Assembly: GCF_014283215.1 (NCBI RefSeq) | Contig: NZ_JACOMF010000006.1 | Span: forward strand, 124,001 to 188,000 | Length of the DNA: 64,000 nt | DNA from: Siccirubricoccus deserti | Lineage (GTDB): Bacteria; Pseudomonadota; Alphaproteobacteria; Acetobacterales; Acetobacteraceae | Reading direction: 5' to 3' | Part shown: piece after piece, positions 1 through 64,000 of the stretch | How positions within the stretch are numbered: the first letter of the stretch is position 1 | Layout of the letters: the number at the start of each line of letters is the position of its first letter | The notes under the pieces: model-generated | Told to the model about the DNA's origin: nothing | Database searches by the model: none | The model's input: the letters and a program-made list of their open reading frames with translations, nothing else | Translations under genes and position numbers: made by a program

Positions 1-1
1 G

Positions 2-190
2 CTGAAGCCGCACCACAATGCGCGCACCTCGGTGGCAATGGCGCCGGCCCCGGCGGCGCTGGCGGTGCAGGCCTACAACCAGGGCCTGAACACCAAGCTC
101 ATCGCCCGCATCGTCCAGGGCGGCGAAAGCGCGGACCAGGCGATGGCCTGGGTCGAGCGGGAGCTGAACACCATCCGCCGCGGCGGCTGA
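2..190 (+). CDS. ABC transporter sugar-binding protein, C-terminal fragment
   Basis: The window opens inside a gene; the frame from base 2 to the TGA at 188-190 gives the last 62 residues. The tail (QAYNQGLNTKLI followed by ADQAMAWVERELN) resembles the C-terminal helix of extracellular solute-binding proteins of the MalE/UgpB type. Such proteins sit in the periplasm and deliver a sugar or polyol to the permeases. The next three genes are two MalFG-type permeases and a MalK-type ATPase on the same strand, which fits a receptor at the head of the operon. The start and ligand-binding domain lie outside the window, so the substrate cannot be read. Confidence 0.75.
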   Translation: MKPHHNARTSVAMAPAPAALAVQAYNQGLNTKLIARIVQGGESADQAMAWVERELNTIRRGG

Positions 191-202
191 TTCCATGCGG
201 CT

Positions 203-240
203 GCCCAGGGGGACTCCCAGAAGGGGCTGAACCCCCGGGC
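203..240 (+). other. Intercistronic stem-loop after the solute-binding protein gene
   Basis: GCCCAGGGGGA at 203-213 can pair with ACCCCCGGGC at 231-240 with one mismatch. It lies between the receptor gene and the first permease and is not followed by a T run. In mal-type operons a hairpin here commonly stabilises the receptor mRNA and lowers permease expression; that role is inferred. Confidence 0.4.
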
Positions 241-317
241 GGCCGCACCGGCCGGACCCGAGGCGCGGGCGGCATCAGCCGTCCGCAGCATGCTGCATCG
301 CTCCACAGGAGATTCCG

Positions 318-1259
318 ATGGCCGCGGATGGCACTCTCGCCGCCGGCGCACCGCGTACTGCCGGGCATGGCCGGGCAACGACGCTGGAACGCTTCGCACG
401 GCGTCGCTCGACGATCGCCTTCATGATGACCCTGCCGCTGATCCTTGTGGTCGCAGGGCTGGTCGCCTACCCCGCCGGCTACGGCATGTATCTGTCGACA
501 CTCAATCGCCGGATGACCGAGAACATCGGCTTCGGCAATTTCGAGATCCTGTTCGACAGCGACACCTTCTGGAACGTCGCCTGGCAATCCTGCATCTTCG
601 CCATCACCGCGGTGGTGCTGAAGGCGCTGATCGGCTTCTGGCTGGCGCACATGCTGCACGACATCCCCGCCAAGGGGCAGCGCAAGTGGCGCGGCATGCT
701 GCTGATCCCCTGGGTGATCCCGCCGGCGCTGTCGACGCTCGGCTGGTGGTGGATGTTCGATCCTTCCTACGGCTCGATCAACTGGCTGTTCTCGGTGGTC
801 GGCGGGCCGCAGATTCCCTGGCTGGGCGAGCCCTGGTGGGCCCGCGCCTCCATCATCATCGTCAACGTCTGGTACGGTGCCCCATTCTTCATGATCATGT
901 ACCTGGCGGCGCTGAAATCGGTGCCCGACCAGCTGTATGAGGCGGCAGCGATCGACGGCGCCACCGGGCTGCAGCGGCTGCGCTACGTGACCCTGCCGAT
1001 GATGGCGAACATCATCTCCATCACCGTGCTGTTCAGCCTGATCGTCACCTTCGCCAATTACGATATCGTCCGGGTGCTGACCAACGGCGGGCCGCGCGAC
1101 CTGACGCATGTCTTCGCCAGCTACGCTTTCCAGGTCGGCATCCTGTCGGGGAACATCCCGCGCGGCGCCGCGGTGTCGCTGTTCATGTTCCCCATCCTGG
1201 CGATCTGCGCCTTCTTCGTCCTCCGCGGCGTGACCCGGCGCAACAAGGAGCAGATGTGA
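318..1259 (+). CDS. Carbohydrate ABC transporter permease, MalF/UgpA type
   Basis: A 313-residue inner-membrane permease of the binding-protein-dependent transport family. Hydrophobic segments begin near residue 35 and continue to the C-terminus. The EAA loop (YEAAAIDGA, about residues 207-215) that docks the ATPase is intact and is followed by the usual LPMM turn. The start ATG is preceded by CAGGAG at a normal distance. It follows the receptor gene after about 130 bases and overlaps the next permease at TGATG, so the four genes form one operon. The substrate is probably a sugar, polyol or glycerol phosphate, but nothing in the sequence decides which. Confidence 0.9.
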   Translation: MAADGTLAAGAPRTAGHGRATTLERFARRRSTIAFMMTLPLILVVAGLVAYPAGYGMYLSTLNRRMTENIGFGNFEILFDSDTFWNVAWQSCIFAITAVVLKALIGFWLAHMLHDIPAKGQRKWRGMLLIPWVIPPALSTLGWWWMFDPSYGSINWLFSVVGGPQIPWLGEPWWARASIIIVNVWYGAPFFMIMYLAALKSVPDQLYEAAAIDGATGLQRLRYVTLPMMANIISITVLFSLIVTFANYDIVRVLTNGGPRDLTHVFASYAFQVGILSGNIPRGAAVSLFMFPILAICAFFVLRGVTRRNKEQM

Positions 1260-2152
1260 TGTCGGCCACCACCGCAACCGTCGGCGGCGGCATCGCCCGC
1301 AAGGTCGGCTCGCTCCACAGGGAGCGCCGCTGGGCCCTGGTCACCGCCTATATCTCGCTGGTCTTCAGCGCCATCATCATGCTGGCGCCACCCTTCTACA
1401 TGCTGATCACCAGCCTGAAGACCAGCGCCGAGATCGCCGACCAGAAGGGCAACCCCTGGATCGTGCGCAACCCGACGCTGATGAATTACTGGGAGCTGAT
1501 GACCGACAAGCTGTTCCAGGGCTTCTTCATCAACAGCGTCATCGTCACCGTCATCGTCGTGGTGTTGACCATGGTGATCTCGGTGCTGGCGGCCTTCGCC
1601 CTGGCGCGGATGCGCTTCTTCGGCAGCCAGGTGCTGGCGACCGGCGTCTTTCTCACCTACCTGGTGCCGGACACGCTGCTGTTCATCCCCTTATACCAGA
1701 TCGTCGGCGGGCTGGGGCTGCTGAACTCGATCTGGGGGCTGGTGCTGGTCTACCCGACTCTGACGGTGCCCTTCTGCACCTGGATCATGATCGGCTACTT
1801 CGCCTCCATCCCGAAGGAGCTGGACGAGGCGGCGCTGATCGACGGCGCCAATTGGATGCAGATGCTGACCAAGATCTTCATCCCGGTGGCGCTGCCCGGC
1901 ATCATCGCCGCGACCATCTTCGCCTTCACTGTCTCCTGGGCGGCTTTCGTCTACCCGACCGCCTTCGTCACCACGCCGGACCAGATGCCGCTGACCATCG
2001 GCGTCGTCAGCCAGCTGGTGCGCGGCGACACCTTCGCCTGGGGGCAGATCATGGCCGGCGCGCTGCTCGCGGCACTGCCGCCGGTGATCGTCTACGCCTT
2101 CCTCATGGATTATTACATCGCTGGCCTGACCGCCGGCGCGACGAAGGGTTGA
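1259..2152 (+). CDS. Carbohydrate ABC transporter permease, MalG/UgpE type
   Basis: A 297-residue second permease that would pair with the upstream MalF-type subunit to form the membrane channel. It has the typical MalG order: a short cytoplasmic N-terminus, a first membrane helix around residues 30-50, a periplasmic loop, then five further helices. The EAA loop (DEAALIDGANW, about residues 189-199) is intact. ATG at 1259 overlaps the stop of the preceding gene (TGATG). A GTG at 1256 is also in frame, but AAGGAG spacing favours the ATG. The ATPase gene starts four bases after its stop. Confidence 0.9.
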   Translation: MSATTATVGGGIARKVGSLHRERRWALVTAYISLVFSAIIMLAPPFYMLITSLKTSAEIADQKGNPWIVRNPTLMNYWELMTDKLFQGFFINSVIVTVIVVVLTMVISVLAAFALARMRFFGSQVLATGVFLTYLVPDTLLFIPLYQIVGGLGLLNSIWGLVLVYPTLTVPFCTWIMIGYFASIPKELDEAALIDGANWMQMLTKIFIPVALPGIIAATIFAFTVSWAAFVYPTAFVTTPDQMPLTIGVVSQLVRGDTFAWGQIMAGALLAALPPVIVYAFLMDYYIAGLTAGATKG

Positions 2153-2155
2153 GCG

Positions 2156-3259
2156 ATGGCACAGGTAACTCTGCGGAAGATCGTCAAGGAATATGAAGGC
2201 GGCGTGCAGGCGGTGAAGGGGATCGACCTCGACATCGCCGACCATGAGTTCGTCGTCCTCGTCGGTCCCTCTGGCTGCGGCAAGTCGACCACGCTCCGGA
2301 TGATCGCGGGGCTGGAGGAGATCACCTCCGGCGACATCGCGATCGGCGGCGCGCTCGTCAACGACATTCCGCCGCGCGACCGGGACATCGCCATGGTGTT
2401 CCAGAATTACGCGCTCTATCCGCATATGACGGTCTACGACAACATGGCCTTCGGGCTGATGCTGCGGAAATTCGACAAGGGGGAGATCCGTCGCCGGGTC
2501 GAGAACGCCGCCCGCATCCTTGACATCGGCATGCTGCTCGACCGCAAGCCGAAGGCGCTGTCGGGCGGCCAGCGGCAGCGGGTGGCGATGGGCCGTGCCA
2601 TCGTCCGCGATCCCAAGGTGTTCCTGTTCGACGAGCCGCTGTCGAACCTCGACGCCAAGCTCCGGGTGCAGATGAGGACCGAGATCAAGAAGGTCCACCA
2701 GACGGTGAAGACCACCACCGTCTACGTCACCCACGACCAGATCGAGGCAATGACCCTGGCCGACCGGGTCGTGGTGATGAACCACGGGGTGATCGAGCAG
2801 GTCGGCCCACCGCAGGAGCTGTACCACCACCCCGCCACCAAATTCGTCGCCGGCTTCATCGGCAGCCCGGCGATGAACTTCATCCCGGTGCGGCTGGAGC
2901 AGGGTGGCGCGGCGCTGAACCTCGAACTGCCGGGAGGCATCGTGCTGCCGGTGCCGGCCGACCGCACCAGACGCTACACCCCGCACATCGGCCGCGAATT
3001 GCTCTTCGGCCTCCGGCCGGAGCACCTGACCGAGGTGCGGCCGAACGACCACCGCGAGAACATGGCGGTGTTCGAGGCGGTGCCCGAGGTGGTGGAGCCG
3101 ATGGGCATGGAGACGCTGCTGCACTTCTGGATGGAGGGCGCCGAGATCTGCGCCCGCATCGACCCGGCGACGCCGGCCGAGCCGGGCCGCGGGCTGCCGC
3201 TGGCCGCCGACATGAACCAGATGCACCTGATCGATCCGAAGACCGACCGGGTGTTGTAG
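2156..3259 (+). CDS. Sugar ABC transporter ATP-binding protein, MalK/UgpC type
   Basis: A 367-residue cytoplasmic ATPase that powers the importer encoded upstream. Walker A (GPSGCGKST) lies at about residues 37-45, the Q-loop in [11 protein letters not shown] near 91-101, the signature LSGGQRQR at 135-142, Walker B VFLFDE near 155-160, and the switch histidine in VTHD near 193. The C-terminal 130 residues form the TOBE/OB-type regulatory region typical of the MalK/UgpC subfamily, and the length is normal. It is the last gene of the transporter operon; 56 bases separate it from the dehydrogenase gene downstream. Confidence 0.93.
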
Positions 3260-3315
3260 GCTGCGCCTCGCCCGCCTGATTTCAGCCGGGCGGGGATTGC
3301 TCTACAAGGAACGTC

Positions 3316-4401
3316 ATGGACACCAATGCCCCGGTGCTGATCGGCGCCGACACGCTCGAAGCCCTCGTTGCCAACATCTTCCGCGCCTCCGGCTGCGATG
3401 CGGCGGAAGCGGGGCGGATCTCCCACCACTTGCTCGGCGCCAACCTCGCCGGGCATGACAGCCATGGCGTGGTCCGGGTACCGCGCTATGTCGAGTGGCA
3501 GAAGGCCGGCTATGTTGTCGCCGGCCAGCAGGCGGAGATCGTCACCGACGGCGGCGCCTTCGCCGTGCTCGACGCCAAATGGGGGTTTGGCCAGACCGTG
3601 GCGCCGCAGGCGACCGCCCTCGGCATCGAGCGCGCGCAGCAGCACGGCACCGCCATCATCGCGCTGCGCAACGCCGGGCACATCGGCCGGGTCGGTGCCT
3701 ATTCCGAGCAGGCGATCGCCGCCGGGCTGATCTCCATCCATTTCGTCAATGTCGCCGGCTCCGTGCTTGTGGCACCCTTCGGCGGCACGGAGCGGCGCTT
3801 CTCCACCGCGCCCTTCAGCGTCGGCGTGCCGACCGACCCACCGGTGGTGCTGGACTTCGCCACCTCCCGCGTCGCCGAGGGCAAGGTGCTGGTCGCCTCC
3901 AATGGCGGCAAGGCGCTGCCGGCGGATGCGCTGATCGAACCAGATGGCACATTGTCCGGCGATCCGCACACCCTCTATGGCGAGTATGAGCAGGTCGGCC
4001 CGCGCAGCCCCTCCAACGGCCTCGGCGCCATCCGCGCCTTCGGCGAGCACAAGGGCTCCGGTCTCGCCTTCATGTGCGAGCTTCTGGCCGGCGCCTTCAC
4101 CGGCGGCGGCTGCTCCGGCCCGGTCGATGCGCGCGGCCGCATCGCCAATGGCATGCTCTCCATCTTCATCTCGCCCAGGCATTTCGGCACCGAGGCGGCG
4201 TTCCGGCAAACCGCCGAGGATTACGTCGCCTGGGTGAAATCCTGCCAGCCGGACACCCCGGGCGGCGAGGTGCTGGCGCCCGGCGAGCCGGAGGCGCGGC
4301 TGCGGGCCGAGCGGCTGAAGAACGGCGTGCCGCTGCAGCCGGACACCTGGGAATCCATCATCCGCTGCGCCCGCAGCCTCGGCGTCACCGTCCCGAACTG
4401 A
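3316..4401 (+). CDS. Malate/L-lactate dehydrogenase family oxidoreductase (Ldh_2)
   Basis: A 361-residue NAD(P)-dependent dehydrogenase of the Ldh_2 family, which includes malate, L-sulfolactate, ureidoglycolate and 2,3-diketo-gulonate enzymes. The family hallmark GHDSHG with its catalytic histidine is at residues 46-51, and NAGHIGRVG-like nucleotide-contact segments follow near 115-125. The start is set by AAGGA seven bases upstream. It sits just downstream of a sugar importer, so reduction or oxidation of a 2-keto acid derived from the imported compound is plausible. A paralogue with the same motif lies at 29521-30573. The exact substrate cannot be told from sequence. Confidence 0.85.
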   Translation: MDTNAPVLIGADTLEALVANIFRASGCDAAEAGRISHHLLGANLAGHDSHGVVRVPRYVEWQKAGYVVAGQQAEIVTDGGAFAVLDAKWGFGQTVAPQATALGIERAQQHGTAIIALRNAGHIGRVGAYSEQAIAAGLISIHFVNVAGSVLVAPFGGTERRFSTAPFSVGVPTDPPVVLDFATSRVAEGKVLVASNGGKALPADALIEPDGTLSGDPHTLYGEYEQVGPRSPSNGLGAIRAFGEHKGSGLAFMCELLAGAFTGGGCSGPVDARGRIANGMLSIFISPRHFGTEAAFRQTAEDYVAWVKSCQPDTPGGEVLAPGEPEARLRAERLKNGVPLQPDTWESIIRCARSLGVTVPN

Positions 4402-4405
4402 GCTG

Positions 4406-5155
4406 ATGTCCGAAACCCTGACTCCGGCGGCACGCTACCGCCGCTACGCCGATGCGCGCCGCCGCATCCTCACCGCCGCCTGGAATCGCGTGCCGCTGGC
4501 AAGCATCGCCCAGCAGGCCCGCGCCCTTACCATCTGGGACGGCAAGCGGGTGGTGCCGGGCATGGAGGAGCAGCTCGTCGCGGCCTTCGACCTCGGCATG
4601 CTCGACCCGCTCGGCGACCACGGCCGCGGCATCGACCGCCAGGCCAAGGCCGAGCCGCCGCCGCCCGGGAGCGACGAGGCGCGGATGCTGGCAGCCCTGC
4701 AGGCGACGCGCTTCGACATCTACCGTCTGCTTGGCCGCGGCGCCGAGGGCGGGGCCGCGGTGGAGCGCCTCGCCGATCAGGCGCCGATGACGATCTGGGA
4801 CAGCTATCTGGGGGAGCGCACCGCCCCCGGCATGGTCTTCGGCGCGCGCCTGGCCTGGCCGGAGCCGGATCTGGCGCTGACCTGCGGCATCGTCGTCGCG
4901 GTGGACAGCCGGATGCTGGAACGGCTGCTGCTCGGCACCCCGCCGCAGCGCGGGCCGGTGATTCCGAGCAAGGTCGCCCCCGGCGATGCCGCGGCGATCC
5001 GGAAGCTGCTCGAGGAACCGGCCGCCCGGATGAAGCTGGAGACCCTGCCGGGCATCCCGGGCTTCGCCGCGCTGGTCTACCGCACCGCCATCGACCTCGG
5101 CCTGATGGGCCCGGTCCCCGGCCGCACCCCGCCCGAGGCCATGCCGCGGGGCTGA
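4406..5155 (+). CDS. Unknown protein with an ARFDIYRLLGR-type module
   Basis: A 249-residue, probably cytoplasmic protein, with no signal peptide and no membrane helix. Its start lies five bases after the dehydrogenase stop, so it is likely cotranscribed. I do not recognise the family with certainty. The middle section has an ATRFDIYRLLGRG segment (about residues 99-111), then TIWDSYLGERTAPGMVFGARL and a hydrophobic GIVVAVD strand. The same order appears in the unrelated-looking gene at 56553-57317, and such modules occur in proteins with SEC-C/YecA-like metal-binding tails, although no such tail is present here. No function is assigned. Confidence 0.7.
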   Translation: MSETLTPAARYRRYADARRRILTAAWNRVPLASIAQQARALTIWDGKRVVPGMEEQLVAAFDLGMLDPLGDHGRGIDRQAKAEPPPPGSDEARMLAALQATRFDIYRLLGRGAEGGAAVERLADQAPMTIWDSYLGERTAPGMVFGARLAWPEPDLALTCGIVVAVDSRMLERLLLGTPPQRGPVIPSKVAPGDAAAIRKLLEEPAARMKLETLPGIPGFAALVYRTAIDLGLMGPVPGRTPPEAMPRG

Positions 5156-5230
5156 GCGGGATTTCCTCGCCGGGGCGGCTGCTCTAGACTTCGTTGCAGG
5201 GCGCGACAACGGCGCCGGTGTGACGAGGAA

Positions 5231-6208
5231 ATGTCCATGCAGCGCAGAGGATTGCTGGCAGTCACCGGACTGCTGGCCATGCCGGCCATTGGGCGGGCGC
5301 AATCCGAGTATCCAGGCACCCGGCCGGTGCGCATCATCATGCCCTCCACCCCCGGCACCCCGCAGGATCTGTATTCCCGGCACCTGGCGGAGCATTGGAG
5401 CCGCACCCTCGGTGGCACCTTCGTGGTGGAGAACCGGGCTGGCGCCTCCGGCACCATCGGCCTCGCGCATGTCGCCAATTCGGCGCCGGATGGCTATACC
5501 CTGACCTTCAACTCCAACACCGCCCAGACCATCTCGCCGCAGGTGATGCGCAACCCGGGCTTCGACTCGCTGCGCAGCTTCGCGCCGGTGATGCTGGTCT
5601 ACAAATATGGCATGTTCCTGCTCATCAACCCGCAGATTCCGGCGCGGAACACCCGTGAGTTCTTCGCCTGGGCCAAGGCCAAGCGCAGCGGCGTCAACAT
5701 GGCGAGTGTCGGCCTCGGCAGCGGCGGCCAGTTGATGGGCGAGCGGATCAAGCTGCGCGGCGGCTTCCCGGCCGAGCCGATCCACTACCGCGGCAGTTCG
5801 CCGGCGCTGCTGGCGGTGTCGCAGGGCGAATGCGACTACATCATGGACAATGTCGGCGCCTCCGCCCCCTTGCGGAAGGAAGGGAAGCTGCGCGGCCTGT
5901 CGCTGACTGGCAGCAGCCGGGCGGCCGATGTGCCGGAGATCCCGACCCTGGCCGAGGAAGGCATTCCTGGCTTCGACGAGGAGATCTGGTTCGGCATCTC
6001 CGCTCCCGCCGGCACGCCGCGGCCGATCATCGATCGGCTGAATGCCGAGGCCAACCGCTGGCTGCGCACCGATTTCGTACGGGAGCGGATGACCGGCTTC
6101 TCGCATCAGCCGATGGGCGGCACGCCGGAAGCCTTCGCCGAATTCGCCGCCCAGGATCTCCGGATCTGGAGCGCGGTGGTGAAGGAGACCGGCGTGCGGG
6201 CGGAATAG
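5231..6208 (+). CDS. Bug-family (TctC-like) tripartite tricarboxylate receptor
   Basis: A 325-residue periplasmic solute receptor of the Bug/TctC family, greatly expanded in Acetobacteraceae and Burkholderiales. These proteins bind carboxylates or amides and are often encoded without their membrane partners, as here. Residues 1-25 form an export signal with a twin arginine (QRRGLLAV) and an Ala-x-Ala-like end (GRAQ). The mature part begins YPGTRPVRIIMP and has the expected VVENRAGASGTIG and AHVANSAPDGYT elements. GAGGAAA immediately precedes ATG 5231; a second ATG at 5237 has better spacing and may be the true start. The ligand is unknown. Confidence 0.88.
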   Translation: MSMQRRGLLAVTGLLAMPAIGRAQSEYPGTRPVRIIMPSTPGTPQDLYSRHLAEHWSRTLGGTFVVENRAGASGTIGLAHVANSAPDGYTLTFNSNTAQTISPQVMRNPGFDSLRSFAPVMLVYKYGMFLLINPQIPARNTREFFAWAKAKRSGVNMASVGLGSGGQLMGERIKLRGGFPAEPIHYRGSSPALLAVSQGECDYIMDNVGASAPLRKEGKLRGLSLTGSSRAADVPEIPTLAEEGIPGFDEEIWFGISAPAGTPRPIIDRLNAEANRWLRTDFVRERMTGFSHQPMGGTPEAFAEFAAQDLRIWSAVVKETGVRAE

Positions 6209-6341
6209 GAACGCCCGTCAGGACCGCTGCGCAGCCTTACGGAGGGAAGGCCGGATGGTCCCTCCCGACCTGCGCCTCGGCATGGGCGCCCGCGGCCAGG
6301 ATGCGGCAAGGTCCGGCAGCACTCCAACCCTGTCCGGGCCG

Positions 6342-6917
6342 TCAGGTACGCTGCTGCGGCTCCTCCACCGCCACCAGCCGGCGGATCGCCGCCAGCATCG
6401 CCGGCTGGTCCCATTCCGCGGCGCCCTCCAGCCGCGCCCGCTCTCGCCCCTGGCGGTCGATGATCAGGGTCGTCGGCAGCCCGCGCACGCCAAGCGCCCG
6501 GCCGGCGGCGCCGCGCGGGTCGAGCCAGAGGCCGAGATGCCGGATGCCGCGGTCCCGGTAGAAGGGCTCCACCTGGGCCCGGCCGCCGCGGTCGGAGGAC
6601 AGCGCCAGCACCGTGATCCCCTCCGCCGCCAGCGCCGCCTGGGCGCGGTCGAGCGCCGGCATCTCGGCGACGCAGGGCGGGCACCAGGTGGCCCAGAGGT
6701 TGAGCACCAGCCCCTGGCCGGCGAAGTCACCGACGCCATGCGGCTTGCCCTCGGCATCGGTGAAGCCGAATTCGGGCAGCGGCCGCGGCGGGCTTTCCGC
6801 CAGCTTGCCGAGGCCATCGGCGCGGGCTTTGCGCCCGGCCAGCGCCGCCGCTACGGTCCCGGCCGCCGCCAGGGCCATGGCCCGACGCGGCGCCCGCAGA
6901 GACGAAAGTACCGGCAT
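6342..6917 (-). CDS. TlpA-like exported thioredoxin-fold protein
   Basis: A 191-residue thiol-disulfide oxidoreductase of the TlpA/ResA group. An arginine-rich N-terminus and a hydrophobic segment (about residues 13-33, ending ARA) suggest export or membrane anchoring. The thioredoxin fold follows with active site WCPPC (Cys79, Cys82) and the cis-proline segment GLPTTLII. TlpA/ResA proteins reduce periplasmic disulfides during cytochrome c or oxidase assembly. The start ATG at 6917 lies one base from the GTG assigned to argH on the other strand, a gene pair often seen in alphaproteobacteria (argH with tlpA). No longer upstream extension is convincing because it would run antisense through argH. 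Confidence 0.85.
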
Positions 6918-6918
6918 C

Positions 6919-8336
<1,418 letters not shown>

Positions 8337-8340
<4 letters not shown>

Positions 8341-8498
8341 TGCGCCTGACGACAGTGATGCTCGCCGTGCTCATGCTGGCCGGCTGCGGCCGGGTCGGCC
8401 CGCCGCGGCCGCCCGGGCCACCGGAGGCGGTGACCTTCCCGCGGGCCTATCCGGCACCGCCGCCGATGCCGGTCGAGGGGGAGACGATCCGGCGCTGA
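8337..8498 (+). CDS. lptM: Small lipoprotein, LptM/YifL-like
   Basis: A 53-residue protein starting at ATGATG that overlaps the argH stop. A short hydrophobic stretch (about residues 3-15) ends in the lipobox LAGC, so it should be lipidated at Cys16 or so and held in the outer membrane. After the cysteine comes [12 protein letters not shown], matching the Cys-Gly-x-x-Gly-Pro pattern of LptM, which helps LptD oxidation and maturation. In many proteobacteria this gene sits between argH and lysA. Here lysA is absent and a convergent gene follows 25 bases later. The family name rests on motif plus position. Confidence 0.65.
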
Positions 8499-8523
8499 GG
8501 CTGCGGCGCAGTGGCGAACGGCG

Positions 8524-11109
8524 CTACCCCACCTGGGTCCACCGCGCGACCGAGGGCACGCCCTGCTGGTCCACCAGGAACAGCATGTACCAGCCGGCCG
8601 GAGCCACATTGGCGTTGCCGGGCACCGTCGCGCGCAGCGTGCCGCCATCGCGGCCCTGGATGGGTAAATCCACCAGCCGTTGCCCGCCATCGAAGGCATG
8701 GGTGGTGACGCAGTTCCGCATCAGCGACACAAAGCGGATGTTCGCGGCCTGCGGCGAGGCGATTGCGATGGTCTCGCCATGCGCGCAGCGCTCGGGCGCG
8801 CTGCCGATCACCGGCCGCGGGCCGCGGAACAGGTAGGGCGGGCTGTAGACCTCGAGCCGCATCTCCTCTTCCGGGTCGGGCGGCATCCATGTGACGGAAT
8901 GCCCGCCATTCGGATTGCCGCCGGCGGTGACGACGCGGCCATCCGGCAGCAGCACCGCGGTCGAGTGGTAGAGGCGCGGCACCGCCGCCGTCGCCATGAC
9001 GCGCCAGCTGTCGCTGGCGGGGTCGTAGAGTTCCGCCTGCAGCCGAGCACGCTCCAGCGCTTCCTGCTGCAGCGCGCCGCCGCTGGCGAAGACCGTGCGG
9101 TCCGGCAGCAGCACGGTGTTGTGGTGCATGCGCGGCAGGGCCATGGGCGCCGCGGCGGCATAGGCGGGGTTCGCCCCCCGCAGGTCCACGATATCCGCCT
9201 TGTCGGTGGCGTAGGTCGGGTCTTCCCGGTCGAAGGGGCCGCCGCCGCAGACCAGGATGCGCTGCTCCTGCGCCGGCGCCAGCAGGACGCTGTTCGACTG
9301 GTTGCGCAGCGCGAGGTCGCGGAGGCCGCCCACCATCTGCGCCGGCACCGGGTTCTGCGCGATGTTGAGAATGCTCGGCGGCGGCATCAGCGGGTCGTCC
9401 ATCCGCCCGCCGGTGAAGAACACCCGCCCGTCGGCGAGCTGGAAGAGGTGGGCGTAGAGCGGCAGTCCCGCGAAATTCCCGGCGAGGTTCACCTGCTGCC
9501 AGGCATTGTTGGCCGCCGAGTAGATCTCCAGCACCTTCTTCTGCACCGGCTCAAGGCCGGAGGCGGCGAGCAGCCGGCCATCCCCCAGGGCGATGACGGT
9601 GGGATACCAGCGCTCATGCGCCATCGGTGCGAGGAAGGCCCAGCTGCGCGTCGCGGGGTCGAAGGCCGCGGCCTCCTTCCTGCCCTTGAAGGGATAGTCG
9701 ATGGTGCCGCCCGCCGAGACCATCCTGCCATCGGGCAGGAAGGCGTCGCCGCCGCAGAACAGGTCGTAGACCTTCTGGTCCGCGGTGCGGAGCGTCGGCG
9801 GGTGGAAGAAGCTGTTGCCCGGCGGGTTCCACACCACGCTGACCGCCGAGCCCTTCGCCACATCGCCGAAATCAGGCGAGTCGAAACGGTTCTGGCTGCT
9901 GCCGGAGCCGGCGAAGAACAGCACCTCGCCGCCCGGCAGCAGCGCCGCATGCACGCCGAGCACGCCGGAGAGAAAGGGCAGCACCTCCCACTGGCCATGC
10001 ACCGCCGGGTCGGGTTCGAGGTCGACCATCTGATAGAGCCCGGCATTCTGCCCGCCGGGATTGTCGACCATCAGCACCAGCAGCCGGTCGCGCCCACCGA
10101 GGCGCAGGGTGGCGATGCCGCCATGCTGGTTCTCCCAGGAGAACCAGTGCGGCACGCCGAGCCAGCTCTGCGACCAGGCGGCGACCGCGCCATTCGCGCC
10201 GAGGCCGGTGCCAAGGCGGAAGAAGGCCTGGTTCTGCCCGCCGTTGGCAGTGGCCGGCGCATTATCGATCTGGAAGACGACAAGGCCCGGCGCGCCGCCG
10301 CCGGTACCGGGCATGACCGCGATGTCGCCGCCCTGGTTCTCCCAGGAGAGCCAATCCGGCACATCCATCCAGGGCGTCCAGCCGCCGGCGATGGTGCCAT
10401 TGGCGTCGAGCCCGTGGCCCAGGCGGTAGAGGCCACGATTGAGCTCAGGCCCGTTGTCGATCATGAAGACGATGAGGTCGCGCCGCCCCTGCGCGTCGGG
10501 CGGTGTCACCGCGATGCCGGCACCCTGGTTCTCCCAGGAAAACCAGTCCGGCACATCGATCCAGGGCGTCCAGCCGCCGGCGATGTTGCCGTTGGCGTCG
10601 AGGCCTCGGCCGATGCGGAACAGGCCGCGATTCTGCTGCGGCCCGTTGTCAACCATGAAGACGATGAGGTCCCGCCCGCCGCCGCCGAGATCCGCGATGG
10701 CAATGCCGGCGCCCTGGTTCTCCCAGGAGAACCAGTCGGGCACGTCGATCCATTGTGTCCAGCCGCCGGTGACCCTGCCCTCGGCGTCGAGGCTCCGGCC
10801 GATACGGAACAGGCCGCGATTCTGCTGTGGTCCGGCATCCACCATGAAGACGACGAGGTGCGGTGCGCCGCCCCCCGGCGGGTCGAGCACGGCGATGCCG
10901 GCGCCCTGGTTCTCGGCGGAGAACCAGTCGGGCACCGGGACGAAGCCGCGCGTCGGTGCCGGTGCTCCGCCGCCGGCGGGCTGCGCCCGGGCCGGGCGGA
11001 CCAGGGCGGTGGCTATGGCGGCACCGGCTAGCGTTAGCGCGTCACGCCGGCTGGGTTGCGCGATGCCGAGGGGCGGTTTTCCGGACGAGGAAGGCGGATG
11101 TTGCGGCAT
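8524..11109 (-). CDS. Tat-exported copper-radical oxidase (glyoxal/galactose oxidase-like) with N-terminal repeats
   Basis: An 861-residue secreted protein. It begins with a twin-arginine signal (SRRDALTLAG, residues 20-29, ending ARAQ near 43). Residues about 59-366 are five repeats of 63-69 residues. Residues about 380-750 form a kelch-type propeller and 750-861 an immunoglobulin-like DUF1929 domain, the layout of galactose and glyoxal oxidases. All redox residues can be matched: Cys432 in FCGGDAFLPDG and Tyr502 in RWYPTV (the Cys-Tyr cofactor), Tyr714-His715 in RLYHST, and His804 in TTHAF. It should therefore oxidise an alcohol or aldehyde and produce hydrogen peroxide outside the cytoplasm. 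The substrate is unknown. It stands alone between convergent and divergent neighbours. Confidence 0.85.
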   Translation of the reverse strand: MPQHPPSSSGKPPLGIAQPSRRDALTLAGAAIATALVRPARAQPAGGGAPAPTRGFVPVPDWFSAENQGAGIAVLDPPGGGAPHLVVFMVDAGPQQNRGLFRIGRSLDAEGRVTGGWTQWIDVPDWFSWENQGAGIAIADLGGGGRDLIVFMVDNGPQQNRGLFRIGRGLDANGNIAGGWTPWIDVPDWFSWENQGAGIAVTPPDAQGRRDLIVFMIDNGPELNRGLYRLGHGLDANGTIAGGWTPWMDVPDWLSWENQGGDIAVMPGTGGGAPGLVVFQIDNAPATANGGQNQAFFRLGTGLGANGAVAAWSQSWLGVPHWFSWENQHGGIATLRLGGRDRLLVLMVDNPGGQNAGLYQMVDLEPDPAVHGQWEVLPFLSGVLGVHAALLPGGEVLFFAGSGSSQNRFDSPDFGDVAKGSAVSVVWNPPGNSFFHPPTLRTADQKVYDLFCGGDAFLPDGRMVSAGGTIDYPFKGRKEAAAFDPATRSWAFLAPMAHERWYPTVIALGDGRLLAASGLEPVQKKVLEIYSAANNAWQQVNLAGNFAGLPLYAHLFQLADGRVFFTGGRMDDPLMPPPSILNIAQNPVPAQMVGGLRDLALRNQSNSVLLAPAQEQRILVCGGGPFDREDPTYATDKADIVDLRGANPAYAAAAPMALPRMHHNTVLLPDRTVFASGGALQQEALERARLQAELYDPASDSWRVMATAAVPRLYHSTAVLLPDGRVVTAGGNPNGGHSVTWMPPDPEEEMRLEVYSPPYLFRGPRPVIGSAPERCAHGETIAIASPQAANIRFVSLMRNCVTTHAFDGGQRLVDLPIQGRDGGTLRATVPGNANVAPAGWYMLFLVDQQGVPSVARWTQVG
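10012..10935 (-). repeat. Five tandem repeats of about 190 bp within the copper-radical oxidase gene
   Basis: The protein repeats the pattern VPDWFSWENQGAGIA, then LIVFMVDNGP, NRGLFRIG, LD-x2-G and GGWTPW, with units starting near residues 59, 123, 186, 250 and 319. Copies two to four are nearly identical, also in DNA, suggesting recent duplication or conversion. The pattern of alternating strands and tryptophans looks like a beta-propeller or lectin-like blade array. Confidence 0.85.
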
Positions 11110-11763
11110 GGCGATGGATCGCCTTGTTGGTGGGTGTCGCAGTCCAATGCGACCTTGAGGCCGCCGGAGCCCGACGGGAAATCAGGAAAGCGGGGGCTGC
11201 GCGAATCAGCGTGGCGAAGCCGGTCGGGCGCCATGAAAGGCCCGCCTGCTGCGGGTGAGACGCGGCGCGATCCTACCGCACGGCAGGGCTGATGGGGCCG
11301 ATCGGTGACCAGGCGAGCCGTTCCGGTGGACGTCCGGTTACCTCGCCCTGGGGCAGGATGCTCCGCTCAATGCCGCGCTGCCGCTCGCAGTTGCTGCTGC
11401 TTCTGCTGCTGGCGCAGGCAGCGCCCGGCGTCTTGTGCGAAAGCACGTCGAGGCTGGCGCGGTTCGGGACGTGGGCGCCGGGCACGAAAGCATGCTCAGG
11501 CCGATCAGAGGTCCGAGAGCAGCCTCCATCCAGGTGATGGCGCCAGAATGGAGCGGGTTCCTCGTAAGGCACAAAGCGAAGGTAGCTTCGTGAGCTCGGT
11601 CGAACGGAAGCGTGCCCTACAGCGGATGGCGTTCATGTCTGAACCCGATCCGCCGTAGCCTTCGTTCGTGGAGCGGACTCCCGCTCCGGGGTATTCGCGC
11701 CCCGCCGCGACTGCCTAGAGCCGTTTCACGCAGGCTGGAAACAGACTGTGTGAGAATTCCGCT
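11110..11763. other. Intergenic stretch with no recognisable gene
   Basis: About 650 bases lie between the oxidase start and the aminotransferase stop. Open frames here are short and have low-complexity, GC-driven compositions. The only structure seen is a 7-bp hairpin (GGAGCGG, loop ACTC, CCGCTCC) at 11670-11687. The promoter of the oxidase gene probably lies near 11110-11200, but no clear consensus is visible. A decayed mobile element cannot be excluded. Confidence 0.4.
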
Positions 11764-13053
11764 TCAGCGCCCCGGCAGCGTCGCCATGGCGCCAGCAAAG
11801 GCGGAGAGCGTCTGCTCCACATCGCGCGTGTCATGCGCCGTGCTGAGATAGTATTTGCTGTCGCCCTTCAGGATGCCGGCGGCGCGGAGCTGGGTGTTGA
11901 CGTGCTTCTGCACCGCGGCGTCGCCGCGCAGGGTGCCGCGGTAGTCGCGCACCGGCTCGGCGCTGAACACCACGTCGAACAGGGTCGGTTCACCCAGCAC
12001 CTGCGCCGGCAGCCCGGCCTTCTTCAGCATGCCATCGATCTCCGCCATCAGATGACGGCCGGTGGCGAAGACGCTGTCATAGGCGCCGGGGCGCTTCAGC
12101 ACCGCCATCGTGGCGAGGCCGGCGACGGCGGCCACCGGGTTGCCCGAAAGCGTGCCGACCTGCATCAGGAATCCGTCGTCGCCGACCAGGCCACGGTCGA
12201 AATGCGCCATGATGTCGGCGCGCCCGGCGATCGCCGCCAGGGCGAAGCCGCCGCCGATGATCTTGCCGAGGGTGCAGAGGTCCGGCGTCACGCCGTAGTA
12301 GGATTGCGCACCGCCATAGCAGAAGCGGAATCCGGTCACCACCTCGTCGAAAATCAGCGGAATGCCGTATTGCGCGGTGATGTCGCGCAGCCCCTGCAGG
12401 AAACCGGGGGCGGGCGGGATCAGCCGCTGGAAGGGCTCGACGATCACCGCGCCCAGCTCGTCGTGATGCGCGGCGATCAGCGCCTTCGCGGTCTCCAGGT
12501 CGTTGAAGGGGGCGACCAGCACCTCCTCCTGCACCGAGCGCGGGATGCCGGCGCTGTCCGGCACGGCAACAGGGAAATTCGCCAGCTGCTTCGGGGCCAG
12601 GCTCATCAGCCCCCAATCGGACATGCCGTGGTAGCCGCCCTCGAATTTCAGGATGCGGTCGCGCTTGCGAAAGGCGCGGGCGACGCGCAGCGCGTACATA
12701 TCGGCCTCGGAGCCGCTGCTGACGAAGCGCACCTGCTCGGCGCAGGGAAAGGCCTCGACGATCGCCTCGGCGAGGCGGATGCCATGCTCGTTGTTGGCGA
12801 AGAAGGTGGTGCCCTTCGGGATCTGCGCCAGCACCGCCTCGACCACCTCGGGGTGGGAATGGCCGATGAACATCGGCCCGGAGCCGAGCAGGTAATCGAC
12901 GAACTCATTCCCGCTGACGTCCCAGACGCGGCCGCCGCGGCCCTCGCGCAGGATGATGTCCGAGGCGAAATTGCCGAAGCCCCCGGCCGGCAGCACGCGA
13001 TGCGCCGCCTGCACCAACGCGGCTTCGGTGTCGCTGCGGGCGATGACGTTCAT
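11764..13053 (-). CDS. Class III aminotransferase, glutamate-1-semialdehyde aminomutase-like
   Basis: A 429-residue PLP-dependent enzyme whose length and order match the HemL group. The PLP lysine is Lys264 in TLGKIIGGGF, the pyridine-binding aspartate is Asp236 in FDEVVTGFR, and VSSGSEADMYALR (about 111-123) holds the phosphate. It lacks the N-terminal GGVNSPVR signature of genuine HemL, so it is more likely a catabolic or specialised amino-group mutase or transaminase than the tetrapyrrole enzyme. The start is ATG 13053 with AGGAG at good distance; a longer frame upstream has no site. The gene stands alone, so its substrate is open. Confidence 0.85.
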   Translation of the reverse strand: MNVIARSDTEAALVQAAHRVLPAGGFGNFASDIILREGRGGRVWDVSGNEFVDYLLGSGPMFIGHSHPEVVEAVLAQIPKGTTFFANNEHGIRLAEAIVEAFPCAEQVRFVSSGSEADMYALRVARAFRKRDRILKFEGGYHGMSDWGLMSLAPKQLANFPVAVPDSAGIPRSVQEEVLVAPFNDLETAKALIAAHHDELGAVIVEPFQRLIPPAPGFLQGLRDITAQYGIPLIFDEVVTGFRFCYGGAQSYYGVTPDLCTLGKIIGGGFALAAIAGRADIMAHFDRGLVGDDGFLMQVGTLSGNPVAAVAGLATMAVLKRPGAYDSVFATGRHLMAEIDGMLKKAGLPAQVLGEPTLFDVVFSAEPVRDYRGTLRGDAAVQKHVNTQLRAAGILKGDSKYYLSTAHDTRDVEQTLSAFAGAMATLPGR

Positions 13054-13553
13054 GCGCGGGCTCCTGTTGCTGCGGCGTGGCAAGCCTATAGGGTTTCAGA
13101 TGAGGCGGAAACGGGTCGGCGCGGGATACCGCTCGGCCACGGTGCGGATCATCCCGCGGCAGGATCGGCCGGGTGTAGTCCCGGCTCTTCCACCGGCTGG
13201 CCACCCCGCCAGGGCAGGTGGGCGGCGGGCCAGCCGCTTGCCAGATCCGGGATGTTGCGCGGGCGGTCGGGCGCTGCCGGTGACCGCGACTCTGGCCAGT
13301 CGCCACACCACTTCGGTAACAGCAAGCGGGAATTTCGCGCGATGCGCGCGGAAAACCGGAAACTCTCGCGGCGTTGAGCCTTTCCAGGCGGGTAAGCCTG
13401 TTCAGGAGGCAGTGCCCGGGCAAATCACCCGGCGCATGACACGGAAAGGCGACGCCTTCCGGATTGGTCCCGCCATGACGGCACGATCAAGCCTTATCCA
13501 GCCGCCCAGCGTCCGAACAGGCCAGCTCGCGGCGGCACATAAGGGAGAAGCCA
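13054..13553. other. Intergenic stretch between aminotransferase and MscS genes
   Basis: About 500 bases separate two divergent genes. No frame here shows family motifs. It should hold both promoters, but none has a clear consensus. The only decisive element is the AAGGGAGAAG ribosome site at 13541-13550 that sets the TTG start of the channel gene. Confidence 0.4.
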
Positions 13554-14696
13554 TTGCTGGACGACGTCGATACTGCTGCCCGGCAGGTCATCGCTTCCTT
13601 GGTCTGGGCGCCTTCCTGGCTGGTCAGTCTCCTCGTGCTGGGAGCGGCGGTCCTGGTCGCGCTCGGCATCCATCGCGTCGTGTACCGGTTCATAACGCAT
13701 CTGGTGAGCGGTCGGGATCTGTTCTGGCGCTCGTTAGTCGCGCGCACGAAGGGGCCGACGAAGCTCGGCTTCATCTTCCTCTGCGCCAATGCTGCGGTTT
13801 CGATCGCTCCGCTCACCTTGCGACAGACCTCGGTGCTGCGGCACCTGCTGCTGCTCTGCCTCATCAGCCTCCTCGGATGGGTGGCGATAACGGCGCTGCG
13901 GATCTGGACCACGGTCTATCTCCGGCGCTTCAAGCTTGATGCGGAGGATAACCTCCTCGCTCGCAAGCACGCGACGCAATCGCGCATCCTGCAGCGCGTC
14001 GCCTCCTCGTTGATCCTCGTCATCACCGCGGCCGTGGCGTTGATGACCTTCCCAGGCGTGCGGCAATACGGCGTCAGCCTCCTCGCCTCCGCCGGCGCCG
14101 CCGGTCTGGTGGTCGGCCTTGCGCTGCAGCCCGTACTGAAGAATTTGATCGCGGGCATCCAGCTCGCGGTGACGCAGCCCATCCGGATAGAGGATGCGGT
14201 GATCGTCGAAGGCGAATGGGGCAATGTGGAGGAGATCAACTCCACCTATGTGGTGGTGCGGCTGTGGGACTGGCGGCGCATGGTGCTGCCTCTGTCCTAT
14301 TTCATCGAGCACCCCTTCCAGAATTGGACACGGGAAGGTTCGTCGCTGATCGGTACCGTGTTCCTCTATGTGGACTATACCGCGCCGGTGGGCCGCATGC
14401 GGGAGCAGCTGGAGGCGATCGCAAGAGCCTCTCGGCTCTGGGACCGTCAGGTGGTCAATATGCAGGTTACCGATTTCAAGCCGGATACGATGGAGATCCG
14501 TATGCTGGTCAGCGCCGGCAATGCGGGACGCGCCTTCGACCTGCGCTGCGAGGTGCGGGAGAAGATGATTGCCTGGCTGCAGGCCGAGCATCCCACATGC
14601 CTGCCACGCCGCCGTAGCGAGATCGTTGGCCTTCCGGAAGGCGCTGCCTGGATGGCGGAGCGGCCGGCCGAGGCGCGGCAAGCCTCGGCGGCCTGA
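13554..14696 (+). CDS. MscS-family mechanosensitive channel
   Basis: A 380-residue inner-membrane protein. Membrane segments are visible near residues 18-40, 68-88, 95-118, 148-165 and 170-200. The last matches the pore helix of MscS with its Ala/Gly packing (SAGAAGLVVGLALQPVLKNLIAG), followed by the beta domain (GEWGNVEEINSTYVVVR) and an alpha/beta C-terminal domain. Channels of this family open on membrane tension and release solutes in osmotic downshock. The start is TTG at 13554, chosen because GGGAGAAG lies just upstream and no ATG or GTG is available before the first helix. It has no operon partner. Confidence 0.88.
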   Translation: MLDDVDTAARQVIASLVWAPSWLVSLLVLGAAVLVALGIHRVVYRFITHLVSGRDLFWRSLVARTKGPTKLGFIFLCANAAVSIAPLTLRQTSVLRHLLLLCLISLLGWVAITALRIWTTVYLRRFKLDAEDNLLARKHATQSRILQRVASSLILVITAAVALMTFPGVRQYGVSLLASAGAAGLVVGLALQPVLKNLIAGIQLAVTQPIRIEDAVIVEGEWGNVEEINSTYVVVRLWDWRRMVLPLSYFIEHPFQNWTREGSSLIGTVFLYVDYTAPVGRMREQLEAIARASRLWDRQVVNMQVTDFKPDTMEIRMLVSAGNAGRAFDLRCEVREKMIAWLQAEHPTCLPRRRSEIVGLPEGAAWMAERPAEARQASAA

Positions 14697-14757
14697 CCTG
14701 GCCCACACCTGGGACGATAGGGTGGCCGGCAAGCCTCACGGCATTACCCCCCCCCAT

Positions 14758-14940
14758 GAGGTTGAGGTTCTCGGCGTGCTGCGGATCGAGAAAGGTCGCG
14801 TCGCCAAGCCGGCGTTGAATGGCCAAGGCAAGGTAGTGGATTGCGGGCTTGGGCGGAAAGCTGAAGCCGCACGGCGACTTCATCGGCCGGGTGCTGGCGC
14901 AGCCGCCCGTGCTGACTGTTCCTGAGCGGCCCGGCTGGCC
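14758..14940 (+). pseudogene. Remnant of sarcosine oxidase alpha subunit (SoxA), frameshifted
   Basis: The frame at 14758-14848 reads EVLGVLRIEKGRVAKPALNG then GKVVDCGLG, matching the SoxA C-terminal domain (usual form EALGVMRIEKGHV, then ADLGLG). The match continues in a different frame from 14849 as GKLKPHGDFIGRVLA, again as in SoxA (KKDFIGRVLA). A nine-C run at 14747-14755 precedes it. No other part of a soxBDAG operon is present. This is a dead fragment; the family assignment is from remembered motifs. Confidence 0.6.
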
Positions 14941-15129
14941 AGGCCACGTGGCCTCAATGCGCTGCCGCCCCAGACCGCCACCGATGCCTTCGAGCTGGCT
15001 GCCGCAGCAATACTGGCGGCGCATGCCTTCGAATGGCTGCAATCCGCCGCGGCGGAGTACGACCGCGAAGTCAAACCGCACCGCGGTTCAGGGACGGTTG
15101 ATCGGTCACAAGGTCAGCGGCCTTCAGTA

Positions 15130-16014
15130 TCACCTAGCCCCGCGCGGCTGCCGCTTGCGGAAATCCGCCACCAGCTCCTCCAGCGTCACGAAGCGCACGC
15201 CGGGGTGCTTCAGCATATGGCCGATCAGCCGTTCCAGCATCATCAGCACCTGCGGCCGGCCGGAGACATCCGGGTGGACGGTCATCGGCACCACCGCGTA
15301 ATCATATTCGCGGTAGATGAAGTCGAAATGGTCGCGCCAGATCTGCTCCAGCTGATGCGGCGAGACATAGCCGTGGCTGTTGGGAAATTTCTTGATGAAC
15401 ATCATCGGCGGCAGGTCGTCGAGGTACCAGCTCGCCGGCACCTCGACGAGGTCGGTCTCCCGCCCCTTGGTGAAGGGCTTCATCCAGCTTTCGGCGGGCT
15501 TCGCGTAGTCGATCGGCGTCCAGCCATCGCCGGTACGGACGTAATAGGGGATGCAGTCATGGTGCATCAGGCTGTGGTCATAGGCGATGCCGCGCTCGAT
15601 CAGGATCTCGATGCTGGTGGCGCTCACCTCCCACCAGGGGGCGACATAGCCCACCGGCCTGCGGCCCCAGTGCTTCTCGATCAGCCCAATGCATTTGTCG
15701 AAGATCGCTTCTTCCTGCTGGCGGGACAGCGCCAGCGGGTTCTCATGGCTGTAGCCATGCAGTCCGATCTCGTGGCCGGCCTTCGCCACCATGTCGGTCG
15801 CCGCGGGGAAGCTCTCGATGGTGTGGCCAGGGATGAACCAGGACTGCTTCAGCCCGAAGCGCTCGAACAGCGTCAGGATACGCGGCATCCCGACCTCGGC
15901 GGCGAAGACGCCGCGGCTGATGTCGCCCGGGCTGTCCTCGCCCATATAGCTGCCGAGCCAACCGGCAACGGCGTCGCAATGGATGCTGAAGGCGCAGAGG
16001 ATCTCTTTCGGCAT
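15130..16014 (-). CDS. Polysaccharide deacetylase-family (NodB-like) hydrolase
   Basis: A 294-residue protein of carbohydrate esterase family 4 fold. It has the FSIHCDA strand near residues 8-14, where the family has its first aspartate, the zinc-type HGYSHENP pair near 94-101, and late HPDVSGRP and VRFVTLEEL elements. There is no signal peptide, so it is probably cytoplasmic. Cytoplasmic members are often amide hydrolases (PuuE/allantoinase or cyclic imide hydrolase types) rather than chitin deacetylases. ATG 16014 overlaps the isochorismatase stop and has GGAGGG just upstream, so the two genes are translationally coupled. Together with the neighbouring amidases this suggests amide or imide breakdown. 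Confidence 0.82.
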
Positions 16015-16652
16015 CATTCCCTCCGGTCGTTGCTGCGCCGCCATTGCTCGATGGCGGCAATGGCCTCGGCGCCGCTGATCACATCGGCATAGCGGCGCTC
16101 GACGTCCTTCAGGTTCTGGTCATGCGCCGCCTGGTCGTGGTCGCCGACGCAATCCTGCGGGATCATCACCCGGAAGCCCAGTGAAAACGCGTCGATCACG
16201 CTGGCGCGGACGCAGCCGGAGGTGATGCAGCCGGTGACGATCACCGTATCCACCCGCTCCTTCGTCAGGATCGCCGCCGCTGGCGTGGCGAAGAAGATCG
16301 AGGGTGCCGATTTCATCAGCACCACATCCGGCCCGGCAGCGGCGATGCGTGGGTCCAGTTCGACCTGAGGTGTGCCTTTCAGCAGGTCGAGCGCCGGGGC
16401 GGCCTTCCAATGCGGCGCGGCACGGGGCGTGTCGTAGCCGTTGACGCAGGCGATCACCGGCAGCCCGGCCCGCTTCGCCGCGGCAATGACCGGCACGGTG
16501 TTGCGCACGGCCGCATCCACCATGGGCGCGCCGCCCATGGGGAATTCGGGGTCGATGAAGCCGCGCTGGAAATCGACCACCACGACGCCGATCTTCGCGC
16601 CGAAGCCGAGCGGACGGCTGCCATAGCCACGTTCAGCGTAGATATCCGACAT
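16014..16652 (-). CDS. Isochorismatase-fold amidohydrolase (N-carbamoylsarcosine amidase-like)
   Basis: A 212-residue cysteine hydrolase. The catalytic triad can be placed at Asp27 (VVVDFQRGF), Lys114 (LMKSAPSIF) and Cys147 ([13 protein letters not shown]). The SGCVRAS motif and preceding cis-peptide are those of N-carbamoylsarcosine amidase and related ureido/amide hydrolases rather than true isochorismatases. The start at 16652 has AAGGA upstream. It is first in a two-gene unit with the CE4-type hydrolase and divergent from an amidase at 16844. The sarcosine oxidase remnant 1.1 kb away makes a creatinine/sarcosine-type route imaginable but not shown. Confidence 0.85.
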
Positions 16653-16843
16653 GCAGGCGTCCTTCCGGCGGGTGTTGCGGCACGGGGATTGCAAACTCCA
16701 TGCCCCGGAGGTGCGAGCATGGGCTGCCACATTTCCGCCGATACGCCTGGGCGTCGCGGCGATAGCATCGGGTTGCATCCGGCGCGGCATTTGCCCAGCA
16801 GAAGGGCACCGCGCGCTCCGGTGCTGCGCAGGGAGGAACAGGC

Positions 16844-18145
16844 ATGACCGAGTTGGTGCGCGACCCTGGCCGGGTGCGCGATCTGGCCGCCGCCATGGCG
16901 GCCGGCACGCTGAGCGCGGAATCGCTGGTGCAGCGCTGCCTCGCCCGCATTGCCGAGGTCGATGGCCAGGTGCGGGCCTGGGTCCAGGTGCAGGCGGAGG
17001 CGGCGCTGGACGCCGCGCGCGTCCTGGATGCAGAGCGCGCCGAGGGGCGGCTGCGCGGACCGCTGCATGGCATTCCGGTCGCGGTGAAGGATGTGATCGA
17101 CGTCGCCGGCCTGCCGACCCGGGCGAACAGCCCGAGCCGCGCCGACATCGCGCCGGCCACCGCCGATGCCACGGTGGTGGCGCATCTGCGCGCCGCGGGG
17201 GCGATCATCCTCGGCAAGGTCCACACCACCGAATACGCCTATTTCGAATCCCGGCCACCGACCCGCAACCCCTGGAATCTGGCGCGGACACCGGGTGGCT
17301 CCTCGGCCGGATCGGGCGCCGCCATCGCCTGCGGCAGCGTGCCGCTGGCGCTCGGGACGCAGACCGCGGGCAGCGTGAACCGGCCGGCGGCCTATACCGG
17401 TGTTGCCGCCTTCAAGCCCTCCACCTTGGCCATCGGCGGGACCGGCGTGGTGCCGCTCTCGCCTTCCTTCGACACGGTCGGGGCCTTCGGCGCCACGGCG
17501 CAGGATGCGGCACTGCTCGCCGCCGGCTATACGGCGGACCATCTGCGGCTGCGCGCGCCCGCGCCGGCGGTGCCGCGCATCGTGGTGCTGGAGGATGCGA
17601 TGGTGGCGGCGAAGACCGCACACGCAACCGCGGCGCGGGTTGCCGCGCTGGCCGGCACCCTGACCGATGCCGGCCTCGCGCTGCGCCGCGCCAAGGCGCC
17701 GGTGCCGCTGGAGGTGCTGCTGGCGACACACCGCACGGTGATGCTGGCCGAACTCGGCCGTACCCATGCACGGCTGCCGATGGACGGCATCGCCCCGCGC
17801 ATTGTCACCGATATCGCCACCGGCCTGGCGATCCCGGACGCCGAGTACCATGCTGCGCTGGCCAGCCTGGCTGGCCAGCGCGCCAGCTTCTGGGCCGGCT
17901 TCGATCCGGATGAGCTGCTGCTGCTGCCGGCCGCGCCGGACGTGGCGCCGGATGCCGGCACCACCGGCGACCCCTCCTTCGTCATCCCGACCACGGCGCT
18001 CGGCGGACCGGTGGCGACGGTGCGGGCCGGGCTGGCTGCGGATAGCGGCATGCCGGTGGGCGCGCTGCTGTTCGGCGCGCCTGGGGCGGATGCGCGGCTG
18101 GCCGGCTTCCTGCTGTCGGAACTCGGCACCAGGCTCGATCTGTAA
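16844..18145 (+). CDS. Amidase signature family hydrolase
   Basis: A 433-residue member of the amidase signature family, which hydrolyses amides through a Ser-cisSer-Lys triad. Lys82 is in PVAVKDVID, the glycine/serine loop GGSSAGS is at 151-157, and the nucleophile should be Ser177 in TQTAGSVNRPA. The Gln in place of the common Asp before TAGS resembles allophanate-hydrolase-like and aryl-amidase subgroups. The start follows a GGAGG-like site. It diverges from the isochorismatase-type gene, and the shared 190-base spacer is a likely control region. Substrate unknown; the neighbours suggest a small amide or ureide. Confidence 0.87.
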   Translation: MTELVRDPGRVRDLAAAMAAGTLSAESLVQRCLARIAEVDGQVRAWVQVQAEAALDAARVLDAERAEGRLRGPLHGIPVAVKDVIDVAGLPTRANSPSRADIAPATADATVVAHLRAAGAIILGKVHTTEYAYFESRPPTRNPWNLARTPGGSSAGSGAAIACGSVPLALGTQTAGSVNRPAAYTGVAAFKPSTLAIGGTGVVPLSPSFDTVGAFGATAQDAALLAAGYTADHLRLRAPAPAVPRIVVLEDAMVAAKTAHATAARVAALAGTLTDAGLALRRAKAPVPLEVLLATHRTVMLAELGRTHARLPMDGIAPRIVTDIATGLAIPDAEYHAALASLAGQRASFWAGFDPDELLLLPAAPDVAPDAGTTGDPSFVIPTTALGGPVATVRAGLAADSGMPVGALLFGAPGADARLAGFLLSELGTRLDL

Positions 18146-18158
18146 CGGCGGCGCCGGG

Positions 18159-19808
18159 TCAGGCCGCGTCGGCGGCAGGCATCCGGCCGCGGATGAAATC
18201 CGCCGCCTTCTCGGCGATCATCAAGGTCGTCGCGTAGGTATTGGCGGAGGGCATGTTCGGCATGATCGAGGCATCCACCACCCGCAGCCCCTGCATGCCA
18301 TGCACCAGCAGGCGGTCATCGACCACGGCACCCGGGTCGGTGGCCGGGCCCATGCGGGCGGTGCCGATCAGGTGGTAGGTGGTGCTGCCGTTCCGCTTCG
18401 CGAAATCCAGCAACTCGTCATCGCGCTGCACCTCGCGGCCAGGCAGCGTCTCGGCCTCCAGATAGGGGGCCAGCTCAGGCGTGTTGAGCATCCGCCGCAG
18501 CAGCCGCATGCCGCCGAGATGCACCTGCCGATCCATCGGTGCCGAGAGGTAGTTGGGGTTGATCTCCGGGTCCTCGAACACATCCGCACTGCGGGCGCGG
18601 ACCCAGCCGGTGCTCTCCGGCCGGTGCTGCCAGGCGCCGGCGGTCACGCCGGGGTAGTTGTCCAGCACATAGACCTTGCCCTCGGCATAGCTGCCCGGGG
18701 TGAAGACGCATTGCAGGTCGGGCGCGTCCATCCCCTCGAAGCTTTTCCAGAAGACATGCACATGGGAAGGCGAGGTGGCCAGGATGCTCGGCCGCTTCAG
18801 CCCCCAGCGGGCGATCTCGCGGCCGAGGCGAAGGCCGCGCGACAGCTCGTTCAATGTGGTGACGCCGGGCTTCGCCCGCATGACGAAGCGGGAGGCATAG
18901 TGGTCGCGGAAATTGCTGCCGACGCCGGGCAGCGCATGCACCAGCGGCACGCCGAGCCGTTCCACCAGCTCGGCCGGACCGATGCCGGAGACCTGCAGCA
19001 GTCGCGCCGTATTCACCGTGCCGGCGGAGACGATCACTTCCCGCCGGGCCAGCACCGTCCGTGGCGCCGCGCCGCGCGCCGCCTGGTAGCGTACGCCGAT
19101 GGCGCGCCTGCCCTCGAAGAGGATGGCGCTGGCGCGGGCATTGGTGCGGACATTCAGGTTGCGGCGTGACATCGCCGGATGCAGGAAGCCACGCGCGGCG
19201 GAGACGCGGCGGCCATTCAGTATGGCGCGCTGGAAATAGCCGACACCGGCCTGATCGCCACTGTTGTAGTCCGGGTTGCGCGGGATGCCGAGACCGACGC
19301 AGCCGGCGATGAAAGCTTCAGACAGCGGGTGGATCCAGTCATTGTCGGTGACGGGAATGCCGCCGTCCCGCCCGCGCCGCGCCTCGTCGCCCAAGCCGAT
19401 GCGGCGTTCGCTGCGCCGGAAATAGGGCAGGCAATCAGCATAGCCCCAGCCGCGGTTGCCGCGCTGCGCCCAATTGTCGAGGTCGGCCGGCTGGCCGCGG
19501 TTGTAGATCATGCCGTTGACCGAGGAGGAGCCGCCAAGCGTCCGCCCCTGCACCGTGCTGATGCGCCGGCCACCGGTCATCTCCAGCGGCTCGGTCTTGA
19601 ACTGCCAGGTCACGCCCGGGTCGGCGAGGGTCTTGATGAAGCCGGCGGGGATATGGATGAAGGGGTTGCGGTCGGGCGGACCGGCTTCCAGCACGCAGAC
19701 GGTGGTGGTGCCGTCCTCGGTCAGCCGATTGGCGAGCACCGAGCCAGCGGCGCCGGAGCCGATGATGACATAGTCGAAGCTGTCGGCGCCTGGGTACCGG
19801 GCATTCAT
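18159..19808 (-). CDS. GMC-family FAD oxidoreductase (choline dehydrogenase-like)
   Basis: A 549-residue flavoenzyme. The FAD-binding IIGSGAAGSVLA is at about residues 15-26, the first GMC signature region (RTLGGSSSVNGMIYNRGQ) around 83-100, and SAGTVNTARLLQVSGIGP near 265. The C-terminal HLIGTARMGP carries the catalytic histidine region. No signal peptide is present. Such enzymes oxidise primary or secondary alcohols. Start ATG 19808 has CAGGAAG upstream. It is the third gene of a unit with a hydratase and a CoA-transferase, so an alcohol intermediate of a side-chain catabolic route is a likely substrate. It ends 14 bases from the convergent amidase. Confidence 0.9.
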   Translation of the reverse strand: MNARYPGADSFDYVIIGSGAAGSVLANRLTEDGTTTVCVLEAGPPDRNPFIHIPAGFIKTLADPGVTWQFKTEPLEMTGGRRISTVQGRTLGGSSSVNGMIYNRGQPADLDNWAQRGNRGWGYADCLPYFRRSERRIGLGDEARRGRDGGIPVTDNDWIHPLSEAFIAGCVGLGIPRNPDYNSGDQAGVGYFQRAILNGRRVSAARGFLHPAMSRRNLNVRTNARASAILFEGRRAIGVRYQAARGAAPRTVLARREVIVSAGTVNTARLLQVSGIGPAELVERLGVPLVHALPGVGSNFRDHYASRFVMRAKPGVTTLNELSRGLRLGREIARWGLKRPSILATSPSHVHVFWKSFEGMDAPDLQCVFTPGSYAEGKVYVLDNYPGVTAGAWQHRPESTGWVRARSADVFEDPEINPNYLSAPMDRQVHLGGMRLLRRMLNTPELAPYLEAETLPGREVQRDDELLDFAKRNGSTTYHLIGTARMGPATDPGAVVDDRLLVHGMQGLRVVDASIMPNMPSANTYATTLMIAEKAADFIRGRMPAADAA

Positions 19809-19827
19809 TGCGATGCTTCCTGTGGAG

Positions 19828-20613
19828 TCAGCGGCCGAAGCGGGCGGACACCCTGCCGAGCACCCCGAAATCGGCGACGACAAGATCGTCGGCCTCGATT
19901 TCCAGCGGGGTGGTGCAGGTGCCGGTGGTGATGACCTGCCCTTCCCGCAGCGCCACCCCATCCGCCGCCTGGGCATTGGCCAGCCAGGTCAGCGCCAGCC
20001 GCGGGTCGCCCAGCACATTGGCGCCGAGCCCGGCCCGGGTGTAGCGCTCGCCGACCCGCACCTGCACCGGATGCGCGGCAAGATCGAGGTCGCGCCAGCC
20101 ATCCGGCGCCGGCGGGCCGAGGACGAAGTGACGGGCGCAGGCGTTGTCGGCGGCGATCTGCGCCTCGCCGGCGGAAGCGACATCGGTGAAGCGGCTGTCC
20201 GGCACCTCGACCGCCGGATGGAGCGTGGCGACGGCCGCCATCACCTCCTCCATGCCGTAGGGCTGGATGCGGGCCGGCAGGTCTCGGCCCAGGCGGAAGG
20301 CGAATTCCGGCTCCGCCAGCCGCATCGCATTGCCGGCGAGGGGCACGCTGCCCGTCTCCGCCACCACCATCTCCGCCAGGATGCGTCCGGCCACCGGGCC
20401 GGTGAGGCCGATATGCGCCTGGCCGGCGGCGCTGGTGGCGGCGATCTTCCAGCCGTAGAGGGGCTGCGCGCTGCGGGCCTCGAACTGCGCCTGGATGGCA
20501 TAGCCTTCGGCCCGAGTCGCCGGGCGCAGCGCCGCGGGCAGGCTGTCGATGCGGCTGCCCGCCTGCCAGTGCCGCCACAGCAGCGCGGCGGCGGTGGCGA
20601 TATCCACCGGCAT
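19828..20613 (-). CDS. 2-keto-4-pentenoate hydratase / fumarylacetoacetate hydrolase-related enzyme
   Basis: A 261-residue cytoplasmic enzyme of the MhpD/HpaH hydratase family in the FAH superfamily. Visible features are YGWKIAATS near residue 52-60, the metal-binding EPEFAFRLGRDL near 99-110 and AVEVPDSRF near 135-143, and a C-terminal VITTGTCTTPLEI. Family members add water to 2-hydroxypenta-2,4-dienoates in meta-cleavage pathways, but some act as decarboxylases. Its ATG overlaps the stop of the CoA-transferase gene (TGATG) and the GMC gene follows after 19 bases, so the three are one operon read leftward. Confidence 0.85.
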   Translation of the reverse strand: MPVDIATAAALLWRHWQAGSRIDSLPAALRPATRAEGYAIQAQFEARSAQPLYGWKIAATSAAGQAHIGLTGPVAGRILAEMVVAETGSVPLAGNAMRLAEPEFAFRLGRDLPARIQPYGMEEVMAAVATLHPAVEVPDSRFTDVASAGEAQIAADNACARHFVLGPPAPDGWRDLDLAAHPVQVRVGERYTRAGLGANVLGDPRLALTWLANAQAADGVALREGQVITTGTCTTPLEIEADDLVVADFGVLGRVSARFGR

Positions 20614-21758
20614 CAGCCCTGGTCCAGCCAGGCGCGGATCTCGGCGCCATGCTCGTCGAGGTCGGGGGCGCGGCGGCGGATGCGCGCGGGCGTGTCGCTG
20701 AGGTGCACCGGCGACGCCAGCGCCCGCTGCGGCCCGAGCGCCGGATCGTCGTATTCGGTGATGACGCCGCGCGCCTCCGCCTGCGGGTGGCGCAGCGCCT
20801 CGTCATAGCTCAGCACCGGCTCGGCGGGGATGCCGACGGCCTCGAATTGCGCCAGCCAATGGGCGCTGTCCTGCGTCGCCAAATACTCCTGCAGCAGCGG
20901 GATCAGCACGGCATTGTTCTTCACCCGCTGCGCATTGCTGGCGAAGCGCGGATCATCCGCCAGCGCCGGCTGGCCGATAATGCCGCAGAGGGCGCGCCAG
21001 AATTTCTCCTTGGAGGCGCCGAGGGTGATCCAGCCGTCCCGGGTGCGGAACACCCGGTAGGGCGCCGAGCCGCGATGCAGCTGGCCCAGCCGCTCCGGCT
21101 TCGTGCCCAGCGCCAGCACATGGGCCGCCTCATAGACGCCGAGCGACAGCCCGGCTTCCAGCAGCGACTGGTCGATGCGCTGGCCGCGCCCGGTGCGGTG
21201 CCGCGCCTGCAGCGCGCCGAGCACGGCGATGGCGGTGTACATGCCGGCGGTCACATCGGTGATGGCGATGGGCAGGCGATAGGGCTCGCCATCCGGCGGG
21301 CCGTTGCCGGCCATCAGCCCGGACATGCCCTGCGCCATCATGTCGAGCCCGCCATGCGTCGCCCAGGGCCCGGTCTGGCCGAAGCCGGAGATCGAGGCGT
21401 AGATCAGCCGCGGGTTCTCCGCCTGCAACGCCTCCCATCCCAGACCGAGGCGATCCAGCGTGCCGGGGCGGAAATTCTCCAGCAGGACATCGGCGCGCAG
21501 CGCGAGGCGGCGCACCACGGCGAGGTCGTCCTTGGCCTTCAGGTCGAGCGCGATGCTGCGCTTGTTGCGGTTCCATACCGCGAAGGGCGCGCCGCGTCCC
21601 TCGACGAAGGGCGGCATCCGGCGGGCGTCGTCGCCACCATCCGGACGCTCCACCTTGATGACGTCGGCGCCCATGTCGCCGAGCAGCATGGCGCAATAGG
21701 GGCCCGAGAGAAAATTGGTCAGGTCGAGGACGACCAGCCCATCCAGCGCCATCTCCAT
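20613..21758 (-). CDS. CaiB/BaiF family (class III) CoA-transferase
   Basis: A 381-residue enzyme of the formyl-CoA transferase family, which moves CoA between carboxylic acids. The N-terminal GLVVLDLTNFLSGPYCAMLL and GADVIKVERP are standard. The aspartate that forms the acyl-anhydride should be Asp139 in GGLDMMAQG. The start is ATG 21758; a second ATG two codons later is possible. First gene of the leftward operon, it probably activates the acid that the hydratase and GMC enzyme then handle. It diverges from the DUF4387/AtuA pair across a 112-base spacer. Confidence 0.88.
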   Translation of the reverse strand: MEMALDGLVVLDLTNFLSGPYCAMLLGDMGADVIKVERPDGGDDARRMPPFVEGRGAPFAVWNRNKRSIALDLKAKDDLAVVRRLALRADVLLENFRPGTLDRLGLGWEALQAENPRLIYASISGFGQTGPWATHGGLDMMAQGMSGLMAGNGPPDGEPYRLPIAITDVTAGMYTAIAVLGALQARHRTGRGQRIDQSLLEAGLSLGVYEAAHVLALGTKPERLGQLHRGSAPYRVFRTRDGWITLGASKEKFWRALCGIIGQPALADDPRFASNAQRVKNNAVLIPLLQEYLATQDSAHWLAQFEAVGIPAEPVLSYDEALRHPQAEARGVITEYDDPALGPQRALASPVHLSDTPARIRRRAPDLDEHGAEIRAWLDQG

Positions 21759-21870
21759 CCGCCTTGCCTCCCCAATGGCGGAAGTAAAGCCCCGGCCGTG
21801 GCTGGCAGCAACCGCGGCTTGACCGGCCCGGACCGCAGCCGGACAGTCCCGCGCAAAGGGAGTGAAGGCC

Positions 21871-22182
21871 ATGGAAGCCAGAAGGCTGGTCGATCTTGCG
21901 CAAGTGATCCGCAGCAAGAACGCAGGACCGCTGCACCTGACGCTCGACATCATCTTCGCCGATGCCGAGGGCTTTGCCCTGGCCGCGCAATCTCCGGCGC
22001 TGGGGGCGGCGGCGATCGCCGGTCTCTATGGCGTGGCGCCGGCGACGGTGCAGGTGATTCCCTTCGCCGCGGCGAATGCCATCAAGGTGGTGCTGGACCG
22101 GCCGGTGGTGGCGGGCTCGCCCGGCGATGCCGATGTCTACGGCGCGCAGCAGCATCGGCCGCTGCTGAGGGTGGTGCTGTGA
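21871..22182 (+). CDS. DUF4387 family protein, copy 1
   Basis: A 103-residue protein. Family features are the N-terminal LAQVIRSKNAGPLHLTLDIIF and the C-terminal DADVYGAQQHRPLL. DUF4387 has no assigned activity but is consistently found beside or fused to AtuA/DUF1446 proteins, as here: its stop overlaps the GTG of the AtuA gene. The likely reading is a small subunit of a two-component enzyme. ATG 21871 is preferred over an in-frame GTG at 21862. A second copy at 28463-28774 shares the SKNAGP and DVYGAQQH motifs. Confidence 0.85.
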   Translation: MEARRLVDLAQVIRSKNAGPLHLTLDIIFADAEGFALAAQSPALGAAAIAGLYGVAPATVQVIPFAAANAIKVVLDRPVVAGSPGDADVYGAQQHRPLLRVVL

Positions 22183-23570
22183 GCGTCATCGCCCGGCTGC
22201 GCGAGGACGGCCCGCGCCCCGGCCAGCCGCTGCGGGTGCTGGCGGCCTCCGGCCAGCTCGGCAACGGCATTCCGGAGCCGGCGCTGCGCGCGGGGGTGGC
22301 GCGGCAGCCGCATGTGATCGGCTGCGACATGGGCTCGATCGACCCCGGCCCGTATTATCTCGGTGCCGGGCAGATGGCGACCTCGCCGGCGGTCACCCGG
22401 CGCGACCTGCGGCTGGTGGTGCAGGCGGCGCGGCAGGCGAAGGTGCCGCTGCTGATCGGCAGCGCCGGCACCGCCGGGGCGGCGCCGCACCTGGCGGCGG
22501 TGCGGGAGATGCTGCATGGCATCCTGCGGGAGGACGGCCTGGCGCTGCGCGTCGCCGTCATCCACGCCGATATGGACCGCGCCTGGCTGAAGGCGATGGC
22601 GGCGGCAGGCCGGATGCGGCCGATCGGCGGCATCGGCGCGGCCACCGCGGCCGAGATCGACGGCGCCGCGCAGATCGTCGGCCAGATGGGCACCGAGGCT
22701 TTCCTGCGGGCGCTGGCGCTGGAGCCGGACATCATCCTCGCCGGCCGGGCCTGCGACACGGCGGTCTTCGCCGCGGTGCCGCTGCTGCTGGGCTATCCGC
22801 CGGCGGCGGCGACGCATATGGCGAAGATCATCGAATGCACCTCGCTCTGCTGTGTGCCGGGTGGCCGCGACGCCATACTCGGCACGCTGTACGGCGATGA
22901 ATTCGAGCTGGAGAGCATGAACCCGGCGCGCGCCGCGACCCCGGTCTCGGTGGCGGCGCACAGCCTCTACGAGCAGGCTGACCCGTTGCAGGTGGCGGAG
23001 CCGGAAGGGGTGCTGAACCTCGCCGAGACGCGTTTCGCGGCGCTGGACGAGCGCCGGGTGCGGGTTGGCGGCGCGCGCTGGACGCCGGCGGTGCAGCCCA
23101 GCGTGAAGATCGAGGGCGCGAGCTGGTGCGGCGAGCGGGCGGTGATGCTCTCAGCCAGCTGCGACCCGAAGGTGATCGAGAATCGGAAGGCGATCCTCGC
23201 CGGTGTGCGCGGCATCGTCGCCGATATCCTGCCCGGCCAGGACTACGAGCTGCGGGCCCGGGTCTATGGCGCCGGCGCCTCCGGCCTGTTCCCTGGCATG
23301 GCGCCGCTGCCCGAGCCGGCGGAGGTGTTCTTCCTGCTGGAATGCATCGCCCCGACCGCCGAGCTGGCCAAGGCGGTGGTCGGCGTCGCCAAGCAGAATC
23401 TGTTGCACTTCGGCTTCCCTGGCCGGCTGTCCACCGGCGGGAACATCGCCTTTCCCTTCACCCCGCCGGAGCTGCCGGCCGGGCCGGCCTACCGATTCTC
23501 GCTCTATCACATCGCCGAATGCGACGATCTGGCCGCGGTCTTCCCGGTGGAGCTGGAAATCATGCGCTGA
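22179..23570 (+). CDS. AtuA/DUF1446 family protein, copy 1
   Basis: A 463-residue cytoplasmic protein of the acyclic terpene utilisation AtuA family (DUF1446). Shared family segments include GCDMGSIDPGPYYLG near residue 48-62, LIGSAGTAGAAPHL near 90-103, ILAGRACDTAVFA near 187-199, and a C-terminal FPGRLSTGGNIAFPF. The strictly repeated Asp-Pro-Gly-Pro-Tyr and glycine-rich patches suggest a ligand pocket, but no activity is established. GTG 22179 overlaps the DUF4387 stop (GTGA), so both proteins are made together. It is paralogous to 27105-28463 but clearly diverged. Confidence 0.88.
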   Translation: MSVIARLREDGPRPGQPLRVLAASGQLGNGIPEPALRAGVARQPHVIGCDMGSIDPGPYYLGAGQMATSPAVTRRDLRLVVQAARQAKVPLLIGSAGTAGAAPHLAAVREMLHGILREDGLALRVAVIHADMDRAWLKAMAAAGRMRPIGGIGAATAAEIDGAAQIVGQMGTEAFLRALALEPDIILAGRACDTAVFAAVPLLLGYPPAAATHMAKIIECTSLCCVPGGRDAILGTLYGDEFELESMNPARAATPVSVAAHSLYEQADPLQVAEPEGVLNLAETRFAALDERRVRVGGARWTPAVQPSVKIEGASWCGERAVMLSASCDPKVIENRKAILAGVRGIVADILPGQDYELRARVYGAGASGLFPGMAPLPEPAEVFFLLECIAPTAELAKAVVGVAKQNLLHFGFPGRLSTGGNIAFPFTPPELPAGPAYRFSLYHIAECDDLAAVFPVELEIMR

Positions 23571-23609
23571 ACTCGCTGGCGGCAGGCCGCCGCCGCCGAT
23601 CGATGTGAG

Positions 23610-23840
23610 GTGCTGTTCGAGGCCGACCGGCGCGTCGAGCCTAGCGAGGCGGTGGGTGTCGTCGGCCTGAACGGCGCCGGCAAGACCACTCTGCTGCGGA
23701 TGATCTCCGGCCTGCTGCGGCCACGCTCTGGCAGCCTGCGCTGCGGTGGGCAGGACCTGGCCATGCTGCCTGCGCTTATTCCCGGGCCACGCGGAGGCAT
23801 TTCGAGCAGCGCCGCGACCACGTGTTCGAGATGTATAGGA
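23610..23840 (+). pseudogene. Truncated LivF/LivG-type ABC ATPase remnant
   Basis: From GTG 23610 the frame reads VLFEADRRVEPSEA, then a perfect Walker A (GLNGAGKTTLLRMISGLLRP) and GSLRCGGQDLAMLPA, the first 55 or so residues of a branched-chain amino-acid-type ATPase. After that the similarity stops: no Q-loop, signature or Walker B is present, and the sequence runs into the end of the opposite-strand transporter gene. No permease or receptor of such a system lies nearby. It is a dead 5' fragment. Confidence 0.6.
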
Positions 23841-23844
23841 CGGG

Positions 23845-25398
23845 TCACGCCGGCTTGGCGCGCCGCCGCGTCGCCAACGCCGGCAGCACCGCCAGGGCGC
23901 AGGCGATGGACACCCAAAGGAAGCTGTCGCGGAAGGCCAGCATGCTGGACTGCGCCTGCAGGGTACGTGAGAGGAAGTTATAGGCTCCGGCCAGCCGCTC
24001 GGTCTCCGGCACGCCATCCTGGGCCAACAGTCCCTGGGTCAGGCGGAGGAATTCCTGGGTGCCGGAGTTGCCGGGATTCTGGGTCGGCGTCAGCGATTGC
24101 GCATGCAACTCGGTATGCTGCTCCAGCACCACGGAGAGCAGGTTCACCCCCAGCGCACCGCCGAACTGTCGGGCGAAATTGATCCCGCCCGCGCCCTGGC
24201 CGAGGAAGCGCGGCGGCAGCGCCCGCAGCGCCCCGGCATTCATCGAGGGCATGGTAAGCCCGAGCCCGATGCGCCCGACCATGATCCACAGCGCCATGGT
24301 CCAGAAGGGCGTATCGGTATCGACGCCGCGCAGCAGCCAGCAGGACAGCGCGAACAGCAACAGGCCGGCCACCACCGGCTGCCAGACCGGAATCCGGTCG
24401 GCCAGCCTTCCGGCGATGGGGAAGACCACCACCATGATCAGCCCCGCCGGCATCAGCACCAGCCCTGCCCGCGTCGCGGTGTAGCCCTGGATGGTCTGAA
24501 CGAAGAGGGGGATGAGATAGGTAGTGCCGAAGATGCTGGCGCCGTAGACCAGCGCCACCGCGAAGGCGGCGGCGAAGCCGCGGTTGGCGAAGACTCGCGG
24601 GTTCATCAGCGGCGCCGGCGTGCGCATCTCCCAGCCCAGGAACAGTGCGGCGGCCAGGCCGGCGAGGCCGAGCTCGACCAGCACGCGGTTCGACCCCCAG
24701 CCCTCGCGCTGGCCGCTGGACAGGCCGGTGAACAGCGCCAGCAGCGCGACCAGCAGCAGCGCGAAGCCGGGCGCGTCGAACCGCCGCCGCGGCCCATCCT
24801 CGGCACGGTCCGGCATGAACACCATGGCCAGGGCGACACCGATCAGCGCCGGCGGGACGGAGAGGAAGAACACGCTCCGCCAGCCGTAATTATCCACCAT
24901 GACGCCGCCGAGCGTCGGCCCCAGTGCTGGCGCCAGGACGATGCCGACCGCGGCGATGCCCATGGCGGAGCCGCGCTTCTCCGGCGGGAAGACCTGGAAG
25001 ATGATCTGGGTGCCGAGCGGCTGCATCATCCCGGCCGACGCACCCTGCAGGATGCGCCCGAGGATCAGCAGGCCCTCATTCGGCGCGAAGCCGGAAACGA
25101 CGGAGCCGGTCAGGAAGATCACCACCGCCCCGGCATAGGTGGCGCGGTAGCCGAAGCTTTCGGTGAACCAGGCGTTCAGCAGCATGGTGCCGGTGACGGC
25201 GGCGAGGAAGCCGGTGGAGAGAAGCTGCGCATGGTCCTGGCCGATGCCGAAGGCGCCCATCACATCCGGCAGCGCGACATTGACGATGGTGGAGGCAAGG
25301 ATGGTCGAGAGCGTGCCGATGATGGCGGTGATGGTGACCAGCCAGCGGTAGGATGGGCCGAAGCGCTTGCCGAGCGTCTCCAGCGTCCGCTCACTCAA
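23845..25398 (-). CDS. emrB: DHA2-family drug:proton antiporter (EmrB/QacA type)
   Basis: A 517-residue inner-membrane transporter with about 14 hydrophobic segments. The family motif of TM1-2 (STILASTIVNVALPDVMG) and motif A-like LGRILQGASAGMMQPLG are clear. EmrB exports hydrophobic acids or drugs through a tripartite channel with the adaptor EmrA and an outer-membrane TolC. Its TTG start at 25398 overlaps the last bases of the adaptor gene, so the two are coupled; MarR precedes both. No tolC is in the window. Its place between the two AtuA modules suggests export of a pathway substrate or toxic intermediate. Confidence 0.9.
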   Translation of the reverse strand: MSERTLETLGKRFGPSYRWLVTITAIIGTLSTILASTIVNVALPDVMGAFGIGQDHAQLLSTGFLAAVTGTMLLNAWFTESFGYRATYAGAVVIFLTGSVVSGFAPNEGLLILGRILQGASAGMMQPLGTQIIFQVFPPEKRGSAMGIAAVGIVLAPALGPTLGGVMVDNYGWRSVFFLSVPPALIGVALAMVFMPDRAEDGPRRRFDAPGFALLLVALLALFTGLSSGQREGWGSNRVLVELGLAGLAAALFLGWEMRTPAPLMNPRVFANRGFAAAFAVALVYGASIFGTTYLIPLFVQTIQGYTATRAGLVLMPAGLIMVVVFPIAGRLADRIPVWQPVVAGLLLFALSCWLLRGVDTDTPFWTMALWIMVGRIGLGLTMPSMNAGALRALPPRFLGQGAGGINFARQFGGALGVNLLSVVLEQHTELHAQSLTPTQNPGNSGTQEFLRLTQGLLAQDGVPETERLAGAYNFLSRTLQAQSSMLAFRDSFLWVSIACALAVLPALATRRRAKPA

Positions 25399-26527
25399 TG
25401 GCGCTGGCCTCGACCTGCACCATCATCCCGGGCCGCAGCAGGCCAGGCTCCGGCGCCGGACGCAACGCGATCCGCACCGGCAGGCGCTGGGTGATCTTGG
25501 TGAAATTGCCCGAAGGGTTGGGGCTCGGCAGCAGGGCGAATTCGCTGGTGGCGGCGCTGGCGACGCGTTCCACCACCCCGTCGAAGCGCCGGCCGGGCAG
25601 CGCATCCACCGTGACCCGCACCGCCGTGCCGGGACGGAACCAGCGGATCTCGGTCTCCTTCACATTCGCCTCCACCCGCACCCGCGTCGGGTCGTGCAGC
25701 ATCAGCACCCGCTGGCCGGCGGCGACATACTCGCCGGGGTCGATGAACACCCGGTCGATGCTGCCGTCGAAGGGCATCAGGATGCTGCGGTCGCGCAGGT
25801 CGAGCGCGGCGCGGTCGCGCTGCGCCGCCAGCTCGCGCGCCTGCGGCTCCAGCGATTCGATCTGGCGGCGCAGCACCCTCAGCTCCTCCCGCGCTGCCGT
25901 CGCGGCGGCGATCTGTGCCTCGGCATTGAGGATCTCGGCGGTGGCGCCCAGCACCTTCTGTCGCGCCGCATCCAGCAGGCTGCGGGTCTGGTCGTGGCGC
26001 TGCCGCGTGCCGCTGCCGCTAGCCATGAGCTGCATGGCGCGGCCGTACTCGGCCTCGGCGAAGACCCGCTCGGCCTCGGCGGCGGGCAGGGCGGCGCGGG
26101 CCACCTCCAGCTTCGCGCGGCTGCCGGCCTCGGCGCTGCTGGTCTGCAGGTCGACCATCGCCAGCCGCGCCTCCAGCTCGGCCCGCCTTGCGTCGACGCT
26201 GGCCAGCCGGGCTTCCAGCTCACGCAGCATGATTTCCGATTCGCGGCTATCGATGCGCACCAGCAGGCTGCCCCGGCTGGCGATGTCACCGGCGATGACC
26301 CGCACCTCGGCGACCCAGCCCGGGACGCGGGAGGAGACGGTGATCATGTCGGCGGCCACCCGGGCGTCATCGACGAAGACCAGGGTGACGAAGCGGTGGA
26401 TGAACCAGGCGGCACCGGCGGAGGTCGCCAGCAATGCCGCCACCAGCCCCAGCAGCCGCAGCCGCCGCGCCAGGCCGCGATCGGGCGCGAACAGCTTGCG
26501 GGCAGCGCTAGGCTGGCCGATGTCCAT
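25391..26527 (-). CDS. emrA: HlyD/EmrA-type membrane fusion protein
   Basis: A 378-residue periplasmic adaptor anchored by one N-terminal helix (about residues 22-45). It has a lipoyl-like half near VPGWVAEVRVIAGD, a long alanine/arginine-rich coiled-coil hairpin (about 85-215), the second lipoyl half (SILMPFDGSID) and a beta-barrel (RWFRPGTAVRVTVDALPG). It would link EmrB to TolC. ATG 26527 has a strong AAGGAGGA site and lies inside the end of the MarR gene; the overlap of 20 bases indicates coupling. Confidence 0.9.
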   Translation of the reverse strand: MDIGQPSAARKLFAPDRGLARRLRLLGLVAALLATSAGAAWFIHRFVTLVFVDDARVAADMITVSSRVPGWVAEVRVIAGDIASRGSLLVRIDSRESEIMLRELEARLASVDARRAELEARLAMVDLQTSSAEAGSRAKLEVARAALPAAEAERVFAEAEYGRAMQLMASGSGTRQRHDQTRSLLDAARQKVLGATAEILNAEAQIAAATAAREELRVLRRQIESLEPQARELAAQRDRAALDLRDRSILMPFDGSIDRVFIDPGEYVAAGQRVLMLHDPTRVRVEANVKETEIRWFRPGTAVRVTVDALPGRRFDGVVERVASAATSEFALLPSPNPSGNFTKITQRLPVRIALRPAPEPGLLRPGMMVQVEASAIE

Positions 26528-27002
26528 CGGGATCCTCCTTGGGGCCCGGGTCCGGCGGCGGCGCCAACCCGACGAGGATGCGCTCCAGCACGGCGAGGCA
26601 GGCGGCGAGCTCGGCTTCCGGAATGGCCGCCATGATCTCCGCCCGCACCTGGGTCGCCGCGCCTTCGATCCGGTGGATCAGCGGGCCGGCCTTGTCGGTC
26701 AGGTGCAGGGTCTTGGCGCGGCGGTCGAGTGCTGATTCGCGCCGTTCGACCAGCGCCTCCGCCTCCAGCCAATCCAGCGTGCGGACCAGCGTCGGCCCCT
26801 CGATCGACAGCAGGGCCGCGAGCTGCTTCTGGGTCAGCCCATTGCCGCCGCGCGACAGCGTCAGCAGCGCCAGCCAGCGTGCCTCGGTCAGCCCGTATTC
26901 GGCGATGCGCGCGTCCAGCCGCGCCCGCCAGCGCCGCGAGATCTGCGCTATCGTGATGCCGATGCGCCATTGGGTATGGGCGAGGGAGGAACCGTCCCGC
27001 AT
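26508..27002 (-). CDS. MarR-family transcriptional regulator
   Basis: A 164-residue winged-helix regulator. The recognition segment LTQKQLAALLSIEGPTLVRTLDWLE (about residues 55-79) and wing (ESALDRRAKTLHLTDKA) are typical. MarR proteins usually repress the adjacent efflux operon and their own gene and let go when they bind a phenolic or other small molecule. It is the first gene of the emrAB unit and diverges from the second AtuA operon, so it may control both. ATG 27002 has no clear ribosome site, but no other start is available. A palindrome at 27028-27041 is a candidate operator. Confidence 0.88.
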   Translation of the reverse strand: MRDGSSLAHTQWRIGITIAQISRRWRARLDARIAEYGLTEARWLALLTLSRGGNGLTQKQLAALLSIEGPTLVRTLDWLEAEALVERRESALDRRAKTLHLTDKAGPLIHRIEGAATQVRAEIMAAIPEAELAACLAVLERILVGLAPPPDPGPKEDPDGHRPA

Positions 27003-27027
27003 CCGGCTACAGTAGGATGCCAGCGAA

Positions 27028-27041
27028 TAGCTAGGAAGCTA
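27028..27041. promoter_or_regulatory. Candidate MarR operator, TAGCT-AGGA-AGCTA
   Basis: A perfect inverted repeat of 5-bp arms (TAGCT and AGCTA, 4-base spacer) lies in the 102-base spacer between marR and the divergent AtuA gene. The flanking AATAGCTAGGAAGCTAGATA is strikingly AT-rich for this DNA and also contains the direct repeat AGCTAG. Position and symmetry fit a MarR site; binding is inferred. Confidence 0.45.
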
Positions 27042-27104
27042 GATATTGGGGGCTTACCAGCCGGCGCCGCCGGACGCAGGATGGGGGCAGGGGAGGGCAG
27101 GTTG

Positions 27105-28463
27105 ATGCGCGAATTCCGCATGGTGTCGGTCAGCGGCATCCTGGGCTACGGCTATCCGGAGGCGTCGCTGGATGCGGCGGTGGCGCGTGGCATCGACATG
27201 ATCGGCTGCGACGGCGGCAGCAGCGACCCCGGCCCCTACTACCTCGGCAGCGGCAAGCCCTTTGTCTCGCTGCGGGCGATGAGGCGCGACCTGCGGCTGA
27301 TGCTGCGGGCCGCCATCCGCAGCAAGGTGCCGATGGTGGTCGGCACCGCCGGCGGCGCCGGCGGCGCGCCGCATCTGCAGCTGGTGGCGCAGATGGTCCG
27401 CGACATCGCGCGGGAGGAAGGGCTGCATTTCAACCTCGCCCTGATCCATGCCGAGCAGGACAAGGCGAAGATTGCCTCCCGCATCCGTGAAGGCCGCACC
27501 GCGCCGCTCGGCCGCATGGCCCCGCTGGACGAGGCGACGGTGCAGCGCGCCACCCGCATCGTCGGCATGTGCGGGCCGGAGCCCTACATGCGGGCGCTGG
27601 ACCAGGGCGCGCAGGTGGTGATCGGTGGCCGCAGCAGCGACCCGGCGCCCTTCGCCGCAAATGCCATGCGGGCGCAGCTTCCTCCGGGGCCGGCGTGGTA
27701 CGCCGGCAAGATGCTGGAATGCGGCGCCGCGCCCGCGCTGCCGAAGGGCCCGGATTGCCTGCATGTGATCGTGCGCGAGGATGGGGTGATCTGCGAGCCG
27801 ATGGGCGACCGCGCCTGCACCCCGATGTCGGTCGCCAATCATTCGCTGCACGAGAATGCCTCCCCGGTCCGCCATGTCGAACCGGGTGGGGTGCTCGACA
27901 CCAGCGACTGCCGCTTCGAGGCGGTCTCGCCCAAGGCGACGCTCGTCACCGGCATGCGCTGGACTCCAGCCGAGACCTATACGGTGAAGCTGGAGGCGGC
28001 GGAGATGCTGGGTCATCGTGCCATCACCATCTGCGGCACCCGCGACCCGGTGCTGATCGGCCAGCTCGACCATTTCCTCGACCTGGTGCGGGGGCTGGTG
28101 GCGGGGAAGGCGCGCGACCTCGACATCGCGCCGGAGGATTACCGGCTGACCATCCACAGCTACGGCGCCAATGGCGTGATGGCGGGGCGGGAGCCGGTGC
28201 GTGAGGTGCGTGGCCACGAGATCGGCTTCCTGGTCGATGTCATCGGCCGCGACGCCGACATCGCCGGCGCGGTCATCGCGCTCGCCCGCACCAGCATGCT
28301 GCACAGCGACTTCCCCGGCAGGCTGTGCAAGGAGGGCAACATGGCCTTCCCCTTCTCGCCGAGCGACCTGGCGGCGGGGGAGGTGTATCGCTTCAGCATG
28401 TCGCATGTCGTCATGCCCGACGATCCCTACGAGATGTTCCCGATCGAGCATGAGGTGGTGTGA
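27105..28463 (+). CDS. AtuA/DUF1446 family protein, copy 2
   Basis: A 452-residue AtuA-family protein. It shares with copy 1 the GCDGGSSDPGPYYLGSG segment near residues 28-44, VVGTAGGAGGAPHL near 75-88, GGRSSDPAPFAAN near 171-183 and the C-terminal DFPGRLCKEGNMAFPF. Sequence between these blocks is well diverged, so the two copies probably have different substrates. ATG 27105 follows GGGGAGGGCAGG. It heads a four-gene unit (AtuA, DUF4387, enoyl-CoA hydratase, Ldh_2 dehydrogenase). No membrane or secretion signal. Its biochemical activity is unknown. Confidence 0.88.
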   Translation: MREFRMVSVSGILGYGYPEASLDAAVARGIDMIGCDGGSSDPGPYYLGSGKPFVSLRAMRRDLRLMLRAAIRSKVPMVVGTAGGAGGAPHLQLVAQMVRDIAREEGLHFNLALIHAEQDKAKIASRIREGRTAPLGRMAPLDEATVQRATRIVGMCGPEPYMRALDQGAQVVIGGRSSDPAPFAANAMRAQLPPGPAWYAGKMLECGAAPALPKGPDCLHVIVREDGVICEPMGDRACTPMSVANHSLHENASPVRHVEPGGVLDTSDCRFEAVSPKATLVTGMRWTPAETYTVKLEAAEMLGHRAITICGTRDPVLIGQLDHFLDLVRGLVAGKARDLDIAPEDYRLTIHSYGANGVMAGREPVREVRGHEIGFLVDVIGRDADIAGAVIALARTSMLHSDFPGRLCKEGNMAFPFSPSDLAAGEVYRFSMSHVVMPDDPYEMFPIEHEVV

Positions 28464-28774
28464 TGGCGCTGATCCGCGACATCGCCAAGGTCTGCAAGAG
28501 CAAGAACGCCGGCCCCTTCGACCTCACCATCGACGTGGTGTTCGACGACGAGGCGATGTTCGACCGGGTGGCGGCGAGCGGCGTGCTCTGCCCGGCGCTG
28601 TTCGCTCGGCTCTACAACGTGGCCGAGGCGGATGTGCTGTTCACCCCCTACCGTGCCGGCCGCGCCTTCAAGGCGACGCTGCCACGGCTGGTGCCGGCCG
28701 GCGAGATCGGCGACACCGACGTCTATGGCGCGCAGCAGCACGCACCGCTGCTGGACGTCGACATCCCGCTGTGA
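28463..28774 (+). CDS. DUF4387 family protein, copy 2
   Basis: A 103-residue partner protein with VCKSKNAGPFDLTIDVVF near the N-terminus and DTDVYGAQQHAPLL near the C-terminus, both also in copy 1. ATG 28463 overlaps the AtuA stop (TGATG), and its own stop overlaps the GTG of the enoyl-CoA hydratase gene, so three proteins are translationally coupled. Gene order relative to AtuA is the reverse of that in copy 1. Probably the small subunit of an AtuA complex. Confidence 0.85.
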   Translation: MALIRDIAKVCKSKNAGPFDLTIDVVFDDEAMFDRVAASGVLCPALFARLYNVAEADVLFTPYRAGRAFKATLPRLVPAGEIGDTDVYGAQQHAPLLDVDIPL

Positions 28775-29508
28775 CCGCCGTGATCCTCAGCCGGGAAGGT
28801 GACGTCGCGACCCTCGGCCTGAATCGTCCGGCGCGCGGCAATGCGCTCGGGCCGGAGCTGGTGCAGGCGCTGGAGGAGGGTTTCGACGCCGCGCTGGCCG
28901 ATGGCGCCCGGCTGATCGTGCTGCGCGGCGAAGGCCGGCATTTCTGCACCGGCTTCGACCTGACCGACCTCGAGGCGCTGTCGGATGGCGACCTGCTGCT
29001 GCGCGTCGTGCGCATCGAGCAATTGCTCCAGCGCATCCATGCCGCGCCGGTGACGACCCTGGCCATCGCCACCGGCCGTACCTTCGGCGCCGGTGCCGAT
29101 CTCTTCGCCGCCTGCGACCATCGCATCGCCGTGGAGGGCGCCAGCTTCGCCTTCCCCGGCCCGGCCTTCGGCTTGGTGCTCGGCACCGCGCGGCTGGCGG
29201 CGCTGGTCGGGCGGGACCGGGCACGGGCGATCCTGCTCGCGGGGCAGGAGGTCACCGCCGAGGCGGCGCTGGCGGCTGGCCTCGCCACCGCGGTGCTGCC
29301 GCCGGCGGCGATCGCGGCCGAGCAGGCGCGCATCGCGGCCGCCGCGGCGCGGCTCGACCCGCCAACGGTGGCGGCGCTACATGCCCGGACGCGGCAGGCG
29401 GAGGACGATGCCGACCTCGCCGCGCTGGTCCGTTCGGCGGCGCGGCCGGGCCTCAGGCAACGCATTCTCGATTACCGCGCCGCGGTCGCGGCACGACGCA
29501 ACGCATAG
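28771..29508 (+). CDS. Enoyl-CoA hydratase/isomerase family protein
   Basis: A 245-residue crotonase-fold enzyme. The oxyanion-hole segments are ARGNALGPE near residue 20-28 and the FCTGFDLTDLE stretch near 59-69, followed by GRTFGAGADLFAACDHRIA near 97-115. The catalytic glutamates of classic hydratases are not obviously both kept: the usual Gly-Gly-Gly-x-E loop reads FGAGADLFAAC, so an isomerase or other crotonase reaction is equally possible. GTG 28771 overlaps the DUF4387 stop. Its presence suggests that the AtuA pathway runs on CoA thioesters. Confidence 0.85.
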   Translation: MTAVILSREGDVATLGLNRPARGNALGPELVQALEEGFDAALADGARLIVLRGEGRHFCTGFDLTDLEALSDGDLLLRVVRIEQLLQRIHAAPVTTLAIATGRTFGAGADLFAACDHRIAVEGASFAFPGPAFGLVLGTARLAALVGRDRARAILLAGQEVTAEAALAAGLATAVLPPAAIAAEQARIAAAAARLDPPTVAALHARTRQAEDDADLAALVRSAARPGLRQRILDYRAAVAARRNA

Positions 29509-29520
29509 GGGAGAGACACC

Positions 29521-30573
29521 ATGCCGAAGATCCAGGCGGAGAAGCTGCGGGAGATCGGCCGCGCCCTGCTGATCGCCAATGGCGTGCCGGATAGCGAGGC
29601 CGCCACCGTCGCCCGCCACGTCGTCAACGCCAACCTGGCCGGGCATGACAGCCACGGCGTCATCATGCTGCCGAATTACATCGAGCGGGTGCGGGTCGGC
29701 CACATCGTTCCCGGCGCGCCCTTCACCATCGTGCAGGAAAGCCCGACCACCACCGTGGTCGACGGCAATTGGGGCTTTGGCTACGTCACCAACGAAAAGG
29801 CGATGGCGCTGACCATTGAGAAGGCGGAGAAGAGCAACATCGCCGCCTGCACTGTTTTCCGCCAGGGCCATGTCGGGCGGCTGGCGAGCTATCCGCTGAT
29901 GGCGGCGAAGGCCGGCATGATCGGCATGGCCTGGGCCGATAGCGGCCGCTCCCCCAAGGGGGTCGCGCCCTATGGCGGGCGTGAGGCGCGGCTCGGCACC
30001 AACCCCTGGGCCATCGCCGTGCCCTCCGACCTCGAAGGGCCGATGTGCATGGATTTCGCCACCTCGGCGGTGGCGATGGGCAAGGTGAAGCTGGCTGAGG
30101 CCCGCGGGCAGGAAATCCCGCTCGGCTGGGTGGTGGACAAGGATGGCGAGCTGACCACCGATCCGGCGAAGATCAAGGGCGGCGCGCTGCTGCCGCTGGG
30201 CGGTCCCGGCGAGGGCTACAAGGGCACCGCCCTGGCGGCGATGGGCGAGATCTTCTGCGGCATCCTCACCGGCCTCGGCTTCGGCGTGGAGCCGAGCGGC
30301 CGCCACAATGACGGCTGCTTCCTGATCGCCATCAAGGTGGAGGCCTTCCGCCCGCTGCTGACCTTCCGCAAGGAAGTGGCCGATTTCGCCCACTACCTGA
30401 AGGACACGCCGCCCGCGAAGGGCAGCAAGGGCGTGCTCTATCCCGGCGAGGTCGAGCACATGGCGGAGAAGCAGCGCGCCGCCGAGGGCATCGAGATCGA
30501 GGACGCCACCTGGAAGAAGCTCGGCGCCCTGGCCAAGGAAGGCGGCATCGCCGACAAGCTCGGCTTCAGCTGA
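29521..30573 (+). CDS. Malate/L-lactate dehydrogenase family oxidoreductase (Ldh_2), second copy
   Basis: A 350-residue NAD(P)-dependent enzyme with the family motif GHDSHG at residues 41-46 and the RQGHVGRLASYPL segment near 118-130. It is paralogous to 3316-4401 but the two differ through most of their length. GGGGAGAG precedes the ATG, 12 bases after the hydratase stop, so it belongs to the AtuA operon. A 2-hydroxy acid or 2-keto acid is the expected substrate. Its last eight bases overlap the end of the opposite-strand gene. Confidence 0.88.
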   Translation: MPKIQAEKLREIGRALLIANGVPDSEAATVARHVVNANLAGHDSHGVIMLPNYIERVRVGHIVPGAPFTIVQESPTTTVVDGNWGFGYVTNEKAMALTIEKAEKSNIAACTVFRQGHVGRLASYPLMAAKAGMIGMAWADSGRSPKGVAPYGGREARLGTNPWAIAVPSDLEGPMCMDFATSAVAMGKVKLAEARGQEIPLGWVVDKDGELTTDPAKIKGGALLPLGGPGEGYKGTALAAMGEIFCGILTGLGFGVEPSGRHNDGCFLIAIKVEAFRPLLTFRKEVADFAHYLKDTPPAKGSKGVLYPGEVEHMAEKQRAAEGIEIEDATWKKLGALAKEGGIADKLGFS

Positions 30574-31627
30574 TCCGGTGCACCAGCCGGTGGATGAAGT
30601 CGAGCTTGGCGATCGCCGGTGGTGACAGCACGAAGGGGTAGAGGTCGGGCGTGCCCATGCAGCGGTTGAGGCTGTTCACCGCATAGGTCAGCGGCAGCCA
30701 GGCCTTCACCAGCTCCCCGGCACCGCGGGCGCGGTAGGGATCGATGTCGATGCGCGCGTCAAGGCCATCGGTCCTGGCGACGCGCGGCTGCACGCTGAGG
30801 CGGAAGGCGCTCGCCATCTCCAGCGTATCGACGATGTGGAGGTAATGCGCCCAGGTCTCCGCGAAATCCTCCCAGGGGTGGGCGGTGGCATAGGCGCTGA
30901 CATGCGCATTCTGCCAATCCGCCGGCGCGCCATTCATGTAATGCGCCTGCAGCGCGGCGGCGTAGCCCTGGGTGTCGTCACCGAACAACGCCCGGCATTC
31001 AGCGAGCCTGCCACCGTCGCGGACCAGCAGGTCCCAGAAATGATGCCCCGACTCATGGCGGAGATGCCCGAGCGGCGTGCGGTACGGCTCGCCCAGGGCG
31101 GTGCGGCGGCGCTCGCGCTCGGTGTCGTCCGCTTCGGCCAGGGCGATGGTGATGATGCCCTCCTCATGCCCGGTCATCACCTTGGGCGAGGTGTCGTCCG
31201 GCGGGTCGGCCAGCACGTCGAAGGCCAGGCCATGCGCCGGATCCTCGATACGGTTGGCGAGCGGCAGCTTGAGCTGCTGGAAGGCGTAGACCAGCTGGCG
31301 CTTGGCATCCTGGATGCGGCGCCAGGGCGGCAGGTTGTCCGGGATGGTCAGGTCGGGAATCATGCGGTTGTGCCGGCAGGCGGCGCAGAGCGCGTCGTTG
31401 GAACCTTCGGGGACCAGCCAGTTGCAGGCCTCGTAGCGCGCATTGTCGCAGAAGCGCCGCGTCTGCTCCGGCGCCGCCAGCGGGCGCCATTGCTCATCCG
31501 CCGCCGGCTCCAGCGCCGAAAGCTCGGACGCCTCGGGCATGAAGCCGAGCACGTGGCCGCAACGCTCGCAGCGGGTATTCTCGAAGTACAGCACCTGGTC
31601 GCAGGCCTGGCAGCGGAACAGCTTCAT
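30566..31627 (-). CDS. Putative zinc-binding metallopeptidase
   Basis: A 353-residue protein starting with a zinc-ribbon (CQACDQVLYF then CERCGHVLGF, residues 6-30), a second four-Cys set near 60-83 (CDNARYEACNW then CAACRHN), and a catalytic HESGHH (HExxH type) near residue 197-202. A downstream glutamate in WEDFAETWAHYLH would be the third zinc ligand. This is the order seen in the putative zinc-binding metallopeptidase family. No signal peptide, so cytoplasmic. Its substrate is unknown. It converges with the AtuA operon and diverges from the cyclase gene. Confidence 0.82.
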   Translation of the reverse strand: MKLFRCQACDQVLYFENTRCERCGHVLGFMPEASELSALEPAADEQWRPLAAPEQTRRFCDNARYEACNWLVPEGSNDALCAACRHNRMIPDLTIPDNLPPWRRIQDAKRQLVYAFQQLKLPLANRIEDPAHGLAFDVLADPPDDTSPKVMTGHEEGIITIALAEADDTERERRRTALGEPYRTPLGHLRHESGHHFWDLLVRDGGRLAECRALFGDDTQGYAAALQAHYMNGAPADWQNAHVSAYATAHPWEDFAETWAHYLHIVDTLEMASAFRLSVQPRVARTDGLDARIDIDPYRARGAGELVKAWLPLTYAVNSLNRCMGTPDLYPFVLSPPAIAKLDFIHRLVHRIS

Positions 31628-31982
31628 CGTCAGTGACCCTCGGGCGCGGGCAGGACGCGTGCGAACCCTGGGAGTTCCACGAGGGTTACGCTGCCGCTGC
31701 CGCCTGCTCAACTCAGTTGTAATGCCCCAGCCCATGCGCCTTGCGCCAGCGGATGCCACAGGCCGCGGACATCCTGCAGCACCGCTTCCAGCACGGTCGC
31801 GCGCCGTGCCAGGGCTGCCCAGGCCGCAGGCAGGCGAGACGCCGGCAAGACCGGGTGTTCATGGGGAGGGTCCCTTCGGTGGGTGCCGAAGGCAATGCAA
31901 CGAGGATGCCACCCTGCCGCGGCGGCTTGCCAGGGCCCGTGGTGCTTCCATACTCGCCGACGAGTCCAAACAGGAGACCGCC
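31628..31982. other. Divergent spacer between metallopeptidase and cyclase genes
   Basis: About 355 bases. A 49-codon leftward frame (about 31714-31863) is rich in Arg, Cys and Trp and shows no family features; it is probably chance. The spacer holds the candidate promoter listed separately. Confidence 0.4.
31927..31954 (+). promoter_or_regulatory. Candidate promoter for the cyclase operon
   Basis: TTGCCA at 31927-31932 and CATACT at 31949-31954 are separated by 16 bases and lie about 30 bases before the cyclase start. The match to a sigma-70-type promoter is moderate in a GC-rich background. Confidence 0.3.
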
Positions 31983-32675
31983 ATGCCGCTGATCGACCTG
32001 TCGCGCGACATCATTCACAAGATGCCGCGCCTGCCGAACCACCCGATGGTCATCCTGGCACCCTTCAGCACCCATTCGGAGAAGCGCGAGGTGGATGGCT
32101 ATGTCTTCTCCTCCGCGGTGATGTCGCTGAACATGGGCGATCATTCCGGCACCCATGTGGATGCGCCGGTGCATTTCGACGAGCGGCCGGGGGCCAAGGG
32201 CATCGACGAGATGCCGCTCGAGAATTTCTTCACCGAGGCGGTCTGCCTCGACCTCTCGCACAAGCCGCTGAAGAGCGACATCTCCATCGCCGATCTGGAG
32301 GCGGCGGAGAAGGCCGCGGGTATCGAGATCCGGCGGCGCGATACCGTGCTGCTGCACATGGACCACTACCGCCGCACCTGGGGCACCGAGGGCTACCTGA
32401 CCGACTTCCCCGGGCTGACCAAGGAAAGCGCCAGTTGGCTGGGGCAGAAGGGCATTACGATGTTCGGCGTCGAGGCGGTCAGCCCAGGCCGGCCCGGCCG
32501 CAGCAATTTCGAGGTGCACCATGTCTGCCGCGACATGGGCTTCACCCATATCGAGGGGCTGGTGAACCTCGATAAGCTGGTGGGGAAGGGGCGGTTCCGA
32601 TTCATCGGCTTTCCGCTGAAGATCAAGGGCGGCTCCGGCAGCCCGATCCGCGCGGTGGCCTGGATCGAGGATTAG
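31983..32675 (+). CDS. Cyclase family (kynurenine formamidase-like) metal-dependent hydrolase
   Basis: A 230-residue enzyme of the cyclase family, which includes arylformamidase and isatin hydrolase. The metal-binding HSGTHVDAPVHF motif is at about residues 55-66 and a second conserved VSPGRPG region near 168. ATG 31983 has AGGAG six bases upstream; longer upstream frames lack a site. Members hydrolyse cyclic or formyl amides. It precedes an acetamidase/formamidase-family gene and an SDR in the same direction, so the three probably act on one nitrogen-containing or lactone-type substrate. Confidence 0.85.
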   Translation: MPLIDLSRDIIHKMPRLPNHPMVILAPFSTHSEKREVDGYVFSSAVMSLNMGDHSGTHVDAPVHFDERPGAKGIDEMPLENFFTEAVCLDLSHKPLKSDISIADLEAAEKAAGIEIRRRDTVLLHMDHYRRTWGTEGYLTDFPGLTKESASWLGQKGITMFGVEAVSPGRPGRSNFEVHHVCRDMGFTHIEGLVNLDKLVGKGRFRFIGFPLKIKGGSGSPIRAVAWIED

Positions 32676-32728
32676 CCGGCGCGGGACTTGCTATGCCTGG
32701 CGGAGGCCACAGCAGCGGAGAGGCGCCA

Positions 32729-33715
32729 ATGAGCTGGATCGAGACCTCCTACATGGGCCGCAAGGGCGTCGCCCGCGGCCGGCGCGGTGCCACCCATGCG
32801 CTGACCGAGGCGCGCCAGGGACCCTACCACTACGTCTATGGCCCCTATGCGACGCCGGTGCTGCGCGTGCAGCCCGGCGATGTCATTGCCGCCGAGACAC
32901 ATGACGCCTTCGAGGGCAAGATCAGGACCGAGCAGGACAGCCCCTCGGCGCTGCTGAAGATGCCCTTCCTCAACCCGCAGAACGGCCCGATCGCGGTCGA
33001 GGGCGCGGAGAAGGGCGATGTGCTGGCGGTGCATATCCTCTCGATCCTGCCGCGCGGCCCGCAGCCGGCCGGCACCACCGCGCTGATCCCGGAATTCGGC
33101 GGGCTGGTGGCGACGCCGGCGACCGCGATGCTGAACAAGCCGCTGCCGGAGCGGGTTAAGAAGATGGTGGTGACGCCGGAGGGCGTGGTCTTCAGCGATC
33201 GTGTGACCCTGCCCTACGAGCCCTTCATCGGCACCCTCGGCGTCAGCCCGGAGATCGAGGCGGTGTCCTCGCTGCAGCCGGACTACTGGGGCGGCAACAT
33301 GGACCTGCCGGATGTGGCGCCCGGCGCGGTGGTGTATTTCCCGGTGCACCACAAGGACGCCTACCTCTACCTGGGCGATTGTCACGGCAGGCAGGGCGAT
33401 GGCGAGCTCTGTGGCGTGGCGGTGGAAATCCCGGCCGTTGCGACCATCCAGGTCGACCTCATCAAGGGGTGGCACATCCCTGGCGTGCGACTGGAGACGG
33501 AGGCGTTCATCATGTCCGTCGGCAGCGCCCGGCCGATGGAGGATGCCGCCCGCATGGCCTATCGCGACCTGATCCGCTGGATGGTCGACGACTATGGCTT
33601 CGAGGAGAGCGAGGCCTATTTCCTCTGCACCCAGGCAGGGAAGATGCGCGTCGGCAATATGGTGGACCCGAAATACACCCTCGGCGCCTCCATGCTGAAG
33701 ACCTGGCTGGCATAG
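32729..33715 (+). CDS. Acetamidase/formamidase family protein
   Basis: A 328-residue FmdA/AmdA-family hydrolase. It keeps the family order: VQPGDVIAAETHDAFEGKI near residue 46-64, a FLNPQNGPIAVEGAEKGDVL segment near 82-101, then PDVAPGAVVYFPVHHKDAYLYLGDCHGRQGDGELCG (about 192-227) with the histidine and aspartate expected around the active site. Formamidases release ammonia from formamide or short amides. The start is ATG 32729 with GGAGAGG upstream. It lies between the cyclase and an SDR, 14 bases before the latter. Confidence 0.85.
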   Translation: MSWIETSYMGRKGVARGRRGATHALTEARQGPYHYVYGPYATPVLRVQPGDVIAAETHDAFEGKIRTEQDSPSALLKMPFLNPQNGPIAVEGAEKGDVLAVHILSILPRGPQPAGTTALIPEFGGLVATPATAMLNKPLPERVKKMVVTPEGVVFSDRVTLPYEPFIGTLGVSPEIEAVSSLQPDYWGGNMDLPDVAPGAVVYFPVHHKDAYLYLGDCHGRQGDGELCGVAVEIPAVATIQVDLIKGWHIPGVRLETEAFIMSVGSARPMEDAARMAYRDLIRWMVDDYGFEESEAYFLCTQAGKMRVGNMVDPKYTLGASMLKTWLA

Positions 33716-33729
33716 GGGAGGAGACGCCA

Positions 33730-34491
33730 ATGGACCTCGGTCTGAAGGGCCTCCGGGCCATCGTCACCGGCGGCAGCAAGGGCATCGGCCGGCGCTGCGC
33801 CGAGCTCTTCGCCGATGAGGGCGCGCATGTCGCGCTCTGCGCCCGCAATGCGGCGGAGGTCACCGAAACAGTCGTGGCGCTGCAGGCCAGGGGCATCACC
33901 GCCTTCGGCCAGGCGGTGGATGTCGCCGACAGGGGCGCGCTGGAAGCCTGGGTCGCGGCCAGCGCCGCGGCGCTTGGTGGCATCGACATGGTCGTCGCCA
34001 ATGTCTCGGCGCTGGCGGTGCAGGATGACGAGGACGCCTGGCGCCGCGGCTTCGAGACCGATCTGATGCACAGCGTCCGCACCGTGAACGCGGCGATGCC
34101 CTTCCTGGAGGCGTCGAAGGCGGCGTCGATCACCCTCATCTCCTCGGTCTCGGGCCGTGAGATCGACTTCACCGGCCCGGCCTACGGCGCCTTCAAGGCG
34201 GCGCTGGTGCACTACGCCCAGGGGCTGGCCTTCCGGCTTGCCGGCAAGGGCATCCGCGCCAACACCGTCTCGCCGGGAAATACCTATTTCGAGGGCGGCA
34301 TCTGGCAGTGGATCGAGCAGAACAACCAGTCGCTCTTCGCCGAGGCGATGGCGCTGAACCCCACCGGCCGCATGGCGGCGCCGGAGGAGGTCGCGCGCGG
34401 CGTGGTGTTCCTCGCCAGCCCGGCGTCCTCCTTCACCACCGGCACCAATCTGGTGATCGATGGGGCGTTGACGCGGGGCGTGCAGCTTTAG
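33730..34491 (+). CDS. Short-chain dehydrogenase/reductase
   Basis: A 253-residue classical SDR. The NAD(P)-binding TGGSKGIGRR is at about 13-22, the active-site serine is in SSVSG near 140, and the Tyr-x3-Lys pair is YGAFK near 155-159. Strong GGGGAGGAG precedes the ATG. It is the third gene of the cyclase/formamidase unit. Substrate unknown; the C-terminal TGTNLVIDGAL is normal for the 3-oxoacyl reductase-like subgroup. A palindrome that may end the transcript follows 40 bases after the stop. Confidence 0.88.
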   Translation: MDLGLKGLRAIVTGGSKGIGRRCAELFADEGAHVALCARNAAEVTETVVALQARGITAFGQAVDVADRGALEAWVAASAAALGGIDMVVANVSALAVQDDEDAWRRGFETDLMHSVRTVNAAMPFLEASKAASITLISSVSGREIDFTGPAYGAFKAALVHYAQGLAFRLAGKGIRANTVSPGNTYFEGGIWQWIEQNNQSLFAEAMALNPTGRMAAPEEVARGVVFLASPASSFTTGTNLVIDGALTRGVQL

Positions 34492-34530
34492 GTGGGCGGG
34501 AAAGGGCGGCCGATCGCATCTTTTCCCATC

Positions 34531-34553
34531 ATGCGCGGGCTCGACCCGCGCAT
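34531..34553. terminator. Palindromic element ATGCGCGGG-CTCGA-CCCGCGCAT
   Basis: A perfect 9-bp stem with a 5-base loop follows the SDR gene, preceded by CTTTTCCC. Elements of the form GCGGGCTCGACCCGC recur in many alphaproteobacterial intergenic regions as dispersed palindromes and often mark transcript ends. Here it also borders the acyl-CoA ligase remnant. Confidence 0.5.
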
Positions 34554-34560
34554 CCGATTC

Positions 34561-34998
34561 TGCCGTGAACAGGCTCTTGGCCTCGACGGCCGGAATGTTC
34601 TCCCGCCGCGGATGATGTCCTTCGAACAGCCGGCGGGGCGGATGTAACCCTTGTCAACCATGCAGGCGAGGCCACCGGTGCCGACCAGCCTTCCGGGCCG
34701 GTCGAATCGAGCCCCGGCCGCGCCAGGTAGCCGGGGAAGTTGGAGCAGCCGCGGACCTGAAGCCGGCCCTGCGCGCCGTCGGGCAACACCCGGCTTGCCG
34801 GGTCGATGATGCGCAGTTCCACCCCCGGCGGGGAGCAGCCATCGGCGGAGGTGGTCTTCGCCTCGGCATTATCCGGCTGGGTGGTGGTGACGGTACCATT
34901 CTCCGACATGCCCCAGGCGGAGTTGGCGGCGGCACCGAGGGTCTGCCGCGCCATATCTCCTTGGTCACGAAGACATCCTGCAACACGGCCGTACCGCC
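34561..34998 (-). pseudogene. Decayed acyl-CoA ligase (AMP-forming), frameshifted
   Basis: Read leftward, pieces in three frames line up with the C-terminal half of a medium-chain or cyclohexanecarboxylate-CoA ligase. They are GGTAVLQDVF near 34998; NSAWGMSENGTVTTTQPD, then VELRIIDPASRVLPDGAQG and GCSNFPGYLARPGLDST in the middle; DKGYIRPAGCSKDIIRGG; and finally ENIPAVEAKSLF near 34580. The adenylate-forming motifs are recognisable but broken by several frameshifts, and the 5' half and true end are missing. It may be the lost activating enzyme of the neighbouring pathway. Confidence 0.65.
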
Positions 34999-35171
34999 CA
35001 GGACATGACTTGGCTGCGGTCCTCGGCCGGTTGTTGGCGCAAGACCGAAACGACATGGTGCATCCCCGATGGCCGACGCGTTTGCGATGTGCGGGAAAGG
35101 CGGCGATGGTGGCCGGGCCAGGCCCCGCGCAGGGGCCCGGCCAAGCGATGATCTCGAAGGGGGTGAAGCGG

Positions 35172-36806
35172 ATGCCTGCAACTGGGATGGTAGAGCCGAA
35201 TGCCGGTGGACACGGTGACCTGGACGCCATCATCATCGGCGCGGGCATTGCCGGCATGTACCAGCTCTACCGGTTGCGGGAACTCGGCCTGCGCGTGCGG
35301 GTCTATGAGGCCGGAACCGACGTCGGCGGCACCTGGTACTGGAACCGCTACCCCGGCGCCCGCTTCGATTCGGAAAGCTGGTCCTACGGCTATTCCTTCT
35401 CGAAGGAGCTGTTGCAGGAATGGGAATGGCCGGAGCATTTCTCCGCCCAGCCCGACACGCTCCGCTATCTGAATTACGTCGCCGACAAATTCGACCTGCG
35501 GCGGGACATGCGCTTCGGCCACCGCGTCACCGCCGCGCATTTCGACACTGCGACCAGCCGCTGGACCATCACCCTCGACAATGGCGAGCAGGACAGCGCC
35601 CATCTGCTGGTCACCGCGCTGGGCCCGCTCTCGGCCTATACCCTGCCGAACATCCCGGGCCGGGACAGCTTCCAGGGCACGGCCTGCCACACCGCTCGCT
35701 GGCCGCGGGAGGGGCTCGATCTCAAAGGCAAGCGCGTCGGCATCATCGGCACCGGGGCCACCGCCATCCAGACCATCCAGACCATCGCCAAGGAGGTCGG
35801 GCACCTCACCGTCTTCCAGCGCACGCCGAACTGGGCGGCGCCGCTGCACAACCGGAAGATCACCGAGGAGGAGCAGAAGGCGATCAAGGCCAGCTACGAC
35901 GAGATCTTCGAGCGGTGCCGCCAGACCAGCACCTGCTTCATCCACAACACCGACCCGCGCAAGGCGCTGGAGGTCTCGGCGGAGGAGCGGGAGGAGTTCT
36001 GGGAGAAGCTCTATGCCGAGCCCGGCTTCGGCATCTGGGTGGGCAATTTCCAGGACGTGCTGGTGGACCCGGAGGCGAATGCCCTGGCCAGCGAGTTCAT
36101 GGCGAAGAAGATACGCCAGCGCGTCAGGGATCCGAAGGTCGCGGAGAAGCTGATCCCCCGGAACCACGGCTTCGGCACCCGTCGCCTGCCGCTGGAGAGC
36201 GGCTATTTCGAGGTCTACAACCAGGACAACGTGCGGCTGGTGGACATACTGGAAACCCCGATCGAGCGGATAACCCCGGAGGGCATCCGCACCAGCGCCG
36301 AGGATTTCGCCTTCGACGTGCTGATCTACGCCACCGGCTTCGACGGTGTCACCGGTCCCTACGACCGCATCGACATCCGCGGCCCCGGCGGCCGGCGGCT
36401 GAAGGATGACTGGACCGGGACGCCACGCACCTTCCTCGGCATGCTGGCGGAGGGCTTTCCCAACATGCTGATGGTCCTCGGCCCGCATACCGCGCGCGGC
36501 AACATCCCCCGCAACATCGAGGAAATCGTCGATTGGCTGACCGGGCTGATCCGGCACATGCGGGACCACGGGCTGACGCGGGTGGAAGCCCGGCCCGAGG
36601 CGGTGGAGGATTGGGGCCGGCATGTGGAGAAGGCGGCGTCGGGCCTGTTGTTCAGCCAGGTGAATTCCTGGCAGACCGGCGTCAACCGCAATGTCGAGGG
36701 CCGGGATGTCCTCCGCATCCTCGGCTACTACGGCGGCGCCGTGCAGTACCGCCGCAAGGCCGGGGCGGTGGCGGCGCAGGGCTACCGCGAATTCCTGTTC
36801 GGGTGA
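35172..36806 (+). CDS. Flavin-containing Baeyer-Villiger-type monooxygenase
   Basis: A 544-residue class B flavoprotein monooxygenase. The FAD site IIGAGIAGMYQ is at about 21-31, GGTWYWNRYPGARFD near 52-66, the NADPH site GIIGTGATAIQ near 195-205, and the Baeyer-Villiger fingerprint FQGTACHTARWP at 167-178 is complete. It should insert oxygen next to a ketone to give an ester or lactone. Several starts are in frame; ATG 35172 follows GAAGGGGGTG and gives a normal N-terminus. It neighbours SDRs, which make ketones, and hydrolases, which could open lactones, an attractive set for cyclic ketone degradation. Confidence 0.9.
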   Translation: MPATGMVEPNAGGHGDLDAIIIGAGIAGMYQLYRLRELGLRVRVYEAGTDVGGTWYWNRYPGARFDSESWSYGYSFSKELLQEWEWPEHFSAQPDTLRYLNYVADKFDLRRDMRFGHRVTAAHFDTATSRWTITLDNGEQDSAHLLVTALGPLSAYTLPNIPGRDSFQGTACHTARWPREGLDLKGKRVGIIGTGATAIQTIQTIAKEVGHLTVFQRTPNWAAPLHNRKITEEEQKAIKASYDEIFERCRQTSTCFIHNTDPRKALEVSAEEREEFWEKLYAEPGFGIWVGNFQDVLVDPEANALASEFMAKKIRQRVRDPKVAEKLIPRNHGFGTRRLPLESGYFEVYNQDNVRLVDILETPIERITPEGIRTSAEDFAFDVLIYATGFDGVTGPYDRIDIRGPGGRRLKDDWTGTPRTFLGMLAEGFPNMLMVLGPHTARGNIPRNIEEIVDWLTGLIRHMRDHGLTRVEARPEAVEDWGRHVEKAASGLLFSQVNSWQTGVNRNVEGRDVLRILGYYGGAVQYRRKAGAVAAQGYREFLFG

Positions 36807-36875
36807 CCGGGCCGGCCACCCTGCCGCGCCGGCCGAAGCGGCCAGCGTGGCAGGCCGGCGCGATCCCCGCCGCGA

Positions 36876-37619
36876 CTACAGCATCTGCCCGCCATCGACG
36901 ATGATGGTCTGCCCGGTGACCCAGCGCGCCGCCGGGCTCGCCAGGAACAGCACCACCTCCGCCACCTCCTCCGGCGTGCCGAGCCGGCCGAAGGGGATGC
37001 TGCCGAGGATGGCGTTGTAGAGCTTCGGGTCGCTGGTCTTCCGCGCCTCCCACGACCCGCCGGGGAATTCGATGCTGCCCGGCGCCACCGCATTGGCGCG
37101 GATGCCCTTCGGCGCATACATCGCCGCCTGCGACTGGGTGTAGTTGATCAGCAGCGCCTTCACCGCGGCATAGGCCGGGGTGCGGATGCTCGGCCGGTAG
37201 CCGGAGATGGAGGAGACGTTGACGATGCTGCCGTTCGACGCCTCGAGGAAGGGCAGCGCCGCATGGGTGGCGCGGACCGTCGCCATTACATCCACCGAAA
37301 GCCCCTGCGCCCAATGCTCCTCGGTGTCCTGGGAGCCGAAGCCGGAGGCGTTGTTCACCAGTACGTCAATGCCGCCGAGCGCCTGGCCCGCCGCCGCCAC
37401 ATAGGCGGTGACCGCGGCGCGGTCGCCGAGGTCGCATTGCGCGGCATGCGCCGTCACGCCATGCCCGGCGATCTCGGCCTTGGTCGCGTCCAACGGCCCG
37501 GCGCTGCGGGCGCAGACCGAAACCGCTGCCCCGGCCGCGGCGAAGCCCAGCGCCACCGACCTTCCGATGCCGCGGCTGCCGCCGCAGACCACCACACGCT
37601 TGCCCTTGAAATCCTGCAT
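36876..37619 (-). CDS. Short-chain dehydrogenase/reductase
   Basis: A 247-residue classical SDR: cofactor site CGGSRGIGRS at about 12-21, VNNASG near 87-92, active-site SSISG near 138, YAAVK near 152-156, and a usual VTGQTIIVDGG end. Start ATG 37619 is preceded by CAGGGAAA. It converges with the monooxygenase gene, 70 bases apart, and could supply or consume its ketone. It differs from the SDR at 33730 enough to be a separate enzyme, not a recent copy. Confidence 0.88.
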   Translation of the reverse strand: MQDFKGKRVVVCGGSRGIGRSVALGFAAAGAAVSVCARSAGPLDATKAEIAGHGVTAHAAQCDLGDRAAVTAYVAAAGQALGGIDVLVNNASGFGSQDTEEHWAQGLSVDVMATVRATHAALPFLEASNGSIVNVSSISGYRPSIRTPAYAAVKALLINYTQSQAAMYAPKGIRANAVAPGSIEFPGGSWEARKTSDPKLYNAILGSIPFGRLGTPEEVAEVVLFLASPAARWVTGQTIIVDGGQML

Positions 37620-37745
37620 GTCCGTTTCCCTGGTTGGTGATCGCCGGCGCAGGCTGGCGAAGCCGAGGCGGAAGGGCAAGCCGTGGCGCCGAAACTCGCG
37701 GTTGCAGGCTTGATGCCGGCGCCGGCGCGGGCATCTGTTGCAGCC

Positions 37746-38552
37746 ATGAACCTTCCCTTCCTCGATCGCCGCCCGCGCGTCGCGCTGGTGCGGCTGCAAG
37801 GCACCATCACCCCCCGGCCAGGCATCGGCGGCGGGCTCAACCTGGCCAGCGTGGCGCCCCAACTGGACCGCGCCTTCGGGCTGAAGCGGGCGGTGGCAGT
37901 GTTCCTGGTCATCAACTCACCGGGCGGATCGCCGGTGCAGTCCAGCCTGATCGCCGGCCACATCCGTCGCTTGGCCACCGAGAAGAAGCTGCCGGTCATC
38001 GCCTGCGTCGAGGATGCGGCGGCCTCCGGCGGCTATTGGATCGCCTGCGCGGCGGATGAAATCGTGACCGACCCGGCTTCCATCCTCGGCTCCATCGGGG
38101 TGATCGCGGCCGGCTTCGGCTTCCAGGGCGCGCTGGAGAAGCTCGGCGTCGAGCGCCGCCTGCGCACTGCGGGGACGGAGAAGAGCTTCTGGGACCCCTT
38201 CCGCCCGGAACGGCCCGAGGATGCGGCGCGGCTGGAGGGGCTGCTGGAGGAGCTGCACGCCGAATTCCGCAACTGGGTCACGGAGCGCCGCGGGCCGAAG
38301 CTGAAGCTCCCGCCAGGAGAGGCCTTCACCGGGCGCTTCTGGCCCGGGCGGCGGGCGGTGGAGCTGGGCCTCGCCGACCGGCTGGGCGATGCGGCGGGGG
38401 AGGCCAGGCGGCGCTTCGGGGAGAAGGTGCGGCTCGTTCCGATCGGCGGCCCGCGCCCGCCGCTGCTGCGCCGCCTGCTGCCGGGGTTCTCCGCCGAGGC
38501 CGTGCTGGCGGTGGCGGAGGAGCGGGCGGCCTGGGCGCGACTGGGGTTGTAG
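37746..38552 (+). CDS. S49-family peptidase (SppA/SohB-like)
   Basis: A 268-residue serine peptidase of the signal-peptide-peptidase family. The nucleophile is Ser94 in AAASGGYWIA and the general base should be Lys146 in AGTEKSFWDPF. The preceding LVINSPGGSPVQSS strand is typical. Unlike E. coli SppA it is single-domain and has no clear N-terminal membrane helix from ATG 37746; a longer frame from GTG/TTG codons upstream (37683) would not add one. Such peptidases clear cleaved signal peptides or membrane fragments. Divergent from the SDR, monocistronic. Confidence 0.88.
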   Translation: MNLPFLDRRPRVALVRLQGTITPRPGIGGGLNLASVAPQLDRAFGLKRAVAVFLVINSPGGSPVQSSLIAGHIRRLATEKKLPVIACVEDAAASGGYWIACAADEIVTDPASILGSIGVIAAGFGFQGALEKLGVERRLRTAGTEKSFWDPFRPERPEDAARLEGLLEELHAEFRNWVTERRGPKLKLPPGEAFTGRFWPGRRAVELGLADRLGDAAGEARRRFGEKVRLVPIGGPRPPLLRRLLPGFSAEAVLAVAEERAAWARLGL

Positions 38553-38647
38553 CTGGCGCCGGTAGAGCCGAGAGGGCGCGTTGCCCTATGGCCTTTCCCG
38601 CCAAAGGCCAAGGACTTTTGGAAATCACGGGTCTCAACTCAAGGGAT

Positions 38648-38702
38648 CCAAGGGCCCTTCGGCCCTTGGTGGGGGAGTATGAGGGGGCAAAGCCCCCTCA
38701 TA
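38648..38702 (+). terminator. Double hairpin downstream of the S49 peptidase gene
   Basis: Two perfect stem-loops lie nine bases apart. CCAAGGGCC with GGCCCTTGG (loop CTTC) spans 38648-38669, and TATGAGGGGGC with GCCCCCTCATA (loop AAA) spans 38678-38702, followed by CCGGCTTTT. The pair sits between the peptidase end and a convergent gene, fitting a two-way terminator. Very similar CTTCGG/AAAGCCCCCTC units are, as I recall, common in Acetobacteraceae spacers. Confidence 0.6.
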
Positions 38703-38845
38703 CCGGCTTTTCGGCGAACTCCGTCCACCAGGATCTAGGCAATCGTCCAGCCTCCTGTTCAAGGAGTTGTCGTCTGACCCTGCGGCGCGAAGCGCTCTAT
38801 TGCTTTGATTGTGGGGTAGATTCGGGCTGTCGGCGCGGCCTGCAG

Positions 38846-39250
38846 CTATCCTCCCACCTGTCGTAGCCAGTCCTGCAGATTGTAATAGGTTGTCACCCGG
38901 GTGATCCTTCCGCCGGCGATGGTGAAGAAGGCGCCCGCCGGCAGCCGGTAGCGCTGGCCGCGCGCCTCCGGCAGGCCGGCATCGGTCGCCAGGTATTCCC
39001 CCTCCACCACGAATTCCGCCGCGGCCCTCGTGCCGGTGGCATCCACCATTACCGCCAGTTCATGGATGCTCTCGCGGTAGCAGCGGTCCATATGGTCCAG
39101 GAATTCGGCGAAGGCCGGCTTGCCGATCGCGCGGCTGCCCTGGTTCACGTCATGCGCCACATCCTCGGCCAGCAGGGCGAGCATTGCCGCCCGGTCGCCG
39201 CGGCCGAAGGCGTCGTAATAGGCGTGGATCAGCGGGGTGGTTTCGGTCAT
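38846..39250 (-). CDS. SnoaL/NTF2-like protein (ketosteroid isomerase-related)
   Basis: A 134-residue small alpha+beta barrel protein. Its N-terminal [28 protein letters not shown] and C-terminal [19 protein letters not shown] are those of the ketosteroid-isomerase-related NTF2 family. This fold is used for isomerases, hydrolases and simple binding; no catalytic aspartate can be assigned with confidence. The start ATG 39250 has GGAG upstream. It is divergent from glyQ by 63 bases and shares that spacer for its promoter. Confidence 0.82.
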
Positions 39251-39313
39251 CGGCGACTCCATCAAAATGGCCGCCACTATGTTCCGCGGCGCCGCCATGG
39301 CAAAAGGCGCCGC

Positions 39314-40198
39314 ATGTCGACCAGCGCCACCACCCTGCCCTTGGCCAAGCCCCCCAGCTTCCAGGAACTGATCCTGCGGCTGCACGCCTACTGGGCCAGC
39401 CAGGGCTGCCTGATCCTGCAGCCCTATGACATGGAGGTGGGCGCCGGCACCTTCCATCCGGCGACGACCCTGCGCGCGCTGGGGGCGAAGCCCTGGAAGG
39501 CGGCCTATGTCCAGCCCTCCCGCCGCCCGGCCGATGGCCGGTATGGCGAGAATCCGAACCGGCTGCAGCACTACTACCAGTACCAGGTCATCATGAAGCC
39601 CTCGCCGGCCGACCCGCAATCGGCGCTGATCGGCAGCTACCGGGCGATCGGCCTGGACCCGCTGGTGCATGACGTGCGCTTCGTCGAGGACGATTGGGAA
39701 AGCCCGACCCTCGGCGCCTGGGGCCTGGGTTGGGAGGTCTGGTGCGACGGCATGGAGGTGACGCAGTTCACCTATTTCCAGCAGGTCGGCGGCATCCCCT
39801 GCGAAGTGCCCTCCTGCGAGCTGACCTACGGGCTGGAGCGCCTGGCCATGTATATCCAGGGGGTCGACAATGTATACGATCTCGATTTCAACGGCCAGGG
39901 CGTGAGCTATGGTGAGGTATTCCATCGCGCCGAGCGGGAATACAGCGCTCACAATTTCGAATATGCCGACACCGAGAAGCTGTTCCGCCACTTCCGCGAC
40001 GCCGAGGAGGAGTGCGAGGCGCTGCTGAAGCATGGCCTCGCCCTGCCGGCCTACGACCAGTGCATCAAGGCCAGCCACCGCTTCAACCTGCTGGACGCCC
40101 GCGGCGCCATCAGCGTGACCGAGCGCGCCGCCTATATCGGGCGGGTGCGGGCCCTGGCGAAGGGATGCTGCGAGGCTTGGATCGCCGGGGGCGGCTAG
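39314..40198 (+). CDS. glyQ: Glycyl-tRNA synthetase alpha subunit
   Basis: A 294-residue catalytic subunit of the bacterial alpha2beta2 glycyl-tRNA synthetase, which charges tRNA-Gly. The family signature runs [17 protein letters not shown], then [22 protein letters not shown], and [13 protein letters not shown] is intact; length is normal. The start is ATG 39314. In nearly all bacteria glyS follows directly, but here 700 bases with two toxin-antitoxin-like genes intervene before glyS. All four genes run the same way and are tightly packed, so glyS expression probably depends on read-through. Confidence 0.97.
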
Positions 40199-40225
40199 GG
40201 TGGAATGACCATGCGATATTCTACC
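40199..40225 (+). promoter_or_regulatory. Candidate operator upstream of the antitoxin gene
   Basis: GGTGGAAT at 40199-40206 and ATTCTACC at 40218-40225 form an inverted repeat with one mismatch and an 11-base spacer, between the glyQ stop and the antitoxin start. Antitoxin-toxin complexes usually bind such repeats. The ATATT core is the only AT-rich patch here and could double as a -10 element. Confidence 0.35.
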
Positions 40226-40236
40226 ATGAGGGCGGC

Positions 40237-40506
40237 ATGGGTCCGTTGAACCTGAAGGACGAGGCGCTGATCGCCGACGCCCGCACGCTGGCGGGGCTTC
40301 TGGGCGCCTCCACCACCGATGCCGTCCGGCGCGCGGTGCAGGAGAAGCTGGCGCGAGAGCGGGGCGGCCGCGACGCGGAGAAGCGCCGGAAATCCGCGGC
40401 GGTCCTCGCTGCCGCCGCGGATTTCCGGGGCGTTGGCGGCGAGGTCTTGGCCAACGCTGAACTCGGCGGCATGCCCTATGACCCCGAGACGGGGCTGCCG
40501 CGGTGA
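40237..40506 (+). CDS. vapB: VapB-type antitoxin
   Basis: An 89-residue protein with the Rv0623-type VapB pattern: N-terminal LNLKDEALIADARTLAGLLGASTTDAVRRAV, a ribbon-helix-helix-like DNA-binding part, and a charged ARERGGRDAEKRRK linker. The C-terminal tail would wrap around the toxin. GAGGGCGG precedes ATG 40237. Its TGA overlaps the GTG of vapC. Neutralises the toxin and probably represses the internal promoter. Position between glyQ and glyS is unusual. Confidence 0.82.
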   Translation: MGPLNLKDEALIADARTLAGLLGASTTDAVRRAVQEKLARERGGRDAEKRRKSAAVLAAAADFRGVGGEVLANAELGGMPYDPETGLPR

Positions 40507-40904
40507 TCGTCGATACCTCCGGCTTCAATGCCATCCTGCGCGCGGAACCCGATGCACGGCATTTCGCCGAGGCACTGGCCGAGGCGCCCGTGGCTTGCAT
40601 CACGGCCGCGACCTTCCTGGAGACGGCCATCGTCGCCGAGGGGGGCGAAGGCTCTGCCGGCGCCCGGAAGCTCGACCGGGCTCCGGAACAGGCCGCCATC
40701 GCACTGGTGTCGGTGACGCCGGATCTCGCGCGGCGCGCCCGCATCGCCTGGCGCCGCTTCGGCAAGGGGTGCCACCCCGCCGGGCTGAATTTCGGCGACT
40801 GCTTCGCCCATGCTCTCGCCGAGGAGCGCGGCGAGCCCCTGCTGTTCAAGGGCGATGAGTTCGCCCAGACCGATGTAAAGGCGGCGCTGCCACCCCATGC
40901 CTGA
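40503..40904 (+). CDS. vapC: VapC-type PIN-domain ribonuclease toxin
   Basis: A 133-residue PIN-domain protein. The acidic metal-binding set is complete: Asp4 (MIVDTSG), Glu40 (TFLETAI), Asp99 (NFGDCFAHALA) and Asp118 (KGDEF). Such toxins cut tRNA or rRNA loops unless bound by VapB. GTG 40503 overlaps the antitoxin stop (GTGA), and its end overlaps the glyS start by eight bases, so translation of glyS may be coupled to that of the toxin. All active-site residues being present argues for a working enzyme. Confidence 0.87.
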   Translation: MIVDTSGFNAILRAEPDARHFAEALAEAPVACITAATFLETAIVAEGGEGSAGARKLDRAPEQAAIALVSVTPDLARRARIAWRRFGKGCHPAGLNFGDCFAHALAEERGEPLLFKGDEFAQTDVKAALPPHA

Positions 40905-42972
40905 ACTCCTGATCGAGCTGTTCTCCGAGGAAATCCCGGCGCGCATGCAGGCCCGTGCCGCCGAGGATTTCTGCGGCCTGCTGCACAAGGCGCTGGTGCC
41001 ACTGATGGCTGCCGCGCCGCGGCCGCTGTACGGCCCCCGCCGCATCGCCGCGGTGGGCGAGATGGCGGCGCGGGCCGAGACGCCGGGCAAGGAGGAGCGC
41101 GGGCCGCGCATCGGCGCGCCGGATGCGGCGCTGGAGGGTTTCCTCCGCAAGCATGGCGCGACCCGCGACGCGCTGACCCAGGAAGGCCAATTCTGGGTGC
41201 TGTCGAAGCCCGGCGCGGTGATCGAGGCGCCGGCGCTGCTGGCCCGCGTGCTGCCCGGCCTGCTGCGCAGCTTCCCCTGGCCGAAATCCATGCGCTGGGG
41301 CACCAGCGGCTTCGCCTGGGTGCGGCCGTTGCAGCGCATCCTCTGCCTGTTCGACGGCGTGCCGGTGCCCTTCGCCCTGGCGGAGGGCGAGGATGCGGTG
41401 CATGGCCTGGCCGCTGCGGACCTCACCGAAGGCCACCGCATCCTGGCCGGTACCGAGCCCTTCGCGGTGCGCAGCCTCGCCGGTTACGAAGCCGGGCTGC
41501 GGGAGCGCTTCGTCATCGCCGATGCCGCGGAGCGCGAGCGGGTCATCGAGGCGGGCATCGCCGCCCTGGCCGCGGCCGAAGGGCTGGAGGTGGTGCCGGA
41601 CCGCGGGCTGCTGGCCGAAGTGGCGGGGCTGGTGGAATGGCCGGTGCCGCTGCTCGGCTCCATCGACGCGGGCTTCATGGACCTGCCGCCCGAGGTGATG
41701 CGCACCACCATGCGGGTGAACCAGCGCTATTTCGCACTACGCCGGCCGGATGGCAGCGCGGCGCCGCGCTTCGCCCTGGTGTCCAACATCGTACCGCAGG
41801 ATGGCGGCGCGGCGATCGTCGCCGGCAACGAGAAGGTGCTGCGGGCGCGGCTTTCGGATGCGCGGTTCTTCTGGGACCAGGACCGGAAGCAGCGGTTGGA
41901 GGATTTCCTGCCGAAGCTCGATGGCGTGGTGTTCTTCGAATCGCTCGGCACCCAGCGCCAGCGAACGGAGCGTCTGGAATCCCTGGCGGTGCGGATCGCG
42001 CCGCTGGTCGGTGCCAATCTGGCGCTTGCCGCCCGCGCCGGCCGGCTGGCCAAGGCCGATCTGGCCAGTGGGATGGTCGGCGAGTTCCCTGAATTGCAGG
42101 GGGTGATGGGGCGCTACTACGCGCGGCAGGATGGCGAGGATGCGCGCATCGCCGAAGCGATAGGCGCGCATTACCGCCCGCTCGGCCCGGGCGATGCGGT
42201 GCCGGACGAGCCGGTTGCCATGGCGGTGGCGCTGGCCGACAAGCTGGACCAGCTTGCCGGCTTCTTCGCCGCGGGCCAGAAGCCGACCGGCTCGGGCGAT
42301 CCCTTCGCCCTGCGGCGGGCGGCGCTCGGCGTCATTCGCATCATCCGCGAGAATGGCCTGCGCGTACCGCTGCGCGAGGTGCTGCTGGCCACCCAGCCGC
42401 TGCTGCGGCCGCTGGTGCAACAGGGCCTGCTGCCCGCGCTGCCCGACGTGAACGACATCATGGAGTTCCTCGCCGAACGCCTCCGCGTCCAGCTCCGCGC
42501 CGAGGGCGCCCGCCACGACCTCGTCGCCGCGGTCTTCGGCGCGACGCCGGACGATGATCTCGTCCGCCTGCTCGCCCGCGCCGCGGCGCTGGAATCGCTG
42601 CTCGCCACGCCGGATGGCGCCAACCTGCTCACCGCTTACAAGCGCGCCGCCAACATCCTCCGCATCGAGAACCGCAAGGACGGCCCGCATGATGGGCCGG
42701 TCGACCGCGATCTGCTGGAAGCCGATGCGGAACGCGCGCTCGCCGGCGCCGTGGAGTCCGCCACCACGGCCGTCGCCGCGGCGCTTGCCGCCGAGGATTT
42801 CGCTGGCGCGATGCGCCATCTCGCCGCGCTGCGCCTCCCGGTCGATGCCTTCTTCGACACCGTCACGGTGAATGATCCGAAGGCGGAACTCCGCGCCAAC
42901 CGGCTGCGTTTGCTCGGGCGGCTCTGCGCCGCCATGGATACGGTCGCGGATTTCTCGAAAATCGAAGGTTGA
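40897..42972 (+). CDS. glyS: Glycyl-tRNA synthetase beta subunit
   Basis: A 691-residue tRNA-binding subunit of glycyl-tRNA synthetase. N-terminal PELLIELFSEEIPARMQ and the internal EVMRTTMRVNQRYFAL are standard, as are the HD-like KADLASGMVGEFPELQGVMG and SGDPFALRRAALGVIRI segments; length is normal. ATG 40897 lies inside the last codons of vapC. The ppdK gene follows 80 bases after the stop, a common neighbour in Acetobacteraceae. Confidence 0.97.
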   Translation: MPELLIELFSEEIPARMQARAAEDFCGLLHKALVPLMAAAPRPLYGPRRIAAVGEMAARAETPGKEERGPRIGAPDAALEGFLRKHGATRDALTQEGQFWVLSKPGAVIEAPALLARVLPGLLRSFPWPKSMRWGTSGFAWVRPLQRILCLFDGVPVPFALAEGEDAVHGLAAADLTEGHRILAGTEPFAVRSLAGYEAGLRERFVIADAAERERVIEAGIAALAAAEGLEVVPDRGLLAEVAGLVEWPVPLLGSIDAGFMDLPPEVMRTTMRVNQRYFALRRPDGSAAPRFALVSNIVPQDGGAAIVAGNEKVLRARLSDARFFWDQDRKQRLEDFLPKLDGVVFFESLGTQRQRTERLESLAVRIAPLVGANLALAARAGRLAKADLASGMVGEFPELQGVMGRYYARQDGEDARIAEAIGAHYRPLGPGDAVPDEPVAMAVALADKLDQLAGFFAAGQKPTGSGDPFALRRAALGVIRIIRENGLRVPLREVLLATQPLLRPLVQQGLLPALPDVNDIMEFLAERLRVQLRAEGARHDLVAAVFGATPDDDLVRLLARAAALESLLATPDGANLLTAYKRAANILRIENRKDGPHDGPVDRDLLEADAERALAGAVESATTAVAAALAAEDFAGAMRHLAALRLPVDAFFDTVTVNDPKAELRANRLRLLGRLCAAMDTVADFSKIEG

Positions 42973-43052
42973 ATGACGCACGGCATGGCACAATCGGGCC
43001 GGCTCCGCCCCGACCGATGCCCGCCATGCCCAAAGCAAGAGGAACACCGCCT

Positions 43053-45725
<2,673 letters not shown>

Positions 45726-45773
45726 GGCTCATGCCGCTGGCGTGTCGCGCGGTGCGGCTCGCCGGCGGCTGGC

Positions 45774-46952
45774 CTACCCTGGCGCGTCGAAATGCACGTC
45801 ATGGCTGACCAGCGCGGTGCGCTCATCCGGTGGCTCCAGCCAGTCCAGGTGCCGCAGCGTCCGCACCAGGTCGTTCCGCCCGGCCTGCCAATGGTCGAGC
45901 ATGGTGTTGCGGGAGAATTCGTAATCCTTGTAGTCGCGGTCGTACTCCGACTGCCGGTACACCAGCTGTAGCAGGTTCAGCCGCGAGGGCGGGATCTGGG
46001 CGGCGATGCGCTGCACCTCCGGATCGGCCTGCATCGCCTCGGGCAGCTTCGCCAGCAGCGTCTCGATGGCGCAGCGCATGTCGTGCATGCGGCGGTAGAC
46101 ATCGGTCACCAGCCGGGTGCGGCTGGAGAAGCGGATGTCCTTTGCCCGCTCATCGGCCTCCGGCAGGGTGCGTGGTGCCTTGCCACGGCTGCTGAACAGA
46201 TCCACCTGGAATACCAGGCTGGTCGGCGCCGGACCGGCGTCCAGCACGTATTGCAGCGGCGTGTTGGAGACCAGGCTGCCATCCCAGTAGTATTCGCCGT
46301 CGATTTCCACTGGCGGGAAGCCCGGGGGCAGGGCGCCGCTGGCCATGATGTGCTCGGGGCCGAGCCGCCGCTCGCGCGTGTCGAAATACACTGTATTGCC
46401 GGTGGCGACGTTGACCGCGCCCACCGAAAGCCGTGTCGGCCCGTCGTTCAGCAGGTCGAAATCGACCAGCTCCAGCAGGGTCCGGTGCAGCGGTTCGGTG
46501 TCGTACCAGCTCACCGCGCAGGCATGGCCGGCCGGCTGGAAATACGGCACGACGCCGCGTGGCCGGAAGAAGCCAGGCTGGCCGGTGAGCAGCGCCGACC
46601 AGGCGGCGAATAGGTTGGCGGCGCTGCGCAGCGCGTCGCCATCCGGCAGCCAGGACCAATGCACCGAATTGGTGACCCGGCGCCAGAATTCGCGCAGCCG
46701 TTCCACCCGCCGCTCCGGCGGATTGCCGGCAATCAGCGCGGCATTGACCGCGCCGATCGAGATGCCGGCGACCCAATCGGGCAGGAAGGGCGTCTCCGCC
46801 AGCACCTCGTAGACGCCACCCTGGTAGGAGCCGAGCGCACCGCCACCCTGCAGCAGCAGCACCACGCCATCGTATTGCGTGCGCATGTGCTGCCATGCGG
46901 CGCGGCGCGCCGCCTCCGGCCCACGCCGTGGCGTTCCTGTCTGGTCAAGCAT
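45774..46952 (-). CDS. Patatin-like phospholipase
   Basis: A 392-residue lipid acyl hydrolase. The oxyanion glycine run GGGALGSYQGG is at 36-46, the nucleophile Ser65 in GISIG, and the partner aspartate Asp224 in WDGSL, so the catalytic dyad is intact. The C-terminal third, with QLVYRQSEYDRDYKDYEFSRNTM, is the DUF3734 extension common in alphaproteobacterial members, some linked to membrane lipid or polyhydroxybutyrate turnover. No signal peptide. The start is ATG 46952 with AGGA upstream. Divergent from the SDR at 47078. Confidence 0.88.
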   Translation of the reverse strand: MLDQTGTPRRGPEAARRAAWQHMRTQYDGVVLLLQGGGALGSYQGGVYEVLAETPFLPDWVAGISIGAVNAALIAGNPPERRVERLREFWRRVTNSVHWSWLPDGDALRSAANLFAAWSALLTGQPGFFRPRGVVPYFQPAGHACAVSWYDTEPLHRTLLELVDFDLLNDGPTRLSVGAVNVATGNTVYFDTRERRLGPEHIMASGALPPGFPPVEIDGEYYWDGSLVSNTPLQYVLDAGPAPTSLVFQVDLFSSRGKAPRTLPEADERAKDIRFSSRTRLVTDVYRRMHDMRCAIETLLAKLPEAMQADPEVQRIAAQIPPSRLNLLQLVYRQSEYDRDYKDYEFSRNTMLDHWQAGRNDLVRTLRHLDWLEPPDERTALVSHDVHFDAPG

Positions 46953-47077
46953 GGTCCTGTCGCTCCGGTCGCGCCCATCCTGCACGCCCGGACACGGTGT
47001 GTTCTGCACGGCCGCGTGACCGGGCTGAAACCTTCGCCGCCCGCTCCCCGTTGCCGCGGAACCGAGGGAGCCAAGCC

Positions 47078-47950
47078 ATGCCGGACGAAAAGCCCACCCC
47101 CCAGCCGAAGCAGCATCAGGACCGCCATCCCGGGCTTGAGACCGAGATGACCCCGCAGCCGCGGGACCGCATGGAGAATTGGCGTGCCAGCGGCAAGCTC
47201 GACGGCAAGACCGCCATCATCACCGGCGGCGACAGCGGCATCGGCCGCGCCGTCGCCATCGGCTTCGCCAAGGAAGGTGCCGATGTGGTGGTGCTCTACA
47301 AGGACGAAACCGAGGATGCCGAGGAAACCCGCCGGCTGGTGGAAGCCACCGGCCGTCGCTGCCGGCTGATCCCCGGCGATATCGGCGATGTCGATTTCTG
47401 CCGCCAGGCGGTGGAGGAGGCGGCGCGCTTCCTCGGCGGCCGCATCGACCTGCTGGTCAACAATGCCGCCGAGCAGCACGTCTGCGAGGATTTCGCCGAG
47501 ATCCCGGAGGCCCAGGTGGAGCGCACCTTCCGCACCAACATCCTCGGCATGTTCTGGATCACCAGGGCGGCGCTGCAGCACATGCCGGAGGGTGGGGCGA
47601 TCATCAACACCACCTCGATCACCGCCTACAAGGGCAGCCCGGGGCTGATCGACTACGCCAGCACCAAGGGTGCCATCCTCGCCTTCACCCGCAGCCTGTC
47701 GCAGGCGCTGTACGAGCAGCGGAAGATCCGGGTGAATGCGGTGGCGCCGGGGCCGATCTGGACCCCGCTGATTCCGGCGAGCTTCGACGCGGAACGCACC
47801 GCGAAGCACGGGCAATCCTCGGAGATGGGACGTGTCGGCCAGCCGGATGAATGCGCGCCGAGCTACATCTTCCTCGCGGCCGAGAGCGATAGCAGCTACA
47901 TCAACGGCCAGGTGCTGCACCCGAATGGCGGGACGGTGGTGAACGGATAG
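47078..47950 (+). CDS. SDR oxidoreductase, general-stress (YhdG/YhxD-like) type
   Basis: A 290-residue short-chain dehydrogenase with a 40-residue hydrophilic N-terminal extension (KPTPQPKQHQDRHPGLE) typical of the YhxD/Ytr-like group of stress-induced SDRs. The cofactor site TGGDSGIGRAVA is near 50-61, VNNAAEQ near 127, active-site TTSITAYKG near 173, and YASTK near 188-192. GAGGGAG precedes the ATG. Monocistronic; stress induction is family knowledge, not seen here. Confidence 0.88.
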   Translation: MPDEKPTPQPKQHQDRHPGLETEMTPQPRDRMENWRASGKLDGKTAIITGGDSGIGRAVAIGFAKEGADVVVLYKDETEDAEETRRLVEATGRRCRLIPGDIGDVDFCRQAVEEAARFLGGRIDLLVNNAAEQHVCEDFAEIPEAQVERTFRTNILGMFWITRAALQHMPEGGAIINTTSITAYKGSPGLIDYASTKGAILAFTRSLSQALYEQRKIRVNAVAPGPIWTPLIPASFDAERTAKHGQSSEMGRVGQPDECAPSYIFLAAESDSSYINGQVLHPNGGTVVNG

Positions 47951-47968
47951 GGGCGGCGGACCGTCCGG

Positions 47969-48796
47969 TCAGGCCGGCTCACGCGCCGGCAGCACCATCC
48001 AGCCCGGAATGCGGGGGGTGAGCTGCGCCGCCCCGCAGCCGAGTGGCCTGCCGTCCAGCGCCTCCAGCCGCAGCAGCGCGATGCCGAGCCCATCTCGCCC
48101 GGAGCGCATCTGGCCAAGCTCGGCGCCATTCGAGAGGATTGGCGTCCCGGCTTCGGGCATGGGGCCGTCTACGCCGACCGGCACCAGCCGCCGCTTGAGC
48201 AAGCCGCGGTACTTGGTCCGTGCCGTCAGCTCCTGGCCCATGTAGCAGCCCTTGGACCAGCTCACGCCCTGAAGTTCATCGTACCCCGCTTCCAGCAGCA
48301 CGCTCTGCTCCGGCACCAGGTCGTGGCTGCCCTCCGGCAGGCCCAGCATGAGGCGGTGGCGGTCCCAATCCTCCGGCGTCGCCTCGGTGCCCGGCAGCGG
48401 GGCGGTTGCCAGGGTGCGCCAGCCGGCCTCCGGCAGCCGCGGGTCGGGCGCAGTGATGGCATCCGTGGGCAACGGCGCGCCGCCCCAGCCGGCATGGACC
48501 ACGAATTCCGCCGAGGCGTCCCGCAGTGCCACCTTGGAGCGCAACCGGAAGCGCGACAGCCGTGGCATCAGCATCGGCACCTGCGCCGCCTCGCAGTCCA
48601 GCAGCAGGCGGTCGCCCTCGGCGAGGATGAAGAAATCCGCCAGCCACTTGCCCTGCGGCGTCAGCAGCGCGGCGAAGACCGCCCGGCCCGGCGCCGCCGC
48701 GGCCACGTCATTGGACACCAGCCCCTGGAGGAAGGCGACGCGGTCCTCACCGGCGACCTCCACGACGCCCCGTGCGGGCAAAAGCGCTATCGGCAT
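47969..48796 (-). CDS. ygfZ: YgfZ/GcvT-like folate-binding protein
   Basis: A 275-residue protein of the YgfZ family, which assists iron-sulfur cluster enzyme repair with a folate cofactor. The N-terminal FLQGLVSNDV and the signature KGCYMGQE (about residues 182-189, with its conserved cysteine) are present. It is shorter than E. coli YgfZ but normal for alphaproteobacteria. ATG 48796 has a weak ribosome site; a GTG/ATG about 60 bases earlier is possible. It converges with the SDR and diverges from the glycosyltransferase operon. Confidence 0.88.
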   Translation of the reverse strand: MPIALLPARGVVEVAGEDRVAFLQGLVSNDVAAAAPGRAVFAALLTPQGKWLADFFILAEGDRLLLDCEAAQVPMLMPRLSRFRLRSKVALRDASAEFVVHAGWGGAPLPTDAITAPDPRLPEAGWRTLATAPLPGTEATPEDWDRHRLMLGLPEGSHDLVPEQSVLLEAGYDELQGVSWSKGCYMGQELTARTKYRGLLKRRLVPVGVDGPMPEAGTPILSNGAELGQMRSGRDGLGIALLRLEALDGRPLGCGAAQLTPRIPGWMVLPAREPA

Positions 48797-48854
48797 GGCA
48801 AGGAGTTGGGCATACCGGCGCCCGGCTGCAACGGGTCGTTCGCGCGGCGCGGAC

Positions 48855-49793
48855 ATGCTACAGCCGCGGCCCGTGCGCATTCTCTTCATCACCTCGACCC
48901 GAATCGGCGACGCCGTACTCTCGACCGGGCTGCTGGACCACCTGATCCGCGCCTATCCGCAAGCGAAGGTGGTGGTGGCCTGCGGCCCGGTGGCGGAGGG
49001 CGTCTTCGCCCGCATGCCGAACCGTGCCTGGACCATCGTGCTGGAAAAGCAGCGATTCCGGCTGCACTGGTTGGGGCTGTGGCGGCAGGTGGCGGGCAGC
49101 CGCTGGGATCTGGTGGTCGATCTCCGCGGCTCCGGCTTCGCCTGGATGGTCCGGGCGAAGCGCCGCGTGGTGATGCGCGGCGGGCGCAACCCGGGGCACC
49201 GGCTGGCCCAGCTCGGCGCGCTGCTCGGCCTCGACCCGCCGCCGCTGCCGGTCGCCTGGTTCGGCCCGGCGGAGCGTACCCGGGCCGCGATGCTGCTGCC
49301 GGGGGAGGGGCCCTGGATCGGCCTCGGCCCTACCGCCAATTGGGACCGCAAGGTCTGGCCGCCGGAGCGTTTCATCGCGCTGTTCGAGGCGCTGAGCGCG
49401 CCCTTCGGCCCGCTGCCCGGCGCCCGGGCGGCGATCCTCGGCGGGCCGGGGGCGCAGGAGCGGGCGATGGCGGCGCCGGTGCTGGCGGCACTCGGCGACC
49501 GCGCAGTGGATCTCGTCGGCACCCTTTCCCTGCCGGAGGCGGCGGCGGTGCTGGCGCGCTGCGCCATCTTCATCGGCAATGACAGCGGGCTGATGCATCT
49601 CTCAGCCGCGACCGGCACGCCGACCCTGGGGCTGTTCGGCCCCTCTCGCCCCGAGGAATACGCCCCGGCCGGCCGCCGCACCGCCATCGCCGTGGCGCCC
49701 GGCTCACCGGCGGTGGATTCGATGCCCGGCCTGACCCTGGCGGCGGCGCTGGATGCGGCGGAGCGGCTGCTGACCGCGCCGGTGGCGGCCTGA
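48855..49793 (+). CDS. Glycosyltransferase family 9 (heptosyltransferase-like)
   Basis: A 312-residue GT-B enzyme of the ADP-heptose:LPS heptosyltransferase family. N-terminal ILFITSTRIGDAVLSTGLLDHL and the C-terminal nucleotide-binding FIGNDSGLMHLSAATGTPTLGLFGPS are characteristic. It would add a heptose or related sugar to the lipopolysaccharide core at the inner membrane. ATG 48855 starts within the divergent ygfZ upstream region. It is first in an operon of four overlapping genes (GT9, GT2, GT4, asparagine synthase). Confidence 0.9.
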   Translation: MLQPRPVRILFITSTRIGDAVLSTGLLDHLIRAYPQAKVVVACGPVAEGVFARMPNRAWTIVLEKQRFRLHWLGLWRQVAGSRWDLVVDLRGSGFAWMVRAKRRVVMRGGRNPGHRLAQLGALLGLDPPPLPVAWFGPAERTRAAMLLPGEGPWIGLGPTANWDRKVWPPERFIALFEALSAPFGPLPGARAAILGGPGAQERAMAAPVLAALGDRAVDLVGTLSLPEAAAVLARCAIFIGNDSGLMHLSAATGTPTLGLFGPSRPEEYAPAGRRTAIAVAPGSPAVDSMPGLTLAAALDAAERLLTAPVAA

Positions 49794-50626
49794 TGCCGAA
49801 GCTCTCCGCCCTAATCGTCGCCCGGAACGAGGAGGCGCGGCTGCCGGCCTGCCTGGCCGCCGTCGCCTTCGCCGATGAGGTGGTGGTGGTGCTCGACCGC
49901 ACCACGGATGCCAGCGCCGCCATCGCCCGCGCCGCCGGCGCCCGGGTGCTGGAAGGCGGCTGGGAACTGGAAGGCGCCCGCCGCAACGCCGGGATCGCCG
50001 CCTGCACCGGCGACTGGATTCTGGAAGTCGATGCCGATGAGGTGGTGGAGCCGGCGCTCGCCGCCGAGGTGCGGGAGGTGATCGCCGCCTCCCCGCATGG
50101 CTGGCACACGGTGCGGGTCGATAATTACATCGGCGAACGGCTGGTGCGGCACGGCTGGGCCGGCAGCTTCGGCACCTCCGCCGTGCCCCGGCTGTTCCGC
50201 CGCGGCGCCAAGCGCTGGCGGGAACAACGGGTGCATCCGGGGCTCGACTGGCAGGGCAGCGAGGGGCCGCGCCTCAGCCGTGGCGCGCTGGCGCATTACG
50301 TCGACCGTGACATCTCCGACATGCTGCGGCGGCTGGACCGCTACTCCTCGGCCAAGGCGGCCGATCTGCTGGCAAGCGGGCAGATCGGCACGCTGCGCGC
50401 CAACCTCCGCCGGGTGCTGACCCGCGGCTGGAAATCCTACGTCTCCCGCAAGGGCTACCGGGAGGGCGCCTGGGGGGTGCTGCTGGCCTTCTGCACCGCC
50501 GCCTTCCCGCTGCTGGCCTATCTCAAGGCGCGGTTGGAGCCGGAGCGGCACCGGCCGCCGGCGTTGCATCCGGCCGCCGGTGCCGCCACCTCTGCCGCCA
50601 TGCCCAGCCCCGAACCACCCCGGTGA
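49793..50626 (+). CDS. Glycosyltransferase family 2
   Basis: A 277-residue GT-A enzyme resembling the LPS core beta-glucosyltransferase WaaE/KdtX group. N-terminal KLSALIVARNEEARLPACLAA, the DRTTDASAAIARAAGA turn and the metal-binding aspartates in LEVDADEVVEP (about 80-90) are clear. The C-terminal 60 residues contain a hydrophobic stretch (VLLAFCTAAFPLLAYLKA) that may tie it to the membrane. ATG overlaps the preceding stop (TGATG). Probably extends the lipopolysaccharide core or a surface glycan. Confidence 0.9.
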   Translation: MPKLSALIVARNEEARLPACLAAVAFADEVVVVLDRTTDASAAIARAAGARVLEGGWELEGARRNAGIAACTGDWILEVDADEVVEPALAAEVREVIAASPHGWHTVRVDNYIGERLVRHGWAGSFGTSAVPRLFRRGAKRWREQRVHPGLDWQGSEGPRLSRGALAHYVDRDISDMLRRLDRYSSAKAADLLASGQIGTLRANLRRVLTRGWKSYVSRKGYREGAWGVLLAFCTAAFPLLAYLKARLEPERHRPPALHPAAGAATSAAMPSPEPPR

Positions 50627-51723
50627 GCGCCACCGACGCCCTGCTCGACGATGCCCAGGCCGCGCCGACCGCGCCGCTCCGGATCGCCCATGTCATGGCC
50701 GGCGCCCGGGTGGGTGGCGCCGAAGCCTTCTACGAACGGCTGACCACGGCGCAGCATGCGGCGGGCGAGGCGGTGCTCGCCGTCATCCGCGCCGAGCCGG
50801 CGCGCGCCGCCCGGCTGCGCGCCGGCGGGCTGGCGCCGGTGGAACTGCCGCTCGGCGGCTACTTCGACCTGCGAAGCGGGCCGGCGCTGCGCGCCGCGCT
50901 TGCCGGGTTCCGGCCGGATGTGGTGGTCGCCTGGGCCAATCGCGCCAGCCGCTTCGCTGGCGCGGTGAAGTGGCGCGGCGCGCCCTGGACCCTGGTCGGC
51001 CGCATGGGCGGCTATTACGACCTGAAATACTACCGGCATTGCGACCATGTGGTCGGCAACACCGAGGATCTGCGGAGCTGGATCATCGGCCAGGGCTGGC
51101 CGGCGGCGCGGGCGCATCACCTGCCGAATTTCGCCGCCGATCTGGCCGGCGCCATCCCCGCGCCGCTGCCGGCGCCGCCCGGGGTGCCGAAGCTGCTGGC
51201 CCTCGGCCGGCTGCACCCCAACAAGGGCTTCGACATCCTGCTGCGGGCGCTGGCGCTGCTGCCGGGGACGCATCTCTCGATCGGCGGGGAAGGGCCGGAA
51301 CGGGCGGCGCTGGAACGTCTCGCCCAGGACCTCGGCATCGCCAGCCGGGTCGGCTTCCTCGGCTGGCGGCAGGATGTCGGCGCGCTGCTGGCCGGCTGCG
51401 ACCTCTTCATCTGCCCTTCCCGCCACGAGCCGCTGGGCAATGTGGTGCTGGAGGCCTGGTCGGCGGCGCGGCCGGTGGTGGCCGCCGCGGTGCAGGGACC
51501 GGCGGCGCTGGTCCGCGACGGCGAGACCGGCCTGCTGGTGCCGAAGGAGGAACCCGGCCCGCTCGCCGCCGCCATCGCCGCGCTGCTGGCCGATCCGGCC
51601 CGGGCCGCCGCCATCGCCGCCGCCGGGCGGGCGGAGTTCGAGCGCTGCCACGCCGCGCCGATGGTGCTGGCCCGCTGGCGGGCCTTCCTCGCCGCGGTTG
51701 CGCCGCCACGGGACGACGGCTGA
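50623..51723 (+). CDS. Glycosyltransferase family 4
   Basis: A 366-residue GT-B enzyme. It has the N-terminal glycine-rich AGARVGGAEAFYERL near 23-37, LLALGRLHPNKGFDILLRALA near 185-205, and the donor-binding FICPSRHEPLGNVVLEAWSAARPVVA with its E-x7-E pattern. GTG 50623 overlaps the preceding stop. Acts on a nucleotide-sugar donor to build a lipopolysaccharide core, O-chain or exopolysaccharide; the sugar is not decidable. Confidence 0.9.
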   Translation: MSATDALLDDAQAAPTAPLRIAHVMAGARVGGAEAFYERLTTAQHAAGEAVLAVIRAEPARAARLRAGGLAPVELPLGGYFDLRSGPALRAALAGFRPDVVVAWANRASRFAGAVKWRGAPWTLVGRMGGYYDLKYYRHCDHVVGNTEDLRSWIIGQGWPAARAHHLPNFAADLAGAIPAPLPAPPGVPKLLALGRLHPNKGFDILLRALALLPGTHLSIGGEGPERAALERLAQDLGIASRVGFLGWRQDVGALLAGCDLFICPSRHEPLGNVVLEAWSAARPVVAAAVQGPAALVRDGETGLLVPKEEPGPLAAAIAALLADPARAAAIAAAGRAEFERCHAAPMVLARWRAFLAAVAPPRDDG

Positions 51724-53483
51724 TGTGCGGCCTGGCCGGGCTGGCGCTGCAGGGCGGCCAGACTCCGCAGGGCGCGGTGCTGGATGCGCTGACCCGGGCG
51801 CTGGCGCATCGCGGGCCGGATGGCGCCGGGCATCATGTCGCCGGCAATGTCGCGCTGGCGCATACCCGCCTCGCCATCATCGACCTCGTCACCGGCGACC
51901 AGCCGCTGTTCGCCGGCGCCGCGGCACTGGTGGCCAATGGCGAGGTCTATAATTACCGCGAGCTGCGCACGCACAACCAGCTGCACTGCGCGACCAACAG
52001 CGATTGCGAGCCGCCGCTGCATCTGTTCCGCCGCGACGGCATCGGCTTCGCCGAGAGCCTGCGCGGCATGTACGCCATCGCCCTGCACGACCGGGCGGCG
52101 CGGCAGCTGGTGCTGGCGCGCGACCCCTTCGGCATCAAGCCGCTGTACCTGGCGGAGATCCCCGGCGGCGTCGCCTTCGCCTCGGAGCCGCAGGCGCTGG
52201 TCGCCGCCGGGCTGGTCGCCCCGAAGGTGCGGCCGGAGGCGCTGGCGGAGCTGCTGCAGCTGCAATTCACCACCGGCGCCGAGACCATCTTCCAGGGCAT
52301 CGTCCGGGTACTGCCGGGGGAGACGGTGGTGGTCGCTGATGGCGCCATCACCGCGCGCCACCGCCGCGCCGCCCTGCCGGAGGGCGGGCCGGAGTCCATC
52401 ACCGCCGAGGCGGCGCTGGCCCGGCTCGACGCGGCGCTGGAGGACAGCGTTGCCCTGCACCAGCGCAGCGACGTGCCCTATGGCATGTTCCTCTCGGGCG
52501 GCATCGACAGCGCCACGGTGCTGGCGATGATGGCGCGGCTCAATGAGCGCCCCGTGCTCGCCTTCACCGCCGGCTTCGATGTGCCGGGTGCGGTGGATGA
52601 GAGGGAACGTGCGGCGCAGCTTGCCGCCTCGGTCGGCGCGAAGCATGTCACCGTCGCGGTCGATGAGGCGATGGTCTGGCGCCACCTGCCGGAGATCGTC
52701 GCCACCATGGACGATCCGGCGGCGGATTACGCCATCATTCCCACCTGGTTCCTGGCGCGGCGGGCGCGGCAGGAGGTGAAGGTCGTGCTCTCCGGCGAGG
52801 GCGGCGATGAGATCTTCGGCGGCTATGGCCGCTACCGCTCGGCGATGCGGCCCTGGTGGCTGGGCGGCAAGGCGCCGCGTTCGCGCGGCAGCTTCGACCG
52901 GCTGGACGTGCTGCGGACGCCGCCGACCGGCTGGCGCGACGGTGTCGGCGCCGCCGAGGCCGCCGCCGCCTCCCCCGGCCGCACCCGCCTGCAGGCGGCG
53001 CAGGCGCTGGACATGGCGGATTGGCTGCCGAACGACCTGCTGGTGAAGCTCGACCGCTGCCTGATGGCGCATGGCATCGAGGGCCGCACCCCGCTGCTCG
53101 ACACCGGCGTGGCGGCCGCCGCCTTCCGCCTGCCGGATGCGCTGAAGGTGCAGGGCCACACCGGCAAATGGCTGCTGCGGCAATGGTTGGCCCGGCACCT
53201 GCCGGCGGCCGAGCCGTTCCGGCCGAAGCAGGGCTTCACCGTCCCGGTCGGCGCTTGGATCGAGGGCGTGGGCGAGAAGCTCGGCCCGCTGGTCGCGGCA
53301 CAGCCAGGGGTGGCGGAGATCGCCAAGCCGGACCGTGTCGCCGCGCTGTTCCGCCATGCCGGCAGCGAGAAATACCGCGGCTTCGCCGCTTGGCACCTGC
53401 TGTTCTACGCGCTCTGGCACCGGCGGCACATCGAGGGCCGGCGGGCCGGCGGCAACGTGTTCGAGACCCTCGCTGCGCGCTGA
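51723..53483 (+). CDS. asnB: Glutamine-dependent asparagine synthetase-like amidotransferase
   Basis: A 586-residue two-domain protein. The N-terminal glutaminase has Cys2 as nucleophile (MCGLAGL), RGPDGAG, and ANGEVYNYRE. The C-terminal ATP-pyrophosphatase has FLSGGIDSATV near 257-267 and SGEGGDEIFGGYGRY. ATG 51723 overlaps the stop of the GT4 gene. As the last gene of a glycan operon it may amidate a uronic acid or peptide-linked residue of the surface polymer rather than make asparagine; family members in such clusters often do so. That role is an inference. Confidence 0.9.
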   Translation: MCGLAGLALQGGQTPQGAVLDALTRALAHRGPDGAGHHVAGNVALAHTRLAIIDLVTGDQPLFAGAAALVANGEVYNYRELRTHNQLHCATNSDCEPPLHLFRRDGIGFAESLRGMYAIALHDRAARQLVLARDPFGIKPLYLAEIPGGVAFASEPQALVAAGLVAPKVRPEALAELLQLQFTTGAETIFQGIVRVLPGETVVVADGAITARHRRAALPEGGPESITAEAALARLDAALEDSVALHQRSDVPYGMFLSGGIDSATVLAMMARLNERPVLAFTAGFDVPGAVDERERAAQLAASVGAKHVTVAVDEAMVWRHLPEIVATMDDPAADYAIIPTWFLARRARQEVKVVLSGEGGDEIFGGYGRYRSAMRPWWLGGKAPRSRGSFDRLDVLRTPPTGWRDGVGAAEAAAASPGRTRLQAAQALDMADWLPNDLLVKLDRCLMAHGIEGRTPLLDTGVAAAAFRLPDALKVQGHTGKWLLRQWLARHLPAAEPFRPKQGFTVPVGAWIEGVGEKLGPLVAAQPGVAEIAKPDRVAALFRHAGSEKYRGFAAWHLLFYALWHRRHIEGRRAGGNVFETLAAR

Positions 53484-53660
53484 TCCCGTCCTGCAGGCGA
53501 AGAAGCCGGGGAATGTCCGGCCCGGCCGCTTCCGGGGCGGTGGGTGCCGCAGGTCTTTCCGGCCGGTTTTGCCGTGCCGGCGCTCTACCGGGGTTGGAAC
53601 TCGTGCTTGAACGCTGGCCCGCCGCAAGATCGGGGCGGATGACCGGCCGGCGTGGCGATC

Positions 53661-53692
53661 ACCCCGTCCGGGCGGATCCGCCCGGACGGGGT
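53661..53692. terminator. 32-bp perfect palindrome between convergent genes
   Basis: ACCCCGTCCGGGCGGA and its exact reverse complement abut at 53676/53677, with no loop in the duplex form. It lies 20 bases from the end of the porin gene and 180 after the asnB-like gene, so it can fold as a strong hairpin in both transcripts. No T run follows on the plus strand. Confidence 0.55.
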
Positions 53693-53711
53693 ACCTGGAT
53701 GGCGCCGCTGG

Positions 53712-55043
53712 CTACCAGTTGAAGGCCAGTCGGGCCGCGACCGCCTGGAAGGCGCGGTCATTGCCATCCAGCCGCACGGTCCCGTTGCTGTACTGGAGCG
53801 AGGCGCGCAGCCTGCTGGTCGGATAGTAGTTCACGCCGATGGTGGCGATACCCTGCCGGCCGCCCCGCACCGTGCCGTCATTCAGGGTGGCGGTGCTGTA
53901 GCGACCGGCCAGCTCCGCCCAGCCCCAATTCCCGGAGGCCGGATCCAGGTCCTTGAAGCGCGGCCGGGCGAAAACCCCACGCGTCTTGTTGTACTGCCGG
54001 GGCGCGCCGATCAGCGGCACCGAAGCGGCGATGTACCAGCCCTCGAAAACCCGGTCCGGCGCGCCGCGATTGGCGTCGACCTCGATGTGCTGATACTCGG
54101 CCGCGAAATGCACCGGGCCCAGCATGCCGGAGACTTCAGGGCCGATCGCGGTCGCCGAGCCGGCGGAGATGGCGCGGGTGTCGAGGAGCCGGGTCGGCTC
54201 CAGCCGCAGCTCCGGATAGTCGCGCAGACGGACGCTCTCGGTCGAGCCGGCGCCAGGATGGAACTGCGTCGCGACATTGGCGCCGACCAGCAGCTTGAAG
54301 TCCGGGTTGTTGAAGGCCATGCCGGCGGCCCGGCCGACCAGGCCGCGCTGCCTGTCGTCATGCTGCGTGGACAGCACGCCGCCGGTGACATAGCCGGCGG
54401 CGAACCAGCGATTGCCGCGCGCTTCCAGGCCGGCGGCCAGGCGGGTGTCGCCGGAGGCGAGGCTGGCCGCCAGGTTGATGATGGTCGGCCGCTCCAGGAA
54501 CATGGTTTCGAAGGAGCTGCCGGAGTACTCGATGGTGTGCATCAGAGTGAAGGCGCCGACCCGGACGGTGCCCCAGCCAAGCCCGTTCCAGGCGGTCTGC
54601 AGCTCGAAGATCTTGCTGTTCTTCGAGATGTCGAACTGGCTGCCGGGCCCGGGCGCGAACTCCCAGGTGAAGTTGTAGGTGAAGTCCTTCAGATAGGTGC
54701 CCTGCACGCCGAGCCGGCCACGGCGGACATTGATGCCGTCATCCGGCACGCCGCGGCGGCTGCTGTCCATGAACTCCGGCGGATTGCCGCCAGGATAGGC
54801 GTGCTGCCCGAAGTAGCCGCCGAAATCCAGATCCATGCGAACAACGGGCTGCACGGTGAAATTGCCATCGGCGAGCGAAAGGGTCGGCCTGCCGCTGCGC
54901 ATCGAGAAGACCGGCTGGGCGGCGGCGGCTGGCTGCCCGGCAGATGGAGAAGCAGGGGACGTCGCCTGGGGCGCGGCAGTCTGTGCCATCGCGCCGGCAC
55001 CGAGGGTCATCAGTCCCGCGGTGGCGGCAAGGAAAAAGCGCAT
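53712..55043 (-). CDS. Outer-membrane porin, phosphate-selective OprO/OprP type
   Basis: A 443-residue outer-membrane beta-barrel protein. Residues 1-20 are a signal peptide ending AMAQ, followed by a low-complexity Ala/Pro/Gln linker. The mature part has alternating aromatic strands with SRRGVPDDGINVRRGRLGVQGTYLKDFTYNFTWEF near the start, as in the porin O/P family, and a terminal aromatic (NW) at the C-terminus, as needed for barrel assembly. The start ATG 55043 follows CAGGAA. Selectivity for phosphate is not proven; relatives also carry other anions. No Pho box was found upstream. Confidence 0.87.
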   Translation of the reverse strand: MRFFLAATAGLMTLGAGAMAQTAAPQATSPASPSAGQPAAAAQPVFSMRSGRPTLSLADGNFTVQPVVRMDLDFGGYFGQHAYPGGNPPEFMDSSRRGVPDDGINVRRGRLGVQGTYLKDFTYNFTWEFAPGPGSQFDISKNSKIFELQTAWNGLGWGTVRVGAFTLMHTIEYSGSSFETMFLERPTIINLAASLASGDTRLAAGLEARGNRWFAAGYVTGGVLSTQHDDRQRGLVGRAAGMAFNNPDFKLLVGANVATQFHPGAGSTESVRLRDYPELRLEPTRLLDTRAISAGSATAIGPEVSGMLGPVHFAAEYQHIEVDANRGAPDRVFEGWYIAASVPLIGAPRQYNKTRGVFARPRFKDLDPASGNWGWAELAGRYSTATLNDGTVRGGRQGIATIGVNYYPTSRLRASLQYSNGTVRLDGNDRAFQAVAARLAFNW

Positions 55044-55140
55044 GGATGGGTTCCTGTCTGGACGGTATTGCACCGCTGGCCGCGCGGTAATGGTTGCATA
55101 AATCTTCCTCAATCACAGACTGATGACGGTTCGAAATCGA

Positions 55141-55146
55141 TATAAT
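55141..55146 (+). promoter_or_regulatory. TATAAT -10 element upstream of the dihydroorotase-family gene
   Basis: A perfect TATAAT stands in the 269-base divergent spacer between the porin and dihydroorotase genes, in an AT-rich patch (GAAATCGATATAATGG). A -35 hexamer at the expected distance is only weakly like TTGACA (GACTGA). The leader to the gene start would be about 160 bases. Confidence 0.35.
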
Positions 55147-55312
55147 GGGGTGGGCCGTTGAAGCTGCCCTAAAGGCGGTTGTGAAAGACAAGGGGCAATG
55201 GCCGCTCCGCCGTCCTATCCTCGGCCCCTGGTGAGGTCAGGGCCGGGGCAGGGCTTTCTGCCGCCCGCCTCCGGTGCGACATAGGCCCCCACGACGAGCG
55301 AAAGGGACGGCC

Positions 55313-56644
55313 ATGGCGAGTTTCGATCTGGTGCTGCGGGGCGGCACCTGCGTCCTGCCCTGGGGGCAGGAAATCACCGATGTCGGCGTGCGGGAGGGCA
55401 GGATCGCCGCCATCGGCGACCTGCGCAGCGCGGCGGCGGCGAATGAGGTCGATTGCCGCGGGCTGCACGTGCTGCCCGGGCTGATCGACGCGCATGTGCA
55501 TCTGCGCGACCCCGGCGATCCGGCGGTGGAGAACCTGTCGGACGGCACCCGCGCCGCGGTGCTGGGCGGCCTCGCCGCGGTGTTCGACATGCCGAACACC
55601 GCCCCCTCCATCACCGACCGGGAGCGGCTGGACTGGAAGCGCGACTATCTCGGCGGCCGCGCCTTCTGCGATGTCGGGCTCTACGTCGGCGCCTCGATGA
55701 AGAACATCGAGGAGTTGGCGTCTCTGGAACTGCAGCCGAACGTCTGCGCGGTGAAGGTCTTCGCCGGCAGCTCCACCGGCGACCTGCTGGTGGCCGACGA
55801 CGCGAGCCTGGAGGCGGTGATGCGCAGCGGCCGGCGGCGCATCTGCTACCATTCCGAGGATGAGTACCGGCTGCAGGCGCGCAAGCCGGAGTTCACCAGC
55901 GGCATGCCGCATCGCAACCACATGATCTGGCGCGACGTGGAATGTGCCTTCCTCGGCACGCGGCGGCTGATGGCGCTGGCGCGCAAGACCGGGCGCCCCG
56001 CGCATATCCTGCATGTCTCGACCGCCGAGGAGCTCGACTACCTGAAGGATTTCCGTGACGTCTGCACGGTGGAGGTGCTGCTGAACCACCTTACCCAGAC
56101 CGATGAGGCCTATGACCGGCTGGGCGGCTATGCGGTGATGAACCCGCCGATCCGCGATGCAAGGCACATGGAAGCGGCCTGGGCTGCGGTCGCGGATGGC
56201 ACGGTGGATGTCATCGGCAGCGACCACGCGCCGCACAGCCGCGCGGCGAAGGAACGGCCCTGGCCGGATTGCGCCGCCGGCCTCACCGGCGTGCAGACCA
56301 TCGTGCCGCTGATGCTGGACCATGTGAACGCCGGGCGGCTCTCATTGAGCCGGCTGGTGGACCTGATGTGCGCCGGCCCGGCGCGGGTCTATGGCGTGGT
56401 CGGCAAGGGGCGGCTGGCGGCCGGCTACGACGCCGATTTTACCCTGGTGGACATGAAGAAGACCCGCACCATCGAGGAGAGCTGGATCGTCTCCCCCTGC
56501 GGCTGGACGCCCTTCGCCGGCCATCGCTGCACCGGCTGGCCGGTGGCGACCGTCATCCGCGGCGGCGTGGCAATGCGGGAGGACGAGGTGATCGGCGCGC
56601 CGCAGGGCCAGGCGGTGCGCTTCGCGGAGGCGCGGGGGGCGTAG
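55313..56644 (+). CDS. Dihydroorotase-family amidohydrolase
   Basis: A 443-residue cyclic amidohydrolase. The metal site begins DAHVHLRDPG near 61-70, the carboxylated lysine is in CAVKVFAGSS near 145-154, and SDHAPHS near 305 holds the last aspartate. The pattern best fits class I dihydroorotase (pyrimidine synthesis) but also hydantoinase/allantoinase enzymes. GAAAGGGACGG precedes ATG 55313. The gene stands alone, without pyrB, so a role outside pyrimidine synthesis is possible. Its last 92 bases overlap the end of the convergent gene. Confidence 0.87.
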   Translation: MASFDLVLRGGTCVLPWGQEITDVGVREGRIAAIGDLRSAAAANEVDCRGLHVLPGLIDAHVHLRDPGDPAVENLSDGTRAAVLGGLAAVFDMPNTAPSITDRERLDWKRDYLGGRAFCDVGLYVGASMKNIEELASLELQPNVCAVKVFAGSSTGDLLVADDASLEAVMRSGRRRICYHSEDEYRLQARKPEFTSGMPHRNHMIWRDVECAFLGTRRLMALARKTGRPAHILHVSTAEELDYLKDFRDVCTVEVLLNHLTQTDEAYDRLGGYAVMNPPIRDARHMEAAWAAVADGTVDVIGSDHAPHSRAAKERPWPDCAAGLTGVQTIVPLMLDHVNAGRLSLSRLVDLMCAGPARVYGVVGKGRLAAGYDADFTLVDMKKTRTIEESWIVSPCGWTPFAGHRCTGWPVATVIRGGVAMREDEVIGAPQGQAVRFAEARGA

Positions 56645-57317
56645 AAGGCCGCGCCCCGGCCGCCTCGGCGCGGCTGAGCAGGTCCTCCAGCATGTCGAGC
56701 AACTCCTCGTCGGGCGGCAGCGTCTCGCGCAGCACATCCCCGTAGAGCGTCGCCGCGAGCGACTGGCGGAAGGGTAGGGGGTTTCCCCGCTCGGCCGCCG
56801 CGCGGGCGGTGGACAAGGTGAACTCGTCCACCGGCACGATGATGCCGAATCCGGCATGGAAGGGACCAGCATCGAAGAGGCGCATGCCGAATACCGCGTC
56901 CTCGGGCGCCGAAGCCTCAAGCCCCTTGTCCATCAGCCAGAGGCGCGCATCCCCCGCCAGCAGATCCTCCGCCCAGATGCCGGCGGCGGGGTGCCGCCCG
57001 GCGACGCGGAACAGCGAGAAGCGCGCGCCGGCCATGGCCTCCGCCAGCGCCCGGTCGGGCGCATCGAGCGCCGCCGCGCCCTTGGCGAGGAAGCCGTCAT
57101 AGGCGCGCCGGCCGCGCTGGTTCGGCTCGAACAGCGCAACGTCCATCAGCATCTCAAGGGCCTGGTCGTCATCCGGAAACGCATCGGCGCCGGGCAGGAG
57201 CTGCCGCAGCGCCCGGGTGAGGTCCGCCTTGGTGCAGGCCTTGACCGCGAGGCGCAGCACGTCCTGGATGCCGGCGCGGATCGGCCGGTAGGCGGCGAGG
57301 GCCTGCCGCCGGGTCAT
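56553..57317 (-). CDS. Unknown protein of the formate dehydrogenase accessory cluster
   Basis: A 254-residue cytoplasmic protein with no recognised domain name. The region MAGARFSLFRVAGRHPAAGIWAEDLL (about 95-120), then LMDKGLEASAPEDAVFGMRLFDAG and FGIIVPVDEFTL, has the same order as the middle of the protein at 4406-5155. Its last 30 residues are Pro/Arg-rich and lie opposite the dihydroorotase gene; they may be a chance read-through of a shorter ancestral protein. ATG 57317 overlaps the stop of the 4Fe-4S gene (TGATG). Function unknown. Confidence 0.75.
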   Translation of the reverse strand: MTRRQALAAYRPIRAGIQDVLRLAVKACTKADLTRALRQLLPGADAFPDDDQALEMLMDVALFEPNQRGRRAYDGFLAKGAAALDAPDRALAEAMAGARFSLFRVAGRHPAAGIWAEDLLAGDARLWLMDKGLEASAPEDAVFGMRLFDAGPFHAGFGIIVPVDEFTLSTARAAAERGNPLPFRQSLAATLYGDVLRETLPPDEELLDMLEDLLSRAEAAGARPSTPPAPPRSAPPGPAARRSPRPPALPRRRG

Positions 57318-59332
57318 GCCTCCTCGCCTCGCTCCCGCAACCAATCCTCCGAGGTCCGCGTTGCCGGCCGCGCCGGCCCCGCATAGGGGTCGACGCCGCC
57401 CTCGGTTGCCGCCACGGCGCGGCAATCCTCGCACATTTCCAGCACCGCCAGCCGCGCCGGTTCGGCGAACATCCAGTGGCCCGATGCGGTGAGCTTCGTC
57501 TTCACCCGGGCGATGCTGCTGCGCGTCCCGAAGGGCTTGGCGCAGCGGGTGCAGTGCGCCGGCGCCTCCTCCTTCACCACCTGCGGCTGCGCCGCCGTCG
57601 CGGCGAAATTCAGCCGCGGCTCCAGGGTGATCACCTGCTCCGGGCAGGTCGTGGCGCAGAGGCCGCATTGCACGCAGGCGTCTTCCAGGAAGCGGAGCTG
57701 CGGGGTTTCCGGGTTCGCGCCCAGCGCCCCGGTCGGGCAGACCATGGTGCAGGCGAGGCAGAGGGTGCAGCCTTCCGCCACCCGCGCCAGGCCGAAGGGC
57801 GCCTTCTCCGGCATCGGCACGAGCTCCGGCCCGGCGGCGCCATGCAGTGCGCCCAGCGACTGGCGCAGGATCTCCCGCAGGCTGCCGAGGGCGAGGAATT
57901 GCGCCGCCGGGCGCGGAGCGCGCAGGGGCATCGCCGGGGCCAGCGCCTCGGCCAAGGTGAAGGGGTCGTCGGTCTCGATCGCCGCGGCGCGCGGCAGGGC
58001 CGTCGCCAGCCCGAGGCCGTCCAGCGCCACCCCGGCGTAGTCGAGGTTGCGGAACAGCCCCTCCACCCCATGCCCGCGCTTCGCCGGCAGCAGCACCCGC
58101 ACCGCCGCGGCGCCCCAGGCGAATGCGGCGGCCAGGATCGCCAGGTCGAGCTGCGACACCTTATTCAGCCGCAGCGGCAGGACGCGGGCCGGCAGCCCCT
58201 CGCCATGCCGCGCCAGCGCATCCAGCAGCGGCTCGCCATGCGCCGCATCGTGCAGCAGCAGCACCGGGTCATGCCCGCCGGCCTCGGCGAAGCCCAGCAG
58301 CAGGGCGCGCAGCCGGGCCAGGGTGGTCGTCGGCGGTGGCAGGGCGTAGGTGGCGGCGCCGGTCGGGCAGACCGCGGCGCAGGCGCCGCAGCCGGCGCAG
58401 ATCTCGGCCGAGATCTGTACGCTGTCCTTGCCCGGCGTGATCGCTCCGGTCGGGCAGAGGTCGAGGCATCGGGTGCAGCCGGTGCGGCGGTTACGCGAAT
58501 GGGCGCAGAGCCCGGCGTCGAACTGCACGAAACGCGGCTTGTCGAACTCGCCGACCAACCCGCCGGCCTCGCCGATCAGCCGCTCCACCGCCGCCGCATC
58601 GCCGGGGTCGGCGCGCAGGTAGCCCTGGCGCAGCGCCCCCGCAGGAAATAGCGGCGCCCCACCCGTCAGGTCGAGGATGATATCGCAGCGGCTACGCGCC
58701 GCATCCTTCGCCGCCCCCCAGACGAAGGCGGCGCGGGAGGAAGGCGAGGGGGCGGCATAGCCATCCACCACCACCTCGAAACTGCCGAGCCAGCCGGTGG
58801 CGGTGCGGGCCCGGCCACGCAGGATGGGGAATTCGGCGCTGCGCGGCGGCGTCACCGGCTCCGCCCCGGTCAGCAGCACGGTCAGGTCCAGCCGGTCCGA
58901 CAGGCGCTCGGCGGCGGCGATCGCCACCGCGTCGCGGCCGAGCACCAGGGTAATGCCCTCGCTCTTCAGCGACACCAGCGGGATCTGCGGCAGCGGCACC
59001 GCGGCGGCGGCCAGCAGTGCCGCCATCTTTGGCCCGGCCGCGGCCGCTTCGGCCGACCAGCCGGCATGCTCCCGGACGTTGACAAAGGCGAGAGGGGTGG
59101 TGGCGCCGGCGGCCTCCGCCTCCTGCGCGAAGAGCGGGGCCTCCTGGGTGCAGGCCACGGTGATGGGCCGCCCGGTCTCCAGCGCCGCCAGGAAGCGGTC
59201 GAGCTGGCTGCGGCAGAGCTGCTCGGCGGTGCGCAGTTCGGTGCCGCGAGCGGCGCAGCCGCTCCCCAGCGCCTTGCCGTCCAGCGGCATGCTGTCCTCA
59301 CAACTGCAGACGAAGGCAATGCGCTCGTTCAT
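57314..59332 (-). CDS. 4Fe-4S binding protein with four ferredoxin-type clusters
   Basis: A 672-residue iron-sulfur protein. An N-terminal part with Cys-rich ERIAFVCSCEDSMPLDG resembles HdrA/heterodisulfide-like CCG starts. Two ferredoxin motifs follow near 286-322 (CTRCLDLCP; CAGCGACAAVCP) and two near 521-562 (CTLCLACTMVCP; CVQCGLCATTCP), with two further Cys pairs near 594 and 635. It would pass electrons or take part in iron-sulfur or molybdenum cofactor maturation. It precedes the unknown gene at 57317 and diverges from the ligase-like gene, a layout seen in formate-dehydrogenase accessory clusters. Start ATG 59332. Confidence 0.88.
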   Translation of the reverse strand: MNERIAFVCSCEDSMPLDGKALGSGCAARGTELRTAEQLCRSQLDRFLAALETGRPITVACTQEAPLFAQEAEAAGATTPLAFVNVREHAGWSAEAAAAGPKMAALLAAAAVPLPQIPLVSLKSEGITLVLGRDAVAIAAAERLSDRLDLTVLLTGAEPVTPPRSAEFPILRGRARTATGWLGSFEVVVDGYAAPSPSSRAAFVWGAAKDAARSRCDIILDLTGGAPLFPAGALRQGYLRADPGDAAAVERLIGEAGGLVGEFDKPRFVQFDAGLCAHSRNRRTGCTRCLDLCPTGAITPGKDSVQISAEICAGCGACAAVCPTGAATYALPPPTTTLARLRALLLGFAEAGGHDPVLLLHDAAHGEPLLDALARHGEGLPARVLPLRLNKVSQLDLAILAAAFAWGAAAVRVLLPAKRGHGVEGLFRNLDYAGVALDGLGLATALPRAAAIETDDPFTLAEALAPAMPLRAPRPAAQFLALGSLREILRQSLGALHGAAGPELVPMPEKAPFGLARVAEGCTLCLACTMVCPTGALGANPETPQLRFLEDACVQCGLCATTCPEQVITLEPRLNFAATAAQPQVVKEEAPAHCTRCAKPFGTRSSIARVKTKLTASGHWMFAEPARLAVLEMCEDCRAVAATEGGVDPYAGPARPATRTSEDWLRERGEEA

Positions 59333-59515
59333 GCCGCGGTCCCGGCGGCGCCCGAAGCGGATCGTGGTCCAGATGGGACCGTCATCGCTCCAGCCTGTTG
59401 TTTTTCCAGCAGATTCATGCCTTCAGGCCACCAGCCATCCGGCGATCCACTCTGGTCCAGGTGCCGAGGGGCGCATATATGCCGTCCTTCCTGTCCTTGC
59501 GAGGGAGAGCCCGCC

Positions 59516-60196
59516 ATCAGCACGACCGGCCTGCCGGACCTGCCGAGCGTCTTCGCCCCCGTCGCGCTGCGGGAAGGCGGCGATGCGCTGGCCCGGGCGC
59601 TGGCGCTGGCGCCGGAGCGCGGCGCCGGGACGCTGGCCTGGGTCCGCGCCTATGCCAGGGCCGAGGCGGCGGTGGTGCTGGAGCCGGAGATGCCGCTGGC
59701 CTCCGCCCGCCTCGCCTTCCACGCCGCGGCCAATGCCCTGGCCGATGCGGTGGCCGCCCTCGGCCCGCCAGAGGTGGCGGTGCAGCTTCGCTGGCCCGGA
59801 GTGCTGCTGGTCAATGCCGGGGAATGCGGCCGGGTGCGGCTGGCCGCACCACCGGGCACACCGGAAGATGCGGTGCCGGATTGGCTGGTCGTGGCGATGG
59901 AAGCCCGCCTCGCCTTCCCCGAAGGGCATGAGCCGGGCCGCGACCCCGGCCGCACCAGCCTGTTCGAGGAAGGCTTCTCCGACCTCGACTCCGCGGCGCT
60001 GACCGCCGCCTGGGCCCGCCACCTTATGGCCGGGCTGGATGATTGGCAGGCGCGTGGCCCGAAGCGGCTGGCGGAGCATTGCCTCGCGCGGCTGGCGGAT
60101 GCGGTGCCGGGCCAGCGGCGGGGGATCGACCCTGGCACCGGCGATCTGGTGCTGGAGCGCGACGGCCTGCGCGAGCGCCAGGCGCTGCCGGCATGA
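59516..60196 (+). CDS. Biotin/lipoate protein ligase-like protein, apparent ATC start
   Basis: A 226-residue protein of the alphaproteobacterial biotin/lipoate ligase-like family, linked to formate-dehydrogenase clusters. It has the GDALARALALAPERGAGTLAW start, an LRWPGVLLVNAGECGRVRLA central strand pair and a DUF4444-like C-terminus (GIDPGTGDLVLERDG). The frame is open for about 450 bases upstream, but no ATG, GTG or TTG is near the family N-terminus. A clear GAGGGAG ends seven bases before an ATC at 59516-59518, which gives exactly the expected N-terminus (STTGLPDLPSVF). ATC start, or a base error for ATG, is inferred. Its stop overlaps the next gene. Confidence 0.75.
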   Translation: MSTTGLPDLPSVFAPVALREGGDALARALALAPERGAGTLAWVRAYARAEAAVVLEPEMPLASARLAFHAAANALADAVAALGPPEVAVQLRWPGVLLVNAGECGRVRLAAPPGTPEDAVPDWLVVAMEARLAFPEGHEPGRDPGRTSLFEEGFSDLDSAALTAAWARHLMAGLDDWQARGPKRLAEHCLARLADAVPGQRRGIDPGTGDLVLERDGLRERQALPA

Positions 60197-60726
60197 CCCG
60201 GCTGCCCCGCACCCTGCGGCTCGACCCCTCGGATCTGGTGGTGTTCGAGCGGGCGGCGGAGCCCGGCGAATGGGCGGTGCCGGGCGGCTTCAGCTTCTGG
60301 GACGAGGACCCGTTGACGATGCCGGGCAAGCGCCGCCAGGCCTTCCGCAGCGGCTTCCTCGGCCTTGGTAGCTTCGGCTTTGCCACCCTGGTGGAGGTGG
60401 TGGAGGCTTCGCCGGCGCAGCGTGCGCAGGCGGTGGCGGCGCTTGCCGCGCATATCCGCGCCGCGCATGGCGCGCCGGACGAGGCCGCTGCCCTGGCCGC
60501 GGCGGAGGAGGAGATCGGCTTCGCCGCCTCGCTCTGCGACCATCCGCCGGGGACGGTGCTGGCGCTGTCCCGCAGCCTGGAGGCGGGCGCCGTTCGCGAG
60601 CAATTCCGCACTCTGCACCGCCGCGCCGCACCGCACCGCGACTTCGGCGCCCTGCCGGTCTTCGCGGTGGTGGAGGTGGAGGGCGAGGCGCCCGAGCACC
60701 CCGATCTGCGGAGGCTGCCGCCGTGA
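60193..60726 (+). CDS. DUF6505 family protein
   Basis: A 177-residue cytoplasmic protein. Recognisable features are LDPSDLVVFERAAEPGEWAVPGGFSFW near the N-terminus, the RQAFRSGFLGLGSFGFATLV centre, and FRTLHRRAAPHRDFGALPVF near the end. DUF6505 proteins occur with DUF6352, DUF3305, DUF3306 and TorD around formate dehydrogenases; activity unknown. ATG 60193 overlaps the ligase-like stop and its own stop overlaps the next GTG, so it is translated in a chain. Name given from cluster and pattern memory. Confidence 0.75.
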   Translation: MTRLPRTLRLDPSDLVVFERAAEPGEWAVPGGFSFWDEDPLTMPGKRRQAFRSGFLGLGSFGFATLVEVVEASPAQRAQAVAALAAHIRAAHGAPDEAAALAAAEEEIGFAASLCDHPPGTVLALSRSLEAGAVREQFRTLHRRAAPHRDFGALPVFAVVEVEGEAPEHPDLRRLPP

Positions 60727-61754
60727 TCTCTCCAGGTGATTTCTGGCTCGCCTCCGGCCACCATCTTTGCGACCGCGACGCGGCCGGGCGGCTGGTGGCG
60801 ACGCCGGATCTGTGGCGCGCCTTCCTCGCCCGGCCCGAGCTGGTGCCGCCGGCCGAGGCCTGCGACGCCGAGCTGGCGCTGCACACCGGCCTGCTGGCGG
60901 CGCCGCTGCGCCCGGTGCCGGCGGCCGAGGTCGCCGCGCTGGCGGATGCCGATGCGCGGGAGAATTGGCAGCTCTTCCTCGGCTTCCGCGACCTCGTGCA
61001 GGCGCGGCCGACCCTGGAAGCCGCCTGGCTGGCGCTGTTTCGCGGGAACGTAGCGGGTATCCCGCCGCTGTTCCTGCAGATGCTGACGCACCTCATCACC
61101 CGCGCCGCGCTGGAAGGCTGCGGCGACGCCTTCACCCTGCGCGCCGCCGAGCTGTTTTTCCGCCCGCAACGCGCCGCCATCCACCAGGGCGCCACCCTGC
61201 TGGCCGATGAGGAGCATCTGGATGCCCGCGCCGCCGGCGGCGACCTCGGCACCATCGGCCGGCTGCTGACCGAGGCCGACGCGACGCCGCGGGAGGTGGA
61301 GCTGGAGGTGCTGTCGGAGGCGAATGCGCCGGCGTATCCGGCGCGGTCCGATGCGCATGACCTCGCCCTGGATATCGCCGAGGGCCGGCCGGGCCAGCAC
61401 GGGCTGGCGCGGGCGCTGGAATGCTTCATCCTGCACGTGATCGGTGAGCCGGTGACGATCCGCCCGGTGCCGGTCATCGAGGACCGGAACTGGCGCTGGC
61501 ATGTCGGGCTGGACGTCGAGGCAACTGCCATCGCCAACGCGCTGTGGCAGGGCGAGCGGGTGCAGCAGGCGCGGCTGGCGCGTATCCTCTGGCTTGGGGT
61601 GCTGGAATTCGCTGACGCCTCCCGCGTGCTGCCGCGCGCCGCCGGAAGACCGGTCTACCTGGCGCTGGCGATGGATGCGGCGCAGCGGGTGCGCATGAAG
61701 CCGCAGAACCTGGCCACCGGCCTGCCGTTGAAGACCGTGGAGCAGGCCACATGA
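60723..61754 (+). CDS. DUF6352 family protein
   Basis: A 343-residue cytoplasmic protein. N-terminal ISPGDFWLASGHHLCDRDAAGRLVATPDLWRAFLARPELVPP is the family hallmark, then IPPLFLQMLTHLITRAALEG near 116-135 and the late RNWRWHVGLDVEATAIANALW. Found with DUF6505 in the same clusters; function unknown, possibly in cofactor insertion for formate dehydrogenase. GTG 60723 and the stop both overlap neighbours. Confidence 0.78.
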   Translation: MISPGDFWLASGHHLCDRDAAGRLVATPDLWRAFLARPELVPPAEACDAELALHTGLLAAPLRPVPAAEVAALADADARENWQLFLGFRDLVQARPTLEAAWLALFRGNVAGIPPLFLQMLTHLITRAALEGCGDAFTLRAAELFFRPQRAAIHQGATLLADEEHLDARAAGGDLGTIGRLLTEADATPREVELEVLSEANAPAYPARSDAHDLALDIAEGRPGQHGLARALECFILHVIGEPVTIRPVPVIEDRNWRWHVGLDVEATAIANALWQGERVQQARLARILWLGVLEFADASRVLPRAAGRPVYLALAMDAAQRVRMKPQNLATGLPLKTVEQAT

Positions 61755-62302
61755 CCGAACCGCCACGTCAGGGCGCCGGCCGGCTGGAGGTACCGGGGAC
61801 GCTCCACATCCCGGTTGCGGTGCTGGCCGAGCGCCGGCCCGGGATGACCCGCTGGGCCGAATGGGCCTGGTACGCGGTGGAAGTGCTGGAGGTGGCGCCT
61901 GAGCTGCCGCCCTGGACCCTGCTGCGCGAGGAGGCCGGGCGCAGCCTGTTCTTCGCCGGCACCGCCGAGGTGGCACTCTACCCCACCGACACGCCGAATT
62001 ACCGCGATAACCTGGCCGCTGCCGCGCCGCGCATCTGGGTGGTGCTGCGCCCGGTTCCGCAGCAGCCGGGCATGGCCCTGCACGCGGTAACGGTCGATAC
62101 CGGAGAGGCGCATGTCTACGCCGAGAGCGGCGCCGATTTGCTGGAAAGCCTGCCGCTGCCGCCCGGCTTGCGGGCAGTGATGGAAGCCTTCGTCGCCGAG
62201 CACCATGTCGAGCGCGCCTTCCACAAGCGCCGCCGCGACCGGGCCGATCCCGATGCGTTGGGCAAGCGGCCGGGTGGGCGGCAGGGCAAGGAGGCGGAAT
62301 GA
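61751..62302 (+). CDS. DUF3305 family protein
   Basis: A 183-residue protein with IPVAVLAERRPGMTRWAEWAWYAVEVL near the N-terminus and ALYPTDTPNYRDNLAAAAPRIWVVLRP in the middle, the DUF3305 pattern. Followed at once by DUF3306, its invariant partner in formate-dehydrogenase accessory clusters. ATG 61751 overlaps the preceding stop. The Arg/Lys-rich tail is probably disordered. Confidence 0.82.
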   Translation: MTEPPRQGAGRLEVPGTLHIPVAVLAERRPGMTRWAEWAWYAVEVLEVAPELPPWTLLREEAGRSLFFAGTAEVALYPTDTPNYRDNLAAAAPRIWVVLRPVPQQPGMALHAVTVDTGEAHVYAESGADLLESLPLPPGLRAVMEAFVAEHHVERAFHKRRRDRADPDALGKRPGGRQGKEAE

Positions 62303-62868
62303 GCGGGCAGGAAGGCTTTCTCGCCCGCTGGTCCCGCCGCAAGCGCGCCGCGGCAGAGCCGTCCGCGCCTGAGCCGTTGCCCGTGCCGGCGTCGGTGGAA
62401 GCCGTGCCCGAACCACCCGCGGTGCCGGAATTCGACCCGGCCAGCCTGCCCGCGGTTGAGAGCCTGACCTTGGAGAGCGACTTCACCGCCTTCCTGCGGG
62501 CGGAGGTGCCGGCGGCGCTGCGGCAGGCGGCGCTGCGGCGGATGTGGAGCCTCGACCCGGACATTCGCGACTATGTCGGCCCGGCCGATTACGCCTGGGA
62601 TTTCAATGCGCCGGATGGCATGCCGGGCTTTGCCCTGGAGCTGGGCGGCGATGTGAAGCGGCTGCTTGCCCAGGCCATCGGGCTCGGCGAGCAGCCAGAG
62701 GCGGCGGATGCCGAGGCCGTCCCCGACGCGCCGCCGCCGGTGGCCGAACCCTCGCCGTTGCTGGCGCAGGCCGCCCCGCCGGCCCCGCCGCTGCCACCGG
62801 TGCCGGAGATGCCTGCCGCGCCGGTACCCTCGCCACGGCGTTCGCATGGCAGTGCGCGCCCCAGCTGA
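62299..62868 (+). CDS. DUF3306 family protein
   Basis: A 189-residue protein. The N-terminal GFLARWSRRKRAA is the family start; the core (LESDFTAFLRAEVPAALRQAALRRMWSLDPDIRDYVGPADYAWDFNAPDGMPGF) covers residues about 55-107; and a proline/alanine-rich disordered tail fills the last 70 residues. Coupled to DUF3305 by ATGA overlap. It probably serves formate dehydrogenase maturation; direct evidence is lacking. Confidence 0.82.
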   Translation: MSGQEGFLARWSRRKRAAAEPSAPEPLPVPASVEAVPEPPAVPEFDPASLPAVESLTLESDFTAFLRAEVPAALRQAALRRMWSLDPDIRDYVGPADYAWDFNAPDGMPGFALELGGDVKRLLAQAIGLGEQPEAADAEAVPDAPPPVAEPSPLLAQAAPPAPPLPPVPEMPAAPVPSPRRSHGSARPS

Positions 62869-62960
62869 CCCCATCCGTGGCTTGATCGGCGACTGGAACC
62901 GATCCTTGTGGAGGCTCGGTCGGTTCCGGCACCTTGCAGCCTGGTTCAGGACACCGCTTC

Positions 62961-63587
62961 ATGCAGGCGACGATTTTGCGAGAGGGTGTGGCTAGAGTGG
63001 AAGCGGCGGGACCGGATGCGGTGGACAGGGAGCGGGCGCAGCTTTTCGCGCTGCTCGGCCGGTTGCTGTCCGCTGCCCCGGATGCGGCGCTGCTCGCCGG
63101 CCTTGCCCGGCTCGACGGCGATGCGACGCCGCTGGGCACCGCCTTCGCCCGGCTGGCGGAAGCCGCCGCGGCGGCACGGCCGGAGACGGCGGAGCGCGAG
63201 TTCTTCGACCTGTTCATTGGCGTCGGCCGCGGCGAGCTGCTGCCCTATGCCTCCTACTACCTGACCGGCTTCCTGCATGAGCGGCCGCTGGCCGAGCTGC
63301 GCGCCACACTGGGCGCCCTCGGCATCGCCCGCGCCGCCGGCGTGCCGGAGCCCGAGGACCACATCGCTTTCGTCTGCGAGGCCTATGCCGGGCTGATCGA
63401 GGACCGCTTCGGCGGCGCGGCGCCGGATGCGGCGGCGGAGTTCTTCGCCCGGCATCTGCGCCCTTGGGCCGGCCGCTGCTTCGCCGATCTGGAGGTCGCC
63501 GCGGCGGCCCGCTTCTACCGCGCGGTCGGCGCCCTGGGGCGCATCGCGATCGAGATCGAACAGGCCGCCAGCGAGCTGCCCGCATAA
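62961..63587 (+). CDS. TorD-family molecular chaperone
   Basis: A 208-residue all-helical chaperone of the TorD/DmsD/NarJ family, which guards molybdoenzyme precursors before Tat export. The family motif E-FFDLFIGVGRGELLPYASYYLTGFLHERPLAELR covers about 92-128 and PEDHIAFVCEAYAGLI about 145-160. The first ATG at 62961 has a poor ribosome site; a GTG 25-37 bases later is possible. It closes the accessory cluster, 92 bases after DUF3306, and implies a Tat-exported formate dehydrogenase or similar enzyme just outside the window. Confidence 0.88.
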   Translation: MQATILREGVARVEAAGPDAVDRERAQLFALLGRLLSAAPDAALLAGLARLDGDATPLGTAFARLAEAAAAARPETAEREFFDLFIGVGRGELLPYASYYLTGFLHERPLAELRATLGALGIARAAGVPEPEDHIAFVCEAYAGLIEDRFGGAAPDAAAEFFARHLRPWAGRCFADLEVAAAARFYRAVGALGRIAIEIEQAASELPA

Positions 63588-63606
63588 ATCATAAATTAAG
63601 CATGAG

Positions 63607-63846
63607 ATGCCCTGGGGCACCAACCGGCGTTGCCTCGTCACCATCATCGACGGCAGGCCGGGCGAGCGCAGCATCTCCATCGCCGGCATGCATGGCACCG
63701 ATGCGCCCTGCGCCGCGGCCTGCCTGGTGAGCTGCTTCTACACCACCGCCGATGCAGGGGTGCCGCATGACAAGGATCGGGGCATCGGTTGCGGCTACTC
63801 CTGCTACGCCAGCCCATCCCGGACCAGTTCGACATCGCCCGGTTGA
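63607..63846 (+). CDS. Possible cysteine-rich small protein, unrecognised
   Basis: A 79-codon frame rich in cysteine (a CAAACLVSC run near residues 35-43 and CGYSC near 62-66) begins at ATG 63607 after the AT-rich TAAATCATAAATTAAGC. I cannot name it. The next frame continues with PIPDQFDIARLKAGGG and RCNTGC to the window end, so it may be one longer gene with a frameshift, or not coding. The expected formate dehydrogenase catalytic gene does not begin here. Confidence 0.25.
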   Translation: MPWGTNRRCLVTIIDGRPGERSISIAGMHGTDAPCAAACLVSCFYTTADAGVPHDKDRGIGCGYSCYASPSRTSSTSPG

Positions 63847-64000
63847 AGGCCGGCGGTGGCTTCAGGCGCAGCAGCCACCCGCCGGCGGGGCGCTGTAACA
63901 CCGGGTGCGAGCCGATCTTCCGGATCACCGTGCCGGGCGGCGGGATATGTACTGGTCTTCCCCTTGCCGTCACCGGTAATGCCGGACAGCCGCTTTCTCC

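Follow-up and report, generated by a model that had tools for sequence, protein, structure and literature searches.

The question raised by this part of the Siccirubricoccus deserti genome is why the window (the whole 64,000-nucleotide stretch of DNA analysed here) carries two pairs of AtuA (DUF1446) and DUF4387 genes, and what reaction their products might catalyse. Both pairs are intact and overlapping, with DUF4387 leading in copy 1 and AtuA leading in copy 2 (Table 1). The overlap is 4 bases in copy 1 and 1-4 bases in copy 2, where the DUF4387 gene has an alternative GTG start at 28460. The motifs SKNAGP, DVYGAQQH and DPGPYYLG occur in both copies alike, and the copies share 43.0% identity over 440 aligned AtuA residues and 52.1% over 94 DUF4387 residues. 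Pfam cut-offs were 27 bits for DUF4387 and 22.8 bits for AtuA, whose Pfam model is matched only in part by the window copies. Coordinates, Pfam scores and motif check together bear out the sequence-only reading, which had described two overlapping modules of opposite order with shared motifs.

Table 1. The two AtuA/DUF4387 gene pairs and neighbouring genes in the window (L numbers denote related loci; percentages are identities to genes at those loci; L122 and L169 are the same contig)
Feature	Coordinates	Strand	Evidence
GMC oxidoreductase	18159-19976	-	
CaiB-type (family III) CoA transferase, divergent from copy 1	20613-21953	-	PF02515 442 bits; 78% identical gene in copy-1-clade locus L098
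DUF4387 small subunit copy 1 (CmlB-like), 103 aa	21871-22182	+	PF14330 109.3 bits; 9erq_B E 5.5e-25
AtuA large subunit copy 1 (CmlA-like), 463 aa, GTG start	22179-23570	+	PF07287 58.3 bits; 9erq_A E 7e-93
MFS transporter, divergent efflux operon	23845-25398	-	PF07690; 79% in L117
HlyD-type membrane-fusion protein, divergent efflux operon	25391-26527	-	PF16576; 84% in L117
MarR-family regulator, divergent from copy 2	26508-27002	-	PF12802; 74% in L118, 72% in L124, 78% in L125
AtuA large subunit copy 2 (CmlA-like), 452 aa, ATG start	27105-28463	+	PF07287 62.6 bits (read from 27099); 9erq_A E 2.9e-112
DUF4387 small subunit copy 2 (CmlB-like), 103 aa, ATG start	28463-28774	+	PF14330 108.6 bits; 9erq_B E 9.3e-21
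Crotonase-type enoyl-CoA hydratase/isomerase, copy-2 operon	28771-29508	+	PF00378 99.2 bits; 81% in L117, 79% in L118
Ldh_2 (malate/L-lactate dehydrogenase family), copy-2 operon	29521-30573	+	PF02615 366.5 bits; 79-89% in L117, L118, L122 and L123

A first answer comes from solved structures. In sequence searches, chain A of PDB entry 9erq is the sole solved-structure match at E <=1 for both AtuA copies, and chain B is the sole strong match for both DUF4387 copies; the likeness is far above chance, with E-values as low as 1e-112. Entries 9erq and 9evf name the pair citramalate lyase, with CmlA of the AtuA family and CmlB a DUF4387 protein, and it is from these names and titles that the activity is known: a two-part bacterial enzyme which converts a small branched acid to pyruvate and acetate. 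The title of 9evf, released on 2025-10-08, specifies an ADP-pyruvate complex. The literature search found no paper on 9erq, 9evf or CmlAB, and none mentioning DUF4387. Since this is the name that the PDB entries give the pair, the view that both families lack a proven activity no longer holds, and the suggestion of an undescribed biochemical system is not upheld; the proposal of a hydroxyacid substrate gains support, citramalate being one.

The large subunits of both copies are homologous over their full length to CmlA, the fold having been compared for copy 2, and the small subunits of both are homologous in sequence to CmlB, for copy 2 also by model. An AlphaFold2 model of copy-2 AtuA (pLDDT 93.5) matches 9evf_A with a TM score of 0.93 and E 1.6e-57, and aligns to it with Z 50.9 over 446 residues at 2.2 A, the next best Z being 8.1. 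The corresponding DUF4387 model (pLDDT 90.9) matches 9evf_B with TM 0.82 and E 3.1e-9, and with Z 14.8 over 99 residues against 6.6 for the next. Matches of copy-2 AtuA to carbamate, UMP and aspartate kinases (Z 4.0-4.8) would fit a nucleotide site; they lie below Z 8 and were set aside. For residues 302-427 of the same protein, partial alignments to M20 enzymes of the aminoacylase and allantoate-amidohydrolase types reach Z 8.1 at most.

The proposal of the sequence-only reading that AtuA and DUF4387 together make up a single two-subunit enzyme is supported by their presence as chains A and B of 9erq and 9evf and by their consistent co-occurrence when neighbours are tabulated. Of 48 loci sampled outside the window, 47 have DUF4387 beside AtuA or fused with it, and the remaining one lies at a contig end; L139 and L140 each contain a natural AtuA-DUF4387 fusion. 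At least 559 relatives of copy 2 were confirmed. Two loci listed as DUF4387 followed by AtuA (L218 and L228) contain long frames that start before AtuA, and their DUF4387 ends lie after it. At another, L016, the AtuA piece is short and weak (24.8 and 27.0 bits), possibly a broken copy.

As relatives of a solved citramalate-splitting enzyme, these formerly 'unknown' proteins gain a likely chemistry, and by analogy the window copies may share that of CmlAB. It is probable that each pair is a Cml-type C-C lyase for tertiary hydroxy acids, and that the copies differ in substrate. The large AtuA and small DUF4387 subunits would form one enzyme which cuts, in a retro-aldol reaction, the C-C bond between the tertiary carbinol carbon and the carbon beside the free carboxylate. 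The products would be a keto compound together with acetate or some other carboxylate, and an adenine nucleotide may assist by activating the carboxylate. The likeness to CmlA/CmlB lies in the same two subunits, matched in full-length sequence and fold, and in enterobacterial orthologues that are paired likewise; the window copies differ in belonging to other clades and in residing in a genome without glutamate mutase.

It is most improbable that the pairs are enzymes of another kind, such as a hydrolase, kinase or epimerase, sharing only the citramalate lyase fold. A named activity exists for a single relative, some 40% identical, and the neighbourhoods are mixed: the window also codes for an amidase, an isochorismatase-type hydrolase and an acetamidase-type protein (Pfam). 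However, both subunits match very strongly, there is conservation across clades, and those AtuA-family members for which an activity, reported or proposed, was found are lyases, the terpene case being disputed. Relatives of the amidase (32-50% identity) occur in 10 of 142 related loci, its association with the system being less clear, and the isochorismatase has a single match there (32%, L062).

The opposite gene orders are not peculiar to the window. DUF4387 precedes AtuA in all 20 copy-1-clade loci fetched, drawn from 26 matches with at least 54% identity outside the organism's own genome, and AtuA comes first in 22 of 22 copy-2-like pairs and 10 of 10 other pairs fetched. A local inversion is ruled out because the DUF4387-first order is a trait common to the whole copy-1-clade sample. 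Recent tandem duplication is likewise ruled out, since the copies are only 43% identical, fall in different clades and lie on separate contigs in relatives (genomes G538, G415 and G333). In genome G563, copy-1-type and copy-2-like modules lie within 5 kb of each other (L110), and such closeness can therefore recur.

Do the two copies then act on citramalate itself? A tree was built from 50 of 66 rows; the 16 removed were long branches or near-duplicates, and those left out include the third AtuA of this genome (L137), a fusion (L020), a Halomarina row and L050. The five glm- or fumarase-linked rows fall in one group of eight (support 100/99). Both window copies lie outside this clade, in separate, well-supported clades of their own, and 26 alignment columns are clade-specific; both points weigh against the Cml-type reading. 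Were the two copies plain citramalate lyases, that is, isoenzymes degrading citramalate from mesaconate or itaconate and not from glutamate, the identity to E. coli orthologues would be readily understood (AtuA, 43.1% for copy 2 and 38.7% for copy 1; DUF4387, 49-50%), as would the 52 alignment columns conserved at >=94% in each of the enterobacterial-type (8 rows), copy-1 (18) and copy-2 (44) clades. The CaiB-type CoA transferase beside copy 1 could also make CoA esters of such diacids. Set against this are the separate clades and the neighbours. Monooxygenases of the NtaA/DmoA type accompany copy-2 relatives in 48 of 80 loci (adjacent and on the same strand in at least 31), and TctC does so in 33 of 80; copy-1 relatives are linked to amidohydrolase and PEP-mutase/isocitrate-lyase-type genes; and a Pfam scan of 30 window ORFs gave no match to a class I (mesaconase-type) fumarase. 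The isoenzyme explanation is accordingly considered unlikely.

A role in glutamate fermentation finds similarly little encouragement. No glutamate mutase E was found in the organism's own genome (assembly 99.1% complete, 275 contigs), and for methylaspartate ammonia-lyase there was only a match below the cut-off. Many relatives lie outside glutamate-mutase operons, for example a Klebsiella plasmid pair accompanied by aldehyde dehydrogenases and a fumarase. Taken together, the tree, the neighbours and the missing glutamate mutase argue that the substrates are others and that the pairs have no part in fermenting glutamate. The substrates of copies 1 and 2 probably differ both from each other and from that of the enterobacterial enzyme; candidates related to citramalate would be 2-hydroxy-2-alkyl diacids or 3-hydroxy-3-(carboxymethyl)acyl-CoA esters.

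The neighbours were compared across 142 related loci, 10 of them from plasmids and 80 from named genomes; some lie on the same contigs, so that not all are independent. Genes were called with a simple gene caller and matched at E <=1e-20; the counts are lower bounds, because the caller missed AtuA in 7 of the 80 loci from named genomes. The expectation of CaiB-type, GMC and Ldh_2 genes beside the pairs held good among the 30 ORFs scanned with Pfam, as did that of a crotonase hydratase, of which there is one and not several. The GMC oxidoreductase has no match at this threshold in the 142 loci; it is not a conserved neighbour and is ruled out as a component of the system. Matches to the CaiB protein number 19 (a single one at 78%, the others at 32-40%), and its true start is probably near 21758, as its Pfam domain begins at residue 70.

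This setting brings into view a CoA-ester substrate, on which the copies would act like ThnQS or in the way proposed for AtuA. Hydration by the crotonase would turn a 3-(carboxymethyl)-2-enoyl-CoA into a tertiary 3-hydroxyacyl-CoA, from which the lyase would remove acetate to leave a 3-oxoacyl-CoA. Two relatives retain the crotonase gene, which in the window overlaps the copy-2 operon; CaiB is found beside copy 1 and in L098, and a hydratase is paired with an AtuA-type lyase in the ThnQS reaction and the Atu pathway. Nevertheless, the 30 ORFs scanned with Pfam include no match to a biotin-dependent carboxylase, just two of the 142 loci yielded a hydratase match at the threshold and with the simple gene caller used, and the substrate of the solved relative is a free acid. 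A CoA-ester lyase is for these reasons regarded as rather unlikely.

Comparison with other systems places the Cml-type lyase more broadly. Classical citramalate/citrate lyase (CitDEF) would yield the same net reaction; its subunits are unrelated to the Cml type and it employs an acyl-carrier prosthetic group. ThnQ/ThnS, described in a study of anaerobic naphthalene degradation as an 'AtuA-like lyase', likewise cuts beside a tertiary hydroxyl carbon; unlike CmlAB it acts on a CoA ester (PMC12016498). Terpene-pathway AtuA belongs to the same family and carries an AtuA_ferredoxin domain (PF23544), whereas the window copies, from which this architecture is absent, pair with DUF4387. DUF4387 is a remote homologue of that domain (hhalign E 4.6e-6). 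Among 20 loci sampled, 12 have the AtuA_ferredoxin domain fused to AtuA; the sole PF23544 match of this genome stands beside the third AtuA, on contig C112. The AtuA step of terpene degradation is itself disputed, being assigned to LiuE in a 2014 review (PMC4097962).

It is conceivable, if speculative, that AtuA and its DUF4387 or AtuA_ferredoxin partner constitute one superfamily of nucleotide-primed C-C lyases, of which the window copies would be variants with new substrates. An adenine nucleotide would phosphorylate the free carboxylate to an acyl phosphate, and retro-aldol cleavage of the tertiary hydroxy acid could then proceed with no need for CoA, biotin or an acyl-carrier prosthetic group. 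Variations on this reaction would be the cleavage of citramalate, acetate release from terpenes and the opening of the naphthalene ring. The homology of DUF4387 to AtuA_ferredoxin would then unite the terpene, naphthalene and citramalate enzymes in one family with fused and split forms.

For enterobacteria, a 2015 paper gives the gene names CitDEF and CitCXG, reports that it was unclear what becomes of citramalate in E. coli O157:H7 and calls the neighbouring DUF1446 protein unknown (PMC4682846). In E. coli O157:H7 Sakai the annotation labels the pair methylaspartate ammonia-lyase and acyl-CoA synthetase. Many genes labelled only 'AtuA family' or 'DUF4387' can now be assigned a testable chemistry, and mislabelled ones can be corrected. 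The Cml-type reaction would also supply the citramalate step that was missing from enterobacterial glutamate fermentation in 2015 (PMC4682846).

The host assembly of Siccirubricoccus deserti (6.33 Mb, 275 contigs) carries two AtuA(DUF1446)/DUF4387 pairs within the window, which lies on contig C232. The sequence-only reading described them as standing in opposite order, and this is correct. Copy 1 and copy 2 are 43.0% identical in AtuA and 52.1% in DUF4387. A CaiB-type CoA transferase diverges from copy 1. Downstream of copy 2, the same run of genes continues with a crotonase-type hydratase and then an Ldh_2 dehydrogenase; a MarR-HlyD-MFS efflux operon diverges from copy 2.

Coordinates of the AtuA/DUF4387 genes and of three other genes in the window
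Feature	Position	Strand	Place in pair	Status or match
Copy 1 DUF4387	21871-22182		first gene	open, Pfam-confirmed
Copy 1 AtuA	22179-23570		second, overlaps DUF4387	open, Pfam-confirmed
Copy 2 AtuA	27105-28463		first gene	open, Pfam-confirmed
Copy 2 DUF4387	28463-28774		second, overlaps AtuA	open, Pfam-confirmed
Amidase	16844-18145	+
Flavin monooxygenase	34806-36806	+		top NCBIfam match neopentalenolactone/pentalenolactone D synthase, 235 bits, far under cut-off 1100
672-residue protein	57314-59332	-		several 4Fe-4S ferredoxin domain matches

AtuA and DUF4387 had been proposed to be two subunits of one enzyme, and this is well supported; the further claim of an undescribed biochemical system has been overtaken by structures in the PDB. 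In sequence searches of solved structures, AtuA matched chain A of entry 9erq with E 2.9e-112 (copy 2) and 7e-93 (copy 1), the sole match at E <=1 for both copies. DUF4387 matched chain B (E 9.3e-21 for copy 2, 5.5e-25 for copy 1), the only strong match for both, with three further weak matches (E 0.05-0.42) for copy 1. The depositors name chain A as subunit A (cmlA) of citramalate lyase and chain B as its subunit B (cmlB). For copy 2, AlphaFold2 models (mean pLDDT 93.5 for AtuA, 90.9 for DUF4387) matched 9evf with TM 0.93 and Z 50.9 for AtuA (runner-up Z 8.1) and TM 0.82 and Z 14.8 for DUF4387 (runner-up Z 6.6). The latter entry, released on 2025-10-08, is titled 'Citramalate lyase - ADP - pyruvate complex'; a literature search on both entries found no describing paper. 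The printed fragments of 9erq are 95.1% (102 residues) and 91.8% (98 residues) identical to the proteins of a Salmonella plasmid; their identity to the E. coli proteins is 93.1% and 84.7%. The solved structure is thus that of an enterobacterial-type protein.

Gene context provides independent support for the citramalate lyase identity. In E. coli O157:H7 Sakai, glutamate mutase S, L and E and methylaspartate ammonia-lyase are followed by ECs_0760 (AtuA, 456 aa) and ECs_0759 (105 aa, Pfam DUF4387 at 134 bits), and then by a transporter, a fumarase-type hydratase and a cobalamin adenosyltransferase. The Sakai record (locus L056, 26934-28618) labels ECs_0759 'acyl-CoA synthetase' and ECs_0760 '3-methylaspartate ammonia-lyase', names which look wrong. 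The arrangement is similar on a Salmonella plasmid and in Prevotella nigrescens, the latter with two fumarase-type genes; of eight other fetched stretches of annotated records, six list no glutamate mutase and two carry no annotation. A 2015 study of the Sakai-type cluster describes the fate of citramalate as unclear and the DUF1446 product as a protein of unknown function (PMC4682846). The missing activity in the enterobacterial glutamate mutase cluster is citramalate lyase.

The shared chemistry would be a cut next to a tertiary alcohol, in which the electrons stay with the carbon adjacent to a free carboxylate. Carboxylates accept electrons poorly; since ADP is also named in the title of 9evf, a nucleotide may activate this group, possibly by forming an acyl phosphate.

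DUF4387 was found in 19 of 299 sampled Pseudomonadota genomes (20 matches) and in 82 of 299 genomes of the host's own family, where copy 1 AtuA had matches in 80; read side by side, the two own-family tables share 79 genomes. AtuA adjoins DUF4387 in 47 of the 48 DUF4387 loci fetched from these samples, excluding the two in the window, as separate genes in 45 and as fusions in two; the remaining locus lies at a contig end, and in one of the 47 (L016) the AtuA piece is short and weak. Among named public-genome loci, the best 80 of at least 559 confirmed copy 2 relatives, DUF4387 lies beside AtuA in 78 and the other two stop at a contig edge. Thus, the co-occurrence on which the two-subunit proposal had been made to depend is consistent. 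Natural AtuA-DUF4387 fusions of ~700 residues, in which an additional segment separates the two domains, are seen in L139 (5919-8069) and L140 (6369-8450).

A third AtuA of the host genome, on contig C112 (42422-44097; 6411-8128 of the fetched locus L137), is partnered not by DUF4387 but by a separate overlapping gene, AtuA_ferredoxin (PF23544). The pair represents the terpene-type AtuA in split form, and upstream of it lies a gene recognised by eye as glycerol-kinase-like. PF23544 is present in 20 of 150 sampled genomes and follows AtuA in 20/20 loci, as part of the same protein in 12 and as a gene of its own in the other 8. A DUF4387 profile (47 sequences given, 43 kept) aligned end-to-end with PF23544 (20 sequences) in hhalign over 98 columns, with probability 86.5, E 4.6e-6 (for a single comparison) and a score of 36.2, against 10.4 for a reversed profile and 18.8 for the top of 60 column shuffles. 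DUF4387 and AtuA_ferredoxin are thus most likely diverged versions of one small subunit. DUF4387 is named in no paper of the literature searched; the link to AtuA_ferredoxin may be in print elsewhere.

DUF4387 comes first in all 20 fetched copy-1-clade loci, while AtuA comes first in 22/22 copy-2-like and 10/10 other fetched pairs. Gene order therefore tracks lineage, and the two orders seen in the window go back to separate lineages rather than to a rearrangement in place. DUF4387 is absent from two same-genus genomes of the own-family sample, and the modules are thus accessory genes. A window-like arrangement recurs in another genus: at 5989-11822 of L110 (genome G563), one module of copy-1 type and one copy-2-like module lie within 5 kb, with two PEP-mutase-cluster genes between them.

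In a 50-row tree, the glutamate-mutase- and fumarase-linked rows form one group (100/99), and copy 1 and copy 2 fall outside it in two other clades. Glutamate mutase E is absent from the host genome, where a search for methylaspartate ammonia-lyase gave nothing above cut-off. Among the best 80 of at least 559 copy 2 relatives, an NtaA/DmoA-family FMN monooxygenase is found nearby in 48 loci, adjacent on the same strand in at least 31, and TctC is linked in 33; two representatives of the monooxygenase scored 504 and 508 bits against the family cut-off of 279.7. This context suggests a monooxygenase-lyase pathway around copy-2-type AtuA. In the window, no such monooxygenase lies directly beside copy 2. 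An NtaA/DmoA-type flavin monooxygenase is also near copy-2-type AtuA in L057 and L058; together with the 48 loci, the carriers comprise many Alpha- and Betaproteobacteria. In the closest copy 2 relatives, Ldh_2 is retained in four genomes and the hydratase in two. Relatives of the window amidase, 32-50% identical, occur near AtuA/DUF4387 pairs in 10 of 142 related loci (e.g. L103, L108, L210, L214), and the pathway may be fed by an amide. Six of the 20 loci in the copy-1 clade have an amidohydrolase cluster near the pair and four have a PEP-mutase/isocitrate-lyase-type cluster, each identified from one representative; TctC is beside the pair in two loci (L098 and L099), the former also carrying a close CaiB relative. 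Collectively, these gene contexts suggest that different acids are fed into similar lyases.
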